Assembly: GCF_013322225.1 (NCBI RefSeq) | Contig: NZ_JAAMFB010000018.1 | Location: forward strand, 1 to 64,000 | Direction: 5' to 3' | Source: Agrobacterium larrymoorei | Lineage (GTDB): Bacteria; Pseudomonadota; Alphaproteobacteria; Rhizobiales; Rhizobiaceae | Length of the DNA: 64,000 nt | In this document: positions 1 to 64,000 of the stretch, one piece after another | How the letters are laid out: every line of letters starts with the position of its first letter | Position numbering within the stretch: the stretch's first letter is position 1 | Made by a program: the position numbers and the translations under genes | The notes under the pieces: model-generated | What the model was told of the DNA's origin: nothing | The model's input: the letters and a program-made list of their open reading frames with translations, nothing else | Database searches by the model: none

Positions 1-208
1 ATAGTCAACAGCGCTTTTTCATAAAAATGAGAAAAACAAATATCCATATGTTTTTGCTAGGCTATTTCAAATTTTACCACCAACTCACCTAACGAAAGCC
101 CCTCAAACACCTCTTCTGGCCCTTCAAACGGAAACATGCGATAGGTGATCTCGATATCCCGGTGCGAAAAGCACCCCGAGGCAGCTATTATAAGAGATTG
201 GAAAAGCC
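1..208. other. AT-rich non-coding stretch upstream of purC
   Basis: No gene is supported here. The first 90 bases are visibly AT-rich compared with the rest of the window and probably carry the purC promoter or the end of an upstream intergenic region. A small hairpin (GGTGC, loop GAAAA, GCACC at 161-175) sits about 35 bases before the purC start; it lacks a T-run, so its role is unknown. Confidence 0.4.
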
Positions 209-1159
209 GTGCGTGTTCTGCAAGAAGCCGTCATCCCCGAACTTCCCAACTATTATCGCGGCAAGGTTCGCGAGAATTACGATCTGCCAGACGGCAACCG
301 CATTATCATTTCCACGGATCGACTGAGCGCCTTCGACCGTATTCTGACCTGCATTCCCTATAAGGGCCAAGTGCTGACGCAGACGGCTCACTACTGGTTC
401 GAGCAGACACAAGACATCTGCCCCAACCATGTCGTCTCCTATCCTGATCCGAATGTGGTCATTGGAAAGCGGCTGAATATCCTTCCGGTGGAAGTGGTCG
501 TTCGCGGATATCTGGCTGGGACGACGGGCACGTCCATCCTTACGCTCTATAAGAAGGGCGAGCGGTCGATGTATGGCGTAACCTTCCCCGATGGTATGCG
601 CGACAATCAGGCCCTTCCCGAGCCGATAATCACGCCGACCAGCAAGGAGTTCGACGGCGGTCACGATGAGCCGTTGACGCCTGCCGAGATCATCGAAAAG
701 AAACTTCTGAGCGAGGAGCAATGGCAGACGCTGTCCACCTATGCGTTGGCGCTCTTCAAACGCGGGCAGGAGATTGCTGCCAAGCGCGGCCTTATTCTGG
801 TCGATACCAAATATGAGTTCGGCACGGATGAGACCGGTAAGATCATTCTGGCGGATGAAATCCACACCCCCGACAGCAGCCGCTACTGGATGGCCGACAG
901 CTATCAGGACGCCTTCGAAAAGGGGACCCGCCCGACGAGCTTCGACAAGGATTTCGTGCGCGCGTGGGTGGCCGAACGCTGCGACCCTTACAAGGATGAG
1001 ATTCCCGAGATACCACAGGAACTGGTGTCGGAAACCGCCCGCGTCTATATAGAAGCCTATGAGCGCATTACCGGCCAGACTTTCCAGCCGGATGACAGCG
1101 GGGCAACGCCGCTGGAACGGGTAAGAACCAATCTGGAGCCTTTTTTCGCGAGGGCATGA
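209..1159 (+). CDS. purC: Phosphoribosylaminoimidazole-succinocarboxamide (SAICAR) synthase
   Basis: Cytosolic purine biosynthesis enzyme that joins aspartate to CAIR using ATP to give SAICAR. The 316-residue protein shows family hallmarks: [10 protein letters not shown] near residues 34-43, the VVRGYLAGT segment, DTKYEFG, and [12 protein letters not shown]. It is longer than the roughly 240-residue bacterial type and resembles the Ade1-like long form, so a second, shorter purC elsewhere in the genome is possible. I chose the GTG at 209, the start that fits the family N-terminus; no strong Shine-Dalgarno is visible. Its last four bases overlap the start of the TetR gene (ATGA), suggesting co-transcription although the functions look unrelated. 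Confidence 0.93.
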
Positions 1160-1836
1160 GCTTGACCAGAACATCGGCAGTCAAATCGAACCCTTGTAAA
1201 GAGGACGCGAGCCAAGCAGAAGCGGGCAAACGCCATGTCCGCCCTCGCCGCTCGGCCGAGGAAACACGCCGACATATTCTCATTACGGCCGAAGCGCTTT
1301 TCCGCAAACGCGGCTTCGCTGCGGTATCGATTGCCGATATCGCGACGGCCATGGACATGTCACCCGCAAACGTCTTCAAGCATTTCCACTCCAAGAATGC
1401 GCTCGTCGACGCTATTTTCATGCAGCAGATTCGTCTGCTCGAACAGAAAATCCATACTCTGGACGGCACGCACCCACCGTTGGAGCGGTTACGCCACCTG
1501 GCACGCGCCCTGATGGAGAACCACCGGGGGGATCTGAACGACAATCCATATTTGTTCGAGATGATTTTGCTGACGGTGAAGAAAGAACTGGCCTGCGGTG
1601 TCGTCTATCGGGACATCATGGTGGCGCATGTTGCCGCGATCATCCGCGACGGGGTAAAGACAGGCGATTATCATGCCGACGATGCGGTGCATGCGGCATC
1701 AACGGTGCTCGACGCGCTCAAGGGCGTTCTGCACCCGCTTATGATCGCTCATGAAGATATCGAAGAGTTGAACGCGCGCTGTGAAGCTCTCGTTGTTTTG
1801 ATTGATGCTGCACTGCGATATAAGCTTGCCAAGTGA
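1156..1836 (+). CDS. TetR/AcrR family regulator, likely repressor of the adjacent RND pump
   Basis: A 226-residue TetR-type regulator with an unusually long, basic N-terminal tail (about 30 residues) before the helix-turn-helix at roughly residues 40-80 ([17 protein letters not shown] recognition region). The ligand domain has no assignable specificity. It overlaps the purC stop by four bases and lies directly upstream of, and in the same direction as, a MFP-RND-OMF efflux operon. That arrangement matches ameR-ameABC of Agrobacterium, where the TetR protein represses the pump. The assignment as pump repressor is inference from position. A perfect 8-base inverted repeat overlaps its stop codon and could be its operator. 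Confidence 0.88.
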
Positions 1837-1858
1837 CGATTTCGGTACTACGTCACTT
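1831..1858. promoter_or_regulatory. Perfect 8-bp inverted repeat, candidate TetR operator
   Basis: AAGTGACG at 1831-1838 and CGTCACTT at 1851-1858 form a perfect inverted repeat with a 12-base spacer, overlapping the stop codon of the TetR gene and lying about 130 bases before the MFP gene. There is no T-run, so it does not look like an intrinsic terminator. It may be an operator or an mRNA hairpin. Confidence 0.35.
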
Positions 1859-1899
1859 CAGCTCTTTCGGATGGCTGGTTCCAGCGCCCAGAGCGGCCA

Positions 1900-1930
1900 T
1901 TGCAACTTTGATGTAATTGATCGCTAATAA
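1900..1930 (+). promoter_or_regulatory. Weak candidate promoter for the efflux operon
   Basis: TTGCAA (1900-1905) is followed after 19 bases by TAATAA (1925-1930), about 60 bases before the proposed start of the MFP gene. Spacing is longer than ideal. It is offered only because it lies between the inverted repeat and the operon. Confidence 0.22.
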
Positions 1931-1990
1931 CAGACTTTGCAGCCATACGATCTACCCTGCCAAAACGGTCATTCTGGATTTTCGACGCCG

Positions 1991-3199
1991 ATGAGAAAAA
2001 CGATGAAAAGACGTATCTTTCCTCTGTTCACCACTTTGCTCATGGCAGGCGTCATCGCCGGATGCAGCGATAGCGGCGACGGCAAGCAGGTTGGTGCGCA
2101 AACCAACCAGCGGCCGCCATCTCCCGTCAGTGTCGTGACAATGAAGACGGGCGAGCATCCGCTGACCACGGTTCTGCCGGGGCGCGCCAGTGCCTACCAG
2201 ATGGCTGAAATTCGCCCGCGCGTGACCGGCATCATCCGTGAAATCCCATTCAAGGAAGGCAGCGAAGTCCGACAGGGCGACGTTCTCTACCAGATCGAAG
2301 ACAATACATACCGTGCCGAGGTTGCCCAGGCAGAGGCAACGCTTGCCAGAGCGCAGGCCGGGATTCCCGGCGCGCAGGCCAACCTCACCCGCTATGAGCG
2401 GCTGGTAAACAGTGGCGCGACGCAGATCGAATTCGAAAACGCCAAGACGACGCTGGCGCAGGCGCAGGCCGATGTAGCACAGGCGAAGGCCACGCTGGAA
2501 ACGGCGCAGATCAATCTCGACCTGACGAAGATCCGCGCGCCATTCGACGGTATCACCTCGTCCACCGCCTTCAGCATCGGCAACGTGGTGACCGCCAACC
2601 AGACATCTGCACTGACGTCGTTGCGTCGCATCGATCCGATTTATATCGAACTGATCGAGTCCAGCGCCAATCTGCTGCGCCTTCGTAGCGCAATCGCGTC
2701 TGGCCGTCTCGGCAGCACGGACCAGAGAGCCGACATTCATCTGACACTGGAAGATGGAACCGAGTATTCCCAGAAGGGCGAACTCGACATGGCGGACATG
2801 GCGGTGAGCGAAACGACCGGTACCTACTCCATCCGCACCCTGTTCCAGAATCCGAACGACCTGATCCTGCCAGGCATGTATGTGCGTGCAACACTCAATA
2901 TCGGCAGCGAAACGGGCTTTCTCATTCCCCAGCGCGCCGCCACGAGAAGCGCCAATGGCGAGCTGACGGCGAAATTCGTCAGCGCCGACAACAAGGTCGA
3001 GACGCGGACGTTTCCAGACGGGCAGCAATCCGGCAATTCCTGGCTGGTGGCGGAAAACATAAAGGATGGCGACAAGCTGATCGTCGATGGCTTCCAGTGG
3101 ATCGCCGATGGCGCGACAGTGGCCCCCGTCGAAGCCACCATCGATGAGCGCGGTATCGTCGTGCCCCAGCAACCGGCTCAGCCGGCTGCGTCCAAATAA
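1991..3199 (+). CDS. RND efflux periplasmic adaptor (MFP) lipoprotein
   Basis: Membrane fusion protein linking the inner-membrane RND pump to the outer-membrane channel. From the ATG at 1991 the product has 402 residues with a basic start, a hydrophobic stretch and a lipobox (VIAGC), so it should be a lipoprotein anchored in the inner membrane. The body shows the HlyD/AcrA pattern: lipoyl halves around an alanine/glutamine-rich alpha-hairpin (AQAEATLARAQA ... AQADVAQAKATLETAQINLD) and a beta-barrel region. The frame is open further upstream to a TTG at 1937, but only the ATG at 1991 or 2003 gives a sensible signal peptide. First gene of the AmeA-B-C-like set; substrates cannot be read from sequence. 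Confidence 0.9.
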   Translation: MRKTMKRRIFPLFTTLLMAGVIAGCSDSGDGKQVGAQTNQRPPSPVSVVTMKTGEHPLTTVLPGRASAYQMAEIRPRVTGIIREIPFKEGSEVRQGDVLYQIEDNTYRAEVAQAEATLARAQAGIPGAQANLTRYERLVNSGATQIEFENAKTTLAQAQADVAQAKATLETAQINLDLTKIRAPFDGITSSTAFSIGNVVTANQTSALTSLRRIDPIYIELIESSANLLRLRSAIASGRLGSTDQRADIHLTLEDGTEYSQKGELDMADMAVSETTGTYSIRTLFQNPNDLILPGMYVRATLNIGSETGFLIPQRAATRSANGELTAKFVSADNKVETRTFPDGQQSGNSWLVAENIKDGDKLIVDGFQWIADGATVAPVEATIDERGIVVPQQPAQPAASK

Positions 3200-3244
3200 T
3201 CGCGACCCATCGTCAGATATTCATAAAGGTAAGGCGCAGCTCCT

Positions 3245-6200
3245 ATGGCTCACTTCTTTATAACGCGCCCCGTTTTTGCATGGGTTATTGCAATCGTCAT
3301 CATGCTGGGTGGCGTCCTGGCGATTTCCACGCTGTCCATTTCGCAATATCCCGATATCGCCCCGACCACGGTCCGCATCAGCACCAGCTATAATGGTGCG
3401 AGCGCGGAAACCGTCGAGAAATCGGTGACGACCATTATCGAAGACGGCATGACCGGTCTGGACGATCTGACCTACATGACGTCGACCTCCTCAACCGGCA
3501 GCTCCAGTGTGACGCTGACTTTCGGCAACAGCATCATGCCGGATATTGCGCAGGTGCAGGTGCAGAACAAGCTTCAGCTCGTCCAGTCCCAATTGCCTGA
3601 CGTGGTGCAGCAACAGGGCGTCGACGTCAGCCGGTCCACCTCCAGTATCCTGATGGTCGGCGCGCTGATCTCAACCGATGGCAAACGCTCATCCGTCGAT
3701 CTCGGCGATATCTTTTCCAGCCGTATCGAAGACCAGATCAAACGCCTCGAAGGCGTCGGCAACATCAACATCTTCGGCACCGGTTACGCCATGCGCGTCT
3801 GGCTCGACCCCTTCAAGCTGAACAAGTACCAGTTGACGACCTCTGACGTAACCGGCGCGATCCAGAGCCAGAACACGCAGGTTTCCGTGGGTTCGCTCGG
3901 CGCGCTGCCAGCCGTGCAGGGTCAGCAGTTGAACGTGACCATCACCGCGCAAAGCCAGCTGACCACGGTTTCGGACTTCGAAAATATCATTCTCAGGGTT
4001 GAACGCGACGGCGCAACCGTGCGCTTGAGCGATGTCGCACGTGTCGAAATCGGCCAGGAAACCTATGGCGGCGGCTCCCGCTCCAACAGCAGACCGTCGG
4101 CGGGCTTTGCCGTAAACCTTGCGACCGGTGCGAACGCCCTCGATACGGCAGCGCGCGTCCGGGAGGCGCTCAACGCGTCCGCAGGCTCGCTGCCGGAAAA
4201 CGTCGTAATCGAATATCCTTACGACACGACCCCTTTCGTTCAGCTTTCCATCGAGAAAGTGGTTCACACGCTGATCGAGGCCATCGTTCTGGTCTTCGTT
4301 GTTCTGCTGGTCTTCCTCCAGAACCTGCGAGCCACACTCATTCCCATGATTGCAGTGCCAGTCGTGCTGTTGGGAACCTTTGGGGTTCTGGCGTTGACCG
4401 GATATTCCATCAACACGCTCACCATGTTCGCCATGGTGCTTGCCATCGGCCTTCTCGTCGATGACGCCATCGTGGTGGTCGAAAACGTCGAACGCATCAT
4501 GTCCGAGGAGGGCTTGTCGCCGCTGGAAGCGACGGAAAAATCCATGGGTGAAATCACCGGCGCCATCATCGGCATCGCGCTGGTTCTGACCGCCGTGTTC
4601 ATCCCAATGGCCTTCTTCGGTGGCTCGACCGGCATCATCTATCGCCAGTTCTCCGTTACCATCGTTTCGGCCATGCTACTTTCCGCGGTCGTCGCCATCG
4701 TGCTGACACCAGCGCTTTGCGCGACGATGCTGAAGCCGATCGACCATCACAAAAAGCAGCGTGGACCCGGAGCATGGTTCAACCGCAACTTCAATCGCAC
4801 CACTGACGGCTACGTATCGAGCATCGGCTATCTGCTGGGTCGTCCGCTTCGCGTCATGATCATGTTCGCGATCATCATCGGCGGATGCGTCTGGTTCTTC
4901 ACGAAACTGCCAAGCTCGTTCCTGCCACAGGAAGACCAGGGCGTTCTCTTTACCATCATCCAGACGCCAACGGGTTCGACCATGGAGCGCACCAATGAGG
5001 TGATGAAGCAGGTGGAAACCTATTTCCGTGAAAAGGAAGGCAACAACGTCGACTCGGTGTTTGGCGTTCTCGGCTTCAGCTTCACCGGTTCCGGTCAGAA
5101 CAACGCTATGGTCTTCACCAAGCTCAAGGACTTTTCCGTACGCACGGCACCCGAACAGCACGCAGGCGCCATCGTGCAGCGGGCGATGGGAACATTCCTG
5201 ACATTCCGCGATGCGCAGGTCTTCCCGCTCCTGCCTCCTGCCATTCAGGGCATGGGTACTTCCAGCGGATTTTCCATGTATCTGGTCGATAGCGGCCGGA
5301 ACGGTACGGAGGCCCTGACTGCTGCATCGAAGGAGCTGATCGGTCTCGCCACCGGCAATTCGAACATCAGTTCGCTGCGTTCCAACAGCCGCGACGCGGA
5401 ATCGCAGATGAAGATCAATCTTGATCAGGAAAAGATGGGAGCGATGGGTGTGGATCTGGCCTCCGTCAACCTTATGCTGTCCACGATCTTTGCGGGCCGC
5501 GATGTCAACGACTTCACGCTGAACGGCGAATTGAAGCCGGTCTACGTGCAGGGCGACGCGCCCTACCGCATGCAGCCGGACGACCTGAAATACTGGTATG
5601 CCCGTAACGCCAACGGCGAAATGGTCCCCTTCTCCTCATTCAGCGAGATCAGCTGGATCAACGGCCCGCCCACGCTTGCGCGTTATAACGGCACCAGCGC
5701 CATTTCTATGGAAGGTGCTGCGGGTCCGGGCATCGCATCGGGTGTGGCCATGGATGAGATGGAGCGTCTGACGGCCTCGATGCCTGGCGGCTATACCGTC
5801 GCTTGGCAGGGCATTTCCTATCAGGAACGCCTTTCCGGCTCCCAGGCCCCAATGCTCTATGCGCTTTCCGTCCTGATCGTATTCCTCTGCCTGGCCGCTC
5901 TTTATGAAAGCTGGTCCATCCCGTTCTCGGTCATCATGGCCGTGCCGGTGGGCGTGCTCGGGGCACTCGCGGCGGCGCACTTCTTTGGTCAGTCGAACGA
6001 CGTCTACTTCAAGGTGGGCCTACTGACGACCATCGGCCTTGCCGCGAAGAACGCGATCCTCATCGTGGAATTTGCCAAGGAGAGGCAGGAACACGGGCTT
6101 AGTCTCATGGAGGCGACGCTGGAAGCGGCAAAACTGCGCCTGCGTCCAATCATCATGACCTCTCTTGCCTTCATCCTCGGCGTCGTGCCTCTGGCAATCG

Positions 6201-6334
6201 CCAGCGGTGCGGGCTCTGCGGCACAAAATGCAATCGGTTTGGGCGTTCTGGGTGGTATGCTTTCTGCAACACTCCTCGGAATTTTCTTCGTACCATCGTT
6301 TTTCGTCATTATTCGGCGGCTATCAAAGCGTTAA
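3245..6334 (+). CDS. RND multidrug efflux transporter (HAE1 family, AcrB/AmeB-like)
   Basis: Proton-driven inner-membrane pump of 1029 residues, the usual length for AcrB-type proteins, beginning with the typical MAHFFITRPVFAWVIA first transmembrane helix. The proton-relay pair is present (D406-D407 in LLVDDAIVVVEN) and so is the matching lysine (K935 in LAAKNAILIVEF). The two large periplasmic loops expected of the family are intact. It follows the adaptor by 45 bases and precedes the outer-membrane channel gene, forming a complete tripartite pump. Closest named match from memory is AmeB of Agrobacterium; the exact name was not tested. Confidence 0.95.
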   Translation: MAHFFITRPVFAWVIAIVIMLGGVLAISTLSISQYPDIAPTTVRISTSYNGASAETVEKSVTTIIEDGMTGLDDLTYMTSTSSTGSSSVTLTFGNSIMPDIAQVQVQNKLQLVQSQLPDVVQQQGVDVSRSTSSILMVGALISTDGKRSSVDLGDIFSSRIEDQIKRLEGVGNINIFGTGYAMRVWLDPFKLNKYQLTTSDVTGAIQSQNTQVSVGSLGALPAVQGQQLNVTITAQSQLTTVSDFENIILRVERDGATVRLSDVARVEIGQETYGGGSRSNSRPSAGFAVNLATGANALDTAARVREALNASAGSLPENVVIEYPYDTTPFVQLSIEKVVHTLIEAIVLVFVVLLVFLQNLRATLIPMIAVPVVLLGTFGVLALTGYSINTLTMFAMVLAIGLLVDDAIVVVENVERIMSEEGLSPLEATEKSMGEITGAIIGIALVLTAVFIPMAFFGGSTGIIYRQFSVTIVSAMLLSAVVAIVLTPALCATMLKPIDHHKKQRGPGAWFNRNFNRTTDGYVSSIGYLLGRPLRVMIMFAIIIGGCVWFFTKLPSSFLPQEDQGVLFTIIQTPTGSTMERTNEVMKQVETYFREKEGNNVDSVFGVLGFSFTGSGQNNAMVFTKLKDFSVRTAPEQHAGAIVQRAMGTFLTFRDAQVFPLLPPAIQGMGTSSGFSMYLVDSGRNGTEALTAASKELIGLATGNSNISSLRSNSRDAESQMKINLDQEKMGAMGVDLASVNLMLSTIFAGRDVNDFTLNGELKPVYVQGDAPYRMQPDDLKYWYARNANGEMVPFSSFSEISWINGPPTLARYNGTSAISMEGAAGPGIASGVAMDEMERLTASMPGGYTVAWQGISYQERLSGSQAPMLYALSVLIVFLCLAALYESWSIPFSVIMAVPVGVLGALAAAHFFGQSNDVYFKVGLLTTIGLAAKNAILIVEFAKERQEHGLSLMEATLEAAKLRLRPIIMTSLAFILGVVPLAIASGAGSAAQNAIGLGVLGGMLSATLLGIFFVPSFFVIIRRLSKR

Positions 6335-6482
6335 CAAACTTAAAATATGCTAGTAATGGATGAGTTCGCTGGTAAGAAGTGTGACGGATTCGTAAACCCG
6401 CATGTTTCATCAGCACACAGCTACGCTACGCTCGCTTTGACTGAGGCTGCTAAAGGCGCCAACATAAATTTGGGATAACTAC

Positions 6483-7931
6483 ATGCTGTCTATTCGCGCT
6501 ACCATTCCTCTCACGATGCTTCTGCTTTCCGGTTGCGTCGTAGGCCCAGACCACAAGGCGCCTGAAATTTCTCTTCCAGCAAAATTTGGTGAGGGTGGCA
6601 AAACCAGCAATGGCGACGTAGCAACCGTTGCTTGGTGGAATGCCTTCAACGACAGCCGCTTGAATGGCTACGTGTCGACAGGCCTCGTTCAGAACCTTAC
6701 CGTGCTGCAGGCCATCGAGCGTATCAACCAGGCGGAATCCAACATCACGGTTGCCGGCGCAGGTGCATTGCCAAGCCTGACCACGACGTTCCGTCATAAT
6801 ACGCAGGGCAGCGGTGGCAGCCTTCCCTCGACGAACGACCGCGTCAACAACACGACCAGCAACGCATTCAACGTTTCCTGGCTGTTTGATCTGTTCGGTC
6901 AGTACCGCCGCGCCAAGGAAAGCGCGAGCGCGTCTCTCGATGCGGCATATGCGGGTGCAGATGTCCAGCGCCTGACGCTGATCTCTGCCGTGACGTCTGC
7001 CTATATCGACGTGCGTTACTATCAGGAACGCCTCGCAATTGCCCGCCAGAACCTCGGTTCCCGCCGTGAAACGTTGAACCTGACGAAGCTTCAGCTGGAA
7101 GCTGGCGCAGCGTCCCGTCTGGATGTCGTCCAGTCCGAAGGTCTGGTAAACTCCACGCTGGCCGAAATGCCGGCGCTGGAAACCAACTTCCGCCGCGCGG
7201 CGCATCGCATCGCAACCCTTCTCGGCATGCCAGCGGATTCGCTCGTCGTCGAACTTCAGCGTGGTTCGCGTCAGCCAGTGGCGCGCAGCATTCCGCGCAC
7301 CGGCATTCCGGCAGATCTGATCCGCAACCGTCCGGATATTCGCGCGGCAGAGCGCAATCTGGCTGCTGCAATCGCCGATATTGGTGTTGCCGAGTCGCAG
7401 CTTTACCCAAGCATCACACTTAGCGGTTCGATTACGCCAAGCTTTACCCGCATCAGCGGCGGTGCCAGCGGCACTGCAAACGGCTGGGGCTTCGGTCCGA
7501 CCATCACCTTGCCGATCCTTGATGGCGGCAGACTGCGTGCCGGTGTCGATATCCAGAAATCTGTTGCACGCGAGCAGTATCTCGCCTGGAAGTCGACCGT
7601 TCTTAACGCCGTCGAAGAAGTCGAAAACGCTCTGACCGCGCTCAATCGCGATCAGCAGACCGTCAATGCATATCGCAGAACCGTAACGTCCTATCAGGAA
7701 GCCCTGTCGCTCGCGACGGCCAGCTATCGTGACGGCGCGTCCTCGCTGCTGGACGTTCTCGATGCACAGCGTCAGGTCTCCACGGCCCAGTCCAACCTCG
7801 CAACAGCGATCCAGCAGGCGGCGCAGGATTATGTCGCGCTCAGCATCGCGCTCGGCGGCGGCTATGCCGTCGGCGCACCGAACTCCGTTGCTGCCGTAAA
7901 GGTTGCTGCGAACGTGCCCAAGGGCCTGTAA
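6483..7931 (+). CDS. NodT-family outer-membrane efflux lipoprotein (TolC-like)
   Basis: Outer-membrane channel of the RND system, 482 residues. The start gives a short signal peptide ending in the lipobox LLLSGC, and the mature protein carries two duplicated outer-membrane-factor repeats with the typical alanine-rich coiled coils and the NRPDIRAAERNLAAA motif. A Shine-Dalgarno-like GGGATAA precedes the ATG. The 148-base gap from the pump gene is larger than others in the operon, so it may have some independent expression. A strong terminator follows at 7956. Confidence 0.92.
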   Translation: MLSIRATIPLTMLLLSGCVVGPDHKAPEISLPAKFGEGGKTSNGDVATVAWWNAFNDSRLNGYVSTGLVQNLTVLQAIERINQAESNITVAGAGALPSLTTTFRHNTQGSGGSLPSTNDRVNNTTSNAFNVSWLFDLFGQYRRAKESASASLDAAYAGADVQRLTLISAVTSAYIDVRYYQERLAIARQNLGSRRETLNLTKLQLEAGAASRLDVVQSEGLVNSTLAEMPALETNFRRAAHRIATLLGMPADSLVVELQRGSRQPVARSIPRTGIPADLIRNRPDIRAAERNLAAAIADIGVAESQLYPSITLSGSITPSFTRISGGASGTANGWGFGPTITLPILDGGRLRAGVDIQKSVAREQYLAWKSTVLNAVEEVENALTALNRDQQTVNAYRRTVTSYQEALSLATASYRDGASSLLDVLDAQRQVSTAQSNLATAIQQAAQDYVALSIALGGGYAVGAPNSVAAVKVAANVPKGL

Positions 7932-7955
7932 GCGGTTTTCAGCTTGACCAATCAG

Positions 7956-7989
7956 AAAATCCCGCGACCTCGGTTGCGGGATTTTTTTA
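7956..7989 (+). terminator. Rho-independent terminator of the efflux operon
   Basis: AAAATCCCGC (7956-7965) pairs perfectly with GCGGGATTTT (7976-7985), and the arms are extended by part of the loop with one G-U pair. The T-run continues to 7988. It lies 25 bases after the OMF stop codon. Confidence 0.9.
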
Positions 7990-8039
7990 TTATCTGTTTG
8001 CGCCATCCTGATGAATGACGCTGCCTGAGAGCGCTTCCT

Positions 8040-8188
8040 CGCCTCCTCATTCCTGTCCCTGTGACAGAAATCCAACCAGCCCAAATCCTTGGTTGAAAAG
8101 GCTCTACCCCGTTGAGCAGACGCGCAACTGCTGAATCCCTGTGACTGATCCCCGGATCAGGTCCGAGGACAGGGATGAGGACGAGGCG
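8040..8188. repeat. Imperfect long palindrome, candidate dispersed rhizobial intergenic element
   Basis: The left arm at 8040-8058 (CGCCTCCTCATTCCTGTCC) is an imperfect reverse complement of the right arm at 8167-8188 (starting GGACAGGGATGAGG). Between them lies a non-coding core with a further small palindrome, CTGATCC-CC-GGATCAG, at 8145-8160. It fills the space between the convergent efflux operon and efp. The form recalls palindromic intergenic elements common in Rhizobiaceae genomes (RIME-like); identity as a repeat family is inference since no genome search was run. Confidence 0.45.
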
Positions 8189-8253
8189 GCGTATGAACCT
8201 ATGACGTCATGTGCCGAAACCGTCTAAACCAGACCACTCGCACCATCACCGCA

Positions 8254-8284
8254 AAACAAAAAGCCCCGGATCGCTCCGAGGCTT
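8254..8284 (-). terminator. Rho-independent terminator of efp
   Basis: Read on the minus strand, AAGCCTCGGA pairs with TCCGGGGCTT around a GCGA loop (positions 8284 down to 8261) with one T-G pair, followed by a T-rich run opposite 8262-8254. It lies 27 bases beyond the efp stop. Confidence 0.85.
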
Positions 8285-8310
8285 CTGATATTCCAAATGA
8301 TACGGACCAA

Positions 8311-8880
8311 TCAGTTCTTGGCGCGCTCGACGTAGGAATTGTCTTCGGTCGCGATGACGACGCGGATGCCGGCGTCGATATGCGGCGGAACCATGGTGCG
8401 GATGCCGTTGGAGAGGATCGCAGGCTTGTAGGAAGACGATGCCGTCTGGCCCTTTACGACCGGCTCCGTTTCCGTGATTTCCAGCGTGACGTGACGCGGC
8501 AGTTCGACGGCGAGCGGATTGCCTTCATGGATCGACAGAACGCATGTCATGCCTTCCTGGAGATAAGCCTTCTGCTCACCCATGGTTTCGGCATCGACCA
8601 CGACCTGATCGTAGTTTTCCGGGTTCATGAAGTGGAAGCCTTCGCCGTCTTCATAGAGGAACTGGAAGTTCAGGTCTTCGACGAATGCGCGTTCGACCTG
8701 CTCGGTCGTGCGCCAGCGCTCGGAAACCTTTACGCCATCGACGATGCGACGCATATCGACCTGCGTAACAGGCGTGCCCTTGCCGGGGTGGAAGTTGTTG
8801 GCGGTAAGAACCACGTAGAGCTTGCCGTCAACTTCAAGAACATTACCCTTGCGAACGGATGAGGCGATAACCTTGACCAT
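8311..8880 (-). CDS. efp: Translation elongation factor P
   Basis: EF-P binds between the ribosomal P and E sites and rescues ribosomes stalled on polyproline stretches. The 189-residue protein has the three-barrel family length. I chose the ATG at 8880 because it follows AAGGAA at good spacing and yields the standard start [13 protein letters not shown]; a longer open frame upstream is not needed. The modification site is present as K34 within HPGKGTPV, the residue that EpmA beta-lysylates. The enzymes for that step, epmA and epmB, lie immediately beyond a 243-base divergent promoter region. Confidence 0.97.
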
Positions 8881-9123
8881 ATGATTTCCTTGTAACTCAA
8901 TGAAATGCGTCGTAAGGACGGCGCGGCTGCACTGACCCGATGGACGTTTTATCTGTTTTCTGGGGCGCAACTACCTTAAATCCGGGACAATTGCCAGCCT
9001 TTCAGACGTACGAACCGAAACTCTTGCGGTTTCTGGTGAATTCGATGCTGAAACATCCATTTTAACATCGGAACGGCGGCCTCCCACTGCCAGTTCGGCG
9101 ACAGACAGCGGAAACGGCGGGCG

Positions 9124-10188
9124 ATGGGCACAGCTTCAAACACAACGTCACCATGGTGGACACCGGATGTTCATCTGGACCGCCGCCCGTTTTTGATGGG
9201 CCGAAACGCTATTCAGGCAGCGTTTCGCAGCTTCTTCGCCTCCCAGGATTTCATTGAGGTCGACACAGCGACGCTGCAAATCTCTCCCGGCAATGAAGCG
9301 CATCTCCACGCATTCGCGACCACCGGCATCACGACCAGCGGAGAGCAGTCGCCGCTTTATCTACACACCTCGCCGGAGTTTGCCTGCAAGAAGCTGCTCG
9401 CCGCTGGTGAACAGCGGATCGCCTGCTTCGCGCATGTCTATCGAAACCGCGAGCGCGGGCCGCTCCACCACCCCGAATTCACCATGCTGGAATGGTATCG
9501 GGCAGATGAAACCTACGAAGCCCTGATGCGCGACAGTGCGGAACTACTGGCACTTGCAGCCGAAACGGCAAAAACGAAATCCTTCAGCTACCGCGGTGGC
9601 GAGGCCGATCCCTTTCTGGAACCGGAGCGTCTCAGCGTCGCTGAAGCATTCCAGCGCCATGCGAAGATCGATCTGCTCGCGACCATCGACCAGAACGGTG
9701 AGACGGATCGCGATCATCTTGCGCGGATTACAAAAGACGCAGGCATCCGCGTTTCGGATGACGACAGCTGGGCCGATATTTTCAGCCGTGTGATCGTTGA
9801 GCGGGTGGAGCCAAAGCTCGGCTTCGGCAGGACGACAATTCTGGACGAGTACCCGACCAGCGAGGCGGCGCTGGCCCGTCCTTCGCCGCGCGACAGCCGC
9901 GTGTCTGAACGTTTCGAGCTATACGCCTGCGGTGTGGAACTGGCGAATGCCTTCGGGGAATTGACGGACGCAACGGAACAGCGCCGCCGTTTCGAGATGG
10001 AGATGCGTGAGAAGCAGCGTGTCTATGGCGAGACCTATCCACTGGACGAAGACTTTCTGGCGGCGCTCTCGATCATGCCCGCCGCTAGCGGCATCGCGCT
10101 CGGTTTCGATCGTCTGGTGATGCTGGCCACGGGTGCGCCGCGCATAGACCTCGTCATGTGGGCGCCAGTCGCTATATATGGGTCATGA
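9124..10188 (+). CDS. epmA: EF-P beta-lysine ligase (GenX/PoxA, lysyl-tRNA synthetase paralogue)
   Basis: Class II synthetase-like enzyme of 354 residues that attaches (R)-beta-lysine to K34 of EF-P. It corresponds to the LysRS catalytic core without the anticodon-binding domain. Visible family features include SPEFACKKLLAAG, the motif-2 region RNRERGPLHHPEFTMLEWY, and the motif-3 region GIALGFDRLVMLATG near the C-terminus. It is divergent from its substrate gene efp and overlaps epmB by four bases (ATGA), so the whole modification system is in one place. EpmC (hydroxylase) is not seen here. Confidence 0.95.
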   Translation: MGTASNTTSPWWTPDVHLDRRPFLMGRNAIQAAFRSFFASQDFIEVDTATLQISPGNEAHLHAFATTGITTSGEQSPLYLHTSPEFACKKLLAAGEQRIACFAHVYRNRERGPLHHPEFTMLEWYRADETYEALMRDSAELLALAAETAKTKSFSYRGGEADPFLEPERLSVAEAFQRHAKIDLLATIDQNGETDRDHLARITKDAGIRVSDDDSWADIFSRVIVERVEPKLGFGRTTILDEYPTSEAALARPSPRDSRVSERFELYACGVELANAFGELTDATEQRRRFEMEMREKQRVYGETYPLDEDFLAALSIMPAASGIALGFDRLVMLATGAPRIDLVMWAPVAIYGS

Positions 10189-11237
10189 AATCACAAGCGC
10201 TGAAATCGGTTGACGATCTTTTGGGTGCAGGTCTGATCGACCGCGCCACGCTGGAGCGCGTGCGCCCGGTCGCGGAACGTTATGCGGTCGCGCTAACGCC
10301 CGCCATCGCCAGCCTGATCGATCCGCAGGATGTCAACGACCCGATCGCACGGCAATTCATCCCCAGCGAAGTCGAACTGATCCAGACCAATGAAGAGCGC
10401 GGCGACCCGATTGGCGATGAGGCACACAGCCCCGTTCCCGGGATTGTCCACCGTTATCCAGACCGGGTGCTGCTGAAGGCGGTCCACGTCTGCCCCGTTT
10501 ATTGCCGCTTCTGCTTCCGCCGCGAAATGGTCGGCCCGCAAGGCAATGGCACGATGAGCAATGACGAGTTGAATGTCGCCTTTGATTATATCCGCGCCAA
10601 CAGCCAGATCTGGGAGGTGATACTCACCGGTGGCGACCCGCTGGTGCTCTCCCCGCGCCGCCTGACAGCCATTATGGAAGGGCTGCACGCCATTCAACAT
10701 GTGAAAATCGTGCGCTTCCACACACGCGTGCCGGTGGTCGATCCCTTGAAGGTCGATGGCGAACTCATCGCCGCATTGAAAGCCAGCGGCAAGACCACCT
10801 ATGTCGCGCTCCACGCCAACCACGCAAAAGAATTTACGGACGAGGCGAAACAGGCCTGCGCGCGGCTGGTCGATGCCGGTATCGCGATAGTCAGCCAGAC
10901 CGTGCTGCTCAAGGGTATCAACGACGACCCAGAGACGCTGGCGGCGCTGATGCGTGTATTCGTGGAAAACCGCATCAAGCCCTATTACCTGCACCACCCT
11001 GATCTTGCCCCTGGGACCAGCCATTTCCGGCTGGATATAGAAGAAGGACAACGGATCGTCGCCGCTCTGCGCGGTCGTGTCTCAGGTCTCTGCCAGCCGA
11101 CCTATGTGCTTGATATTCCCGGCGGTCATGGAAAAGCCGTCATCGGTCAGAATGCGGCGACGAAACATGCCGAAGGTTGCTACTCCGTGTCGGATTTCAA
11201 CGGCAACGATCACACCTATCCGCCGTCCGCAGAATAA
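10185..11237 (+). CDS. epmB: EF-P (R)-beta-lysine-forming lysine 2,3-aminomutase (radical SAM)
   Basis: Radical SAM, PLP-dependent enzyme that converts lysine to beta-lysine for EpmA. The 350-residue product from the ATG at 10185 carries the cluster motif CPVYCRFC (C103, C107, C110) and the GGDPL segment typical of the family. A longer frame from an ATG at 10158 lies wholly inside epmA, so the coupled start overlapping the epmA stop (ATGA) is preferred. It is shorter than clostridial lysine aminomutases, as expected for YjeK/EpmB. Confidence 0.95.
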   Translation: MKSQALKSVDDLLGAGLIDRATLERVRPVAERYAVALTPAIASLIDPQDVNDPIARQFIPSEVELIQTNEERGDPIGDEAHSPVPGIVHRYPDRVLLKAVHVCPVYCRFCFRREMVGPQGNGTMSNDELNVAFDYIRANSQIWEVILTGGDPLVLSPRRLTAIMEGLHAIQHVKIVRFHTRVPVVDPLKVDGELIAALKASGKTTYVALHANHAKEFTDEAKQACARLVDAGIAIVSQTVLLKGINDDPETLAALMRVFVENRIKPYYLHHPDLAPGTSHFRLDIEEGQRIVAALRGRVSGLCQPTYVLDIPGGHGKAVIGQNAATKHAEGCYSVSDFNGNDHTYPPSAE

Positions 11238-11455
11238 AACTTGGGCTTAAGTTTCGTGTTTTCAGGCAAAGTTAGCACAACCGGATACACGAAATAAAAA
11301 TTTCACAATTCCGCCTCGATCCTGTCATCGTAAAGAAAAATATTCTACCTATATTGATAATCGTTGATCCAGACTGAAATCCGGTATATCAGTTACTCAA
11401 CTGGAGAGTGATTCTTCGGTATTCCGGGCAAAACACGAGCGAAAGGGAGAGTGTC

Positions 11456-11557
11456 ATGTCGAAATCTACGCGCATTATCACGATCCCTGATCATCGGGTC
11501 GTGAAAGCCGGACACACATCCATGTGTTCCCGCTGCTGTCGAATGTGGCGACTTTAA
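11456..11557 (+). CDS. Possible 33-residue small protein with a Cys-rich tail
   Basis: An open frame MSKSTRIITIPDH... ends in MCSRCCRMWRL. It is preceded by a strong Shine-Dalgarno (AAAGGGAGAG) seven bases or so before the ATG, which is the main reason to list it. It lies inside a 389-base stretch (11238-11626) that otherwise shows no gene. No family is recognised, and the ORF could be a chance frame or a leader peptide for the next small gene. Confidence 0.3.
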   Translation: MSKSTRIITIPDHRVVKAGHTSMCSRCCRMWRL

Positions 11558-11626
11558 CAGTCCCTCAATCCTGAAATTCAGTTCGACGAAATGCTGTGCG
11601 ATCAAGCCACAGCGGGAGTATGTACT

Positions 11627-11818
11627 ATGCAAAAGCAAGTTATCGAATTCGCGGGCGAACCTGTTGGTATCGTCGTACCGGACAACAACCGTCTGAAGTT
11701 CATCGCCGTGAAATTCCACGTTCACGATCTCGACGAGCAACGCTTTGACAGCGCGGACGATGTCCGCATCGCAATCCGCAACCTCGTGCGCGACCGCAAC
11801 GTGGCAGCTCTGGTTTGA
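11627..11818 (+). CDS. Small conserved-looking hypothetical protein (63 aa)
   Basis: The protein starts MQKQVIEFAGEPVGIVVPD and continues as a compact mixed-charge sequence with no signal peptide or membrane segment. A GGGAG motif lies about ten bases before this ATG; an in-frame ATG 36 bases upstream (11591) lacks such support. The sequence has the strand-helix texture of a real small folded protein and recalls unannotated Rhizobiales proteins of this size. No function can be assigned. It runs towards the minus-strand AsnC-like gene with a 99-base gap. Confidence 0.6.
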   Translation: MQKQVIEFAGEPVGIVVPDNNRLKFIAVKFHVHDLDEQRFDSADDVRIAIRNLVRDRNVAALV

Positions 11819-11917
11819 AAAAAACCGAAGCGGCTGGCACATGTTATCGGGCAATGAGCGCCCCTACACCAAAACACCAGGCGTTGCCCGCATGAAGCCG
11901 GCGGCGCCTTCGACTTT

Positions 11918-12154
11918 TTAGAACGCCGTAAACGTCAAGGTCGTAAGAGACCGCGCAATGCCGGGAATATTGACGATATTCTCATTGATGAACTTGCCGA
12001 TATCCTGTTCCGGCTCCAGATAAATCTTCAAAAGCAGATCGAATTCGCCACTGGTCGAATAAAGCTCGGACACCAGTTCCGTCTTGTAAATGGCATCGGC
12101 TACCTCATAGGTCTTGCCCGGTGCGCATTGGAGCTGAACGAAAATGGGCTTCAT
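11918..12154 (-). CDS. Stand-alone Lrp/AsnC ligand-binding (RAM) domain protein
   Basis: The 78-residue product starting MKPIFVQLQCAPGKTYEVAD is the effector-binding half of an Lrp/AsnC regulator without the DNA-binding helix-turn-helix. Such RAM/ActD-type proteins form oligomers that bind amino acids and may modulate full-length Lrp proteins. I chose the ATG at 12154, preceded by GGGGA, because upstream residues in the longer frame look like non-coding sequence. It is divergent from modA. A role in amino-acid sensing is inferred from the family only. Confidence 0.85.
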   Translation of the reverse strand: MKPIFVQLQCAPGKTYEVADAIYKTELVSELYSTSGEFDLLLKIYLEPEQDIGKFINENIVNIPGIARSLTTLTFTAF

Positions 12155-12357
12155 GGATTTTTTCCCCGTCGATATGCTGTGCCAAGCGGCACTATTGTCT
12201 GAGGCAGGCATCTCTTTCAAGCCCGCAAACAAGCTTGCACTGTAACGTCGGCCACATTCCAGGTGGAATGAAGGAGTGCAATATTCGGCATACTTAGACT
12301 CATGCGAGATTTGTAACGTCAGAATTCTAGTCCTCCCCCACCAGTGTCGTTATATCC

Positions 12358-12410
12358 TTGAAAACATAATGCTCGCCCTTTATCACCGATATATCTGGAT
12401 GGATATTTCG
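12358..12410 (+). promoter_or_regulatory. modABC promoter with a ModE-type Mo-box
   Basis: TTGAAA (12358-12363) and TATCAC (12381-12386) are spaced 17 bases and form a plausible promoter. Immediately after the -10, CGATATATC (12387-12395) and GATATTTCG (12402-12410) form an inverted repeat with one mismatch and a 6-base spacer, resembling the ModE consensus. The site would cover the transcription start, as expected for repression by ModE, and ends 17 bases before the modA ATG. Confidence 0.55.
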
Positions 12411-12427
12411 ATTGAGAGGGCTGAGTT

Positions 12428-13222
12428 ATGGGAATTTTGAAACGTATCGTTCTAAAAACTGCATTCGCCGCCGTTGCGGGTGCATGGCTGTCGATGGCTG
12501 GACTTTCGACAACCGCCGTGGCGCAGGACAAGGTGACTGTCTTTGCTGCCGCCAGCATGAAAAATGCGCTGGATGCCGCCAATGCGGAATGGGCCAAGGA
12601 GAGCGGCAATGAGGCAACCGCTTCCTATGCCGCAAGTTCGGCGCTGGCAAAGCAGATCGAGGCCGGTGCGCCCGCCGATCTCTTCATCTCCGCCGATCTG
12701 GCGTGGATGGATTATGTCGCGGGCAAGAAGCTGATCAGGCAAGATACGCGCAGCAATCTGCTCGGCAACCGCCTCGTTCTGGTGGCCCCAGCAGACAAGG
12801 CAAAGCCGGTCGAGATCAAACAGGGCTTCGATCTTGCTGCCCTCGTGGGTGACGGCAAGCTCGCCATGGGCGCGGTCGATTCAGTCCCGGCTGGCAAATA
12901 CGGCAAGGCTGCGCTCGAAAAGCTCGGCGTATGGTCTTCCGTCGAGAGCAAGGTTGCCGGTGCGGAAAGCGTGCGCGCTGCCCTCGTTCTGGTATCACGC
13001 GGCGAAGCGCCCTACGGCATCGTATATCAGACGGATGCCGCCGCCGATCCCGGCGTGAAAATCGTCGGCACTTTTCCGCAGGACAGCCACGAGCCGATCA
13101 TCTATCCGGTTGCTGTGCTTACCGAATCCAAGAGCCCGGCAGCGGCGGCTTATCTTGAGTTTCTCAAATCCGCCAAGGCTGCCCCGTTCTTCGAAAGCCA
13201 AGGCTTTACCATTTTGAAATAA
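12428..13222 (+). CDS. modA: Molybdate ABC transporter, periplasmic binding protein
   Basis: ModA captures molybdate or tungstate in the periplasm. The 264-residue protein has a cleavable signal peptide ending near TTAVAQD and then the family start KVTVFAAASMKNALD, where serines bind the oxyanion. The motifs SSALAKQIEAGAPADLFISAD and YGIVYQTDA are typical. A GAGAGGG Shine-Dalgarno precedes the ATG. It is first in modABC, separated from modB by a strong hairpin, and preceded by a candidate Mo-box. Confidence 0.96.
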   Translation: MGILKRIVLKTAFAAVAGAWLSMAGLSTTAVAQDKVTVFAAASMKNALDAANAEWAKESGNEATASYAASSALAKQIEAGAPADLFISADLAWMDYVAGKKLIRQDTRSNLLGNRLVLVAPADKAKPVEIKQGFDLAALVGDGKLAMGAVDSVPAGKYGKAALEKLGVWSSVESKVAGAESVRAALVLVSRGEAPYGIVYQTDAAADPGVKIVGTFPQDSHEPIIYPVAVLTESKSPAAAAYLEFLKSAKAAPFFESQGFTILK

Positions 13223-13247
13223 GCTTGGATTTCAGTGTTTGTCTCAA

Positions 13248-13274
13248 CCCTCTGCCCGTACACGCGGCAGAGGG
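13248..13274 (+). other. Perfect 9-bp stem-loop between modA and modB
   Basis: CCCTCTGCC (13248-13256) and GGCAGAGGG (13266-13274) are perfectly complementary around a nine-base loop. There is no T-run. In binding-protein operons such hairpins often protect the 3' end of the upstream message so that the binding protein is made in excess; that role here is inferred. Confidence 0.6.
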
Positions 13275-13309
13275 ACACATGCACAACATAAAACCATGGG
13301 AACGGCAAT

Positions 13310-14011
13310 TTGGACTGGCTATCGCTGAGCGCGGAAGAATGGACGGCGATACGGCTTAGCCTTTGGGTTTCCACCATCGCGATGTTCGCAAGCCTTCCCT
13401 TCGGCATTCTGATTGCGCTGGCGCTGGCCCGTGGCCGGTTCTGGGGAAAATCGCTTCTGAACGGAATCGTCCATCTGCCGCTGATCCTGCCGCCGGTGGT
13501 GACCGGCTTCATTCTGCTGGTCATGTTCGGGCGGCGCGGCGTGATCGGCCAGTTTCTGGATCAGTATTTCGGCATCGTCTTTTCCTTCCGCTGGACGGGC
13601 GCGGCACTGGCCTGCGCCGTCATGGCCTTCCCCTTGATGGTTCGCTCCATAAGGCTTTCGATAGACGCCGTTGATCGCAAGCTGGAAGAAGCGGCAGAAA
13701 CGCTTGGGGCAAGCCCCCTTTGGGTGTTTCTGACCGTAACGCTGCCATTGACGCTACCCGGCATTATCGCAGGCATGATCCTCGCCTTCGCCAAGGCCAT
13801 GGGTGAGTTCGGCGCAACGATTACCTTCGTGTCCAACATTCCCGGTGAAACGCAGACACTCTCGGCAGCCATCTACACCTTCACACAGGTACCGGGTGGC
13901 GATGCAGGGGCACTGAGGCTGACACTTGTGGCTGTCGCCATCTCGATGGCTGCGCTGCTGGCCTCCGAATTTCTGGCGCGCATTATCGGCAGAAGAGTGA
14001 TGGCCGAATGA
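13310..14011 (+). CDS. modB: Molybdate ABC transporter permease
   Basis: Inner-membrane channel subunit of 233 residues with about five hydrophobic helices and the EAA loop that contacts the ATPase ([22 protein letters not shown] region). The start is a TTG at 13310, giving [18 protein letters not shown], the standard ModB N-terminus; an in-frame stop lies 21 bases upstream and the nearby ATG at 13296 is out of frame. It overlaps modC by four bases (ATGA). Confidence 0.95.
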
Positions 14012-15084
14012 CACTTCTTTTTGATGTCAAACACACGCTGGGTTCCTTTGCGCTGGAAGCGAAGCTGACGGCGGAAGGAGGCGTTACCGCTCTTTTCGGT
14101 CGCTCGGGTTCTGGCAAAACGTCGGTCATCCGCATGATTGCTGGCCTGACGAAACCGCATCAGGGTCGGATCGCGCTTGATGGAGAGGTTCTGAGCGATA
14201 GCGACAGACGCATCTTCACTGCATGCCACAGACGGCGTTTCGGCTATGTGTTTCAAGAGGCGCGGCTGTTTCCACACCTCACCGTGGAGCAAAACCTGCA
14301 TTATGGCCGATGGTTTTCCAACCAGACGACAGCAACGAATGAAAGTACGAAAGTCGTAGAAATGCTCGGCATCGGCGACGTGTTGAAACGCCGCCCGGAG
14401 AAACTGTCGGGCGGGGAAAAGCAGCGGGTTGCCATCGGTCGCGCGCTTTTGTCTTCCCCACGGCTGCTATTGATGGATGAGCCGCTCGCGGCGCTGGACG
14501 AGGCGCGTAAGGCAGAGATCATTCCCTATCTGGAGCGGCTGCGTGACGAGACAAAAATCCCCATCATCTATGTCAGCCATTCGGTCAGCGAAGTGTCCCG
14601 GTTGGCTGACCGCGTTGTCGTGATGAAGGATGGCAGGGTGGATGCGGAAGGCCCAGCGGCGCAAATCCTGTCGCGTCCCGCCTTCAGCGGATATCTCGAG
14701 CGTCGCGAAGCAGGCAGCATTCTTTCAGGCAGAGTGGAGACATTCGACGGTCAACACGGTCTGGCTACCGTTCGGCTGAACGGGACGAGCCTGCAGGTTC
14801 CGGCAAAGGCGGCAGAGCCCGGCAAGGCGGTGCGCGTTCATGTGCCCGCGCGCGATGTGATGCTGGCAACGGTGCGGCCCGAGGGGCTGAGTGCCCTGAA
14901 CATTCTCCAAGGTCGCATCGTGGATATCGCGATATCCGATGACGGCATGGCCATGGTCCAGGTGGATTGCGGCGGTGACATCATCATGTCCCGCATCACA
15001 AAACTCTCTGTCGAGCGGCTGTCGCTCACCCCCGGAAGCGAGATCTTTGCCATCGTCAAATCGGCGGCGCTCGATCCCTACTGA
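14008..15084 (+). CDS. modC: Molybdate ABC transporter ATP-binding protein
   Basis: ATPase of the molybdate importer, 358 residues. It shows Walker [10 protein letters not shown], the signature [13 protein letters not shown], Walker [13 protein letters not shown], and a C-terminal MOP/TOBE-like domain (about residues 290-350) that can bind molybdate and sense its level. The ATG overlaps the modB stop. Its end overlaps the end of the convergent ModE-like gene by seven bases. Confidence 0.96.
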
Positions 15085-15443
15085 TCGGCTCTGGAGCTCT
15101 TCCGGTTCGCTTCCAACCAGTCGAGATCGGCATTAATCGCGTCGCGCATACGGCTTTCCATAGCGCGACATCGTGCTAGCAATTCTTCTCCGAAGGGCGT
15201 GAGACCGGCACCGCCACCCTGCTTTCCGCCGCGTTGGGATTCGATGACGGGCTGGGTGAACATGTGGTTCAACGCATCTACCAGAAGCCACGCCCGACGA
15301 TAGGACATATCCATGGCCCGCCCCGCCGCGGAGATGGAGCCGGTGGAGGCGATCAGTTCCATCAACTCGATCTTGCCGCGTCCAAGGCGTTCGCCCGAAG
15401 GAAAATCGACGCGCAGGACGGGCTTTAAAGGCTGATCGCTCAT
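15078..15443 (-). CDS. Short ModE-type regulator (DNA-binding domain only)
   Basis: The 121-residue product has the ModE N-terminal winged helix: [32 protein letters not shown] then a wing rich in glycine and [13 protein letters not shown]. It ends at about the point where a canonical 260-residue ModE would begin its molybdate-binding MOP domains, so these are missing. It is convergent with modC and a likely regulator of modABC through the Mo-box. How it would sense molybdate is unclear. The ATG at 15443 overlaps the upstream peptidase stop (four bases), so both are one transcript. Confidence 0.88.
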
Positions 15444-16447
15444 GGATGCACCGCTCCAAACCAATCCCGCCATGACGGCTGCGCACCCTCATGCGGCAGT
15501 GCCGTTGCCTCGAACACGCCGCGCGCGATGGCACGGGCCATGACGAGCGCGGTGAGGTGGCAAAGTTCATGAAACTCAGAAGCCTCTCGCAGCGTTGCCC
15601 GGCACGTTGCGGCAGCAAACATTGTGTCGCCATCGCTCGCAAGATGCGAAGGCAGGATGGCGCGTGCCAAACCGCCATGTGCCATGATAGACAGGCGATG
15701 CACCTGCGCCTTGGTCAAAACCGCATCCGTCACCACCGCGCCGATGGTGGTTGCAGTCAGCGTGACGCCCTTGATGCGCATAGCGCTGTCAACGTCTGTG
15801 AATTGCGGTGGCAAGCTGAGCCCACCAAATTCGCCATTCTTCTCAAAAGGCGCAGCCCAGAAATGCTTGCCGGAGCCGACCGTCGCAGAGCCCATGGCAT
15901 TGACGGCGACGATAGCCGCTACGGTGATCCCGAACGATGTTTTCGCGCTGGCGGAGCCGAGACCGCCTTTGAAGGTAGCGGTCGTGGCGCCGGTACCCGC
16001 ACCCACGGTTCCGAGCAAAAATGGATCGCGGGATACAGCCTTGAAGGCATCATAGCCCATGTCCCTATAGGGCGAATGAAGACCCCAATCCTTGTTTCCA
16101 CCATTCAGCAAATCCATCAAAATGGCCTGCGGGACGATGGGAACGCGCGTGGCTCCGACCTGAAAACCGCGCCCGATTTCCCGCAAGCCCGCCTGCACCC
16201 CACCGGCTGCATCCAGACCGAAAGCGGAACCACCGGACAGAACGAAAGCATCGACGGTTTCCACCGTCATCGATGGATCGAGCAATGCCGTATCACGCCC
16301 ACCCGGCGCACCGCCGAGCGTGGAGCCGGAGGCGATTGCGGGCTCATCGAAGACAATAGCGGTGACGCCAGAACCGAGCGTAAGGTCCGTCGCATGACCC
16401 ACCGAAACGCCGTCGATATCGATCAGGAGATTGTGCAAGGGCGGCAT
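15440..16447 (-). CDS. P1 (DmpA/S58) family peptidase
   Basis: A 335-residue member of the self-cleaving Ntn-hydrolase-like family that includes L-aminopeptidase D-Ala-esterase/amidase DmpA. Family marks are GVSVGHATDL near the N-terminus, ASGSTLGGAPGGRDTALLDP, AFVLSGGSAFGLDAAGGV, and GTGATTATFKGGLGSAS followed by a beta-strand run where the autoproteolytic nucleophile lies; I cannot assign that residue firmly. It probably acts on small peptides or amides in the cytoplasm. It is translationally coupled to the short ModE-like gene, an odd pairing. Confidence 0.88.
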   Translation of the reverse strand: MPPLHNLLIDIDGVSVGHATDLTLGSGVTAIVFDEPAIASGSTLGGAPGGRDTALLDPSMTVETVDAFVLSGGSAFGLDAAGGVQAGLREIGRGFQVGATRVPIVPQAILMDLLNGGNKDWGLHSPYRDMGYDAFKAVSRDPFLLGTVGAGTGATTATFKGGLGSASAKTSFGITVAAIVAVNAMGSATVGSGKHFWAAPFEKNGEFGGLSLPPQFTDVDSAMRIKGVTLTATTIGAVVTDAVLTKAQVHRLSIMAHGGLARAILPSHLASDGDTMFAAATCRATLREASEFHELCHLTALVMARAIARGVFEATALPHEGAQPSWRDWFGAVHP

Positions 16448-16498
16448 TCCTTCTCTATAGTTATGCCGGTATCCCGCCCCTGCTCAATCTTGTCAACG

Positions 16499-17272
16499 TC
16501 AGGAGAACACTGCCGTACCGATGACAGGGGTGGAGGGAACCGCCATATCGCGTGGTTCCAGCATGCCCGAAAGGAACGCTTCACGCCCAGCCGTTACGGC
16601 CTTGGCGAATGCACCGGCCATGATGACAGGGTTACCCGCCCCAGCCACCGCCGTATTCAGCAGCACGGCATCATAACCAAGCTCCATCACGGTTGCCGCA
16701 TGGGATGGACGGCCAAGGCCTGCATCCACGATCATCGGCACATCGGGGAAATGCGCCCGCATGGATCGAAGCGCGGATATATTGAGCGGCCCCATGGCGC
16801 TGCCGATGGGCGCGCACCACGGCATCAGCACCTTGCAGCCCGCATCGATCAGCTTTTCCGCCACGACCAGATCGTCGGTCGTATAGGGGAAGACCTCGAA
16901 ACCTTCGTCGGAGAGAATACGTGCAGCTTCCACCAGCCCGAACACATCCGGCTGAAGCGTATCGTGATGGCCGATCACTTCCAGCTTGATCCAGTTGGTT
17001 TTAAATACCTCCCGCGCCATCTTCGCCGTCAGCACGGCTTCCTTTGCCGTGTGGCATCCTGCCGTGTTGGATAGAATAAGGCGGTCCAGCTCGCGGATGA
17101 GTTCAAAAAACTGCCCGCCCTTTTTACCACCCGCGGTTTCGCGACGGAGAGAAATGGTCAGAATATCCGTCTTGGCTGCGCGCACGGCATCGGCAAGCAC
17201 GGCAGGCGACGGGTAACGAGCAGTGCCGAGCAGGAGCCGGGAACTGACGTCGCGATCATAAAGTCTCAGCAT
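16499..17272 (-). CDS. thiG: Thiazole synthase
   Basis: ThiG forms the thiazole phosphate of thiamine from DXP, the glycine imine made by ThiO, and sulfur on ThiS. The 257-residue TIM barrel carries the Schiff-base lysine K96 in [11 protein letters not shown] chose the ATG at 17272, giving [22 protein letters not shown], one base after the thiS stop. It is the last gene of the thiCOSG operon under the TPP riboswitch; thiE does not follow. Confidence 0.96.
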
Positions 17273-17273
17273 A

Positions 17274-17471
17274 TCATCCTCCCTGCATGGGCGAGAGAAT
17301 TTCGATCCTGTCGAAATCCTTGAGGTGGAAACCGGGGCGGTCCTCGGCATGGACGAGATCGCCATTCACCGCGGTTGCCAGCCAGTCGCCTTCATATTCG
17401 AGCGTTGCCAAGAGCTGGGAAAGAGTTTCTGCGGCGAGATCATGCTCTTCGCCGTTGACGTGAATCCGCAT
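17274..17471 (-). CDS. thiS: Sulfur carrier protein ThiS
   Basis: Ubiquitin-like sulfur carrier of 65 residues that ends in the required Gly-Gly (SPMQGG), which is adenylated by ThiF and converted to a thiocarboxylate. The start is the ATG at 17471, inside the 3' end of thiO (32-base overlap), giving [12 protein letters not shown]. ThiF is not in this window. Confidence 0.95.
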
Positions 17472-18432
17472 GGGAAACCTCCTTTTTCTCGATAATATCG
17501 GCAGCCTGCCGCGCCATGGCAGGCGAGAGCAAAAATCCGTGCCGATGCGCACCATTGATGAAGAGCGTGTTGCCCTCCTCTTTGATGCAGGGAAGATTGT
17601 TGGGAAAAGCGGGCCGGATACCGGTTCCCGTCTCGATGATTTGCGCTTCACCGAAGGAAGGATGAAGTGCGTAAGCGGCGTTGAGAAACTCCATCATCGA
17701 ACGCGCCGAAATCGGTCCTTCGTCTTCGGACTCGATCATGGTCGCGCCGACCATGAAGCGCCCCGGCTCTCGCGGCACGATATAAAGCGGGATGCGTGGA
17801 TGCAGCAGGCGTATTGGCCGGGAGAGCGAAATCTCGTTGCTTGCAAGATAGAGCATCTCGCCGCGCACACCGCGAAGCGCTGGCAGTGAACCCACCTGCG
17901 CAGGGCCGGTGCAATCCACGATAAGGTCGAAGTCATTTTCATCGATGGTCGCGCCAAGATGGAACGCTACACCCATCGACACCAGCCGGTGATGCAACGC
18001 ATATATGGCAAGGCGCGGATCGAGATGGCCTTCGCCTTCGAAGAAAAGCCCGTGCCGGAAGCGACCGGCAAGATCGGGCTCCAGCGCAGCAATCTCATCC
18101 TCCCCGACAGGACGATAGCCCGAAGTGCGCGAGGCGAAGCGGGAAAGCTCAGCCCTGTCACGCGCGGGTGCGACGACCAGCGTGCCGTTGCGGGTGACAA
18201 GCCCCGGCGTAGCCTCCTCCCACCAGTCGAGCGCGGATTGGCCAAGTGTGAGAACGGCCTCTTCGGCACTCTCCCGCTCGCACCACGGTGCCAGCATTCC
18301 GCCCGCATACCATGACGCCCCACGGCCGATTCCCGGCGAGATGTCGAACACCTCCACCGAGACACCACGCTTCGCCAGTTCAAGGGCAGCCGTCAGACCG
18401 GCGACGCCTGCCCCCTTGATGAGAATACGCAT
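17440..18432 (-). CDS. thiO: Glycine oxidase (FAD-dependent)
   Basis: ThiO oxidises glycine to dehydroglycine for thiazole formation in aerobic bacteria. The 330-residue protein has the N-terminal dinucleotide motif GAGVAGLTAALELAKRG, an ASWYAGGMLAPWCE segment typical of ThiO, and a C-terminal NGAHRHGFLLSPAMA region. It starts one base after the thiC stop and overlaps thiS. It belongs to the TPP-riboswitch operon. Confidence 0.95.
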   Translation of the reverse strand: MRILIKGAGVAGLTAALELAKRGVSVEVFDISPGIGRGASWYAGGMLAPWCERESAEEAVLTLGQSALDWWEEATPGLVTRNGTLVVAPARDRAELSRFASRTSGYRPVGEDEIAALEPDLAGRFRHGLFFEGEGHLDPRLAIYALHHRLVSMGVAFHLGATIDENDFDLIVDCTGPAQVGSLPALRGVRGEMLYLASNEISLSRPIRLLHPRIPLYIVPREPGRFMVGATMIESEDEGPISARSMMEFLNAAYALHPSFGEAQIIETGTGIRPAFPNNLPCIKEEGNTLFINGAHRHGFLLSPAMARQAADIIEKKEVSHADSRQRRRA

Positions 18433-18433
18433 C

Positions 18434-20471
<2,038 letters not shown>

Positions 20472-20649
20472 AACGCGACAATGAGAAACCTGACACGATG
20501 ATTTGTCAAGCTGTACTGATGACAGCTTATGGAGAGGAAAAATTGGCGGTCATACCAAATTAACCTCACCATTTATTAGAATGTTATTTTTTCGGGTTTA
20601 ACTCCAAGAATGCGTTATGATGACGCCTGTTCAGGGGAGATTACTTGGG

Positions 20650-20901
20650 ATGAATTCAACTATTCGTGAAATACTGTCGAAATTCGGCCAGCTCCCGGTG
20701 CCTGTCGATACCATCGCAGACGATGCCGATCTTTACGCTGCCGGTCTTTCTTCTTTCGCATCGGTGCAGTTGATGCTTGGTCTGGAAGAAGCTTTCGACA
20801 TAGAGTTTCCAGATAGCATGCTGAACCGCAAATCTTTTGCGAGCGTCGGGGCCATCGAATCTACCGTTAAGGCAATTCTCGACGGTAAAGAGGCCGCCTG
20901 A
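20650..20901 (+). CDS. Dedicated acyl/aminoacyl carrier protein
   Basis: An 83-residue phosphopantetheine carrier protein. The likely attachment serine is S35 in AGLSSFASVQ, where the usual Asp-Ser-Leu is Ser-Ser-Phe. The ATG at 20650 follows AGGGGAG by ten bases and is preferred over one at 20617. It overlaps the flavoprotein gene by one base and lies two genes from an amino acid:carrier-protein ligase, so it is most likely the carrier that receives an activated amino acid on its pantetheine thiol, as shown for homologous carriers in Agrobacterium and Bradyrhizobium. It is not the fatty-acid ACP. Confidence 0.9.
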   Translation: MNSTIREILSKFGQLPVPVDTIADDADLYAAGLSSFASVQLMLGLEEAFDIEFPDSMLNRKSFASVGAIESTVKAILDGKEAA

Positions 20902-22082
20902 TGGACGCGGCCGTCGTTACACTGGACGCAGCATTAGCAGTGCGCGCCAAGCGCGTCGCCGCCATTGCCGCAAAATTTGCCGACGATGTGGACGCGGCTG
21001 GACGTTTTCCAAAAGAAGCAGTCGATGCCTTGAAGAGCGAGCGCCTGCTTGGCATTCAGGTTCCCCGTCATCTGGGTGGTGAAGGCGCAAGTCTTCTGGA
21101 GATCGCAGATATTTGCTGCACGCTGGGTCAGGCCTGCTCCGCGACCGCGATGATTTTCGCCATGCACCATATCAAGGCATCCAGTCTTGTAGAGCATGGA
21201 GAGGAAAGCGCGTGGCACGCAGGGTTCATGCGCCGCGTGGCGAGCGAACAGCTGCTTCTCGGCTCCGCAACGACCGAAGGCGGCATCGGCGGAAATCTGC
21301 GTAATTCAATTTGTGCCATCGAAGTCGACGGTGACCAGTGCCGTCTGGAAAAGGACGCGACTGTCATTTCCTACGGCAGCGAGGCAGATGCCATTCTCAT
21401 CACCTCCCGCGCTCGCGCGGATGCGGCGCCTGCCGATCAGGTGATGACGGTTTTCCTGAAGAGCCAGTACACGCTGGAAAAGACGCATGTCTGGAACACG
21501 CTCGGCATGCGTGGAACCTGCTCGGACGGGTTTCTGTTCAAGGGGCAAGCGCCTGCCGAACAAATCTTCCAGAAGCCATTTGCTGAAATCGCGGCGCAAT
21601 CCATGCTCGCCACCTCGCATCTTTTGTGGAGCGGTGTTTGGTACGGCATTGCAGCCGATGCAGTTGCCCGCGCTCAAAGTTTCATCCGCGCCGCCGCCCG
21701 CAAGTCTCCCGGTGTCGCACCGCCCGGCGCGCTCCGGCTGGCGGAAGTCTCGAACAAGCTGCAGATCGTCAAATCCAACGTCATTGCCGGCATCAAGGCT
21801 TACGAAGACACAAAGACGGACCCGGACAAATTGATGTCCATGGCTTTCGCTATCGCCATGAACAATGTTAAAATCTGCTCTTCCGAGACCATTCTCGAAA
21901 TCATCAACCATGCCATGCTGATCTGCGGCATCATGGGTTACAAGAACGGCACGCCTTACAGCTTGGGACGGCACTTGCGCGACGCGCATTCGGCCCAGCT
22001 GATGATTTCAAACGACAGAATCCTGAGCAATTCCGCCAATCTCCTGCTGGTTCAGAAGCAGGACACGAGCCTTCTGGGATAA
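20901..22082 (+). CDS. Acyl-CoA dehydrogenase family flavoprotein
   Basis: A 393-residue protein with the acyl-CoA dehydrogenase layout: an N-terminal helical domain ([27 protein letters not shown] split region), a middle beta domain, and a C-terminal four-helix bundle. The catalytic base cannot be placed by eye. It is sandwiched between the carrier protein and the aminoacyl ligase (one-base overlap before, four-base gap after), so its substrate is probably the aminoacyl or acyl group on that carrier rather than a free CoA ester; this is inference. Confidence 0.88.
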
Positions 22083-22086
22083 GACC

Positions 22087-22995
22087 ATGGACATGCAAAC
22101 ATCGTTTCTCGATCGCCTGTTCGACAAGGGCCTGCTGATCGATACCGGCGTGGATGGACTTTATGGCCGTAGCGGTCAGTTCGAAGACGTCATTACCGCG
22201 TTCGAACGGCTGATCGACAAGGTCGGCGGTGGCGACAAGGCGGAAGCCATCCGCTTCCCGCCTGGCATCAACCGCGCCTATTTCGAAAAAAGCGGTTACA
22301 TGAAAAGCTTCCCGCAGCTCGCTGGCACCGTTCATTCCTTTTGCGGCTGCGAGCTCGATCATGTCAGCCTGATCAAAAGCATGGATGAAGGTACCGACTG
22401 GACGAAAGACCAGAAGATCACCGATATCGTTCTGACGCCAGCCGCCTGCTATCCGCTTTATCCGACCATCGCAAAACGCGGAAACCTGCCGGAAAATGGC
22501 GGTCTTTACGACATCCAGTCCTATTGCTTCCGCCACGAGCCTTCCAAGGACCCGGCGCGCCAGCAGCTTTTCCGCATGCGCGAATATGTGCGCATGGGCA
22601 CCGAAAGCGACGTCACCGAATTCCGCCAGATCTGGATGGATCGCGGCGTCGAGATGATGGAGAAGCTCGGTCTCGATGTGAAGATCGACATCGCCAATGA
22701 CCCGTTCTTCGGGCGCGCTGGCCGAATGCTGGTCAACAATCAGCGCGATCAGAACCTCAAATTCGAGCTGCTGATCCCGGTCACGTCCACGACCAACCTG
22801 ACCGCCTGCATGAGCTTCAACTACCATCAGGATTCTTTCGGCACAAAATGGGGTCTGAACCTTGCCGATGGCGAAGTTGCCCACACGGCCTGCGTCGGCT
22901 TCGGTCTCGAGCGCATCGCGCTGGCGCTGTTCGCCAAGCATGGTCTGGATGTGGATCAGTGGCCGCAATCGGTTCGCGAAACGCTCTGGGGCTGA
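22087..22995 (+). CDS. Amino acid:carrier-protein ligase (class II aaRS-like)
   Basis: A 302-residue truncated homologue of atypical seryl-tRNA synthetases that activates a small amino acid (glycine or alanine in characterised relatives) with ATP and loads it onto a carrier protein instead of tRNA. Motif 2 is [20 protein letters not shown] and motif 3 is [13 protein letters not shown]121, E166 and C269 are spaced like the Cys-Glu-Cys zinc site of the family. The tRNA-binding coiled coil of SerRS is absent. The carrier protein lies two genes upstream. The physiological product of this system is not known. Confidence 0.93.
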
Positions 22996-23002
22996 GGTCT
23001 GC

Positions 23003-23989
23003 ATGACGGCAATATTTCCGAGCTTGAGCGCTGAAAACTACGCCCCTCACCCGCTCCATGCGTCTGACCGGATGTGGCCGGAAACCAACTGCTATGTCGA
23101 TCTCTGGATCGAGCTTCTGGCATCCAGCGGATTGCCGCCGGAAGCCATGCTCGGCTTTACGCTGACACAGGATTTCGAGGGCGACCAGTTCACCTTCTTC
23201 AAGGTGCCGCTGGAAGACCTCGAAGCACTCTACGGCATCCGCGTCACCGAACTTGCCATTTTCGACAGCATCGAAAACCACGTCGAAACCCAGCTGGAAC
23301 GCGGCCGCATCTGCCTCATCGAAATGGACAGCTTCTACATGCCCGATACTCAAGGGGTCGGCTACCGCAAGGAGCATGGCAAGACGACGGTCGCGATCAA
23401 CCGAATGGATCGCGAAAATCGCAGGCTGGAATATTTCCACAATGCGGGTTACTTCGCGCTGGAAGGCGACGATTATGCCGGCATCTTCCAGCATCACCTC
23501 AGCGAAGCGGATGCGCCATTCCTGCCCTATACGGAATTCGCCAAATTTGCCGATGAGCGTATGTCCAAGAAGCATCGGCAGGCTGTCGCAGAGCGTCTTC
23601 TGGCCCAGCATTTTGCCAAGCGCCCAAGAGAGAACCCTATCCGCGCCTTTGCAAAAGTGTTTCCGGCGCAGGTGGAAAAGGTGGCGGATCGGCCCTTCGG
23701 CTATTTCCACAAATATGCTTTCAATACGCTGAGGCAATTCGGGGCGAATTTCGAGCTTCTGGCCAGCCATCTGGAGTGGCTGGGCGGCGAGCAGCGTTTC
23801 GGCAATGCGCAGGCTCAGGCGCTTCGTATTTCGGAAGTGGCAAAATCCGTGCAATTCCAGCTTGCCCGCGCAGTCACCCGCCGCAAGTTCGATGCTTTGG
23901 CGACCGTGCTCGCTCCCGCCGCCGATGCATGGGACGAGTTGATGGCCACACTCGCCACCTCCCTTGACAAGAGCAGTGAGGCGGCGTGA
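23003..23989 (+). CDS. DUF1839 family protein, aminoacyl-carrier cluster
   Basis: A 328-residue protein starting MTAIFPSLSAENYAPHPLH. It has no signal peptide or membrane helix. Its first half (WPETNCYVDLWIELLASSG; DFEGDQFTFFKVPLEDLE) matches my memory of the DUF1839 family that travels with amino acid:carrier-protein ligases. A transfer or condensation role acting on the loaded carrier is possible but unproven. It follows the ligase by seven bases and overlaps the GH2-like gene by four (GTGA). Confidence 0.8.
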   Translation: MTAIFPSLSAENYAPHPLHASDRMWPETNCYVDLWIELLASSGLPPEAMLGFTLTQDFEGDQFTFFKVPLEDLEALYGIRVTELAIFDSIENHVETQLERGRICLIEMDSFYMPDTQGVGYRKEHGKTTVAINRMDRENRRLEYFHNAGYFALEGDDYAGIFQHHLSEADAPFLPYTEFAKFADERMSKKHRQAVAERLLAQHFAKRPRENPIRAFAKVFPAQVEKVADRPFGYFHKYAFNTLRQFGANFELLASHLEWLGGEQRFGNAQAQALRISEVAKSVQFQLARAVTRRKFDALATVLAPAADAWDELMATLATSLDKSSEAA

Positions 23990-26475
23990 CGGCGCAAGCT
24001 TCCACCCCCAGCACGCTTCAGCCTTCATACGGGGGCGAGCTCTTGAGCGAGGGCTGGACGCTGACGCTGACGCCTGCCGACGCCTACGCACGACCTGCCG
24101 ATATTCCGCCCGATGCCGACACTATCACCGCACCGGTGCCGGGAACGGTGGCCCAAGCGCTGGAAGCGGTCGGCCAGTTCGACCGTCTCGCACCGAAACC
24201 ATTGAACGGTCTCGACGCATGGTATCGGCTGACGCTGATTTCCGATGAAGCGGGACGCGGCACGCTTCATTTCCGCGGGCTTGCCACCATTGCTGAAATT
24301 TTCCTGAATGGCGCATTGGTCGCCAACAGCTCCAGCATGTTCGAGGCGCAAGATGTGTCCGTCGAACTGACCGGCGCGGACGAGCTTGCTATCTGCTTTC
24401 GCGCACTCGCTCCACGGCTGGAAAGAACCGGTCCCCGTGCCCGCTGGCGACCGCAGATGATGAGCACGCAGGGCCTGCGCCTCATCAGAACGACAGCGCT
24501 CGGCTACATGCCCGGCTGGTGCCCCGAAATCCACGCCGCCGGACCCTGGCGGCCTATCCGCCTGCTGCGCGACATCCAACGTCGTTTCGATCTTCGCTCG
24601 TTTCATTCGGAATTGAGTTCAGACGGCACAGGCATTGTGCGGGTGTCGATCAATGTTGCCAACGCCCCCGCCTCCGTGGAAATCGGTTGCGGGGATCAAT
24701 GGAGCGCACTGGCGACATCAGGCAACGGCGTCGTGTTCGAAGGCGAGATTAGGCTCGTTGATGTCGAGCCATGGTGGCCAGCCACCCATGGCAAACCAGC
24801 GCTTCACGAGATTACCCTACGCATCGATGGCGAGATTTTTCCTCTCGGCAGAACCGGTTTTCGCCGCATCGAGATCGACCATGGTTTAGATGGCAAGGGC
24901 TTTGGGCTCAAGATCAACGGCGCGCCGGTGTTCTGCCGCGGTGCAGTCTGGACCAATGCCGATATCGTTCGCTTGCCTGGCCGCCGACAGGATTACGAAC
25001 CGTGGCTGCGCCTTGCCGCAGAAGCCGGAATGAACATGATCCGCATCGGCGGCACCATGGCCTACGAGACGCCGGAGTTCTTCGCTTTGTGCGACGAGTT
25101 GGGTCTGATGGTGTGGCAGGATATGATGCTCGCCAATTTCGATTATCCGGCTAAGGATCAAGCGTTTCTCAGCCATATCGAAACAGAAATCACCCAGTTT
25201 CTGCGCAATACCGCCCTCTCGCCTTCGCTCGTCGTTTCGTGCGGCGGCAGCGAAATGTACCAGCAGGGCGCTATGCTGGGACTATCCGAGCAGTTCTGGA
25301 AAGGCCCGCTGACGGAGGAAATCCTTCCGGCGCGTGTGCGCGAACTTCGCCCTGACATCGCTTACGTTCCCAACTCTCCGTTTGGCGGCGCTCTTCCGTT
25401 CTTCCCGAACGAGAAAGTCGGCCACTACTATGGTGTCGGAGCCTATTGCCGTCCACTGGAGGACGCACGTCGCGCGGACCTCCGGTTTGCAGGTGAGTGT
25501 CTGGCCTTTGCCAACATCCCGCAACAAAGAACCCTCGACATGCATCTATCCGCAAGGCCTGTCCATGATCCGGCCTGGAAGGCCCGCGTGCCGAGAGACA
25601 GGGGCGCGTCATGGGATTTCGAAGATGTGCGCGACCATTATCTGTCGCTTCTCTACGATGTCGATCCGGCGAAGCTGCGCCGGGAAAACGTCGAAAAATA
25701 CCTCGACCTCTCCCGTGCCGCCATTGCCGAGGTAATGGAGGCGACGTTCGGAGAATGGCGTCGGAACGGCTCTTCCTGCCAGGGCGCGCTGGTGTGGACG
25801 CTTCAGGATCTGGTTCCCGGTCCCGGCTGGGGCGTGATCGATGCAACGGGCGAACCGAAATCCACCTGGTATGCGCTAAAACGGGCGTTCCGTCCGGTTC
25901 AGATCATATTGACCGACGAAGGCACCAATGGGCTCCATGTGCATCTCGTCAACGAAACATCGAATGACCTCCAACTGATCCTGGAGCTCACCTGCCTGCG
26001 TGACGGCGCGCAGCCGGTCGTGACCGGGAGACGACAACTGAACCTTACTGCGCGAAGCAAGGAGACGATAGCCGCAACCGATCTATTCGGTGCTTTCTTC
26101 GATACGACGTATGCCTATCGCTTCGGCCCTCCGTCGCATGATGTGACAGTGGCAAAGCTGCGCCACGCGGAAACAGGGGAGCTGGTTGCCGACGCGTTTC
26201 ACTTCCCGCTGGGCAGGGGCTCGGCAATGCACCCGACAACGCTTGCAACGACCGTCGAGCGAAAAGATGGACGGTGGTTCATCAATGTCGCGACCGACCG
26301 CTTCGCGCAGTCGGTGCATATCGACGCGGAAGGCTATCGCCCAGCCGAAGACTGGTTTCATTTGGACCCCGGCGAGACCCGCAGCATAGAACTTTTGCCC
26401 CTCGACCCCAGCCAGACACACGAGCCCCATGGGGAAATTCGCTCTGTTGGCGGTGGGCAGCGGTTCCGTTTTTGA
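23986..26475 (+). CDS. GH2/beta-mannosidase-like protein with an altered active-site motif
   Basis: An 829-residue protein with the GH2 layout: N-terminal sugar-binding jelly roll (PGTVAQALEAVG ... GLDAWYRLTL), an immunoglobulin-like domain, and a TIM barrel (GMNMIRIGGTMAYETPEFF; LGLMVWQDMMLANFDYP). Where beta-mannosidases have Asn-Glu in the acid/base motif, this protein has Ser-Glu (S422-E423 in SCGGSEMYQQ). The nucleophile position appears as E504 in FAGECLAF. No signal peptide is seen, so it should be cytoplasmic. The GTG start overlaps the DUF1839 stop. It may act on, or only bind, a glycosylated intermediate of the carrier pathway. Confidence 0.85.
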   Translation: MTAQASTPSTLQPSYGGELLSEGWTLTLTPADAYARPADIPPDADTITAPVPGTVAQALEAVGQFDRLAPKPLNGLDAWYRLTLISDEAGRGTLHFRGLATIAEIFLNGALVANSSSMFEAQDVSVELTGADELAICFRALAPRLERTGPRARWRPQMMSTQGLRLIRTTALGYMPGWCPEIHAAGPWRPIRLLRDIQRRFDLRSFHSELSSDGTGIVRVSINVANAPASVEIGCGDQWSALATSGNGVVFEGEIRLVDVEPWWPATHGKPALHEITLRIDGEIFPLGRTGFRRIEIDHGLDGKGFGLKINGAPVFCRGAVWTNADIVRLPGRRQDYEPWLRLAAEAGMNMIRIGGTMAYETPEFFALCDELGLMVWQDMMLANFDYPAKDQAFLSHIETEITQFLRNTALSPSLVVSCGGSEMYQQGAMLGLSEQFWKGPLTEEILPARVRELRPDIAYVPNSPFGGALPFFPNEKVGHYYGVGAYCRPLEDARRADLRFAGECLAFANIPQQRTLDMHLSARPVHDPAWKARVPRDRGASWDFEDVRDHYLSLLYDVDPAKLRRENVEKYLDLSRAAIAEVMEATFGEWRRNGSSCQGALVWTLQDLVPGPGWGVIDATGEPKSTWYALKRAFRPVQIILTDEGTNGLHVHLVNETSNDLQLILELTCLRDGAQPVVTGRRQLNLTARSKETIAATDLFGAFFDTTYAYRFGPPSHDVTVAKLRHAETGELVADAFHFPLGRGSAMHPTTLATTVERKDGRWFINVATDRFAQSVHIDAEGYRPAEDWFHLDPGETRSIELLPLDPSQTHEPHGEIRSVGGGQRFRF

Positions 26476-26600
26476 AGAAATGCGCTATAACTCAGCGCAA
26501 CCGACAGTGCCGGGACGAACCGGATCGTTCGACAGAAGCAGTCGTGCGCCGTTTCACCGCTGGCAAAACATGCATTCATCCCCATTTCCCCGCGATACTG

Positions 26601-26623
26601 GCCGCTTCTCCCACAAGCGGTTT
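26601..26623 (+). terminator. Weak terminator-like hairpin after the GH2-like gene
   Basis: CCGCTT (26601-26606) pairs with AAGCGG (26614-26619) around a seven-base loop and is followed by only four Ts. It may attenuate read-through into the ABC-like gene rather than stop it. Confidence 0.3.
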
Positions 26624-26683
26624 TGACGCAACCGAAAACATCAATTACCTTCCAGTCAGTCCGGCAAGGCATAGAAGTCCTAC

Positions 26684-29401
26684 ATGGAAAAAAGTCTGAC
26701 GCGTTACATATGGACGCATACGAAGCGCCAGCAGCTTTACATTCTGCTGATCGTCGCCTTGTCCATGATACCCTATTTTCTGGCGTTCGATCTTCCCAAG
26801 CAGATCGTCAACGGACCCATTCAGGGCGACGGCTTCGAAGGCGCGAGCGCAACGCAGCTGTTCATGCACCTCACGGTGGACATTCCCTATCTCGGAACGA
26901 TCACCCTTTTTCCGGGCATCGAACTGGACCGCATGTCGACGCTGATGGGGCTTAGCCTGACGTTTCTTGCGCTCGTCATCGTCAACGGCCTCTTCAAATA
27001 CTATATCAATACCTACAAGGGCCGCCTCGGGGAGCGCCTGCTTCGCCGTATCCGCTTCGAACTGATCGACCGGATCCTGCTGTTTCCACCTTCTCACTTC
27101 AAGCGGGTGAAGGGCGCGGAAATCTCCAGCATGATCAAGGACGAGGTCGAGCCTATGGGTGGCTTTACCGGAGACGCCTTCGTTCAACCCGCGCTTCTTG
27201 GCGGACAGGCGCTTGCCGCGCTGTTCTTCATCCTCATCCAGAACTTCTGGCTGGGTCTGATCGCCGCCTTCATGGCGGCCATCCAGGTCGGTATCATTCC
27301 GAAGATGCGCCGCCGCCTGATCGATCTCGGTCGCCAACGGCAATTGACCGCAAGACAGCTTGCAGGTCGCATCGGTGAAATGGTCGAGGGCATCGGCACC
27401 ATTCACGCCTATGATACATCCAATTACGAGCGTGCGGACGCGGCCCACCGTCTGGGTGAAATGTTCAAGATCCGTTACGACCTCTATCAGTGGAAGTTTC
27501 TGGTCAAGTTCATCAACAATTTCCTGGCCCAGCTGACGCCGTTCTTCTTCTATGCGCTTGGTGGTTATCTGACGCTACGCGGCAGCCTCGATGTCGGTCA
27601 GCTGGTGGCCGTCATCAATGCCTACAAGGAGCTTCCCGGCCCGCTGAAGGAGCTGATAGACTGGGATCAGGCGCGGCAGGACGTGCAGGTCAAATACGAA
27701 CAGGTCTTCGAACAGTTCGATAGCCCGAGCATGATCGATCCGAAGATTCAGGCCGTTTCCGCAGCCTCTGCTGCCGCAATCGCGGGCCCGATCGTGATCC
27801 AGGGTCTCTCGCTGGACGATGACAGCGGCACGCGGTTGCTGGATCAGGCCAACCTGACCATCAATCCCGGAGAAACGATTGCCGTCGTCGGCAGCGCGGG
27901 TGGGGAAGCGCTGGCCGATGCGCTGGGGCGCACGCTCTGGCCGACATCGGGAAAGATTTCCATCGGCGATATCGACCTGCACGAACTGCCGGAATCCGTC
28001 ACCGGTCGACGTATCTCCTACGTATCCGCCGAAACCTATTTTTTCCATGCAAGCCTGAAAGACAACCTGCTTTACGGCCTCAAGCACGCCCCTCTCAAGC
28101 CCAGGGAATACGAAGGCAAGGAGCTGGAACATCGCAACTGGGAAATCCGCGAGGCCAAGCTGGCGGAAAACCCGGATATCGACGTGCATAGCGACTGGAT
28201 CGACTATGAAGCGAGCCCCGCCGGCAGTGACGAACAGGAGCGCTTCCTCAAGGGCATGCTCGATGTTCTGGACACGGTGCAGCTTTCACCGGACATTCTC
28301 GAATTTGCACTGCGCTCCACCATCGATCCCCTGAACGACCTGCATCTCGCCGCCCGCATCGTCGAGTTGCGCCAGGTGTTGCGAAGCGAGATGGAACGGG
28401 AAAACCTGAGCGGCCTCATCGTGCCGTTCGAGCCCAACAGCTACAACACCGAAGCGACGGTGGGTGAGAACATCCTGTTCGGCACCATGCGCGATGCATC
28501 GACCACCAGCCGCGAGATTATCCAGAGCGACTATTTCCGCTCGCTGATGCGGGAGACAGGCCTTTCGACCACGCTTTTCGATATGGGTTACGCGATTGCG
28601 GAAAACATCGTGGACATTTTCAGCGACCTGCCTCCGGACCACCCGCTGTTCCAGCAACTGACCTTCATGACCGCGGATGAAATTCCGACTTATCAGCAGA
28701 TGTTGCAGCGACTTCAAGGCAAGGGCTATGGTGATGCGACGGAGGCTGAACGGCGCGCCATGCTGCGGCTCAGCTTCTTCTACATCGAACCGCGCCAGCG
28801 TCTCGGTCTCCTGTCGGATGACGTGATGAACCGGATCGTGGAAGTGCGTCACATGTTCTATGAAAAAATGCCGGATGAGCTTCGTAACCTGATCGAGCCT
28901 TACGATCCGGACAAGTACGCCACGTCCACGAGCCTGCTCGACAACATTCTTTTCGGCAAGATCAGCCACCGCTACACGGATGCCTCGCGACGCATCACGC
29001 GCATCGTGGCGGATGCGATGCACAAGCAGGGCCTCTATGAACGCGTGCTGGCGGTCGGGCTGGAATTCAATCTGGGCGCAGGCGGAAAACGCCTCGGCCC
29101 GTTGCAGCGGCAGAAGCTCAATCTGGCGCGCGCACTTATCCGCCGCTCTGACTATTATATCCTCAATCGCCCGCTCCCCGGGCTCGATCACAGACTGCAA
29201 CAGGAAATCGTCGACAATGTCTTCGCCTTTCTGCGGCAAGACGGAGCAAACCCGACGATCATGTGGGTGCTGTCCAACCCGGCGCTGGCGAAAATGTTTG
29301 ACCGCGTTATCGTCGTCGCGCAGGCGTGTGTTGTCGCAGACGGAACATACGAGACTCTTGTGGAAGAAAACGGTACATTCAAGGAAATGATTGCGGCTTA
29401 A
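26684..29401 (+). CDS. ABC-exporter-like protein with a degenerate, expanded nucleotide-binding domain
   Basis: A 905-residue protein. Residues 1-330 form a six-helix exporter-type membrane domain. The fused ATPase domain keeps its overall order but has lost key residues: the Walker A lysine is A409 (GSAGGEAL, 403-410), the signature is LGPLQ (804-808) not LSGGQ, and the Walker B end reads N828-R829 where Asp-Glu is expected. About 400 residues separate Walker A from the signature instead of about 100. The insert holds two similar blocks of about 44 residues (557-600 and 716-758), each ending in NILFG, and a related LLYG block at 460-465. It probably does not hydrolyse ATP in the usual way. 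No intact partner ATPase lies beside it. Confidence 0.88.
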   Translation: MEKSLTRYIWTHTKRQQLYILLIVALSMIPYFLAFDLPKQIVNGPIQGDGFEGASATQLFMHLTVDIPYLGTITLFPGIELDRMSTLMGLSLTFLALVIVNGLFKYYINTYKGRLGERLLRRIRFELIDRILLFPPSHFKRVKGAEISSMIKDEVEPMGGFTGDAFVQPALLGGQALAALFFILIQNFWLGLIAAFMAAIQVGIIPKMRRRLIDLGRQRQLTARQLAGRIGEMVEGIGTIHAYDTSNYERADAAHRLGEMFKIRYDLYQWKFLVKFINNFLAQLTPFFFYALGGYLTLRGSLDVGQLVAVINAYKELPGPLKELIDWDQARQDVQVKYEQVFEQFDSPSMIDPKIQAVSAASAAAIAGPIVIQGLSLDDDSGTRLLDQANLTINPGETIAVVGSAGGEALADALGRTLWPTSGKISIGDIDLHELPESVTGRRISYVSAETYFFHASLKDNLLYGLKHAPLKPREYEGKELEHRNWEIREAKLAENPDIDVHSDWIDYEASPAGSDEQERFLKGMLDVLDTVQLSPDILEFALRSTIDPLNDLHLAARIVELRQVLRSEMERENLSGLIVPFEPNSYNTEATVGENILFGTMRDASTTSREIIQSDYFRSLMRETGLSTTLFDMGYAIAENIVDIFSDLPPDHPLFQQLTFMTADEIPTYQQMLQRLQGKGYGDATEAERRAMLRLSFFYIEPRQRLGLLSDDVMNRIVEVRHMFYEKMPDELRNLIEPYDPDKYATSTSLLDNILFGKISHRYTDASRRITRIVADAMHKQGLYERVLAVGLEFNLGAGGKRLGPLQRQKLNLARALIRRSDYYILNRPLPGLDHRLQQEIVDNVFAFLRQDGANPTIMWVLSNPALAKMFDRVIVVAQACVVADGTYETLVEENGTFKEMIAA

Positions 29402-29447
29402 GCTATGCGTCGCATTCAGACTAGGGAAACACCAACAGGACAAGGCG

Positions 29448-29900
29448 ATGCTTCTCAAAGATGAAATTCAGATGCTGAAGCGTGTTCCATTCTTTAGCGA
29501 GATGGAACCGTCGAAACTCAAACTTCTCGCCTTCGCATCGGATCGCGTTTCCTACCGCTCCGGCGACGAGTTGTTCCGGCAGGGCGATCTCGGCGATGCC
29601 GCCTATGTGCTGTTGACGGGCAAGGTGGACGTCCTGATCGACTCGCCAGCGGGTCAGATAAAGCTCACGGAAATGAGCGGCAACGCCATCGTCGGTGAAA
29701 TCGCCATCCTCTGCGATAGCGTGAGAACGGCGACCGTCATAGCATCCACTGAGGTGGAGGCGCTGCGGATCGGCAAGGAGCAGTTCTTCAAGTTGATGTC
29801 CGACTTCCCGGATGTTACGATCAAGGTCATGCGGGTTCTGGCCGAGCGACTGACCCAGACGACCACCGAACTCAGCAAAGCCAGATCGCTTTCGTTATAA
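29448..29900 (+). CDS. Stand-alone cyclic-nucleotide-binding domain protein
   Basis: A 150-residue cytosolic protein made only of a cNMP-binding domain (Crp-type) without helix-turn-helix. The phosphate-binding cassette is recognisable as GEIAILCDSVRTATVIA, with the Glu and Arg that contact cyclic nucleotide ribose and phosphate. The ATG at 29448 follows AGGACAAGG. It lies 46 bases after the degenerate ABC gene and two genes before a CyaC-like cyclase, so it may be the cAMP-sensing partner of one of them; this is inference. Confidence 0.88.
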   Translation: MLLKDEIQMLKRVPFFSEMEPSKLKLLAFASDRVSYRSGDELFRQGDLGDAAYVLLTGKVDVLIDSPAGQIKLTEMSGNAIVGEIAILCDSVRTATVIASTEVEALRIGKEQFFKLMSDFPDVTIKVMRVLAERLTQTTTELSKARSLSL

Positions 29901-30102
29901 TATGCGCAATACTCTTCTCGAACGACGGTTGAGCAAAAGAAAAATAAAAGTGGCGCGACTGTAATAAAACTGAAATGCTGCATGGCTTAGTAGGGCGCGG
30001 TAGAACATCGCCGCGCAAATTGGAGCAACGGCAGCAGAAAACAAGAACGGAGCCTATCGGAGGAAAGCTTGAAGGGGTTACCGTTACAGGTTGGGGTGTA
30101 TT

Positions 30103-30963
30103 ATGGCGTTGAAGTCCGACACCGAGCGTCGGGACAATAAGCAGGAATTCCGCGTAAAGATCTGGGGAGCAAGGGGAACGCTGCCCGTATCAGGAGAGAA
30201 ATTCCAGAAATACGGTGGCAACACGATCTGCATCGAGGTTCGATGCGGCGATCACGTTCTGCTTTTCGATGCCGGTTCCGGCCTGCAACCCGCAGGTATG
30301 GCGCTCAGAGCCGAAGGCGTGACGAACGTCGACCTGTTCTTTTCGCACTGCCACTACGACCACATCATTGGTTTTCCCTATTTCAAGCCCTTCTTCAAAC
30401 AGGAAAACGATATCCGTATCTGGTCCGGCCACCTTGCGGGACAGAAAACGACCCGCCAGATGCTGCGCGAATTCATGAGCCCGCCGTGGTTTCCGGCACC
30501 TCTCGATATTTGCTGCGCCCATATCGGCACTCAGGATTTCGAAGCAGAAGACACGCTTTCCGTTCATCCCGAGCTTTCGATAAGGACGGGTCTGCTGAAC
30601 CACCCCGGCAAAGCCATCGGCTACCGGATCGACTGGCAGGGTCGCAGTCTGGCGATTATCACCGATACGGAACATGAGCCCGGCAAGCTGGACAAGGCGG
30701 TGCTGAAGCTGATCGAAGACGTCGATCTTTTCCTCTATGACGCAAGCTTCTCCGATGCGGAGATGGAGCTTTACAAGGGCTATGGTCACTCGTCATGGCA
30801 GCAGGGCATAAGGCTGGCGAAAACGGCCAACGCGAAGAATATCGGCTTCATTCATCACGCTCCGTTCCGGACCGATGAGGAACTCGACCAGATCGATGCC
30901 GATGCCCGCAAGGAATTCGACGGGGCTTTTGCTGCCTATGATGGTCAAACGATAGATTTGTGA
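30103..30963 (+). CDS. MBL-fold metallohydrolase, possible cyclic-nucleotide phosphodiesterase
   Basis: A 286-residue metallo-beta-lactamase-fold hydrolase with the metal motif H82-C-H84-Y-D86-H87 and the early strand KIWGARGTLPVSG plus YGGNTICIEV seen in PhnP/RNase Z-like and class II phosphodiesterase relatives. No signal peptide. The ATG at 30103 follows GGGG; a TTG at 30091 is possible. It lies between a cNMP-binding protein and an adenylate cyclase, so hydrolysis of cAMP is an attractive but untested substrate guess; RNA or other phosphodiesters are alternatives. Confidence 0.85.
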   Translation: MALKSDTERRDNKQEFRVKIWGARGTLPVSGEKFQKYGGNTICIEVRCGDHVLLFDAGSGLQPAGMALRAEGVTNVDLFFSHCHYDHIIGFPYFKPFFKQENDIRIWSGHLAGQKTTRQMLREFMSPPWFPAPLDICCAHIGTQDFEAEDTLSVHPELSIRTGLLNHPGKAIGYRIDWQGRSLAIITDTEHEPGKLDKAVLKLIEDVDLFLYDASFSDAEMELYKGYGHSSWQQGIRLAKTANAKNIGFIHHAPFRTDEELDQIDADARKEFDGAFAAYDGQTIDL

Positions 30964-31056
30964 TCTCTCCGGCTGGTCGCTTCGCTTTGCGCGGTACCGG
31001 AGATTTGATCGGTTATCGACAAATGAAAGCCTTATTGTCTTTGGCATTCTGGCATC

Positions 31057-31077
31057 TGCTGCGCTATGTGCGCAGCA
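31057..31077 (+). other. Perfect 8-bp stem-loop upstream of the cyclase gene
   Basis: TGCTGCGC (31057-31064) and GCGCAGCA (31070-31077) are perfectly complementary around a five-base loop, about 100 bases before the cyclase ATG. No T-run follows, so an operator or an mRNA structure is likelier than a terminator. Confidence 0.4.
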
Positions 31078-31175
31078 ATACTGAAAATCATATCCAAGAC
31101 GACTCGGTGAGCTCCCTTATTACCAGGGCAGTGCATCAAAGAGACTGCTGATCCTGTTTAAGCCGGAGATAATGT

Positions 31176-32834
31176 ATGGCGCAATTCGTGTCGGAGACTA
31201 CGTTGAGGCGCGTGCGTCTGCTCTCCGGCCTTGTCATGCTATCCTTCGTCGCAACGCATCTTTCCAACCATGCATTGGCATTGATTTCCGTCGACACCGC
31301 CGAATATGGGCGCATGTGGTTTACGCTGGTGTGGCTCAACCCCATCAGCAGCATCATACTTTACGGCTCCGTCCTAACGCACCTCATTCTGGTGCTGCGC
31401 TCGATATATCTGCGGCAAACCCTTCGTATGCCGCTTCGGGAAGCGCTTCAGATCATCGCCGGACTGATGATCCCCTATCTCATCATTGACCACGCTGGCA
31501 GCATCCGTCTCTCCCGCGTGCTGTTCGGGATCGACACCAGTTACGAGATCGTCATCTACAATTACTGGATTCGAAATCCACAACGCGGAATCTGGCAAAG
31601 CACGGCGCTGCTGGTGGTATGGTTTCACGGCTGTCTCGGCGTGTTTTTCTGGCTCCGCTATCGTGACTGGTACAAGAGGGTGTCCCCCTACCTCCTGACG
31701 GTTGCCGTCCTGCTGCCTATTCTCGCCCTTTTGGGTTTCAGCGATGCAGGCCGGGCGATGGAGTACAATCCCCCGCCACCGCACATCCGCCCCACCAATC
31801 AGGCTTCTGTGGATACCCGCGTCGGGACTTATACCGACATCATGAAAGGCCTTTTCGGTGGATCGGTGCTACTGGTTTTCGCCATGCGTGGAGTGCGAAG
31901 CTGGCGGCGACGCTCGAGCGCCATCGAAGTCCGCTATGATCACGGCGCACTGGTTCGAGCACCCCTGGGTCTCAGCGTGCTCGAAGCAAGCCGCCTCGGC
32001 GGAGTTTCGCATTTTTCCGCGTGTGGAGGAAAAGGGCGCTGTTCGACCTGTCGCGTCAGAATCCTTGGGAGCGATGGCCCCCTGCCCGCGCCCTCATCGA
32101 TGGAAAGTGCGACGCTTCAACGTATCCACGCAGATTCCGATGTAAGACTGGGGTGCCAGCTTCGACCGAAACACGGGCTGAATGTCGCGCTGCTTCTGGC
32201 ATCGAAGCAACAGGCCGATATTCCAGCAAGAGACGAACCTATTCGACCCGGTCGCGAAGAAGACATCGCCGTGCTCTTCTGCGATCTTCGCAATTTCACA
32301 GCTATTTCCGAGGCGCGCCTGCCTTACGATATGGTCTTTCTGCTGAACCGTTACTTCACTGTCGTCGGTCAGGCAGTGGAGCAGGCGGGCGGCCGGCTGG
32401 ACAAGTTCATCGGAGACGGCGCAATGGCGTTGTTCGGGCTTGAGGGTAACAAGGAGACTGCCAGCCGCGACGCCATGAAAGCTGCGGCGCATATCCTTCG
32501 CTCGATAGAAGAACTGAACGAAGAGTTGGAAAACCAGTTCGCCGTGCGCTTTCGCATTGTCATCGGCATTCACGCCGGGCCCTCCATCGTCGGCATCATG
32601 GGCTATGGCGCGGCCAAAAACCTGACCGCGATTGGTGATACCGTGAATGTGGCAAGCAGGCTTGAAACAGCTGCGAAGGAGTTCGGGACGTCGATCGTCA
32701 TCTCGGAACCGGCTATAATCCAGTCCGGGCAGGATACAGGCTCGCTGCAAAGCCGCACCATTCCCATCCGTGGACGCAGCTCCGAGATGAAGGTTTTCCT
32801 GATTTCCGAAGAGGAAAGCAGACGTTTCCTGTAG
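31176..32834 (+). CDS. cyaC: Membrane-anchored class III adenylate cyclase with ferredoxin domain (CyaC-like)
   Basis: A 552-residue three-part protein. Residues 1-240 hold about six membrane helices with several histidines (H28, H32 and others) suited to bind b hemes, like the fumarate-reductase-type diheme anchor. A 2Fe-2S ferredoxin domain follows with C283, C289, C292 (CGGKGRCSTC, a C-x5-C-x2-C spacing) and C327. The C-terminal cyclase domain has VLFCDLRNFT, FIGDGAMALFG and AIGDTVNVASRLE. This matches the redox- and quinone-responsive CyaC described in Sinorhizobium meliloti. It should make cAMP in response to respiratory redox state. The Shine-Dalgarno is GGAG. Confidence 0.9.
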   Translation: MAQFVSETTLRRVRLLSGLVMLSFVATHLSNHALALISVDTAEYGRMWFTLVWLNPISSIILYGSVLTHLILVLRSIYLRQTLRMPLREALQIIAGLMIPYLIIDHAGSIRLSRVLFGIDTSYEIVIYNYWIRNPQRGIWQSTALLVVWFHGCLGVFFWLRYRDWYKRVSPYLLTVAVLLPILALLGFSDAGRAMEYNPPPPHIRPTNQASVDTRVGTYTDIMKGLFGGSVLLVFAMRGVRSWRRRSSAIEVRYDHGALVRAPLGLSVLEASRLGGVSHFSACGGKGRCSTCRVRILGSDGPLPAPSSMESATLQRIHADSDVRLGCQLRPKHGLNVALLLASKQQADIPARDEPIRPGREEDIAVLFCDLRNFTAISEARLPYDMVFLLNRYFTVVGQAVEQAGGRLDKFIGDGAMALFGLEGNKETASRDAMKAAAHILRSIEELNEELENQFAVRFRIVIGIHAGPSIVGIMGYGAAKNLTAIGDTVNVASRLETAAKEFGTSIVISEPAIIQSGQDTGSLQSRTIPIRGRSSEMKVFLISEEESRRFL

Positions 32835-32837
32835 GCC

Positions 32838-33320
32838 TCAGATCTTGCGGTAAAGGAAGTATCTGTCCTGCGGCACCGATTGCGGAACCGGGATCGGGTT
32901 GAGGCTTGGCTCCAGCAAAGGAAGACCGCTGACGGCAATGCCGCCCGGCGCGAGCATGCCGGCCACAATCTGCGGCAGCCATGTCAGCGTAATAGCGTCC
33001 TTCTCGTCGTAACCGGTGCCGATATCGGCATGAACGAGGGCGGCACCGATACCGATATAGGCGCGGGCGGTCTGGTCGATTTCGCCCAGCACCAGATTGC
33101 CTTCCTCCGGCACGGAGGATGCATGCGCGCCCATCGCCCTGTCGAAAGCGACGATACGGCGGTCTGGAAAGAGTTCGCGCAAATGATTGAAGGTCCGTCC
33201 GTTGCCGAGACCGATTTCCATGACTGGACCTTCGTCCGAAAGATCGAGATCACCGTGGACATGGTTGAGAATGTCGCGTTGCGCGCTGAGGCGGCGAATG
33301 AAGCTGTCCAGTCTGCTCAT
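32838..33320 (-). CDS. Class I SAM-dependent methyltransferase-like protein
   Basis: A 160-residue protein with the glycine-rich SAM motif VMEIGLGNGRTF and a following acidic residue in VAFDRAMGAH. It ends three bases from the convergent cyclase gene. The substrate is unknown; it lies 13 bases after a nucleotide-sugar dehydrogenase on the same strand and may be co-transcribed with it. Confidence 0.82.
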   Translation of the reverse strand: MSRLDSFIRRLSAQRDILNHVHGDLDLSDEGPVMEIGLGNGRTFNHLRELFPDRRIVAFDRAMGAHASSVPEEGNLVLGEIDQTARAYIGIGAALVHADIGTGYDEKDAITLTWLPQIVAGMLAPGGIAVSGLPLLEPSLNPIPVPQSVPQDRYFLYRKI

Positions 33321-33333
33321 GAATGAGGCTCCA

Positions 33334-34695
33334 TCAGGCCTTTATGATGTGGGAAGCGGAAATACCACGCCGTGCAAAAGCATTGCGCGTATCGATGATC
33401 AGTGGTGCCCAATCGGCAAGCGCCTGATAGTCAATATTGTCGTGATCGGTCGCGACCAGAACGGCATCATAGGCAGCGATGCTGTCCCTGCCCCACTCGA
33501 CCGACTTCATGCCCATCAGATCGCTATAGTCGCGGGTTTTCGGAATTTCAGCCACGTAAGGGTCGAAGAAGGAGGGGTTGCCGCCACGCTCGAGAATAAG
33601 TTCGATCAGCTTGAGCGACGGGCTTTCGCGAATATCCGGTACGTTCTTCTTATAGGCGAGACCCACGATCAGCACCTTGGAACGACTGAGCGCCTTGCCC
33701 TGATGAAGATCCAGTGCTTCCGCCAGACGCCCGATGACGTGGCGCGGCATGGCTGTGTTGATCTGCCCCGCAAGCTCGATGAAGCGGGTCGGCAGTTCAT
33801 ATTCCTTGGATTTCCAGGTCAGATAGAAAGGATCGATGGGAATGCAATGTCCGCCTAATCCCGGTCCCGGATAGAACGGCATGAAACCGAAGGGCTTGGT
33901 TTTCGCCGCATCGATGACTTCCCATATGTCGATACCCATCGCCTCGTAGACGACCTTCAATTCATTGACGAGCGCGATATTGACGGCGCGGAAGACGTTT
34001 TCGGTTATCTTCACCGCTTCCGCCGTCGCATTGGTCGAAACAGGGATGACCGTTTTGACGACCGCTCCGTAGAACGATGTCATCAGTTCGGACGCATCGG
34101 ACCCATCACCGGCAACAACCTTTGGAATGGTCGAAGTCTGGAAATCGCGGTTGCCGGGGTCTTCCCGCTCCGGCGAGAAACCGAGGAAAAAGTCCTCCGC
34201 GGATTTCAGCCCGGTCTTTTCGAGGATGGTCTTGACCACGCCATCGGTCGTGCCGGGGTATGTGGTGGATTCCAGGACCACAAGCTGTCCCGGGCGAAGT
34301 GTTTTGGCGATTTCGCGGCAGGTGTTTTCGACATAGGAAAGGTCGGGATCGCGATATTTCGTCAGCGGGGTTGGAACGCAGATGGCGATCACATCGCAAT
34401 CGCCAAGTTTCGAGAAATCGCAGGTCGCTTCGAAGGTTGCGTTATCGCAGGCCGTTTTCAGGATGTCGTCAGGCACCGCTTCGATGTAGCTTTTGCGCGC
34501 CTCGATCGCCGTGATCTTGGCCGGATCGATATCGAAACCCGTCACACGGAAGCCGGCATTGGCAATCGTCATGGCAAGCGGAAGGCCGACATAGCCGAGG
34601 CCGATGACGCCCGCTCTGGCTTTTCTGGACTGGATGAGTTCGAGAAGTTTTGGTGCGTTTTGAGAGGAAGTCAAAGCGTTTTGCGCCCCGCGCAT
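33334..34695 (-). CDS. Nucleotide-sugar 6-dehydrogenase (UDP-GlcNAc/ManNAc/GalNAc type)
   Basis: Four-electron dehydrogenase of 453 residues that oxidises the C6 of a UDP-sugar to a uronic acid, supplying acidic sugars for surface polysaccharide. It has the NAD motif GVIGLGYVGLPLA and the catalytic cysteine C284 in GLGGHCIPIDPFY. That last motif is more like WbpA/WecC/TviB enzymes for N-acetylated sugars than UDP-glucose dehydrogenase. The specificity call is tentative. It is divergent from a glycosyltransferase-deacetylase pair. Confidence 0.92.
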   Translation of the reverse strand: MRGAQNALTSSQNAPKLLELIQSRKARAGVIGLGYVGLPLAMTIANAGFRVTGFDIDPAKITAIEARKSYIEAVPDDILKTACDNATFEATCDFSKLGDCDVIAICVPTPLTKYRDPDLSYVENTCREIAKTLRPGQLVVLESTTYPGTTDGVVKTILEKTGLKSAEDFFLGFSPEREDPGNRDFQTSTIPKVVAGDGSDASELMTSFYGAVVKTVIPVSTNATAEAVKITENVFRAVNIALVNELKVVYEAMGIDIWEVIDAAKTKPFGFMPFYPGPGLGGHCIPIDPFYLTWKSKEYELPTRFIELAGQINTAMPRHVIGRLAEALDLHQGKALSRSKVLIVGLAYKKNVPDIRESPSLKLIELILERGGNPSFFDPYVAEIPKTRDYSDLMGMKSVEWGRDSIAAYDAVLVATDHDNIDYQALADWAPLIIDTRNAFARRGISASHIIKA

Positions 34696-34801
34696 GAATA
34701 AGAGATGTTCATCAGTTGGGCGAGAACACCCGCACTGTCAAGGTTGGGCCGGTTCAAATTCCGGTTGACGAAGCGTTCAGCGCCAACGCAAAACTCACAT
34801 C

Positions 34802-35899
34802 ATGAAAATCGCCATCTATTGCCCGCTGAAATCTTCTTACCACCCCGTACCATCCGGCGACCGCCTGATGGCGCGGCTGTTGATGAAGGCGATGCGGATT
34901 TCAGGGCATGAGGTGGAGGTGGTGTCGGAGTTGCGGTCGTTTGTGCGCGAGCCGGATAGCGCTGAAGCGGACGATTTGCAGAGCAGGGCCGCTACGGAAA
35001 TCGACCGCATTTCAGCTTTGTGGAAAGCGGATGGAAAGCCGGATATCTGGTTTTGCTATCACCCCTATTACAAGGCGCTGGATTTGCTTGGACCGGAGCT
35101 TTGCAAGCGCTTCGGCCTGCCCTACGTGACGGCGGAGACCTCCTATTCCCCCAAACGAAACGCCACTGGCTGGGCAAATGTTCAGGCGAGTCTTTTGGAC
35201 GATCTGCGATTTGCTTCCAGCAATATCTGCTTCACCGAGCGCGACCGCGAAGGGCTGTCGAAGGCTGACGCAACAATTCGTACAGAGATGCTGCCGCCTT
35301 TCATCGATGCCTCTCTGTTCAAGGCAAAAGCACCAAATCCCGTTAGAAACCGGCTGGCGACCGTGGCCATGATGCGCGCTGGCGACAAGCTTAGCAGCTA
35401 CCGCGCACTGGCGGAAGCGCTGGCATTGTTACCCGATCATCTCGAATGGACGCTGGATATCGTCGGCGATGGGCCCGAAAGCGAGACAGTAAAGGGCCTG
35501 TTCAGCTCGATAAAGCCAAAACGCCTGATCTGGCATGGCGAGAAAACGGCTGAAGAAATCGCCGCCATTCTCTCTCAAGTCTCGCTTTATCTCTGGCCAG
35601 GTCATGGCGAGGCTTACGGTCTCGCCTACCTCGAAGCGCAGGCAGCGGGATTACCCATCATCGCGGAAAGAATCGCTGGCGTGCCGGAGGTCGTGATGGA
35701 TGGTGAAACGGGCGTCCTGACACCTCCCGGCGACCCGCAGGCCTACGCAACAGCTATTCAGGAACTGCTGCAGAACGATGCGAGGCGACAGGCCATGGCC
35801 GAAAAAGCCCACCATTTTGCCACCGTCGAACGCTCGCTGGACAAAGCGGCGGTCCGGCTAGACAACATTCTCAAAAGCGCGCAGGAGCGCCAGCCATGA
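34802..35899 (+). CDS. Glycosyltransferase family 4 protein
   Basis: A 365-residue GT-B fold protein with the C-terminal retaining-transferase motif GHGEAYGLAYLEAQAAGLPII and IVGDGPESETVKGL. It presumably adds a sugar from a nucleotide donor to a polysaccharide or lipid-linked acceptor on the cytoplasmic face. The Shine-Dalgarno is weak. It overlaps the deacetylase gene by four bases (ATGA), so the two act together. Confidence 0.9.
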   Translation: MKIAIYCPLKSSYHPVPSGDRLMARLLMKAMRISGHEVEVVSELRSFVREPDSAEADDLQSRAATEIDRISALWKADGKPDIWFCYHPYYKALDLLGPELCKRFGLPYVTAETSYSPKRNATGWANVQASLLDDLRFASSNICFTERDREGLSKADATIRTEMLPPFIDASLFKAKAPNPVRNRLATVAMMRAGDKLSSYRALAEALALLPDHLEWTLDIVGDGPESETVKGLFSSIKPKRLIWHGEKTAEEIAAILSQVSLYLWPGHGEAYGLAYLEAQAAGLPIIAERIAGVPEVVMDGETGVLTPPGDPQAYATAIQELLQNDARRQAMAEKAHHFATVERSLDKAAVRLDNILKSAQERQP

Positions 35900-36639
35900 C
35901 CGAAAAGCTTCTGCTGGAAACGCTCGATGACTTCGCTACCAAAGGCCGTATTGCCGATTTCTGGCTGCGCGACGACGATGCGATAGAACCGACTGCCGCA
36001 CTGGATCGGCTGCTTGATCTTTCGGAGCAATTCTCCGTTCCGATGACGCTCGCCGTCATACCTCAACCGACCGGCGAGGCGCTGGCGGGGCATCTGGATG
36101 GAAACGCAAAAATCGATATTGCCGTACACGGATGGGCGCATCGCAACCATGCAGGAGCGGGTGAGAAAAAGCGTGAACTCGGCCTGCACAGGCCGAAAGA
36201 CGTTGTTCTCGATGAACTGAAGGCCGGTTATAACAAGCTTGCGAAGCTGTACGGCAGCCGCTTCGTGCCGATGCTGGTGCCGCCTTGGAATCGTATCGAT
36301 GATGCTATTGTTGAGGCACTGCCGGATTTTGGCTATGAGGCGCTCTCGGTTTTCGGGCCAGAAAAATCTGCCCCGGTTTCCCTCATCAACACGCATGTGG
36401 ATGTGATCGACTGGCGCGGAACGCGTGGTGGACGAAACCATGATGTCCTGTTTGCCGAGACCGCCGCCAGGATCGAGGAAGCGCATGAGACCGGCGGTAC
36501 GACCGGCATTCTGACGCATCACCTTGACCACGATGAAAGCGTTTGGTTGTTCCTGCAAAGGCTCTTTACACTGACTGCGAACCATCCTGGATGCCGCTGG
36601 CGCGCATCGTCCGATATCGTCAAAAACCTTTCACCATGA
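35896..36639 (+). CDS. Polysaccharide-deacetylase-like (NodB homology) protein
   Basis: A 247-residue protein with hallmarks of carbohydrate esterase family 4: an acidic RDDDA segment (D26-D28) and H78-G-W-A-H82, the usual metal-binding histidines, followed by a late ILTHHLDHDE. No signal peptide is visible, so it may act in the cytoplasm on an N-acetylated sugar intermediate. It is coupled to the preceding GT4. Its end overlaps the convergent GT32-like gene by nine bases. Confidence 0.85.
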   Translation: MTEKLLLETLDDFATKGRIADFWLRDDDAIEPTAALDRLLDLSEQFSVPMTLAVIPQPTGEALAGHLDGNAKIDIAVHGWAHRNHAGAGEKKRELGLHRPKDVVLDELKAGYNKLAKLYGSRFVPMLVPPWNRIDDAIVEALPDFGYEALSVFGPEKSAPVSLINTHVDVIDWRGTRGGRNHDVLFAETAARIEEAHETGGTTGILTHHLDHDESVWLFLQRLFTLTANHPGCRWRASSDIVKNLSP

Positions 36640-37593
36640 TTTCCAGGCAATCAGCAAACCATCACCAGAAAGCGATGCGTGCTGGCGCGCCAACTCGACA
36701 TCGCTGAACGGCGCTCCATCTTGCAGAAAAGCGGCAACGAAATCGGCATTTGCGAGACTAATGGACCCGGCGCGCGCCACCACCGTAAAGATCAACGGAC
36801 CCGTCGCCCACCACGCGGGAGCCTTTGGCAAGGCTTCGAGAATGTGGGGAAAGGCTTCAAGCATACGGGAAAAAACCGGATGGCCCGGTGGTGAAGCGAT
36901 GAAGGAATTGGCAAGCAGCAGACTACCTCTCCCGGTCTTGCGTGGTACGTCTTCCGCAAAGGCCGTCAGCCCGATCATCGGCAGCACATCACTGAAACTC
37001 AGATCGTCGCGTGCCGGATAAAAATCGCAGTCGAGATAAATACCCCCGAAGCGGGACAGAATGACGTAGCGCGCCACATCGACCGCACCGGGATAATCGC
37101 CGCCCGCAAGCATTCGGGCAAAAATGGGATTCGAGGCGATACCCTCCTGCTCCAGATCGGCCTCGCGCCACAGACGATAAGTGTAGCCTTGGGCCTCAGC
37201 GTGACGCGCCCACGCTTCAGTCGAAACCGGAACCGGCTTTTCTCCGATCCATATCTGATGGATGACCTTCGGCACCGCCTCACGGTTCTTCCGAGCAATC
37301 GCCCGCTTCTCTTGAACTGAGAAGCGCCCATATGGCTCGAATGTTTCCGGCGGCGGGACGAGCAGATATTGATATCCGATCCGGCTCAGCGCATTGCCTT
37401 CCGCTTTGGCAAGACGAAGATGCGCCGAGTGAAGCCTGCGCGGCAGACCAAGCGCGGTTTCCTCACCCATCAGACGTTGGTCTTCTTCGCGCGACAGAAG
37501 AGCGAGAAGAGCACGCGCACCGGCAAAATCTCCGGCTGCCGCCATCTGCCGGATTTCAACAAGTTTCGTGTCGAAATAAGCTTTGTCAGGCAT
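36631..37593 (-). CDS. Glycosyltransferase with DXD motif (GT32/TcdA-like)
   Basis: A 320-residue protein with VPKVIHQIWIGEKPVP and the metal- and sugar-nucleotide-binding D188-C-D190 in GIYLDCDFYP. These are typical of GT32 sugar transferases (Och1/capsule type). An N-terminal helical region of about 100 residues precedes the catalytic part. It faces the deacetylase convergently and is divergent from the peptide ABC operon. Confidence 0.87.
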   Translation of the reverse strand: MPDKAYFDTKLVEIRQMAAAGDFAGARALLALLSREEDQRLMGEETALGLPRRLHSAHLRLAKAEGNALSRIGYQYLLVPPPETFEPYGRFSVQEKRAIARKNREAVPKVIHQIWIGEKPVPVSTEAWARHAEAQGYTYRLWREADLEQEGIASNPIFARMLAGGDYPGAVDVARYVILSRFGGIYLDCDFYPARDDLSFSDVLPMIGLTAFAEDVPRKTGRGSLLLANSFIASPPGHPVFSRMLEAFPHILEALPKAPAWWATGPLIFTVVARAGSISLANADFVAAFLQDGAPFSDVELARQHASLSGDGLLIAWKSW

Positions 37594-37779
37594 CTTGGCT
37601 CCGTTGCTTTAATAAGACAGACATATCTTCGAAATAGATGTTTCTGCGCAAGCCCCGGAACATCATGGAAGCCTGAAGTTTTCGTGGTTTCAAGAGCATG
37701 GACAGAACCGGAACCGTGCGATAACGTGAATATTAACAGCCGCGCAGTGTAATAAACGAGACGGCAAGGGAACCTCGGC

Positions 37780-39672
37780 ATGAGCGCAGGCACTGATCTG
37801 CTTCGCATAGAAAACCTGCAAGTCTCCTTTTCGCTGATGGGCGGAAAAATAGATGCCGTAAGAAATGCCAGTCTTCGTATATTGCCTGGAAAAGTAACGG
37901 CTCTCGTCGGTGAATCCGGCTCCGGAAAATCCGTGATTGGACAGACCGTTATGGGCATCCAGCCGCGCACGGCAAGCGTCAATGGTCGCGTGCTGTTCAC
38001 CGACCCGGCGCGCCCCTCAGATATTCCCGTCGATCTTCTGCAACTGGAACCGGATGGCAAGCCCATGCGGGCGATCCGTGGCAATCGCATCGGCCTGATC
38101 TTTCAGGAGCCGATGACGTCATTCTCGCCGCTCCACACCATCGGCAACCAGATCGATGAGGCACTGCGCATCCATAGCGTCCTGACGCCAAAGGAGCGGC
38201 AGGAAAAAATAGAAGAAACGCTTGATCTCGTCGGATTTTCCAATCCGAAAAAGATCTGCAATATGTATCCGTTCGAGCTTTCCGGAGGTATGCGCCAGCG
38301 CGCCATGATCGCCATGGCGTTGATCTGTCGCCCGGCGCTGTTGATCGCCGATGAGCCGACAACCGCGCTCGACGTGACGATACAGGCGCAGATCCTCAAG
38401 CTCTTGCGAGACCTGCAAAGCCGGCTCAACATGAGCATGCTGCTGATCACCCACGATCTCGGCGTCGTCGCCAATATCGCCGATGAAGTCGCCGTCATCT
38501 ATCAGGGCGAGATCATGGAAGCGGGCAAGGTGGACGACATCTTCCGCGCGCCCGCACACCCATACCTCAAGGGCCTGATGGCCGCCGTACCGCATTTCGA
38601 CATGAAGCCGGGGGAGCGCCTGAAGGCGCTTCGCGAAGTGACGGTCGACAAGGAAAGCCTGATCGGCAAGAAAACCGAGACCGTCGACAAGGCGCCCGGC
38701 GTATTGCTGAAAGTCGACAACATCAGCAAGACCTTCACCACGCGCAAATCCAGCTGGTTCACCTCCGGCAAATCCAGCGCGACGAAGGCGGTGGACGGCG
38801 TCAGCTTCGAGATCATGCGTGGTGAGTGCCTTGGCCTTGTGGGTGAAAGCGGCAGCGGCAAAACGACCGTCAGTAAAATCCTGATGCGCGCCGTGCGCCC
38901 CGATGAGGGCTCCATCACCTTCCACAGCAAAAGCGGCGATATAGACGTCCTCAACGCCAACGACGACAATCTGCGCGAGTTGCGGACGAAAATCCAGATG
39001 GTGTTTCAGGACCCTATCTCCTCACTGTCTCCGCGCATGACGGTCGGCAACATCCTGAGCGAGCCACTGCAAATCCATGGGCGCGGCGATTCCAAATATC
39101 GCTCGACGCGGGTGCGCAACCTGCTGCGCGCCATCGGCCTCGGCGACAGCGCTCTCAACCGTTATCCGCACAGTTTCTCCGGCGGCCAGCGCCAGCGTAT
39201 CGGCATTGCCCGCGCGTTGATGCTCGGCCCGGAGCTGCTGATCTGCGATGAGCCCGTATCCGCGCTGGATGTCTCCGTGCAGGCGCAAATCCTTAATCTG
39301 TTGAAGGATTTGCAGAAGGATCTGGGACTGACTTACCTCTTCATCTCCCACAATCTCGCCGTGGTCGATTACATGGCGGATCGCGTGGCGGTGATGTGCG
39401 AGGGTAAGATCGTCGAGCTTGCGCCGCGTGAAACGCTGATGCGCAATCCCGTGCATCCCTATACGAAATCTCTTCTGGCTGCCGTTCCCTTCCCTGATCT
39501 CGACCGGCCTCTGGATTTCAACACCATCGGCAAGATCAGTGCGACCGGCAAGTTCGACTGGGGCAAACAGTTCCGCGATGAGCGTGACGGGAAACTCGTT
39601 ACTGCCGATCTGGGCGGCGGGCATCTGGTGCTTGCCAATGCCAATGCCGATGTGCGGGAGTTACGGTCTTGA
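37780..39672 (+). CDS. Peptide-type ABC importer, fused double ATP-binding protein
   Basis: A 630-residue protein joining two ATPase domains (DppD-DppF or YejF type). Both have intact motifs: GESGSGKSV with [13 protein letters not shown] and [12 protein letters not shown] in the first half, then GESGSGKTT with [13 protein letters not shown] and [12 protein letters not shown] in the second. AAGGGA precedes the ATG. It is the first of seven tightly spaced genes and its stop overlaps the TTG start of the binding protein. Confidence 0.94.
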
Positions 39673-41570
39673 TCACGCGCCGCACCACCCTTGCGCTTCT
39701 GGCCTCGGTCTTCCTTCCCTTGAAGGCGTTCGCCGCCTACAAGGATTCGGAATTCTTCAAGGAAAAGATCGAGAAGGGCGAACTTCCTCCGCTCGATCAG
39801 CGCCTGCCGAAGAACCCGCGTGTCGTGAACCTGAGCCAACTCGGCCGCGAACCGGGCAAACACGGCGGCACAGCGCGTATCCTGATTGGCGGACAGCGCG
39901 ACATCCGCCTTATGCCGATCAATAGCTACGCCCGGCTGGTGGGCTATAACGAGAAGTTCGAGTTTCAGCCGGATATTCTGGAATCCTATACCATCGATGC
40001 GGAGCGTATTTTCACGCTGAAACTGCGCGACGGCCACAAATGGTCGGATGGCAGCGATTTCACCACGGAAGACTTCCGCTATTTCTGGGAGGACGTGGCG
40101 CTCAACCGGGAAATCCACAAGGGCGGGCCACCGATCGAGCTTCTGGTGTATGGCAAGCCGCCAGTGGTCGAGGTCATCGACAAACTCACCGTGAAATATA
40201 CATGGGAAGGTCCGAACCCGGACTTTCTGGCCAAGCTGGCTGGTGCAACGCCTGCGCGCCTGTTCCTGCCAGCCGCTTACATGAAGCAGTTCCACAGCAA
40301 GTATCAGACACCGGAAAACCTTGCCAAACTGGCGAAGAAGAACAAGGTCGATGACTGGAGCAGCCTGCACATCAAAATGTCGCGGCAGCTACGCCCTGAA
40401 AATCCCGACCTACCGACGCTGGATGCCTGGCGCGTCGTCAACGCCCCGCCTGCCGAACAGTTCATATTCGAGCGCAATGCCTATTATCACCGTGTCGACG
40501 AAAACGGCCTGCAGCTGCCCTATATCGACCGATTCCTCCTCAACGTCACCTCATCGGAGATCATCGCCGCCAAGACGGCATCGGGCGACAGCGACTTGCA
40601 GTTCATGGGGCTCGATTTCAACGACTATACCTTCCTAAAGGACGCGGAAGACCGCTACCCGGTGAAGGTCAGTCTGTGGAAGCGCAGCCAAGGCTCGCGC
40701 GTCTGCCTGCTGCCCAATCTCAATAGCGGCGATGAGGTATGGCGCAATCTGTTTCGCGATGTGCGAATGCGCCGGGCGCTTTCGGTTGCCATAAACCGGC
40801 ATGAGATCAATATGGTCTGCTTCTATGGGCTGGCCAAGGAAAGTGCCGACAGCATTTTGCCGGACAGCCCTCTGTTCAAGCCGGAATTTGCTACCGCGTG
40901 GGCGCAGTTCGACCCTGATCTGGCAAATCGGTTGCTTGATGAAATCGGGCTGACGAACCGCAACGACAAAGGCATAAGGCTGCTGCCGGATGGCCGACAG
41001 GCGCATATCATCGTGGAGACCTCCGGCGAAAGCACGCTGGAAACCGATGTGCTGGAGCTGATCACCGATCATTGGCGCCACATCGGCATTTCGCTCTCCA
41101 GCAGGCCGACGCAGCGCGATGTTTTCCGCAAGCGCGCCATGGGCGGCGAGGTGATGATGTCTGTGTGGTTCGGTATGGACAACGCCATTCCAACCGCAGA
41201 CATGCTGCCCTCGGGGCTTGCGCCAACGGGCGACGACCAGCTTCAGTGGCCGGTATGGGGCGTGCATTATCTTTCCGGGGGACGAGAGGGCAAGGAGCCC
41301 GACCTGCCGGAAGCCATCCGTCTTCTCGAACTCTTCAAGCAGTGGCGACGCAGCGTGACGGACGAGGAGCGCCGGGCGATCTGGCTGGAAATGCTTTCGC
41401 TTTACACCGACCAGGTCTTTTCCATCGGCACCGTCAATAGCGCGCTTCAGCCCATCGTGCATGTGAAGAAAATGCGCAACGTGCCGGAAAAGGCGCTCTA
41501 CGGTTTCGAGCCGACTTCCTATCTCGGTGTCTATATGCCGGATGCATTCTGGTATGACGGGGACGCGTGA
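39669..41570 (+). CDS. Peptide-type ABC importer, substrate-binding protein (SBP_bac_5)
   Basis: A 633-residue periplasmic binding protein, large for the family. The TTG start overlaps the ATPase stop (TTGA) and gives a signal peptide [22 protein letters not shown] with paired arginines that may direct Tat export. The mature part shows the family pattern [22 protein letters not shown] and [18 protein letters not shown]. Ligand unknown; the operon mates are glycosyltransferases, so a glycopeptide, opine-like compound or cell-wall peptide is possible. Confidence 0.92.
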
Positions 41571-41571
41571 C

Positions 41572-42570
41572 ATGCTGAGATATATCATCGGTCGCATCCT
41601 CGTCATGATCCCGACCCTGATCCTCATTTCGATGCTGGTTTTCACCATCATCGAACTGCCGCCGGGGGACTACTTCGAAAGCTATGTCGCTGAAATGCGA
41701 GCGCTGGGCGAAACCGCCAACATGGCCGAAATCGAAGAGTTGCGCGTTCGCTACGGCTTCGATCAGCCAGCGCCGATCCGCTATTTCCGCTGGGCGACCG
41801 GTATGCTGGTCGGCGACTTCGGGTACTCGTTCGAATACCAGCTTCCGGTCAACGAGGTTGTAGGTGATCGCCTGTGGCTGACCATTCTGGTGTCGTTCTG
41901 CACGATCATCGTCACCTGGGTTCTAGCATTCCCGATCGGCATCTATTCCGCCACGCACAAATACAGCTGGGGCGATTACGGCCTCACCTTCTTCGGGCTT
42001 CTCGGCATCGCCATTCCAAACTTCATGCTGGCGCTGATCCTGATGTATTTCGCCAATGTCTGGTTCGGCACATCCATCGGCCATCTGATGGATCGCGAAT
42101 ATCTGAACCAGCCGATGAGCTGGGACAAATTCAAGTCCATTCTCGAGCATCTTTGGATCCCGGTTCTCATCATCGGCACGGCGGGAACGGCGGGCATGAT
42201 CCGCCGCCTTCGGGCCAATCTGCTGGATGAGTTGCAGAAGCAATATGTGGTGACGGCGCGCGCGAAAGGACTTCATCCCTTCAAGGTGCTGATGAAATAT
42301 CCGCTGCGCATGTCGCTCAACTTCTTCATTTCGGATATCGGCTCAATTCTGCCCGCGATCATCTCCGGTGCCGAAATCACCGCCGTCGTCCTGTCTCTGG
42401 AGACGACCGGCCCGATGCTGATCCGTGCTTTGCAAAGTCAGGACATGTATCTGGCGGGCTCGTTCCTGATGTTCCTCGCCTTCCTCACCGTCATCGGCGT
42501 GCTGGTGTCAGATATCGCGCTTGCCATTCTCGACCCTCGCATTCGCTTTGGAGGCGGTAACGTCAAATGA
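41572..42570 (+). CDS. Peptide-type ABC importer permease 1 (DppB-like)
   Basis: A 332-residue inner-membrane permease with about six helices. The N-terminus MLRYIIGRILVMIPTLILIS and the coupling-loop region LLDELQKQYVVTARAKGL are typical of DppB/YejB. The ATG at 41572 lies one base after the binding-protein stop; the frame is open upstream but that part lies inside the previous gene. Confidence 0.93.
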   Translation: MLRYIIGRILVMIPTLILISMLVFTIIELPPGDYFESYVAEMRALGETANMAEIEELRVRYGFDQPAPIRYFRWATGMLVGDFGYSFEYQLPVNEVVGDRLWLTILVSFCTIIVTWVLAFPIGIYSATHKYSWGDYGLTFFGLLGIAIPNFMLALILMYFANVWFGTSIGHLMDREYLNQPMSWDKFKSILEHLWIPVLIIGTAGTAGMIRRLRANLLDELQKQYVVTARAKGLHPFKVLMKYPLRMSLNFFISDIGSILPAIISGAEITAVVLSLETTGPMLIRALQSQDMYLAGSFLMFLAFLTVIGVLVSDIALAILDPRIRFGGGNVK

Positions 42571-43742
42571 CTTCTTCCATTCCAAAGCCCGGCGAAGATT
42601 TGCCGCACTACGTCTCAACCGCGCCATTCGACCCCTATCTGGTGGAACCGGCAACCGGCGGTCTGGCGATGGTTGGTCGTGCCTCGCAATTGAAGTTGAT
42701 GTGGTGGCAGTTCAAGCAGCACAAGCTTGCGCTCTATTCCGGCATCTTCTTGCTTTTCATGTATTTTTCGATCGTGGTCTGCGAGTTTCTTGCCCCGTAT
42801 AATCTGCACACCCGCGACGTCGAAAACATCTATGCCCCGCCGCAGCGCATCCACCTGTTCCACGATGGGCAATTCGTCGGTCCCTTCGTATATGGCCGCA
42901 CCCAAAGCCTCGACATGGAAAACCTTCGCCGGGTTTATGTGGACGTGCCGACGGACGTACAAAAGCTGCGGTTCTTCTGCCGGGGAGACGACTATCGTTT
43001 CTGGGGCCTGTTCGACAGCAACGTACATCTCGTCTGCCCTGCCAAAGACGGTAATATGTTCCTGCTCGGCACGGACCGTCTGGGTCGGGACGTGCTATCG
43101 CGCATCATCTACGGCGCGCGCATTTCGCTGACCATCGGCCTTCTGGGCGTCGCCATGAGCTTCGTTCTCGGTATCGTGATCGGTGGGCTTGCCGGGTATC
43201 GCGGTGGCGTTTGCGATCTCATCGTTCAACGCATCATCGAGGTTCTCCAATCCATCCCCAGCATTCCGCTCTGGCTTGCGCTTGCGGCCATCATGCCGGT
43301 AACATGGAGCCCTATCCTCGTTTATCTCGGCATAACCATTATCCTCGGACTTCTGGACTGGACCGGACTTGCGCGTGCCGTTCGCTCAAAACTTCTGGCG
43401 CTGCGTGAAGAAGACTATGTTCTCGCCGCGCAATTGATGGGCGCGAAAACGAGCCGTATCATCGGCAGGCATCTCATTCCCGGCTTCATGTCCCACCTCA
43501 TCGCGTCGGCGACATTGACCATTCCGGGCATGATTTTGGGCGAGACCGCGCTCAGTTTCCTAGGGTTGGGCCTTCGTCCACCGATCACAAGTTGGGGCAT
43601 TTTGCTCACGGAAGCGCGAAGTGTGAGCGTGATTGCGCTTTATCCGTGGCTTTTGCTTCCTGTTATCCCCGTGGTTCTTGTGGTGCTTGCCTTTAATTTC
43701 CTTGGCGATGGACTACGTGATGCGGCAGATCCTTTTAAATGA
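42567..43742 (+). CDS. Peptide-type ABC importer permease 2 (DppC-like)
   Basis: A 391-residue partner permease with a long periplasmic segment after the first helix (about residues 70-165) and then the family motif FLLGTDRLGRDVLSRIIYGAR. The coupling loop is LLALREEDYVLAAQLMGA. The extended loop resembles the YejE type rather than plain DppC. It overlaps permease 1 by four bases. Confidence 0.93.
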   Translation: MTSSIPKPGEDLPHYVSTAPFDPYLVEPATGGLAMVGRASQLKLMWWQFKQHKLALYSGIFLLFMYFSIVVCEFLAPYNLHTRDVENIYAPPQRIHLFHDGQFVGPFVYGRTQSLDMENLRRVYVDVPTDVQKLRFFCRGDDYRFWGLFDSNVHLVCPAKDGNMFLLGTDRLGRDVLSRIIYGARISLTIGLLGVAMSFVLGIVIGGLAGYRGGVCDLIVQRIIEVLQSIPSIPLWLALAAIMPVTWSPILVYLGITIILGLLDWTGLARAVRSKLLALREEDYVLAAQLMGAKTSRIIGRHLIPGFMSHLIASATLTIPGMILGETALSFLGLGLRPPITSWGILLTEARSVSVIALYPWLLLPVIPVVLVVLAFNFLGDGLRDAADPFK

Positions 43743-43829
43743 ACTGGACGACCTTATGAGCCATAGCCGAAAATTCGACACACGGCCCCTATGTGCCAAG
43801 GCCCTGCGCGGTAAAAGAAGGTTTTCCCT

Positions 43830-45035
43830 GTGACCCCTCGTTTGAACGATGCCCGCATTCTCATGTACAGCCATGATTCTTTCGGGCTGGGACACCTGCG
43901 CCGTTGCCGGACCATCGCCCATGCGCTGGTGGAAGACTATCGCGGCCTGAATGTCCTGATCATTTCCGGTGCAACCATCGCCGGTGCTTTCGACTATCGG
44001 ACGCGGGTGGATTTTGTAAAAATCCCAAGCGTCATCAAGTTGAGGAACGGGGAATATACCTCGCTCGATCAGCACATTGACCTTCAGGAAACCCTGAAGA
44101 TGCGCCGCTCAATCATCTATCATACGGCGGAAAGTTTTCAGCCGGACATCTTCATCGTCGACAAGGAGCCGATGGGCCTGCGTGGCGAGGTCGAGGAAAC
44201 GCTGACCTATCTCAAATCCAGGGGCACGAAACTCGTGATCGGCCTGCGCGACGTCATGGATGCGCCGCAGTTGCTGGAGGCCGAATGGAAGCGCAATGAT
44301 GTGCTCAACAAGATCGAGCGTTACTACGATCACGTCTGGGTTTACGGCCCCCCGGATTTCCACGATCCGCTGACGGGCCTCGATGTCCCGCAACCGGTGC
44401 GCGACAAGATGGATTTCGTGGGCTTTTTGCAGCGTTCCAAGACGCAGGCCGAACCGAGCCATCGGCATGACGGCGACTACATTCTGGTGACGACGGGCGG
44501 CGGCGGCGATGGCAGCGAGCTAATCGATGACGTCATCCGCGCCTATAAGGCTGACCGCAGCCTGACGCAGAAGGCACTTGTGGTTCTTGGACCCTACATG
44601 CCAGCAGAGCAGCGCCAGAAATTTGCCCACAGCGTCGCCGATATTCCGCATATGGAAATCATCGAATTCGACAACCGTATGGAAGACCTCGTCGCAGGCG
44701 CGCAGGCCGTCGTCTCCATGGGTGGCTACAACACGGTCTGCGAAATTCTCTCCTTCGACAAGCCAGCGCTGGTGGTACCGCGCATCGTTCCGCGTGAGGA
44801 GCAGTTGATCCGGGCCAGCCGGGCATCTGAACTCGGCCTGTTCGACATGCTTTCACCGGAAGACGCAGAAAATCCGCTGCGTATGGCGCAAGCGCTGAAA
44901 GCAGTGCTGAAGCGTCCGCCGCCATCGGCAAACGGCAGAAATCTCAAGCTGGATGGACTGGAGAACATCTCCCGTCGTATAGCCGAGTGGCTTCAGCCGG
45001 ACGACACGTCCCAGATCATGTCGGCGACCGCGTGA
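43830..45035 (+). CDS. MurG-like (GT28 C-terminal) glycosyltransferase
   Basis: A 401-residue GT-B protein beginning MTPRLNDARILMYSHDSFGLGH from a GTG start after AAGAAGG. The GLGHLRR motif and the later VSMGGYNTVCEILSF match UDP-sugar-binding GT28/MurG-like proteins. It lies 87 bases after the permease gene and is related to the third transferase in this run (46316). Acceptor and donor are unknown. Confidence 0.88.
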   Translation: MTPRLNDARILMYSHDSFGLGHLRRCRTIAHALVEDYRGLNVLIISGATIAGAFDYRTRVDFVKIPSVIKLRNGEYTSLDQHIDLQETLKMRRSIIYHTAESFQPDIFIVDKEPMGLRGEVEETLTYLKSRGTKLVIGLRDVMDAPQLLEAEWKRNDVLNKIERYYDHVWVYGPPDFHDPLTGLDVPQPVRDKMDFVGFLQRSKTQAEPSHRHDGDYILVTTGGGGDGSELIDDVIRAYKADRSLTQKALVVLGPYMPAEQRQKFAHSVADIPHMEIIEFDNRMEDLVAGAQAVVSMGGYNTVCEILSFDKPALVVPRIVPREEQLIRASRASELGLFDMLSPEDAENPLRMAQALKAVLKRPPPSANGRNLKLDGLENISRRIAEWLQPDDTSQIMSATA

Positions 45036-45071
45036 CGCGCCGTCTCCCATTTTGAAAGAAGGCACGCAGCC

Positions 45072-46319
45072 GTGACCGCAGCCAAGAAAATCGTGGTGCT
45101 CCTCAAGGGCTATCCACGTCTTTCCGAAACATTCATCGCACAGGAACTGCTTGGGCTGGAGAGAGCCGGACTGGAGCTGGAACTCATGTCCATGCGCCGC
45201 CCGACCGACAAAAAGCGGCATCCGGTGCATGACGAAATCCGCGCGCCCGTGACCTACCTGCCGGAATATCTGCATGAAGAACCGCTCCGGGTTCTAAAGG
45301 CACTCTGGGCGTGTCGAACGAAGCCCGGCTTCGGCAAAGCTGTGCGCCAGTTCTTCCGTGATCTGCGGCACGATTTTACCCGCAACCGTTTTCGCCGGTT
45401 TGGGCAGGCCGCCGTCCTTTCCAATGAATGGCCCGCCGATGCCGGATGGATGCATGTGCACTTCATTCACACACCCGCCTCGGTCGCCGCCTACACGCAT
45501 CTGATCACAGGCATTCCGTGGACGATTTCGGCCCATGCCAAGGATATCTGGACATCCAGCGATGCCGACCTTTCGCATAAACTCGACAGCGCCCGCTGGG
45601 CCGTGACCTGTACCGCGAGCGGCTTTCAGCACCTGCTGAATCTTTCCGCCGATAAAACCAAGGTACATCTCAGCTACCATGGACTGGACCTTACCCGTTT
45701 TCCGCATTTCGAAGGCGTGCGCCCTGCACGCGACGGTTCCGACCCCGCCGATCCGGTGCGTATCTTAAGCGTTGGCCGTGCGGTGAAGAAAAAGGGTATA
45801 GACATTCTGCTCAATGCTCTCGCCGCCCTGCCGCCTTCGCTGCACTGGCGCTTGACCCATATCGGTGGCGGTGACGAACTATCAGTGCTCAAGCCCCTTG
45901 CTGAAAAACTCGGTCTTTCCGACCGGATTGTCTGGACCGGCGCAATGGACCAGAAGCAGGTGCTTGAACACTATCGGCAGGCGGACCTCTTTGCGCTTGC
46001 TTGTCGCATCACCGCCGACGGCGACCGCGATGGCTTGCCGAACGTACTGGTAGAAGCATCAAGCCAGGCACTTGCCTGCATCTCCACAAATATCTCCGGA
46101 ATCCCAGAATTCTTCGTGGACGGCGAAAACGGACTACTGAACGAACCAGAAAATCCGTTAGCTTTCTCGAAAGCGTTGCAGAGCGCAATTACCGATCCAA
46201 CGCTTCGGACAAGACTTGGCGATGCTGCGGAAAACCGTGTGCGTAAGTCCTTCGATCACCGCACCAGCATCACCGACCTGAAAAATCTGTTCGAACAGGA
46301 ATGGGAGAAAACGCCGTGA
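45072..46319 (+). CDS. Glycosyltransferase family 4 protein
   Basis: A 415-residue GT4 enzyme (ILSVGRAVKKKGIDILLNAL; DGDRDGLPNVLVEASSQALA; IPEFFVDGENGLL). The GTG start follows GAAAGAAGG. It is flanked on both sides by GT28-like genes in the same operon as the peptide-type importer and overlaps the next gene by four bases (GTGA). Confidence 0.92.
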   Translation: MTAAKKIVVLLKGYPRLSETFIAQELLGLERAGLELELMSMRRPTDKKRHPVHDEIRAPVTYLPEYLHEEPLRVLKALWACRTKPGFGKAVRQFFRDLRHDFTRNRFRRFGQAAVLSNEWPADAGWMHVHFIHTPASVAAYTHLITGIPWTISAHAKDIWTSSDADLSHKLDSARWAVTCTASGFQHLLNLSADKTKVHLSYHGLDLTRFPHFEGVRPARDGSDPADPVRILSVGRAVKKKGIDILLNALAALPPSLHWRLTHIGGGDELSVLKPLAEKLGLSDRIVWTGAMDQKQVLEHYRQADLFALACRITADGDRDGLPNVLVEASSQALACISTNISGIPEFFVDGENGLLNEPENPLAFSKALQSAITDPTLRTRLGDAAENRVRKSFDHRTSITDLKNLFEQEWEKTP

Positions 46320-47479
46320 CAGTGGCCCGCTCCAACCCGCGTATTTTCTTCTATGTCCAGCACTTGCTCGGCATCGGCCACATTGCGCGCGCCAGCCGTG
46401 TCGCCCACGCGCTTGTCGCTAACGGCTTCGATGTGACGATGGTGACGGGTGGAACGCCGGTTCCGGGTTTTCCGGGCGAAGGTATCCACCACATCGAACT
46501 GCCACCGATTGCAGTTGCCGACGGCAATTTCTCCGGCCTCATGGATGCAAACGGCCAGCCGGTCGATGACGTCTTCAAGGATAATCGAACCAGCATGTTG
46601 CTCGGCGCCTATCACGGCACGATGCCGGACATCGTCATCATCGAGGCATTTCCATTCGGTCGAAGGCAGGTACGTTTCGAGCTGTTACCTTTGCTTGCGG
46701 CAATCGAGAAAAGCGTCAAGCGCCCGCTGGTGATGACATCGCTGCGCGACATTTTGCAGGAGCGCGCAAAGCCCGGTCGCGATGAAGAAACCATCGACCT
46801 GGTGAAGAAACATTTCGACAATGTGCTGGTTCATGGCGATCCGAATTTCGTGCGACTTGAAGAGACATTTCCGCTGGCGCAGCACATCAGCCAGCGCATC
46901 GTCTATACCGGCCTTGTTGCGCCGGCCAAACCGGCGGCACCGCAGGAACGTTTCGACGTAGTGGTATCCGCAGGCGGCGGGGCGGTCGGCGGGACATTGC
47001 TGAAATCAGCTCTGGAAGCTGCGCCACAGATACCCGAACTCAAAAGCTGGTGCTTCATCACCGGCCCCAACATGCCACAGGCGGATTTCGATGCGATTTC
47101 AGCACAGGCAGGCGACAACATTTCAATCTTCCGCTTCCGCAAGGATTTTGCCAGCCTGCTTTCCGGTGCCCACCTCTCAATCTCTCAGGCAGGCTACAAC
47201 ACCGTTTGCGATGTTCTGCAGGCCAGATGCCGCTCGTTGCTGATCCCATTTGCGGCAAGCGGTGAGACAGAACAGGGCGCACGCGCCTCCCGTCTTCAAA
47301 AACTTGGCCTTGCGCAGGTGCTGGAGGAAAACGCGATTTCCCCGCAGTCGATGGTGCAAGCAATCGAAGCAACGCTGGCGCTGCCCGAACCCGGCGAAAC
47401 CGGCCTTGATCTTGACGGTGCGGCGGGAACGGCGCGTGTGCTGAAACGTCTCTACGTGGAACATCGGCAGGATGCGTGA
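46316..47479 (+). CDS. MurG-like glycosyltransferase, paralogue of the gene at 43830
   Basis: A 387-residue GT-B protein with FFYVQHLLGIGHIARASRVA at the N-terminus and the donor-site region LSISQAGYNTVCDVLQ. I chose the GTG at 46316 because it overlaps the previous stop like the other genes here and follows GGGAG; an ATG at 46301 is possible. It shares the GxGHxxR and GYNTVC pattern with the first transferase, suggesting an ancient duplication. Last gene of the seven-gene run. Confidence 0.88.
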   Translation: MTVARSNPRIFFYVQHLLGIGHIARASRVAHALVANGFDVTMVTGGTPVPGFPGEGIHHIELPPIAVADGNFSGLMDANGQPVDDVFKDNRTSMLLGAYHGTMPDIVIIEAFPFGRRQVRFELLPLLAAIEKSVKRPLVMTSLRDILQERAKPGRDEETIDLVKKHFDNVLVHGDPNFVRLEETFPLAQHISQRIVYTGLVAPAKPAAPQERFDVVVSAGGGAVGGTLLKSALEAAPQIPELKSWCFITGPNMPQADFDAISAQAGDNISIFRFRKDFASLLSGAHLSISQAGYNTVCDVLQARCRSLLIPFAASGETEQGARASRLQKLGLAQVLEENAISPQSMVQAIEATLALPEPGETGLDLDGAAGTARVLKRLYVEHRQDA

Positions 47480-47491
47480 GATGGGCTCGAA

Positions 47492-48733
47492 CTATAATCG
47501 ATAGGTGATTTTTTCCCGCCGGAAACCCAGCCCGATCAGGCGACCGGCGAGATGCGCCAGCAGCGGAACACGGAGGATGGCGCGCACAAAGGCGGGCGGC
47601 CCTTTCGCCTTCTTCGCATCGGCGTCGTCTGTCCTGTTGCGGCTCTTCATCATCAATTGCAGACGCTGCGTCGCCTTTGTCGGAAACGTCCGGCGGCGTT
47701 CGATAGCCGCGAGATCCGCATCCGAAACGGAGCCTCGATCCCTGAGCGCAGGCACCAGCACATTGGCGGCGGCGACCGCATCCTGAATGGCGAGATTGAC
47801 GCCCACCCCGCCAATCGGAGACATGGCGTGGGCCGCATCTCCAATACAGATCAGCCCCGGCCTCCACCACCGCTTCAGCCGTTCGATCCGCACTGTCAGC
47901 AGATGCGCGTCGTCAAAACTGCGGATTTCCTCAAGCCTGTCTTTGGGCAACGGGCAAACTTCAGCCACTCGCTCGCGAAACGCCTCGATCCCCTTCTGCC
48001 TGATGTCGGCGAAGAAGCCTTTGCGCACGACATAGCCGCACTGCCAGTAGTCCCCACGGTCGATCAGAACGAAGCCCTGCCTTGGCCCGGCATGACCCAT
48101 CGTTTCCGTTGGATCGCCCGGCTGTTTGGAAAGTCGCATCCACAGCACTTCCGTCGGCACGCCGAAGCGCTCGACCTCCAGTCCCGCCTTTTGCCGGACC
48201 ACCGAATCGCGGCCATCCCCACCGACCACGAGATCGGCCTCCACCAACAGCTTTCCCTCTCGCGTCGAAATCGCAAGCCCGCGAACCCTGCCACCGCTCT
48301 CAATCAGATCGATGACAGGCGCGCTCATTAGCAGCCGGAAATTCTCGTATTGACCTGCCTTGCCTGCGATGAAGTTGAGGAAATCCCATTGGGGCATGAA
48401 AGCAATGAATTTGTTTTTCACTGGCAGCCAGGAAAAATCGGCAATCGTTATCTTCTCGGTGCCGATCTCTGCATGCAGCTTCTCAGCCCTGGTATGGGGC
48501 AGACCCAGAAACTCCTTGATGAAACCCAGCTGCTCAATGAGTTCCAACGTCGACGGATGGATCGTATCGCCACGGAAATCACGCAGGAAATCTCCGTGTT
48601 TCTCAATCACGGTCACATCGACACCGGCGCGAGCAAGAAGCAGGCCCAGCATCATTCCCGCTGGACCACCGCCCGCGATTGCTACCGTCGTTTTGATACG
48701 TTGTTGGTCCTCGCTGCCGTCCGTTTGCTGCAT
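47492..48733 (-). CDS. FAD-dependent monooxygenase-like oxidoreductase
   Basis: A 413-residue class A flavoprotein (PHBH/UbiH superfamily) with the N-terminal VAIAGGGPAGMMLGLLLARAG, the middle VVGGDGRDSVVRQKAG, and the C-terminal CIGDAAHAMSPIGGVGVN. It probably hydroxylates or oxidises an aromatic or isoprenoid-like compound; the substrate cannot be read. It lies 12 bases after the PAP2 gene on the same strand, so the two may be co-transcribed. Confidence 0.9.
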   Translation of the reverse strand: MQQTDGSEDQQRIKTTVAIAGGGPAGMMLGLLLARAGVDVTVIEKHGDFLRDFRGDTIHPSTLELIEQLGFIKEFLGLPHTRAEKLHAEIGTEKITIADFSWLPVKNKFIAFMPQWDFLNFIAGKAGQYENFRLLMSAPVIDLIESGGRVRGLAISTREGKLLVEADLVVGGDGRDSVVRQKAGLEVERFGVPTEVLWMRLSKQPGDPTETMGHAGPRQGFVLIDRGDYWQCGYVVRKGFFADIRQKGIEAFRERVAEVCPLPKDRLEEIRSFDDAHLLTVRIERLKRWWRPGLICIGDAAHAMSPIGGVGVNLAIQDAVAAANVLVPALRDRGSVSDADLAAIERRRTFPTKATQRLQLMMKSRNRTDDADAKKAKGPPAFVRAILRVPLLAHLAGRLIGLGFRREKITYRL

Positions 48734-48745
48734 GTGTCCGAACGC

Positions 48746-49438
48746 TCAATCGGTGTGAGGAAGTGGTGCATTCTTGGGGTGCGGCCAGCCCTTGACGAAA
48801 CGGAACAGCCACTCTTTGCGGGCGAAGATAAAGGCAAGAAGCACGGCAGTCCATATGCCCAACAGAAGACCGGCAGCCACATCGCTCGGGTAGTGCGCAC
48901 CGACGATTACGCGCGAAATGCCGATGACCAGTGCAAGCACCATGAAGACATAGCGAAAGCGTGGAACGAGCATGGCGAAAGCCCCAAAGAAGGAGCCGGC
49001 GGCGGCAGAATGACCTGAAGGGAAGCTTTCGTAGAGGATATCGCCTGTAAACGGCGTCAAGCTATAGGCGCCGACATCGACGAACAGTTCCGGCCTTGCA
49101 CGGCCTATCAGGAATTTCAGCAGATGCACGAAGATGCTGGCGCTGCCGATGGTCAGGAAGAAATAGGCAAATAGCCGCCACGCGGTTCGAACACGCGCTG
49201 AATAAGGGCTGCTCATCAAAAACCGACCGGCAATATAGGCAACGATGGCGAACAGGCCGGTGCTATAAAGCATCCAGCGGAAGGTGCCAAAATCGGTGAT
49301 TGCCTTGTTGAAGCCGACGATTTGACCAGGCAAAGCCTGGGCTTTTTGCGAAAGGCCCGGATCGAAGGGTATGAAGACCAGCACGAGCACGAAGGTTGCT
49401 AGAAAAATCCAACCGCTGGAGATCAAAAAGCGCTGCAT
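48746..49438 (-). CDS. PAP2-family membrane phosphatase
   Basis: A 230-residue integral membrane protein with about six helices and the three phosphatase motifs KFLIGRARP, PSGHSAAAG and SRVIVGAHYPSDV. It may dephosphorylate undecaprenyl pyrophosphate or phosphatidic/lipid phosphates at the periplasmic face. A role in recycling lipid carrier for nearby glycan synthesis is possible. Divergent from dxr with a 134-base gap. Confidence 0.93.
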   Translation of the reverse strand: MQRFLISSGWIFLATFVLVLVFIPFDPGLSQKAQALPGQIVGFNKAITDFGTFRWMLYSTGLFAIVAYIAGRFLMSSPYSARVRTAWRLFAYFFLTIGSASIFVHLLKFLIGRARPELFVDVGAYSLTPFTGDILYESFPSGHSAAAGSFFGAFAMLVPRFRYVFMVLALVIGISRVIVGAHYPSDVAAGLLLGIWTAVLLAFIFARKEWLFRFVKGWPHPKNAPLPHTD

Positions 49439-49572
49439 GCCGTCCCTCTGTTTTTATGGACTGGGATATGGAGCGACATAGTGCCGGAAACAATAGCCAG
49501 CTTCCATCTTGTTCTGCCCATGTTTCGCTTGTAGAGCCTTGAAATATAAACTTTTGAAAGCCGGATGTGCAG

Positions 49573-50772
49573 ATGACGATTGTCCAGGGTCAATCCTTCC
49601 CTGAAAAGCTGAGCGTGCTGGGGTCCACCGGCTCGATCGGCACGAACACACTCGATGTCATTCGTCAGCTTGGCGGCAGGGACCGTTTCGAGCTTCTGGC
49701 CGTAACGGGTGCTGGCAATATCACGCTGTTGGCCGAGCAGGCCCGCAGTTTTGGTGCAAAGCTGGCCGTGACGGCGCAGGACGAGAATTATCAGGCCCTG
49801 AAAGATGCTCTTTCCGGCACGGGCATCACCGTCGCCTCTGGCAAAAGCGGCTTGCAGGAAGCAGCCGAGATGGACGCCGATTGGGTGATGGCGGCAATTG
49901 CCGGAACGCCGGGGCTGGAGCCGACGCTGACGGCTGCGCGGCGCGGGGCCAACATCGCACTCGCCAACAAGGAATGCCTTGTGTCCGGCGGCGACCTGTT
50001 CATCGCCACCATCCGGCAGGGCGGAGGCAATCTCATCCCTGTCGATAGCGAACACAGCGCCATCTTTCAGTGTCTGGAACCGCACAACCGGGATAGTATC
50101 GAACGTATCGTCCTCACGGCCTCCGGCGGGCCATTCCGTACATGGAGCCGTGAGCAGATGGCGGGCGTGACGGCAGAGATCGCCCGTGCTCATCCCAACT
50201 GGTCGATGGGCCTGAAAGTCTCGATCGGCAGCGCCTCCATGTTCAACAAGGCGCTGGAAATGATCGAGGCCAAATATCTGTTCGATCTGATGCCGGAACA
50301 GATCGAGGTGATCGTTCATCCACAATCGATCATTCATTCGATGGTCGCTTACACCGATGGTTCGGTGATCGCGCAGTTGGGTTGCCCCGATATGCGCACC
50401 GCAATCTCCTACGCACTGACATACCCATCACGGGGCGAGATCGATGTCGAACGGCTGGATTTTGCCAAGCTGTCACGACTGGATTTCGAAGCGCCGGATG
50501 AAGACCGTTTCCCCGCTTTGCGGCTTGCCCGCTTGGCGCTTGAACGTGGCGGCGTGCAGGGCGCTGTTCTCAATGCAGCAGATGAAACGGCGTTTCATGC
50601 CTTTGTCGACGGCCGGATCGGTTTCCTCGACATGGCGGAGATCGTGGAAACGGTGATGAATCGCATGGACGACGCCCGCACGGCAAGCACGATGGAAGAT
50701 GTGCTGACCGCGGACGAGGAAGCACGCGCCCACGCCGAAACCGCCATTCTGCAGAAACAGAAGGCGGCCTGA
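49573..50772 (+). CDS. dxr: 1-deoxy-D-xylulose 5-phosphate reductoisomerase
   Basis: MEP-pathway enzyme that converts DXP to MEP with NADPH and a divalent metal. The 399-residue protein has the NADPH motif GSTGSIGTNTLDVI, NKECLV, the metal-site VDSEHSAIFQ, and SMVAYTDGSVIAQLG. The ATG at 49573 has a GGA seven bases upstream; a GTG at 49567 in frame is an alternative. Confidence 0.96.
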   Translation: MTIVQGQSFPEKLSVLGSTGSIGTNTLDVIRQLGGRDRFELLAVTGAGNITLLAEQARSFGAKLAVTAQDENYQALKDALSGTGITVASGKSGLQEAAEMDADWVMAAIAGTPGLEPTLTAARRGANIALANKECLVSGGDLFIATIRQGGGNLIPVDSEHSAIFQCLEPHNRDSIERIVLTASGGPFRTWSREQMAGVTAEIARAHPNWSMGLKVSIGSASMFNKALEMIEAKYLFDLMPEQIEVIVHPQSIIHSMVAYTDGSVIAQLGCPDMRTAISYALTYPSRGEIDVERLDFAKLSRLDFEAPDEDRFPALRLARLALERGGVQGAVLNAADETAFHAFVDGRIGFLDMAEIVETVMNRMDDARTASTMEDVLTADEEARAHAETAILQKQKAA

Positions 50773-50851
50773 AGCCCCATCCACTCCAACTCCTCTAAAA
50801 CCTGTCTTCGTTCGAAACGGAGTTGATCAATCACGCAAATACCGCTACCAA

Positions 50852-50868
50852 ATGTAACGTTATTACAT
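50852..50868 (+). promoter_or_regulatory. Zur-box-like palindrome upstream of zinT
   Basis: ATGTAA (50852-50857), a five-base centre CGTTA, and TTACAT (50863-50868) form an AT-rich inverted repeat 19 bases before the zinT ATG. The form fits Zur operators of alphaproteobacteria, which repress zinT when zinc is plentiful. Confidence 0.6.
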
Positions 50869-50887
50869 GACAAAGAGGATTTAGACG

Positions 50888-51556
50888 ATGATCATCAGGA
50901 GGGCGCTTGCCCTGACGCTTGGCTCCGCGCTGGTTTTTTCCACCGCTACACTCGCACACGCAACACAGACCCAAGCCGATAGTCACGAACACAGCCATTC
51001 GCATGACCATTCCGAGGAGGCGAAGAAGGTCTATGACGGCTATTTCGACGACAGTCAGATCAAGCCACGCCCGCTCTCCGACTGGGATGGAGATTGGCAA
51101 TCCGTTTATCCGTATCTGATGGACGGCGCGCTTGATCCAGTCATGCAGCACAAGGCGGAACATGGCGGTAAAAGTGCCAAGGAATACCGCGACTACTACG
51201 AGATCGGCTACAAGACCGACGTCTATCGCATCGTTATAGAAGGCGACGATGTTACGTTCTATCGTAACGAAAAGGCTCTGAAAGCGACGTATGCGAGCGA
51301 TGGCTTCGAGGTACTGACTTACGAAAAAGGCAATCGCGGCGTTCGTTTCATCTTCAAGAAAACCGGAGGCGATGAAGCGGCGCCGAAGTTCATCCAGTTT
51401 AGCGATCACATAATCGCGCCGGAAAAGGCGGGCCATTACCATCTTTATTGGGGCGACGACCGGGCAAAGCTGTTGAAGGAGTTGACCAACTGGCCAACGT
51501 ATTATCCTGCGTCACTCAGCGGAAAGCAGATCGTTCACGAGATGCTGGAGCACTGA
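50888..51556 (+). CDS. zinT: Periplasmic zinc/cadmium-binding protein ZinT
   Basis: A 222-residue secreted protein that binds zinc in the periplasm and helps the ZnuABC importer under zinc shortage. The signal peptide ends near ATLAHA, followed by a His-rich segment HEHSHSHDHSEE and the calycin-like YodA domain (VYDGYFDDSQIKPRPLSDWDG; HYHLYWGD near the end). AGAGGA precedes the ATG. It is preceded by a Zur-like box. Confidence 0.95.
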   Translation: MIIRRALALTLGSALVFSTATLAHATQTQADSHEHSHSHDHSEEAKKVYDGYFDDSQIKPRPLSDWDGDWQSVYPYLMDGALDPVMQHKAEHGGKSAKEYRDYYEIGYKTDVYRIVIEGDDVTFYRNEKALKATYASDGFEVLTYEKGNRGVRFIFKKTGGDEAAPKFIQFSDHIIAPEKAGHYHLYWGDDRAKLLKELTNWPTYYPASLSGKQIVHEMLEH

Positions 51557-51617
51557 AGACAGCAGAAGGGCGCGGGCATATCCAGACTGCGCCCTTGGCA
51601 AAGAAAGATTCAGGGCC

Positions 51618-52835
51618 TCAAGCGACAGCGCGCGCCAGCGCGCAACGTGACCAGAGCTGATGCACAACGCCGACCAGGTGCTCCATATCCGCATCGCTGT
51701 GCAGCGGTGTCGGGGTGATGCGCAGACGTTCGGTTTTGCGCGGAACGGTCGGATAGTTGATCGGCTGGACGTAGATGCCGTGGTCGTCCAGCAGGATGTC
51801 CGAAATCCACTTGCACTTGGCCGCATCGCCAACGATGACCGGCACGATGTGGCTCGGATTAGGCAGGTGCGGAATTCCGCTCGCATCCAGCATGGAGCGC
51901 AGCGTGCGAACCCGTTCCTGATGACGGGCGCGCTCAAACGGGCTCGCCTTGAGGTGTTGGATAGACGCCACCGCACCGGCAGCGAGCGATGGCGGCAATG
52001 CCGTGGTGAAGATAAAGCCGGACGCGAAAGAGCGAACGAAATCGCAAAGCGCTTCGGAAGCGGCAATGTAACCACCCATCACGCCAAAGGCCTTGCCGAG
52101 GGTACCTTCGATGATGGTCAAACGGTGCATCAGGCCTTCGCGCTCTGCAACACCGCCGCCGCGAGGGCCGTACATGCCGACTGCATGGACCTCGTCGAGA
52201 TAGGTCATTGCACCGTACTTATCGGCGAGATCACAAATTTCCTCGATGGGCGCAATGTCGCCATCCATCGAATAAACCGACTCGAAGGCAATCAACTTCG
52301 GCGCGCGGGGATCTGCAGCCTTCAGCTTGGCTTCCAGATCTTCGAGGTCGTTGTGCTTCCAGATGACTTTTTCACAGCGGCCATAACGAATGCCTTCGAT
52401 CATCGAGGCATGATTGAGCGCATCCGAGAAGATAATGAGGCCGGGGATTTTCTGACCGAGCGTGCCGAGCGTCGCCCAGTTGGATACATATCCCGAGGTG
52501 AAAATGAGCGCCGATTCCTTGCCGTGCAGATCGGCAAGTTCCTGCTCCAGCTTGACGTGGAAGTGGTTGGTACCAGAGATATTCCGGGTGCCTCCCGCAC
52601 CCGCGCCACAGTGGTCGATGGCGGCTTTCATCGCCTCTATCACCTTGGGGTTCTGGCCCATGCCGAGATAGTCGTTGGAGCACCAGACCGTCACTTCTCG
52701 CTGCTCACCGTCTGCGGTGTACCGGGTTGCCCGGGGGAATTTGCCCTGCTGCCGCTCCAGATCGGCGAAAACGCGATAACGACCTTCTGAATGCAAGCCA
52801 TCCAGCTCGGTCTTGAAGTATGCCTCGAAGTCCAT
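51618..52835 (-). CDS. hemA: 5-aminolevulinate synthase
   Basis: PLP enzyme that condenses succinyl-CoA and glycine to ALA, the first heme step in alphaproteobacteria. The 405-residue protein has the Schiff-base lysine K248 in GTLGKAFG, the same number as in Rhodobacter ALAS, and the glycine-rich [10 protein letters not shown]. The ATG at 52835 follows GGAG at six bases; an in-frame GTG at 52874 has its Shine-Dalgarno directly against it and is less likely. Upstream lie a leader with competing hairpins and an FNR/FixK box. Confidence 0.97.
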
Positions 52836-52884
52836 TCCATGCTCCAGAAATTCTAGCAGTCGTTGTCGGCTCACCTCCCTGAAC

Positions 52885-52924
52885 CGTCAACCCCCTTGAC
52901 GCAGTTTGAAGGATACTGCGTCAA
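52885..52924 (-). promoter_or_regulatory. hemA leader: three half-sites able to form alternative hairpins
   Basis: On the plus strand CGTCAA (52885-52890), TTGACG (52896-52901) and CGTCAA (52919-52924) are spaced by 5 and 17 bases. The middle copy can pair with either neighbour; the outer pair extends to a perfect 9-base stem TTGACGCAG/CTGCGTCAA (52896-52904 with 52916-52924). Both lie within the likely hemA 5' untranslated region. Confidence 0.5.
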
Positions 52925-52957
52925 TTCGCCTCCACTTTTGAACTATTCCAAGAAACA

Positions 52958-52999
52958 CTTATAAGAGATTCACCGAACCGCAAAATTGATTCACATCAA
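52958..52999 (-). promoter_or_regulatory. hemA promoter with a perfect FNR/FixK box at -41.5
   Basis: TTGAT-TCAC-ATCAA at 52986-52999 is a perfect FNR/FixK (anaerobox) site. On the minus strand TATAAG (52963-52958) is a good -10; a start seven bases on, at about 52951, puts the box centre at -41.5, the class II activation position. This supports low-oxygen induction of hemA by an FnrN/FixK-type protein. Confidence 0.7.
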
Positions 53000-53211
53000 G
53001 CCCATAAAAAATATTGGAACTTTTCTGAAAATTCGCCGTTGAGTAGGGCACAATCGATTGGCGCGGGGAGCGTGCCTGATAAGGGAAGGCTTCCATAAAC
53101 ACATTCGACTTGTTAGATATCTGTAGCGGGTCGGAATTAGCAGTCGCCGCAGATATGTATGGGACGCCTACCAAGAGCCACTAGAGCTCATATGTAACGT
53201 GGAGAGAGTTC

Positions 53212-53463
53212 ATGAAAAAGGCTGTTATTTTTGCCGTAATCGGTCTGGCGCTTGCGAGCTGCACCCAGACGGAAAAGACGACCAGCGGCGGCGCAGTGAT
53301 CGGCGCACTTGCTGGCGGTGCTATTACCGGTAACGTTCGTGGTGCAGCCGTTGGCGGCCTCATCGGCGGTGCAACCGGCTACCTCGTTGGCCGCGCTTCC
53401 GAGCCTGGCATGTGCTACTATCGCGACCGTTACGGCGAGCGCTATACCGCACGTTGCCGCTAA
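53212..53463 (+). CDS. Small glycine-zipper lipoprotein
   Basis: An 83-residue lipoprotein: signal MKKAVIFAVIGLALASC with the lipid-modified C17, then a glycine-rich zipper (GAVIGALAGGAITGNVRG; GGLIGGATGYLVGRA) that may insert in or pack against a membrane, and a short YRDRYGERYTARCR tail. GGAGAGAG precedes the ATG. Similar to small outer-membrane glycine-zipper proteins of rhizobia; role unknown. A strong terminator follows. Confidence 0.88.
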   Translation: MKKAVIFAVIGLALASCTQTEKTTSGGAVIGALAGGAITGNVRGAAVGGLIGGATGYLVGRASEPGMCYYRDRYGERYTARCR

Positions 53464-53503
53464 TAAGGCAATTCGCGCAAGATGCGCGGCACAACTGCAA
53501 CGC

Positions 53504-53530
53504 AAGCCCCGGCATCGTCCGGGGCTTTTC
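53504..53530 (+). terminator. Rho-independent terminator after the glycine-zipper gene
   Basis: AAGCCCCGG (53504-53512) pairs perfectly with CCGGGGCTT (53519-53527) around CATCGT, followed by TTTTC. Confidence 0.9.
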
Positions 53531-53632
53531 GTATTTTAGGGTGTTGCCTCCGGCCTTTTGTGCTTAGACTGTCATATTAACGGACAAGAAACCTGGAAGG
53601 GCAATAATAAATGCTCAACCATAAAGTAGCGT

Positions 53633-55558
53633 ATGCCAAAAAGACGGACTGACCCAAGGAAGAGTACTGCGTACTGGAAGGCAGGCACTGCAATGGCGGT
53701 AGCGGCAACGCTTACGCTATATCCCGGTTTTGCCCGCGAGGCCTTTGCACTCAAGATCTTCGGTATCAACATTTTCGGTTCGGATGAGGAAGAGAAGCAG
53801 GTTCTCGACCCTGTTCCTTTCGCCGTTACGCTGAATGCTCCAGGCAGCGATCCCAAGCTTCAGACCAGTCTCGAAAACAGCTCCTTGCTCGTTTCGGAAC
53901 CGGAAAAGCCTGCGTCCGGCGATCTCGGCCTTCTGATACGCGCGCGAGACGACCGCGAAAGATTGGTTGCCGCGCTTTATGAAAACGCACGATATGGCGG
54001 CACTGTTAAAATTACCGTCGCAGGCCAGGATATCGACTCGATACCGCCCAACCCCACTTTCCAGAAATCCGGCCCGGTTCCTGTGGTCATCGATGTTACG
54101 CCCGGCCCTGTTTTCACACTGGGCAACGTTCGGCTCGAAGGCGATGTGACGAACCGTAACTTAGCCGACTATGGGCTGGAAACGGGTGGAAATGCGGGCT
54201 CGCTCGCGATTATCCGCGCGGGCAACAAGCTGATCGATGACCTGAAAGCCAAAGGCCGCCCACTTGCAGAACTGACCAAGCGCGAGGCAGTCGCCAACCA
54301 CGCCAACAATACGGTTGACCTTACCATGTCGGCAGAGGGCGGGCCCATCGCACCACTTGGCGATGTAGCCGTCAAAGGACCACGCACGGTCGACGCGGAT
54401 TTCGTTCGACGCTATTCGCGCCTTAATGGCGGCGAACCCTATTCGCCGGAAAAATTGCGCAAGGCCTCTGATCGCCTGCGCAAACTTGGTGTGTTTTCGA
54501 GCATCACCATCAAGGAAGCCAATGCGCTGGCACCGAACGGCACGATCCCTCTGACCATTGAAGTGTCGGAAGGCAAGCATCGTTATTTCGGCCTTGGCGC
54601 ACAATATTCGACCACCGAGGGCGCTGGTCTGCAAGGCTATTGGGGCCACCGCAACCTTTTCGGCAAGGCCGAATCGCTGCGCATCGAAGGTGCAGTTTCA
54701 CGGCTGGGTGAAGCTTCCAACGTGCAGGATATGGATTACTCTGCGGGTATCACCTTCGTCAAACCGGGCATCTTCAACCCGGAAACCACGTTCACGACGA
54801 GCTTGAAGGCCAAGACCGAGCATCCCGATACCTATGACGCCCGTTCCATCACAGGCTTTGCCGGCTTCGCCTATGAGTTCAACGACTACGATACGGCAGC
54901 CGCTGGTTTTGAAGTCGAGTGGACGGATACGGATGATGCCTTCGGCAACAACCAGTATCTGACCGCTTCGATCCCGCTGGAATTCGTGCGTGACATGCGC
55001 GACGACAAGCTGAACCCGACGGATGGTTTCCGCGCATCGATCTCGGCCAAACCGAGCTTCGAAGCATTGAACGGGACTTTCTTCACCTCGTTCGAGGCAT
55101 CCACGACAGGCTACAAGGGTCTTGGATCAGACGATCAGGTGGTGCTGGCGGGCAAGGTTGCCGGCGGGCTGCTGGTCGGGGCAAGTTCATTGCAGGACGT
55201 TCCGGCGACGCGACGTTTCTATGCTGGCGGCGGCGGCTCGGTTCGCGGTTACAGCTATCAGGAAATTTCGCCATATAACGCTGAAAACGAGGCGACCGGC
55301 GGGCGCTCATACATCGTCACCTCACTGGAAGCGCGCTTCAAGGTGACGGAAACCATCGGGCTGGTACCCTTCGTCGATGCGGGCATAGTCTCTTCCGATC
55401 TGGCACCTGATTTTTCCGATATTCGCGCAGGCGCGGGTATCGGCCTGCGTTATCAGACGCCTTTTGGCCCTCTACGTCTTGATGTCGCCATGCCTCTACA
55501 GAAATATGATGGCGGCAACAGCTTCGGAATATATGCTGGCATCGGCCAGTCTTTCTGA
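53633..55558 (+). CDS. tamA: TamA, outer-membrane component of the TAM complex (Omp85 family)
   Basis: A 641-residue Omp85 protein that with TamB helps insert outer-membrane proteins or move phospholipids. After a signal region (about residues 1-39, ending near EAFA) come POTRA-type repeats and a C-terminal 16-strand barrel ending in a terminal phenylalanine (GIGQSF). The GGGGSVRGYSYQEISP segment is the conserved barrel-lumen loop. tamB follows on the same strand after about 120 bases. Confidence 0.94.
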   Translation: MPKRRTDPRKSTAYWKAGTAMAVAATLTLYPGFAREAFALKIFGINIFGSDEEEKQVLDPVPFAVTLNAPGSDPKLQTSLENSSLLVSEPEKPASGDLGLLIRARDDRERLVAALYENARYGGTVKITVAGQDIDSIPPNPTFQKSGPVPVVIDVTPGPVFTLGNVRLEGDVTNRNLADYGLETGGNAGSLAIIRAGNKLIDDLKAKGRPLAELTKREAVANHANNTVDLTMSAEGGPIAPLGDVAVKGPRTVDADFVRRYSRLNGGEPYSPEKLRKASDRLRKLGVFSSITIKEANALAPNGTIPLTIEVSEGKHRYFGLGAQYSTTEGAGLQGYWGHRNLFGKAESLRIEGAVSRLGEASNVQDMDYSAGITFVKPGIFNPETTFTTSLKAKTEHPDTYDARSITGFAGFAYEFNDYDTAAAGFEVEWTDTDDAFGNNQYLTASIPLEFVRDMRDDKLNPTDGFRASISAKPSFEALNGTFFTSFEASTTGYKGLGSDDQVVLAGKVAGGLLVGASSLQDVPATRRFYAGGGGSVRGYSYQEISPYNAENEATGGRSYIVTSLEARFKVTETIGLVPFVDAGIVSSDLAPDFSDIRAGAGIGLRYQTPFGPLRLDVAMPLQKYDGGNSFGIYAGIGQSF

Positions 55559-55679
55559 GGCGAAACAATCGTAATGACGAGAATAACTGGCTCACGTGCT
55601 GAAGAAGCCGCGGGGCATATAGCCATATCGAGCAGGACGGAACTGTCCCGGCCGAACCGTAAAGTGTAGATTGCCGCCC

Positions 55680-58600
55680 ATGAATATTCTGATTCGACTG
55701 TTGAAGTGGTTGGTTTACGCAGCGTTCGCTAGCGTGGTGTTGCTGGTGCTTGTCGTTCTGTTCATCGGCTTCACCTCAACCGGCGCAAATATCGTGGCCG
55801 ATCAGGTATCGAAACTCGCCTCTACGCCGGATCAAACCATCACTATCACGCCGCCGCGCGGTCTGTTGACGGGCGATCTGCGGCTGGACAGCGTTACTCT
55901 TGCGGATCGCGATGGTGTCTATGCGCGCATCGAAGGCATCGAGCTTGACTGGTCACCGCTCGATCTGCTTGGAGGCACCTTTCACGCCGAGCGCTTGACC
56001 GCTGCCAATGTCGTGTTCGACCGCCCTCCTCTGCCCTCAACGCAGCCTGCTGAACCAAGCTCAGGGAGTTTTTCGCTGCCGGTGGAGGTCTCTGTCGATA
56101 GCCTTTCGCTGCCCAATATAGAACTCGGCGAAAAGCTCGGTGGCCGCGCCTTCAATCTGGCGGCGGAAGGCCGTGGACGGGCAACCGCCGATACGATCAC
56201 CGCTTCGCTCGCCGCATCCCGCAAGGATGAGCAGAACGCGTCGATCAAGGCCGATATCGCCTATATTCCAAACGAAAACGTCCTGAAGCTTCAAGCCCTT
56301 CTGAATGAACCGCAAGGTGGGCTGCTTGCCAATCTCCTGCGTCTTCCCGGTGTTCCGGCGGTTTCCCTGAATCTCAGCGGCGAAGGTCCGCTTTCGGACT
56401 GGTCGGGCAGGCTGGCAGGCACGGTTGCGGGTAACGAAGTCCTGGCGCTCACCGGGCATCACAGCCTTGCAAGCGACGGAACGCGCAAGATCGAATTACA
56501 GGGCGGCGGACAGCCGGATCAGTTGCTACCGCCTCTCGTGCGACAACTCTTCACCGGCGAGACGAAAATCGATCTGGCGGCGACAATCTCGCCGCAGGGC
56601 CGCATCAGTGTCGAAAACGGCGATCTGGAAACCGGCGCGCTGATCCTCACCGCATCGGGCGCTCTTGACCCTCGGGGCCAGAACGATCTTTCCGCCAACC
56701 TCATCGGCACCAACGGTCCAGTGGATTTCCGCCTCCCGGTTGGAGAAAGCGAAGTGCAGGCGTTGGTGGATGGAATCGACCTTACCCTGCGCGGCAATGC
56801 AAACGCCGCCCGGCTCAATACGACCGTCTCTCTGCGCTCGCTGCAAATGCCGCAAGGGCAACTTCAAGGCGTTCGTCTGAATGCCGCCAGCGACGATCTG
56901 AACGTCGCAAGCCGCACGGGTACGGTCCGCACCGCGCTTTCAGTCGAGCAATCCACCCTGACCTCGCCCGATCTGGAACGTGCGGTAAAGGCACCGCTGA
57001 AGCTGAACGCGCCGCTGCGCGTATCGCCGCAATCGATCGCATTCGAAGGCGCAACGCTGGAGAGTGCAAGCATCGGCGGAACCGCAAGCGGTACATACGA
57101 TCTCTCCACCAACAGCATTTCATCCAATCTGCGCCTGTTCGTTCTTCCCGCCGTCCTGCCGCCGGCACTGGCTGAAAAATTCGACACGACCATCGCCATC
57201 GATGGATATGTCAGCAGCGTCATCGGCGGACGCACCATTGTCGAAAACCTCATCGTTAAATCCGGCACGCTCGAAGCCAACGGCAATCTTTCGCTCGAAA
57301 ACGGCAATATCGTTGCCAAGCTTGGCGGTAGACTGCCAGCTTTGGAGAAACTGACGCCACAGGCCGCAGGTGCACTCGGCTTTTCGCTGGAGGCCAATGG
57401 CCCGATCACTGCAGCCGATTTTAGTGCAACATTGAATTCCGAACGCGCCAATCTTGCGGGCCGCGCGCTTGAGGCTCTGAAGGTATCGGCAACCGGCAAG
57501 GCGGATATGAATGCACCGCAAGCCCGGTTCGAAGCCAGCGGGACACTGGACAAGCAAGTGATCGATGTTTCTGCGGCATTGGTACAGACCGACGCCGGGA
57601 CGGCCATACCCGAGCTGAACATCAAGGTCGGCTCCAATGTGCTGACCGGCAACCTGCAACTCACACAGCAGTTCCTGCCATCCGGCGCGCTCAACTTCGA
57701 CTTTCCCGACCTCTCGCTTCTGGCGGCTCTCGCCGCACAACAGGCAAGTGGAGACCTGAAAGGTGATGTTGCGCTGAGCAACGCCGACGGCAAGATTGCG
57801 GCGACGGTTCGCGCCAGCGGCAACTCTATCCGCCAAGGTACGACCACGATCGATGGGCTTTCCGCCGATATCAAGGTGGACGATCTTCAGGCGCTGGCCA
57901 TCAACGGCAATGTCAATGCCAAGACGATTACCGCCGGAGCAGCCAGCATTTCAGGCCTTGTTCTTGGTATCGATCACAGCGGGACGGCCACGACATTCGA
58001 CCTCAATGCCCGCTACGACAATGCGCCGCTGGTGCTCAAAGGTCGTGCCGACACAGGCACCAGCCCGCTGACAGTCGGTATCGACACGTTTACAGCAACG
58101 CCTCGTGGCATTCCCGTGCGGCTGACCGATCCGACTGCCATTGTTGTCAATAACGGAACCGCACGCATTTCCAACCTCACCATCCAGACCGGCAACGGAC
58201 GCGTTGTCGTCAACGGCACGGCGGGCTCGACGCTCGATATCAATGCCGCGATCCGTTCGCTGCCGGCAAACCTCGCAAATGCCTTTTCTCCCGGTCTCGA
58301 TGCGGCAGGTACAATCTCCGGCACCGTCACGGCCAAGGGTGCGGCGTCCGATCCGGCTGTCGATTACGACCTGACCTGGGACAGCGCGGCAGTAAGCCAG
58401 ACCCGCGCTGCGGGCCTCGGCCCACTCGGCATCAAGGCCAATGGCCGCTTTGCTGGCGGCACCCTGCGCCTGGACACGAATGTCGCGGGTCAGGGCGGAC
58501 TGTCGCTTTCCGGTGGCGGTACGCTTGGCATCAGCGGCAATCGCCCACTGTCGATGGCGTTTCGCGGAAATCTGCCCTTCGGCGCAATTGCGGCGCAGAC

Positions 58601-59840
58601 CGCAGCTCAGGGCTTCGATGTCGCAGGCTCGGCAGCGGTCGATATCCGCATAGAGGGCACAGCCAGCGCACCCGCCGTGACTGGCACGATCACAACGGAT
58701 GGAACGCGGGTGACCGATGTTCGCCGCAACCTGACGATCAACAATCTCGGCGCGACTATCACCTTCAATAGGGACGTAGCGACGGTTTCAAGACTGTCGG
58801 GTAGTCTGGCCGGTGGTGGCACGATTTCCGGTTCCGGCACGGTTGGTATAAACCCCGGCTCCGGCTTTCCCGCAGATATCACCGTGACGCTAAACCGTGC
58901 GACCTACAACGATGGCACCCTTTTCACGACGCAGGCCAGTGGAACGCTGACGCTCAAGGGTCCGATCCTGAATTCACCGGTGCTCGGCGGCACGATAACG
59001 CTTGACCGAAGCTCCATAACCATTCCGGAACGCCTTCCAGCGTCGCTGGCGCAGATCGATATCAAACACAAGAACGCCCCGGCTGCGGTCCGCCGTCAGG
59101 ATGCAGAACTAAACGCCGACAAGGGCGGCAGCGGTAGTTCCTCAACCATTGCGCTCGATCTGCAAATCAATGCGCCTAGCGGCATATTCGTGCGTGGACG
59201 CGGTATCGATGCGGAGTTGACCGGTAGCCTGACCGTGCGTGGCACGGCTGCCGACCCACAGGTTTCCGGCGGTTTCGAAATGCGGCGTGGCCGTCTGGAA
59301 ATCCTGACACGTCGTCTGGACTTCACAACGGGCGACATCACCTTCGGCGGCGGGCTCGTGCCGGTCCTGAACATGTCGGCGGATTCGACGGTCGGTGCCA
59401 ATACCGTCACAGTGACGGTCAACGGAAATGCCAACGATCCGGCATTCGCCTTCACATCCTCTCCCGCTCTTCCGCAGGATGAAGTGATGGCGCAGCTGAT
59501 CTTCGGTCAGTCCATGTCGAAACTTTCACCATTGCAGATCGCCCGGCTGGCGGATGCCGCAGGCCAGTTGGCGGGTGGTCGCTCCACCTCGCTGTTCGAT
59601 AGTCTGCGCAGCAATCTCGGCATAGACGACCTCGATATATCAACCGATTCCGAGGGACAGGCCCGTGTCTCGGCTGGTAAATACCTCAACGAGAAAACCT
59701 ATCTCGAACTTCAGCAAAGCGGCGATTCCGGTGCGAAGGCGATCATCAATCTCGATGTCGGCAAGGGCGTCAAGCTGCGCGGTGAGGCAGGCGGCAACGG
59801 GGAAGGTGCCGCAGGTATTTTTTACGAAAAGGAATATTGA
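55680..59840 (+). CDS. tamB: TamB (DUF490), periplasm-spanning AsmA-like protein
   Basis: A 1386-residue protein with one N-terminal membrane anchor (MNILIRLLKWLVYAAF start and a following hydrophobic stretch), a very long beta-rich repetitive body forming a periplasmic groove, and the conserved C-terminal DUF490 domain (GGFEMRRGRLEILTRRLDF; LPQDEVMAQLIFGQSMSKLS) ending in FYEKEY. I prefer the ATG at 55680 to a TTG at 55671. It pairs with tamA. Confidence 0.95.
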   Translation: MNILIRLLKWLVYAAFASVVLLVLVVLFIGFTSTGANIVADQVSKLASTPDQTITITPPRGLLTGDLRLDSVTLADRDGVYARIEGIELDWSPLDLLGGTFHAERLTAANVVFDRPPLPSTQPAEPSSGSFSLPVEVSVDSLSLPNIELGEKLGGRAFNLAAEGRGRATADTITASLAASRKDEQNASIKADIAYIPNENVLKLQALLNEPQGGLLANLLRLPGVPAVSLNLSGEGPLSDWSGRLAGTVAGNEVLALTGHHSLASDGTRKIELQGGGQPDQLLPPLVRQLFTGETKIDLAATISPQGRISVENGDLETGALILTASGALDPRGQNDLSANLIGTNGPVDFRLPVGESEVQALVDGIDLTLRGNANAARLNTTVSLRSLQMPQGQLQGVRLNAASDDLNVASRTGTVRTALSVEQSTLTSPDLERAVKAPLKLNAPLRVSPQSIAFEGATLESASIGGTASGTYDLSTNSISSNLRLFVLPAVLPPALAEKFDTTIAIDGYVSSVIGGRTIVENLIVKSGTLEANGNLSLENGNIVAKLGGRLPALEKLTPQAAGALGFSLEANGPITAADFSATLNSERANLAGRALEALKVSATGKADMNAPQARFEASGTLDKQVIDVSAALVQTDAGTAIPELNIKVGSNVLTGNLQLTQQFLPSGALNFDFPDLSLLAALAAQQASGDLKGDVALSNADGKIAATVRASGNSIRQGTTTIDGLSADIKVDDLQALAINGNVNAKTITAGAASISGLVLGIDHSGTATTFDLNARYDNAPLVLKGRADTGTSPLTVGIDTFTATPRGIPVRLTDPTAIVVNNGTARISNLTIQTGNGRVVVNGTAGSTLDINAAIRSLPANLANAFSPGLDAAGTISGTVTAKGAASDPAVDYDLTWDSAAVSQTRAAGLGPLGIKANGRFAGGTLRLDTNVAGQGGLSLSGGGTLGISGNRPLSMAFRGNLPFGAIAAQTAAQGFDVAGSAAVDIRIEGTASAPAVTGTITTDGTRVTDVRRNLTINNLGATITFNRDVATVSRLSGSLAGGGTISGSGTVGINPGSGFPADITVTLNRATYNDGTLFTTQASGTLTLKGPILNSPVLGGTITLDRSSITIPERLPASLAQIDIKHKNAPAAVRRQDAELNADKGGSGSSSTIALDLQINAPSGIFVRGRGIDAELTGSLTVRGTAADPQVSGGFEMRRGRLEILTRRLDFTTGDITFGGGLVPVLNMSADSTVGANTVTVTVNGNANDPAFAFTSSPALPQDEVMAQLIFGQSMSKLSPLQIARLADAAGQLAGGRSTSLFDSLRSNLGIDDLDISTDSEGQARVSAGKYLNEKTYLELQQSGDSGAKAIINLDVGKGVKLRGEAGGNGEGAAGIFYEKEY

Positions 59841-60055
59841 CCGGAAAAACGGCTGATGATGTTAGTTTTCGTACAAAACGTTTAGATAATAGTCAGTTAT
59901 CATCCCTTTCAGATATTCTTAAACATGATCTTGTAGATGAATTGTTGTTGCCTTGAACATTCCCTCGTGCGTGAGGTGAAACTGCTCTTGTCCGCGCGCA
60001 ACGGCACAACGAATGTCGGGCGAAGCCGTTCGGCATCGATGGAGTTCATCTTCAC

Positions 60056-61834
60056 ATGCTCTCTCTACCTGGAACGCATGCTAAGGCCGTATTAGCCGCC
60101 CTTGAACGATCTCAGGCGATCATCGAATTCGACACGACGGGCAAAATATTGTCCGCCAACGAAAACTTCTGCAAGGCAATGGGCTATTCCGCCGAACAGA
60201 TCGTCGGCAAGCACCACAGCATCTTCTGCGAACCTTCCTACGCCCAAAGCGAGGAATATCGGCAGTTCTGGAAAAGCCTTGCAAACGGTAACTTCGACGC
60301 GCGCCAGTACAAGCGCGTAGACGCGAGGGGGCACGAGGTATGGATTCAGGCGTCCTATAATCCGATTACCGTCGGCGGTCGTGTCCAGAGCGTGGTGAAA
60401 CTGGCGACGGTCATCACCGATACCAAGCTGAAAAGTGCCGAAGATTCGGGCAAGCTGGATGCGATTTCACGCGCGCAGGCCGTCATCGAATTCACGACCA
60501 CCGGCGAAATCCTTACCGCCAACGAAAACTTCCTGAACTGTCTGGGCTACCAGCTGAACGAGATACGCGGCCAGCATCATCGCATGTTCTGTGACGACGC
60601 ATTCCGCAACAGTACGGAATATACGGAATTCTGGAAGCGCCTTGGCGGCGGTGAATTCATTGCCGCCGAGTTCAAGCGCATCGGAAAAGGCGGAAGGGAG
60701 GTCTGGATACAGGCGTCTTACAATCCGATTTTCGATGAGAGCGGCAAGGTCTTGAAGGTCGTAAAATTCGCCACCGATGTGACCGAACGCGTCCGCGCCG
60801 TCGATGAGCTCGCAAAAAGCCTGACCGGACTGGCCAACGGCGATCTGACGCTGACGATCGACAAGCCCTTCATTCCCGCCCTGGAAAAGGTTCGTCAGGA
60901 TTTGAACAGCTCGCTCGGCAAGTTGCAGGAAGCGATGCGCGACGTCTCGGAAAGCGCGGGTGGGATCGCGATCGGATCGCGCGAAGTCAGCGAAGCCTCC
61001 GACAATCTGGCAAAGCGCACCGAACAGCAGGCAGCGGCCGTCGAACAAACCTCCGCTGCATTGAACGAGATTACCCGCACCGTCGCCCAGAACGCGACAC
61101 GCGCCGCCGAATCCGGCGATCTGGTCGCAAAGACCAAGGCCGGAGCCGAGCATTCTGGCGCGGTCGTCGGCAGGGCGATCGAGGCCATGGGCCGGATTTC
61201 GCAGTCCTCCAGCGAAATCGGCAACATCATCAGCGTTATCGACGACATTGCGTTTCAAACCAATTTGCTGGCGCTCAACGCGGGCGTGGAAGCGGCACGC
61301 GCGGGGGAAGCCGGAAAAGGCTTTGCCGTCGTCGCTCAGGAAGTGCGCGAACTCGCTCAACGATCTGCGCAGGCCGCGAAAGAAATCAAGACACTCATCA
61401 ACACGTCGTCCGTGCAGGTGAAGGAAGGAGTCGAGCTCGTGGGCGAAACCGGCGTGGCGCTGAGCAGGATCGTGACGCAGGTGGCGGAGATTAACAGCAA
61501 CGTCGTCGCCATCGTCGAGACCGCACACGAGCAGGCCAGCGGCTTGAAGGAAATCACCAATGCCGTCGGCGCGATGGACCAGAATACCCAGCAGAATGCC
61601 GCCATGGTGGAAGAAACAACAGCTGCCAGCCATAGTCTTGCCCATGAAGCGGATGTTCTTCGCAAACTTCTGACACAGTTTAGATTTGGGAAACCATCTT
61701 CTGTTATGACTGAACGGATGAAGCCGGAAGTACATGTCCCGGTTGTTCGTACACCAGGCAGGATGCCGAAGTCCGGATACGCAAGCGTCGGTGCGCTTGC
61801 ACTGGCCCAGAACAAGGATTGGGAAGAATTCTGA
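60056..61834 (+). CDS. Soluble methyl-accepting chemotaxis protein with two PAS domains
   Basis: A 592-residue chemoreceptor with no membrane helix. Two similar PAS domains lie at about 12-125 and 134-247, each with GxHHxxFC ([20 protein letters not shown]) and [14 protein letters not shown]-like linker leads to the signalling domain with the hairpin tip [24 protein letters not shown] (split over the tip). The C-terminus is DWEEF, a CheR-tethering pentapeptide. It probably senses an internal or redox signal. cheW overlaps its stop by one base. Confidence 0.94.
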
Positions 61835-62310
61835 TGGCAACGATTAATTCTACGAACTTCGGCGGCGATACTCTGGAAATCATCGCGTTTCGTCTGCACG
61901 ATCAGGAGTTCTGCGTCAAAACCACCACGATCCGCGAAATCCGTGGCTGGGCACCGTCGACCCCGATCCCGCATGCACCGAAAGACGTTATTGGCGTCAT
62001 GAACCTGCGCGGTTCCGTCATTCCGATCATCGATCTTGCCTACAAGCTCGGCATGAAGAGCACGGTTGCCAACGAGCGCAGCGCCATCGTTGTTGCAGAA
62101 GTACACAACATGGTCATCGGCATGCTGGTAGACCGCGTATCCGACATTCTGACCATACCTGCAAATCAGGTTCAGCCAGTGCCTGAAGTCTCCGCTTCAT
62201 TCGACAAATCGTTTTCCGAAGGCATCATCGCCAATGAGCACGGCATGATCTGCTTCCTCAATCTCGCAAAGATGTTCAAGGGCACGGATCTCGAAGATCT
62301 GGCAGCCTAA
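61834..62310 (+). CDS. cheW: Chemotaxis coupling protein CheW
   Basis: A 158-residue CheW that links receptors to the CheA kinase. It has EIIAFRLHDQEFCVK, GVMNLRGSVIPIIDL and GMLVDRVSDIL, the usual conserved points. The ATG overlaps the receptor stop (TGATG), giving translational coupling with a dedicated receptor. No cheA is present in the window, so it would work with a kinase encoded elsewhere. Confidence 0.95.
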   Translation: MATINSTNFGGDTLEIIAFRLHDQEFCVKTTTIREIRGWAPSTPIPHAPKDVIGVMNLRGSVIPIIDLAYKLGMKSTVANERSAIVVAEVHNMVIGMLVDRVSDILTIPANQVQPVPEVSASFDKSFSEGIIANEHGMICFLNLAKMFKGTDLEDLAA

Positions 62311-62320
62311 GCAGTTGCGC

Positions 62321-62382
62321 GAAAATCGGAATCGATTTTCATAAATCACGATACACAGTTTTAGAGCGTCACACGGCGCTCT
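62321..62382. repeat. Paired hairpins, candidate rhizobial palindromic repeat
   Basis: GAAAATCG-GAAT-CGATTTTC (62321-62340) is a perfect stem-loop, followed by AGAGCG (62363-62368) and CGCTCT (62377-62382). This two-hairpin form recalls abundant intergenic repeats in Rhizobiaceae. It may also end cheW transcription. Repeat status is inference. Confidence 0.4.
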
Positions 62383-62413
62383 GATCACCTGTTTCCAAGA
62401 CTATCTTATCTTG

Positions 62414-62449
62414 AACACGCTGCATGGCTGACCCATGCGGCGTGTTTTT
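62414..62449 (+). terminator. Strong terminator between cheW and the next receptor
   Basis: AACACGC-T-GCATGG (62414-62427) pairs with CCATGC-G-GCGTGTT (62433-62446) with one T-G pair, followed by a T-run. The remaining sequence to 62653 is AT-rich and probably holds the promoter of the next gene; no clear hexamers are claimed. Confidence 0.88.
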
Positions 62450-62653
62450 GCTTTCAAGCGTCGTATACAACCACTGATTTCCAAAGTATTGTTTCCAGAC
62501 TCAATACACGTAAACGTAGTTTTAATATTATTGCTATCTAATATTCTTAATAAGAAAAGCGATGCGCATACAATCATTGAAATATGGACTTCTTTAACGC
62601 TGCGGAACGCGAAACAACGGTGCCGCAGCATTTTCAGCGAGTTTGGAGGTTAC

Positions 62654-64000
62654 ATGCTCTGGCTGGGAAAAAACACGGATACCCGCAATATTTTGAATGC
62701 CTTCTCGACGTCCCAGGCAATGATCGAGTTCGATTTGGCAGGAAACATCCTGACAGCAAACAAAAATTTCTGCGCGGCTCTGGGCTACGACCTGACGGAA
62801 ATCGTCGGAAAGCATCACCGCATTTTCTGTGACAGCGATTTTGTGGCATCGCCGGACTACGCCGACTTCTGGCGCGGACTTGGTGAAGGAAAGTTCCGCG
62901 CCGGTGAGTATCAACGCCGACGCAAGGACGGAACGACGATCTGGATCGAGGCATCGTACAACCCCGTCTTCAGGGCTGGCAAACCCTACAAGGTGGTGAA
63001 GCTCGCGACCGACATCACAGAGAAAAAAATCAAGTCGAGGGAAGATAGCGGCAAGCTCGAAGCCATTTCACGCTCGCAGGCGGTCATCGAATTCACGCCG
63101 TCGGGCGATATCATCACCGCCAACGACAACTTCTGCAAAACGCTGAACTACGATCTCACCGAGATAAAAGGCCAGCATCATCGGCTGTTCTGCGACAAGA
63201 CTTACGCTTCGTCTCCCGACTACGCGGAGTTCTGGAAGAGGCTGGCAGCAGGGGAGTTTATTTCCGACGAGTTCGTCCGCTATGGCAAAAACGGCAAGGA
63301 AGTCTGGATTCAGGCTGCCTATAATCCGATCCTCAATGACAAGGGGCAGGTCGTCAAGGTGGTGAAGTTCGCCACCGACGTCACACCACGCATGAGCGCG
63401 ATCACCACGCTCGGTCATGCCCTGAGAGCTCTTGCGGATGGCGACCTGTGCCAGAACCTCGACAAGTCCTTCGTCCCGAGCATGGAAAAGCTGCGCGCGG
63501 ATTTCAACCAGGTCATCGAAACGCTTCGCTCCACGATGCATACGGTAGCCCACAACGCTGCGACAATTGCTTCCGGCTCGGCAGAGATCCGTGTTGCCGC
63601 AGATCAATTGGCACGACGCACCGAACAGCAGGCGGCTTCGCTGGAGGAAAGTGCTGCTGCGCTTGAGCAAATCACCACGACCGTCGCCGATTCCAGCAAA
63701 CGCGCCGATGAGGCGGGTCGGTTGGTGGGCAATACAAAGCACAGCGCGGAGCGCTCCGGCGAAATCGTCCAGCGCGCAATCGGAGCGATGGATGAGATTT
63801 CCCGGTCATCGGGAGAGATCACCAACATCATCGGTGTCATCGACGAAATCGCCTTCCAGACAAACCTGCTTGCCTTGAACGCAGGCGTCGAAGCGGCCCG
63901 CGCCGGTGAAGCAGGCAAGGGCTTTGCCGTAGTCGCGCAAGAGGTACGCGAACTTGCTCAACGCTCCGCAAGTGCCGCAAAGGAGATCAAGCAGCTCATA
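62654..64000 (+). CDS. Second soluble double-PAS chemoreceptor (partial, runs off the window)
   Basis: Open frame from the ATG at 62654 after a GGAGG Shine-Dalgarno, 449 codons to the window end with no stop. It starts [20 protein letters not shown] and carries two PAS domains with [10 protein letters not shown] and [10 protein letters not shown], then the receptor signalling domain through the hairpin tip ([20 protein letters not shown]). It is a clear paralogue of the receptor at 60056, with the same layout and no membrane helix. The CheR pentapeptide, if present, lies beyond the window. Confidence 0.92.

Follow-up and report, generated by a model that had tools for sequence, protein, structure and literature searches.

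The window analysed here, a stretch of 64,000 nucleotides of Agrobacterium larrymoorei DNA, encodes a member of a conserved and selected family of ABC exporters that, as read from their sequences, are without a complete set of ATP motifs, carry an insert with a repeated segment, have a cyclic-nucleotide-binding (CNB) partner, and are often encoded in glycan clusters. The reading frame from 26684 to 29401 on the plus strand is uninterrupted and encodes 905 aa, in which Pfam finds ABC_membrane at 85-311 (E 7.9e-22) and, of ABC_tran, the first part only (386-480). The AF2 model of this protein (pLDDT 82.6, pTM 0.76) has an ABC exporter fold, and full-length exporter structures align with approximately 410-445 of its residues, in keeping with the membrane region and fold of a type IV ABC exporter. 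The model suggests that the half-size ABC exporter architecture is retained, with a membrane domain and a motor domain that keeps its predicted fold. The other 23 matches to the protein in its own genome are all incomplete, and the best of them reaches only 54 bits, vs 2038. The features of the protein are as follows, with the basis of each in brackets.

26684..29401, plus strand: ABC-exporter-derived pseudo-transporter, 905 aa (ORF, Pfam, AF2 model, ABC exporter fold)
26684..27718, plus strand: transmembrane domain, residues 1-345 (Pfam ABC_membrane)
27818..27820, plus strand: D379 at the A-loop position, where both canonical controls have Tyr (alignment)
27890..27913, plus strand: degenerate Walker A, residues 403-410, with E408 in the S/T column (alignment)
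28028..28078, plus strand: residues 449-465, comprising a Q-loop with A449 for Gln and the native DNLLYG, the first of the repeated copies (alignment, hhalign)
28082..28939, plus strand: insert within the NBD, spanning about 286 residues from 467 to 752 (alignment, spacing, separate model)
28337..28501, plus strand: repeat copy 1, residues 552-606, with R563 and N596 (hhalign)
28814..28975, plus strand: repeat copy 2, residues 711-764, with R722 and N754 (hhalign)
29093..29107, plus strand: degenerate ABC signature LGPLQ, residues 804-808, LSGGQ in the controls (alignment)
29153..29170, plus strand: degenerate Walker B YYILNR, residues 824-829, with N828-R829 for D-E (alignment)
29273..29275, plus strand: H-loop position S864, His in the controls (alignment)

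The motif columns were read in an alignment with two canonical exporters that the same genome encodes, and six features were scored: GxxxxGK[ST], the Q-loop Gln, [ST]GG[QEM], the Walker B Asp, the Walker B Glu/Asp, and the H-loop His. None of the six is present in the window protein. The losses of the Walker A Lys, the signature and Walker B that an earlier note on this DNA had described are thus confirmed against the two canonical exporters, and the Q-loop and H-loop residues are lost as well. By alignment, the A-loop, where Asp379 stands for an aromatic residue, is a further lost site beyond the motifs of that note. The Walker A pattern GxxxxGK[ST] that a type IV exporter should have was not found in the window protein, which has G406-G407-E408 where the two canonical exporters have G-K-T. 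The earlier placing of the Lys column at Ala409 holds for an ungapped count, whereas the family alignment, in which the P-loop is two residues shorter, puts Gly407 in this column; there is no Lys either way.

A query with the insert alone gave matches in 59 of 190 genomes of the class (own genome included), or 52 of 168 genera, which is about a third of the alphaproteobacterial genomes sampled. A profile built from 41 inserts was run on a sample of 398 genomes from the whole phylum, of which 32, counting the own genome, gave a match. The class of the window accounts for 31 of these 32; the remaining genome was marginal (E 7e-4) and was dropped, as its stretch (L202) yielded no complete reading frame that the insert profile recognises. 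Among named genomes, a scan gave at least 407 relatives, and the best 80 of these were used. From the 142 stretches collected, 141 full ORFs were obtained (L202 missing), which together with the window make 142 full-length proteins. Among these, none of the six features is kept in 89, one in 32, two in 14, three in 7, and more than three in 0. Homologues with intact Walker motifs, which the earlier note had named as the sign of an aberrant copy or a misalignment, do occur in part: GxxxxGKS together with the Walker B DE is retained in 3 of the 142, all of one genus, but the same three are without the signature, the Q-loop Gln and the H-loop His. A signature of the [ST]GG[QEM] type, in the form LTGGQ, is found in 9/142, and the Walker A Lys column is retained in 24/142. 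The three GxxxxGKS-DE proteins and the nine with LTGGQ make residual nucleotide binding possible in some members. Across the alignment, the losses and the insert are broadly shared by the 142 proteins, and motif loss is, at the level of sequence, a property of the family and not of a single damaged gene.

The losses do not look random. Asp or Glu occupies the A-loop position in 137/142 proteins, and Glu or Asp the Walker A Ser/Thr position in 118/142. Since the A-loop aromatic residue contacts adenine and the Walker A Ser/Thr contacts magnesium-phosphate, acids fixed at precisely these positions are unexpected from neutral decay and suggest an ATP-excluding or re-purposed pocket. Acid 408 and base 803 were considered as a candidate salt-bridge lock where the two chains of the dimer meet, but a test on independent pairs of the tree (7 pairs, median p 1) did not support it; in the 66 tree rows, both residues are present in 39, neither in 12, and one only in 15. 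The family tree was made by a quick method, with 23 of 70 inner branches open and long-branch warnings, and only its well-supported clades are used here.

The gene is under purifying selection, with dN/dS values of 0.07-0.14 against 8 close relatives. Mean pairwise identities, calculated for 30 family members, are 0.58 in the membrane domain (83-345), 0.45 in the NBD core and 0.47 in the insert, whereas the values for 27 canonical exporters from the same genome set, which are mixed paralogues and represent those of 30 loci that passed a length and motif filter, are 0.33 in the membrane domain and 0.60 in the motor. The family thus reverses the usual order of constraint, its membrane domain being kept better than its motor, and the well-conserved membrane domain favours a substrate- or partner-specific role for this domain.

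The approximately 300 extra residues that had been noticed between Walker A and the signature lie at about 467-752. The spacing between N461 and N754 is 248-363 in the 142 family rows, with a median of 291, vs 24 and 32 in the two canonical controls, and an insert of about 290 aa is conserved across the family. Modelled alone, it reaches a pLDDT of 90.6 and is predicted to fold on its own. The suspicion of repeated copies of the DNLLYG region in it is borne out by hhalign, in which the profile of 545-612 matches that of 704-770 with 99.1% probability (E 8.8e-19) and the native segment 425-475 matches the two insert copies with 86% and 91%, while seven control comparisons of unrelated protein parts gave at most 1.3%. 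Two further high-scoring pairs were discounted, U1/U2 because they are overlapping stretches and U0/U1 because it is the R1/R2 match again. By profile comparison, then, the insert contains two copies resembling the native Q-loop/NxLYG segment, with a similarity above chance. R563 and R722, one in each copy, are both invariant (142/142 rows each). A search with the insert found no match to a known nucleotide-binding family. The naming of DNLLYG as the x-loop region does not hold, as this motif opens the helical subdomain that follows the Q-loop; the true X-loop lies N-terminal to the ABC signature.

Downstream of the pseudo-exporter gene lie a CNB gene and a row of further genes, with the glycan cluster extending to 47479.

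29448..29900, plus strand: stand-alone CNB protein of about 150 aa from its conserved MLLxDE start, in an ORF that opens at TTG 29391 (PF00027)
30103..30963, plus strand: MBL-fold hydrolase, RNase Z- and cyclic-nucleotide phosphodiesterase-like below model cut-offs, with an HCHYDH motif
31176..32834, plus strand: class III nucleotide cyclase with an N-terminal part and a Fer2 domain (PF00211, PF00111)
32838..33320, minus strand: Methyltransf_17 protein (Pfam)
33334..34695, minus strand: nucleotide sugar dehydrogenase (TIGR03026 above cut-off)
34802..35899, plus strand: GT4-type glycosyltransferase
35896..36639, plus strand: polysaccharide deacetylase-like protein (PF01522 just at cut-off)
36631..37593, minus strand: DXD sugar-binding glycosyltransferase-like protein (PF04488)
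37780..43742, plus strand: oligopeptide-type ABC importer inside the cluster, with ATPase, binding protein and two permeases
43830..47479, plus strand: three glycosyltransferases, GT28-like, GT4 and GT28-like

The CNB gene is a near-constant companion. It is present downstream on the same strand within 1.5 kb in 123/141 loci, and in two more (L036 and L053) the CNB domain that follows directly is part of an over-long ORF, giving 125/141 loci in all; in a further 11/141 the CNB domain is fused to the C-terminus of the pseudo-exporter. The suggestion that a cNMP-binding neighbour goes with this protein is therefore strongly supported as an association. A Pfam check of 9 long proteins found the CNB fusion in 7, the other two being L053 and L193, and the fused forms make up one clade of 11 rows (support 99). 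In one other clade (L190, L193, L194, L195 and L197; support 100), the pseudo-exporter gene is not directly followed by a CNB gene; weaker CNB matches were seen at a greater distance in L194 (approximately 1.4 kb further on) and L197 (approximately 4.4 kb), and none was found in L190, L193 and L195. This clade is long-branched and has a shorter insert (spacing 248-264). CRP/PKA-type domains bind their ligand through a phosphate-binding cassette, GE(I/L)A...R(T/S)A. Among the 135 CNB sequences compared (window, 123 downstream and 11 fused), the Gly of the ligand site is present in all 135, its Glu in 128 and its Arg in 134, and the partner in the window has both the Glu and the Arg of the cassette. 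The ATP site has thus been lost, whereas the site for cyclic nucleotides has been kept. In the CNB partner (162 aa), Pfam at E <= 0.01 finds cNMP_binding only and no helix-turn-helix DNA-binding domain.

Some of the fused loci have features of their own. L070, L072 and L073 in one genome, and L200 and L201 in another, belong to a single bacterial family with two to three CNB-fused paralogues per genome; L070 adjoins an exporter-type ABC protein, and a gene near it presumably encodes an HlyD-type protein. In L186, an MBL-fold hydrolase-like gene (4547-5383) lies directly upstream of the CNB-fused pseudo-exporter, whereas the MBL gene of the window lies downstream.

Neighbour counts were made in 80 stretches, the best 80 of at least 407 relatives, and in 59 others, the plasmid stretches L074 and L075 being excluded. 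At least one glycosyltransferase homologue is present in 76/80 of the former (best 80 of at least 407) and in only 35/59 of the others, so the glycan link is not universal. Cyclase homologues occur in 28/80 and MBL homologues in 39/80 of the best 80 of at least 407 relatives, and in 10/59 and 7/59 of the others; being present in a minority of loci, they do not point to local nucleotide turnover as a general feature. The N-terminal part of the window cyclase reads as membrane-spanning, and its Fer2 (ferredoxin-type) domain would suit a redox-sensing cyclase. Many NCBIfam oligopeptide importer models match the importer at 37780-43742, for which YejF and YejA are working labels only; a count of importer-ATPase loci was set aside, as it was inflated by general ABC ATPases. 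This importer stands between glycosyltransferase genes in the window, and importer, glycosyltransferases and pseudo-exporter are also found together in Shinella and S. meliloti. On the other side of the pseudo-exporter, at 20901-26475, genes for an acyl-CoA dehydrogenase-like protein, an amino acid:[acyl-carrier-protein] ligase (NF005479 above cut-off), a DUF1839 protein and a glycoside hydrolase 2-like protein follow in a row that looks like another co-transcribed set.

Two published loci appear to correspond to this arrangement. According to excerpts of a Tn-seq study (PMC9790009), a yejABEF mutant gained fitness when Atu2577, a putative exporter of Agrobacterium, was mutated; mutations in a sugar dehydrogenase and in three glycosyltransferases from the same cluster also improved its fitness. 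The authors regard this cluster as the likely source of an uncharacterised glycan that is reportedly required for phenazine tolerance. The window genes follow this cluster one-for-one in gene order, with the pseudo-exporter for 2577, the dehydrogenase for 2582, the GT4 protein for 2583 and the two GT28-like proteins for 2590 and 2592. The window cluster is thus probably the counterpart of the Atu2577-2592 glycan cluster, and Atu2577 probably a member of the same family. In S. meliloti, genes for the polysaccharide PPP matter for phazolicin tolerance, A. tumefaciens orthologues of PPP genes emerged from a pyocyanin screen, and cAMP is a reported regulator of genes potentially involved in PPP synthesis, all according to excerpts of PMC10128002; 7 of 9 PPP genes are up-regulated under predation, as stated in an excerpt of PMC10315480. 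A pseudo-exporter is encoded on S. meliloti pSymB (strain 1021 among others), and on pSymB of strain ml46 it adjoins a CNB gene annotated as Crp/Fnr family, a glycosyltransferase and importer genes. We infer that this pSymB locus is the PPP locus. Motif loss, insert and CNB link go without mention in the published excerpts on the Atu2577/PPP cluster (PMC9790009, PMC10128002, PMC10315480), and in the literature searched, with few subscription papers and most texts in part, none describes the insert or the CNB fusion of this family, or calls it ATP-dead.

Taken together, the loss of the ATP machinery, the folded insert, the CNB partner and the glycan genes indicate that the protein may be a switchable gate or scaffold and not a pump. 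The explanation that we put forward, and to which we give an even chance, is an ATP-independent, cyclic-nucleotide-controlled pseudo-exporter that would serve the export or assembly of an envelope glycan; its ATP independence, its control by cyclic nucleotides and its role in glycan export or assembly each seem probable from the losses, the partner and the cluster, respectively. Two copies of the pseudo-exporter would form the usual dimer, with contacts of the insert and the partner taking the place of ATP in holding it together. On binding cAMP or cGMP, the CNB domain would shift the dimer, so that the membrane domain opens, closes or docks, a step (CNB binding moving the ABC dimer) that we purely infer. 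The change in the membrane domain would gate the export, or scaffold the assembly, of the glycan from the neighbouring glycosyltransferases, which would be the PPP polysaccharide in Sinorhizobium and the Atu2577-2592 glycan in Agrobacterium. In the window, the adjacent nucleotide cyclase and phosphodiesterase-like hydrolase would set the level of the ligand.

A narrower form of this mechanism, a ligand-gated and ATP-free ABC gate or flippase for the envelope glycan in which CNB-bound cyclic nucleotide replaces ATP and the insert of duplicated helical-subdomain segments holds the dimer, is tentative in our estimate. Just as tentative is a pure regulator or scaffold without transport, whose membrane domain would anchor and organise the glycosyltransferases or another transporter; sulfonylurea receptors have a comparable regulatory role for their potassium channel. 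Catalytic features would not be needed for this, all six motor features are absent in the window protein and in 88 others of the 142, and a docking platform could make use of the folded insert and of the CNB partner. However, the membrane domain is conserved better than the motor, and no second exporter-like membrane protein is seen among the annotated genes of the window cluster. An unorthodox ATPase, in which the insert or other residues form a new nucleotide site and ATP is still bound or hydrolysed, could draw on the invariant repeat residues R563 and R722 and on the 24 proteins that keep the Walker A Lys column, but it is unlikely given the acids at the A-loop (137/142) and at the Walker A Ser/Thr position (118/142) and an insert that matches no known nucleotide-binding family.

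Single degenerate ABC sites occur in heterodimeric exporters, where each composite ATP site takes Walker A/B from one chain and the signature from the other. The window protein could be such a degenerate half, as in TM287/288 or TmrAB, paired with an intact half-exporter encoded elsewhere; its own genome has at least 7 canonical exporters, and single degenerate sites have precedents in such exporters, according to abstracts. Yet the window chain has lost both motif sets, so that without its Walker A/B and its signature neither site of a heterodimer would be canonical, and a partner chain was not found nearby: among the 141 stretches, which span 5-39 kb, just two hold another exporter-type match, and one of these matches is a piece of 238 aa. 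We regard this pairing as very unlikely. Finally, a decaying or aberrant copy without function, which the absence of all six features from the window copy might suggest by itself, is already contradicted by the dN/dS of 0.07-0.14, by losses and an insert that are broadly alike throughout the 142 family proteins, and by the Tn-seq phenotype of the Agrobacterium gene in the excerpt of PMC9790009, and is barely credible. The observation of the earlier note is confirmed, and its pseudo-exporter reading is supported by the family-wide losses, by the purifying selection and by a predicted model that retains the ABC fold; its interpretation as a whole, including control by the CNB neighbour, is partly supported.

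Compared with known systems, the pseudo-exporter stands apart in several respects. Homodimeric exporters of the type IV fold such as MsbA, PCAT1 and ComA differ from the window protein, which is without their Walker A, signature, Walker B, Q-loop and H-loop residues, and the insert of about 290 residues and the CNB partner set the window family further apart from them. PglK-like, ATP-driven flippases of lipid-linked glycans share with the window gene a location in a glycan cluster, but not the loss of the ATPase motifs. The cassette of CRP/PKA-type CNB domains is kept in the partner, whose near-constant neighbour is here a membrane protein. With TM287/288, TmrAB and MsRv1273c/72c, the window protein has in common the fold and the idea of a degenerate site (excerpts of PMC7756269 and PMC12038006), but in its chain Walker A/B and signature are all gone, and no conserved partner gene lies nearby. 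The regulatory ABC proteins SUR1/2 are still nucleotide-responsive according to an excerpt of PMC4699857, whereas the window protein is bacterial, half-size and accompanied by a CNB partner.

ABC exporters are usually viewed as ATP machines, with single dead sites known from heterodimers. If the proposed explanation is true, a large and selected clade of motif-less full-length exporters with a CNB sensor would show that the exporter fold can be re-used as a switchable gate or platform. It would also provide a concrete and testable mechanism for an uncharacterised envelope glycan that excerpts of the published papers tie to phazolicin tolerance in Sinorhizobium and to pyocyanin tolerance in Agrobacterium, and the energy source, if any, that moves this glycan would become directly testable.
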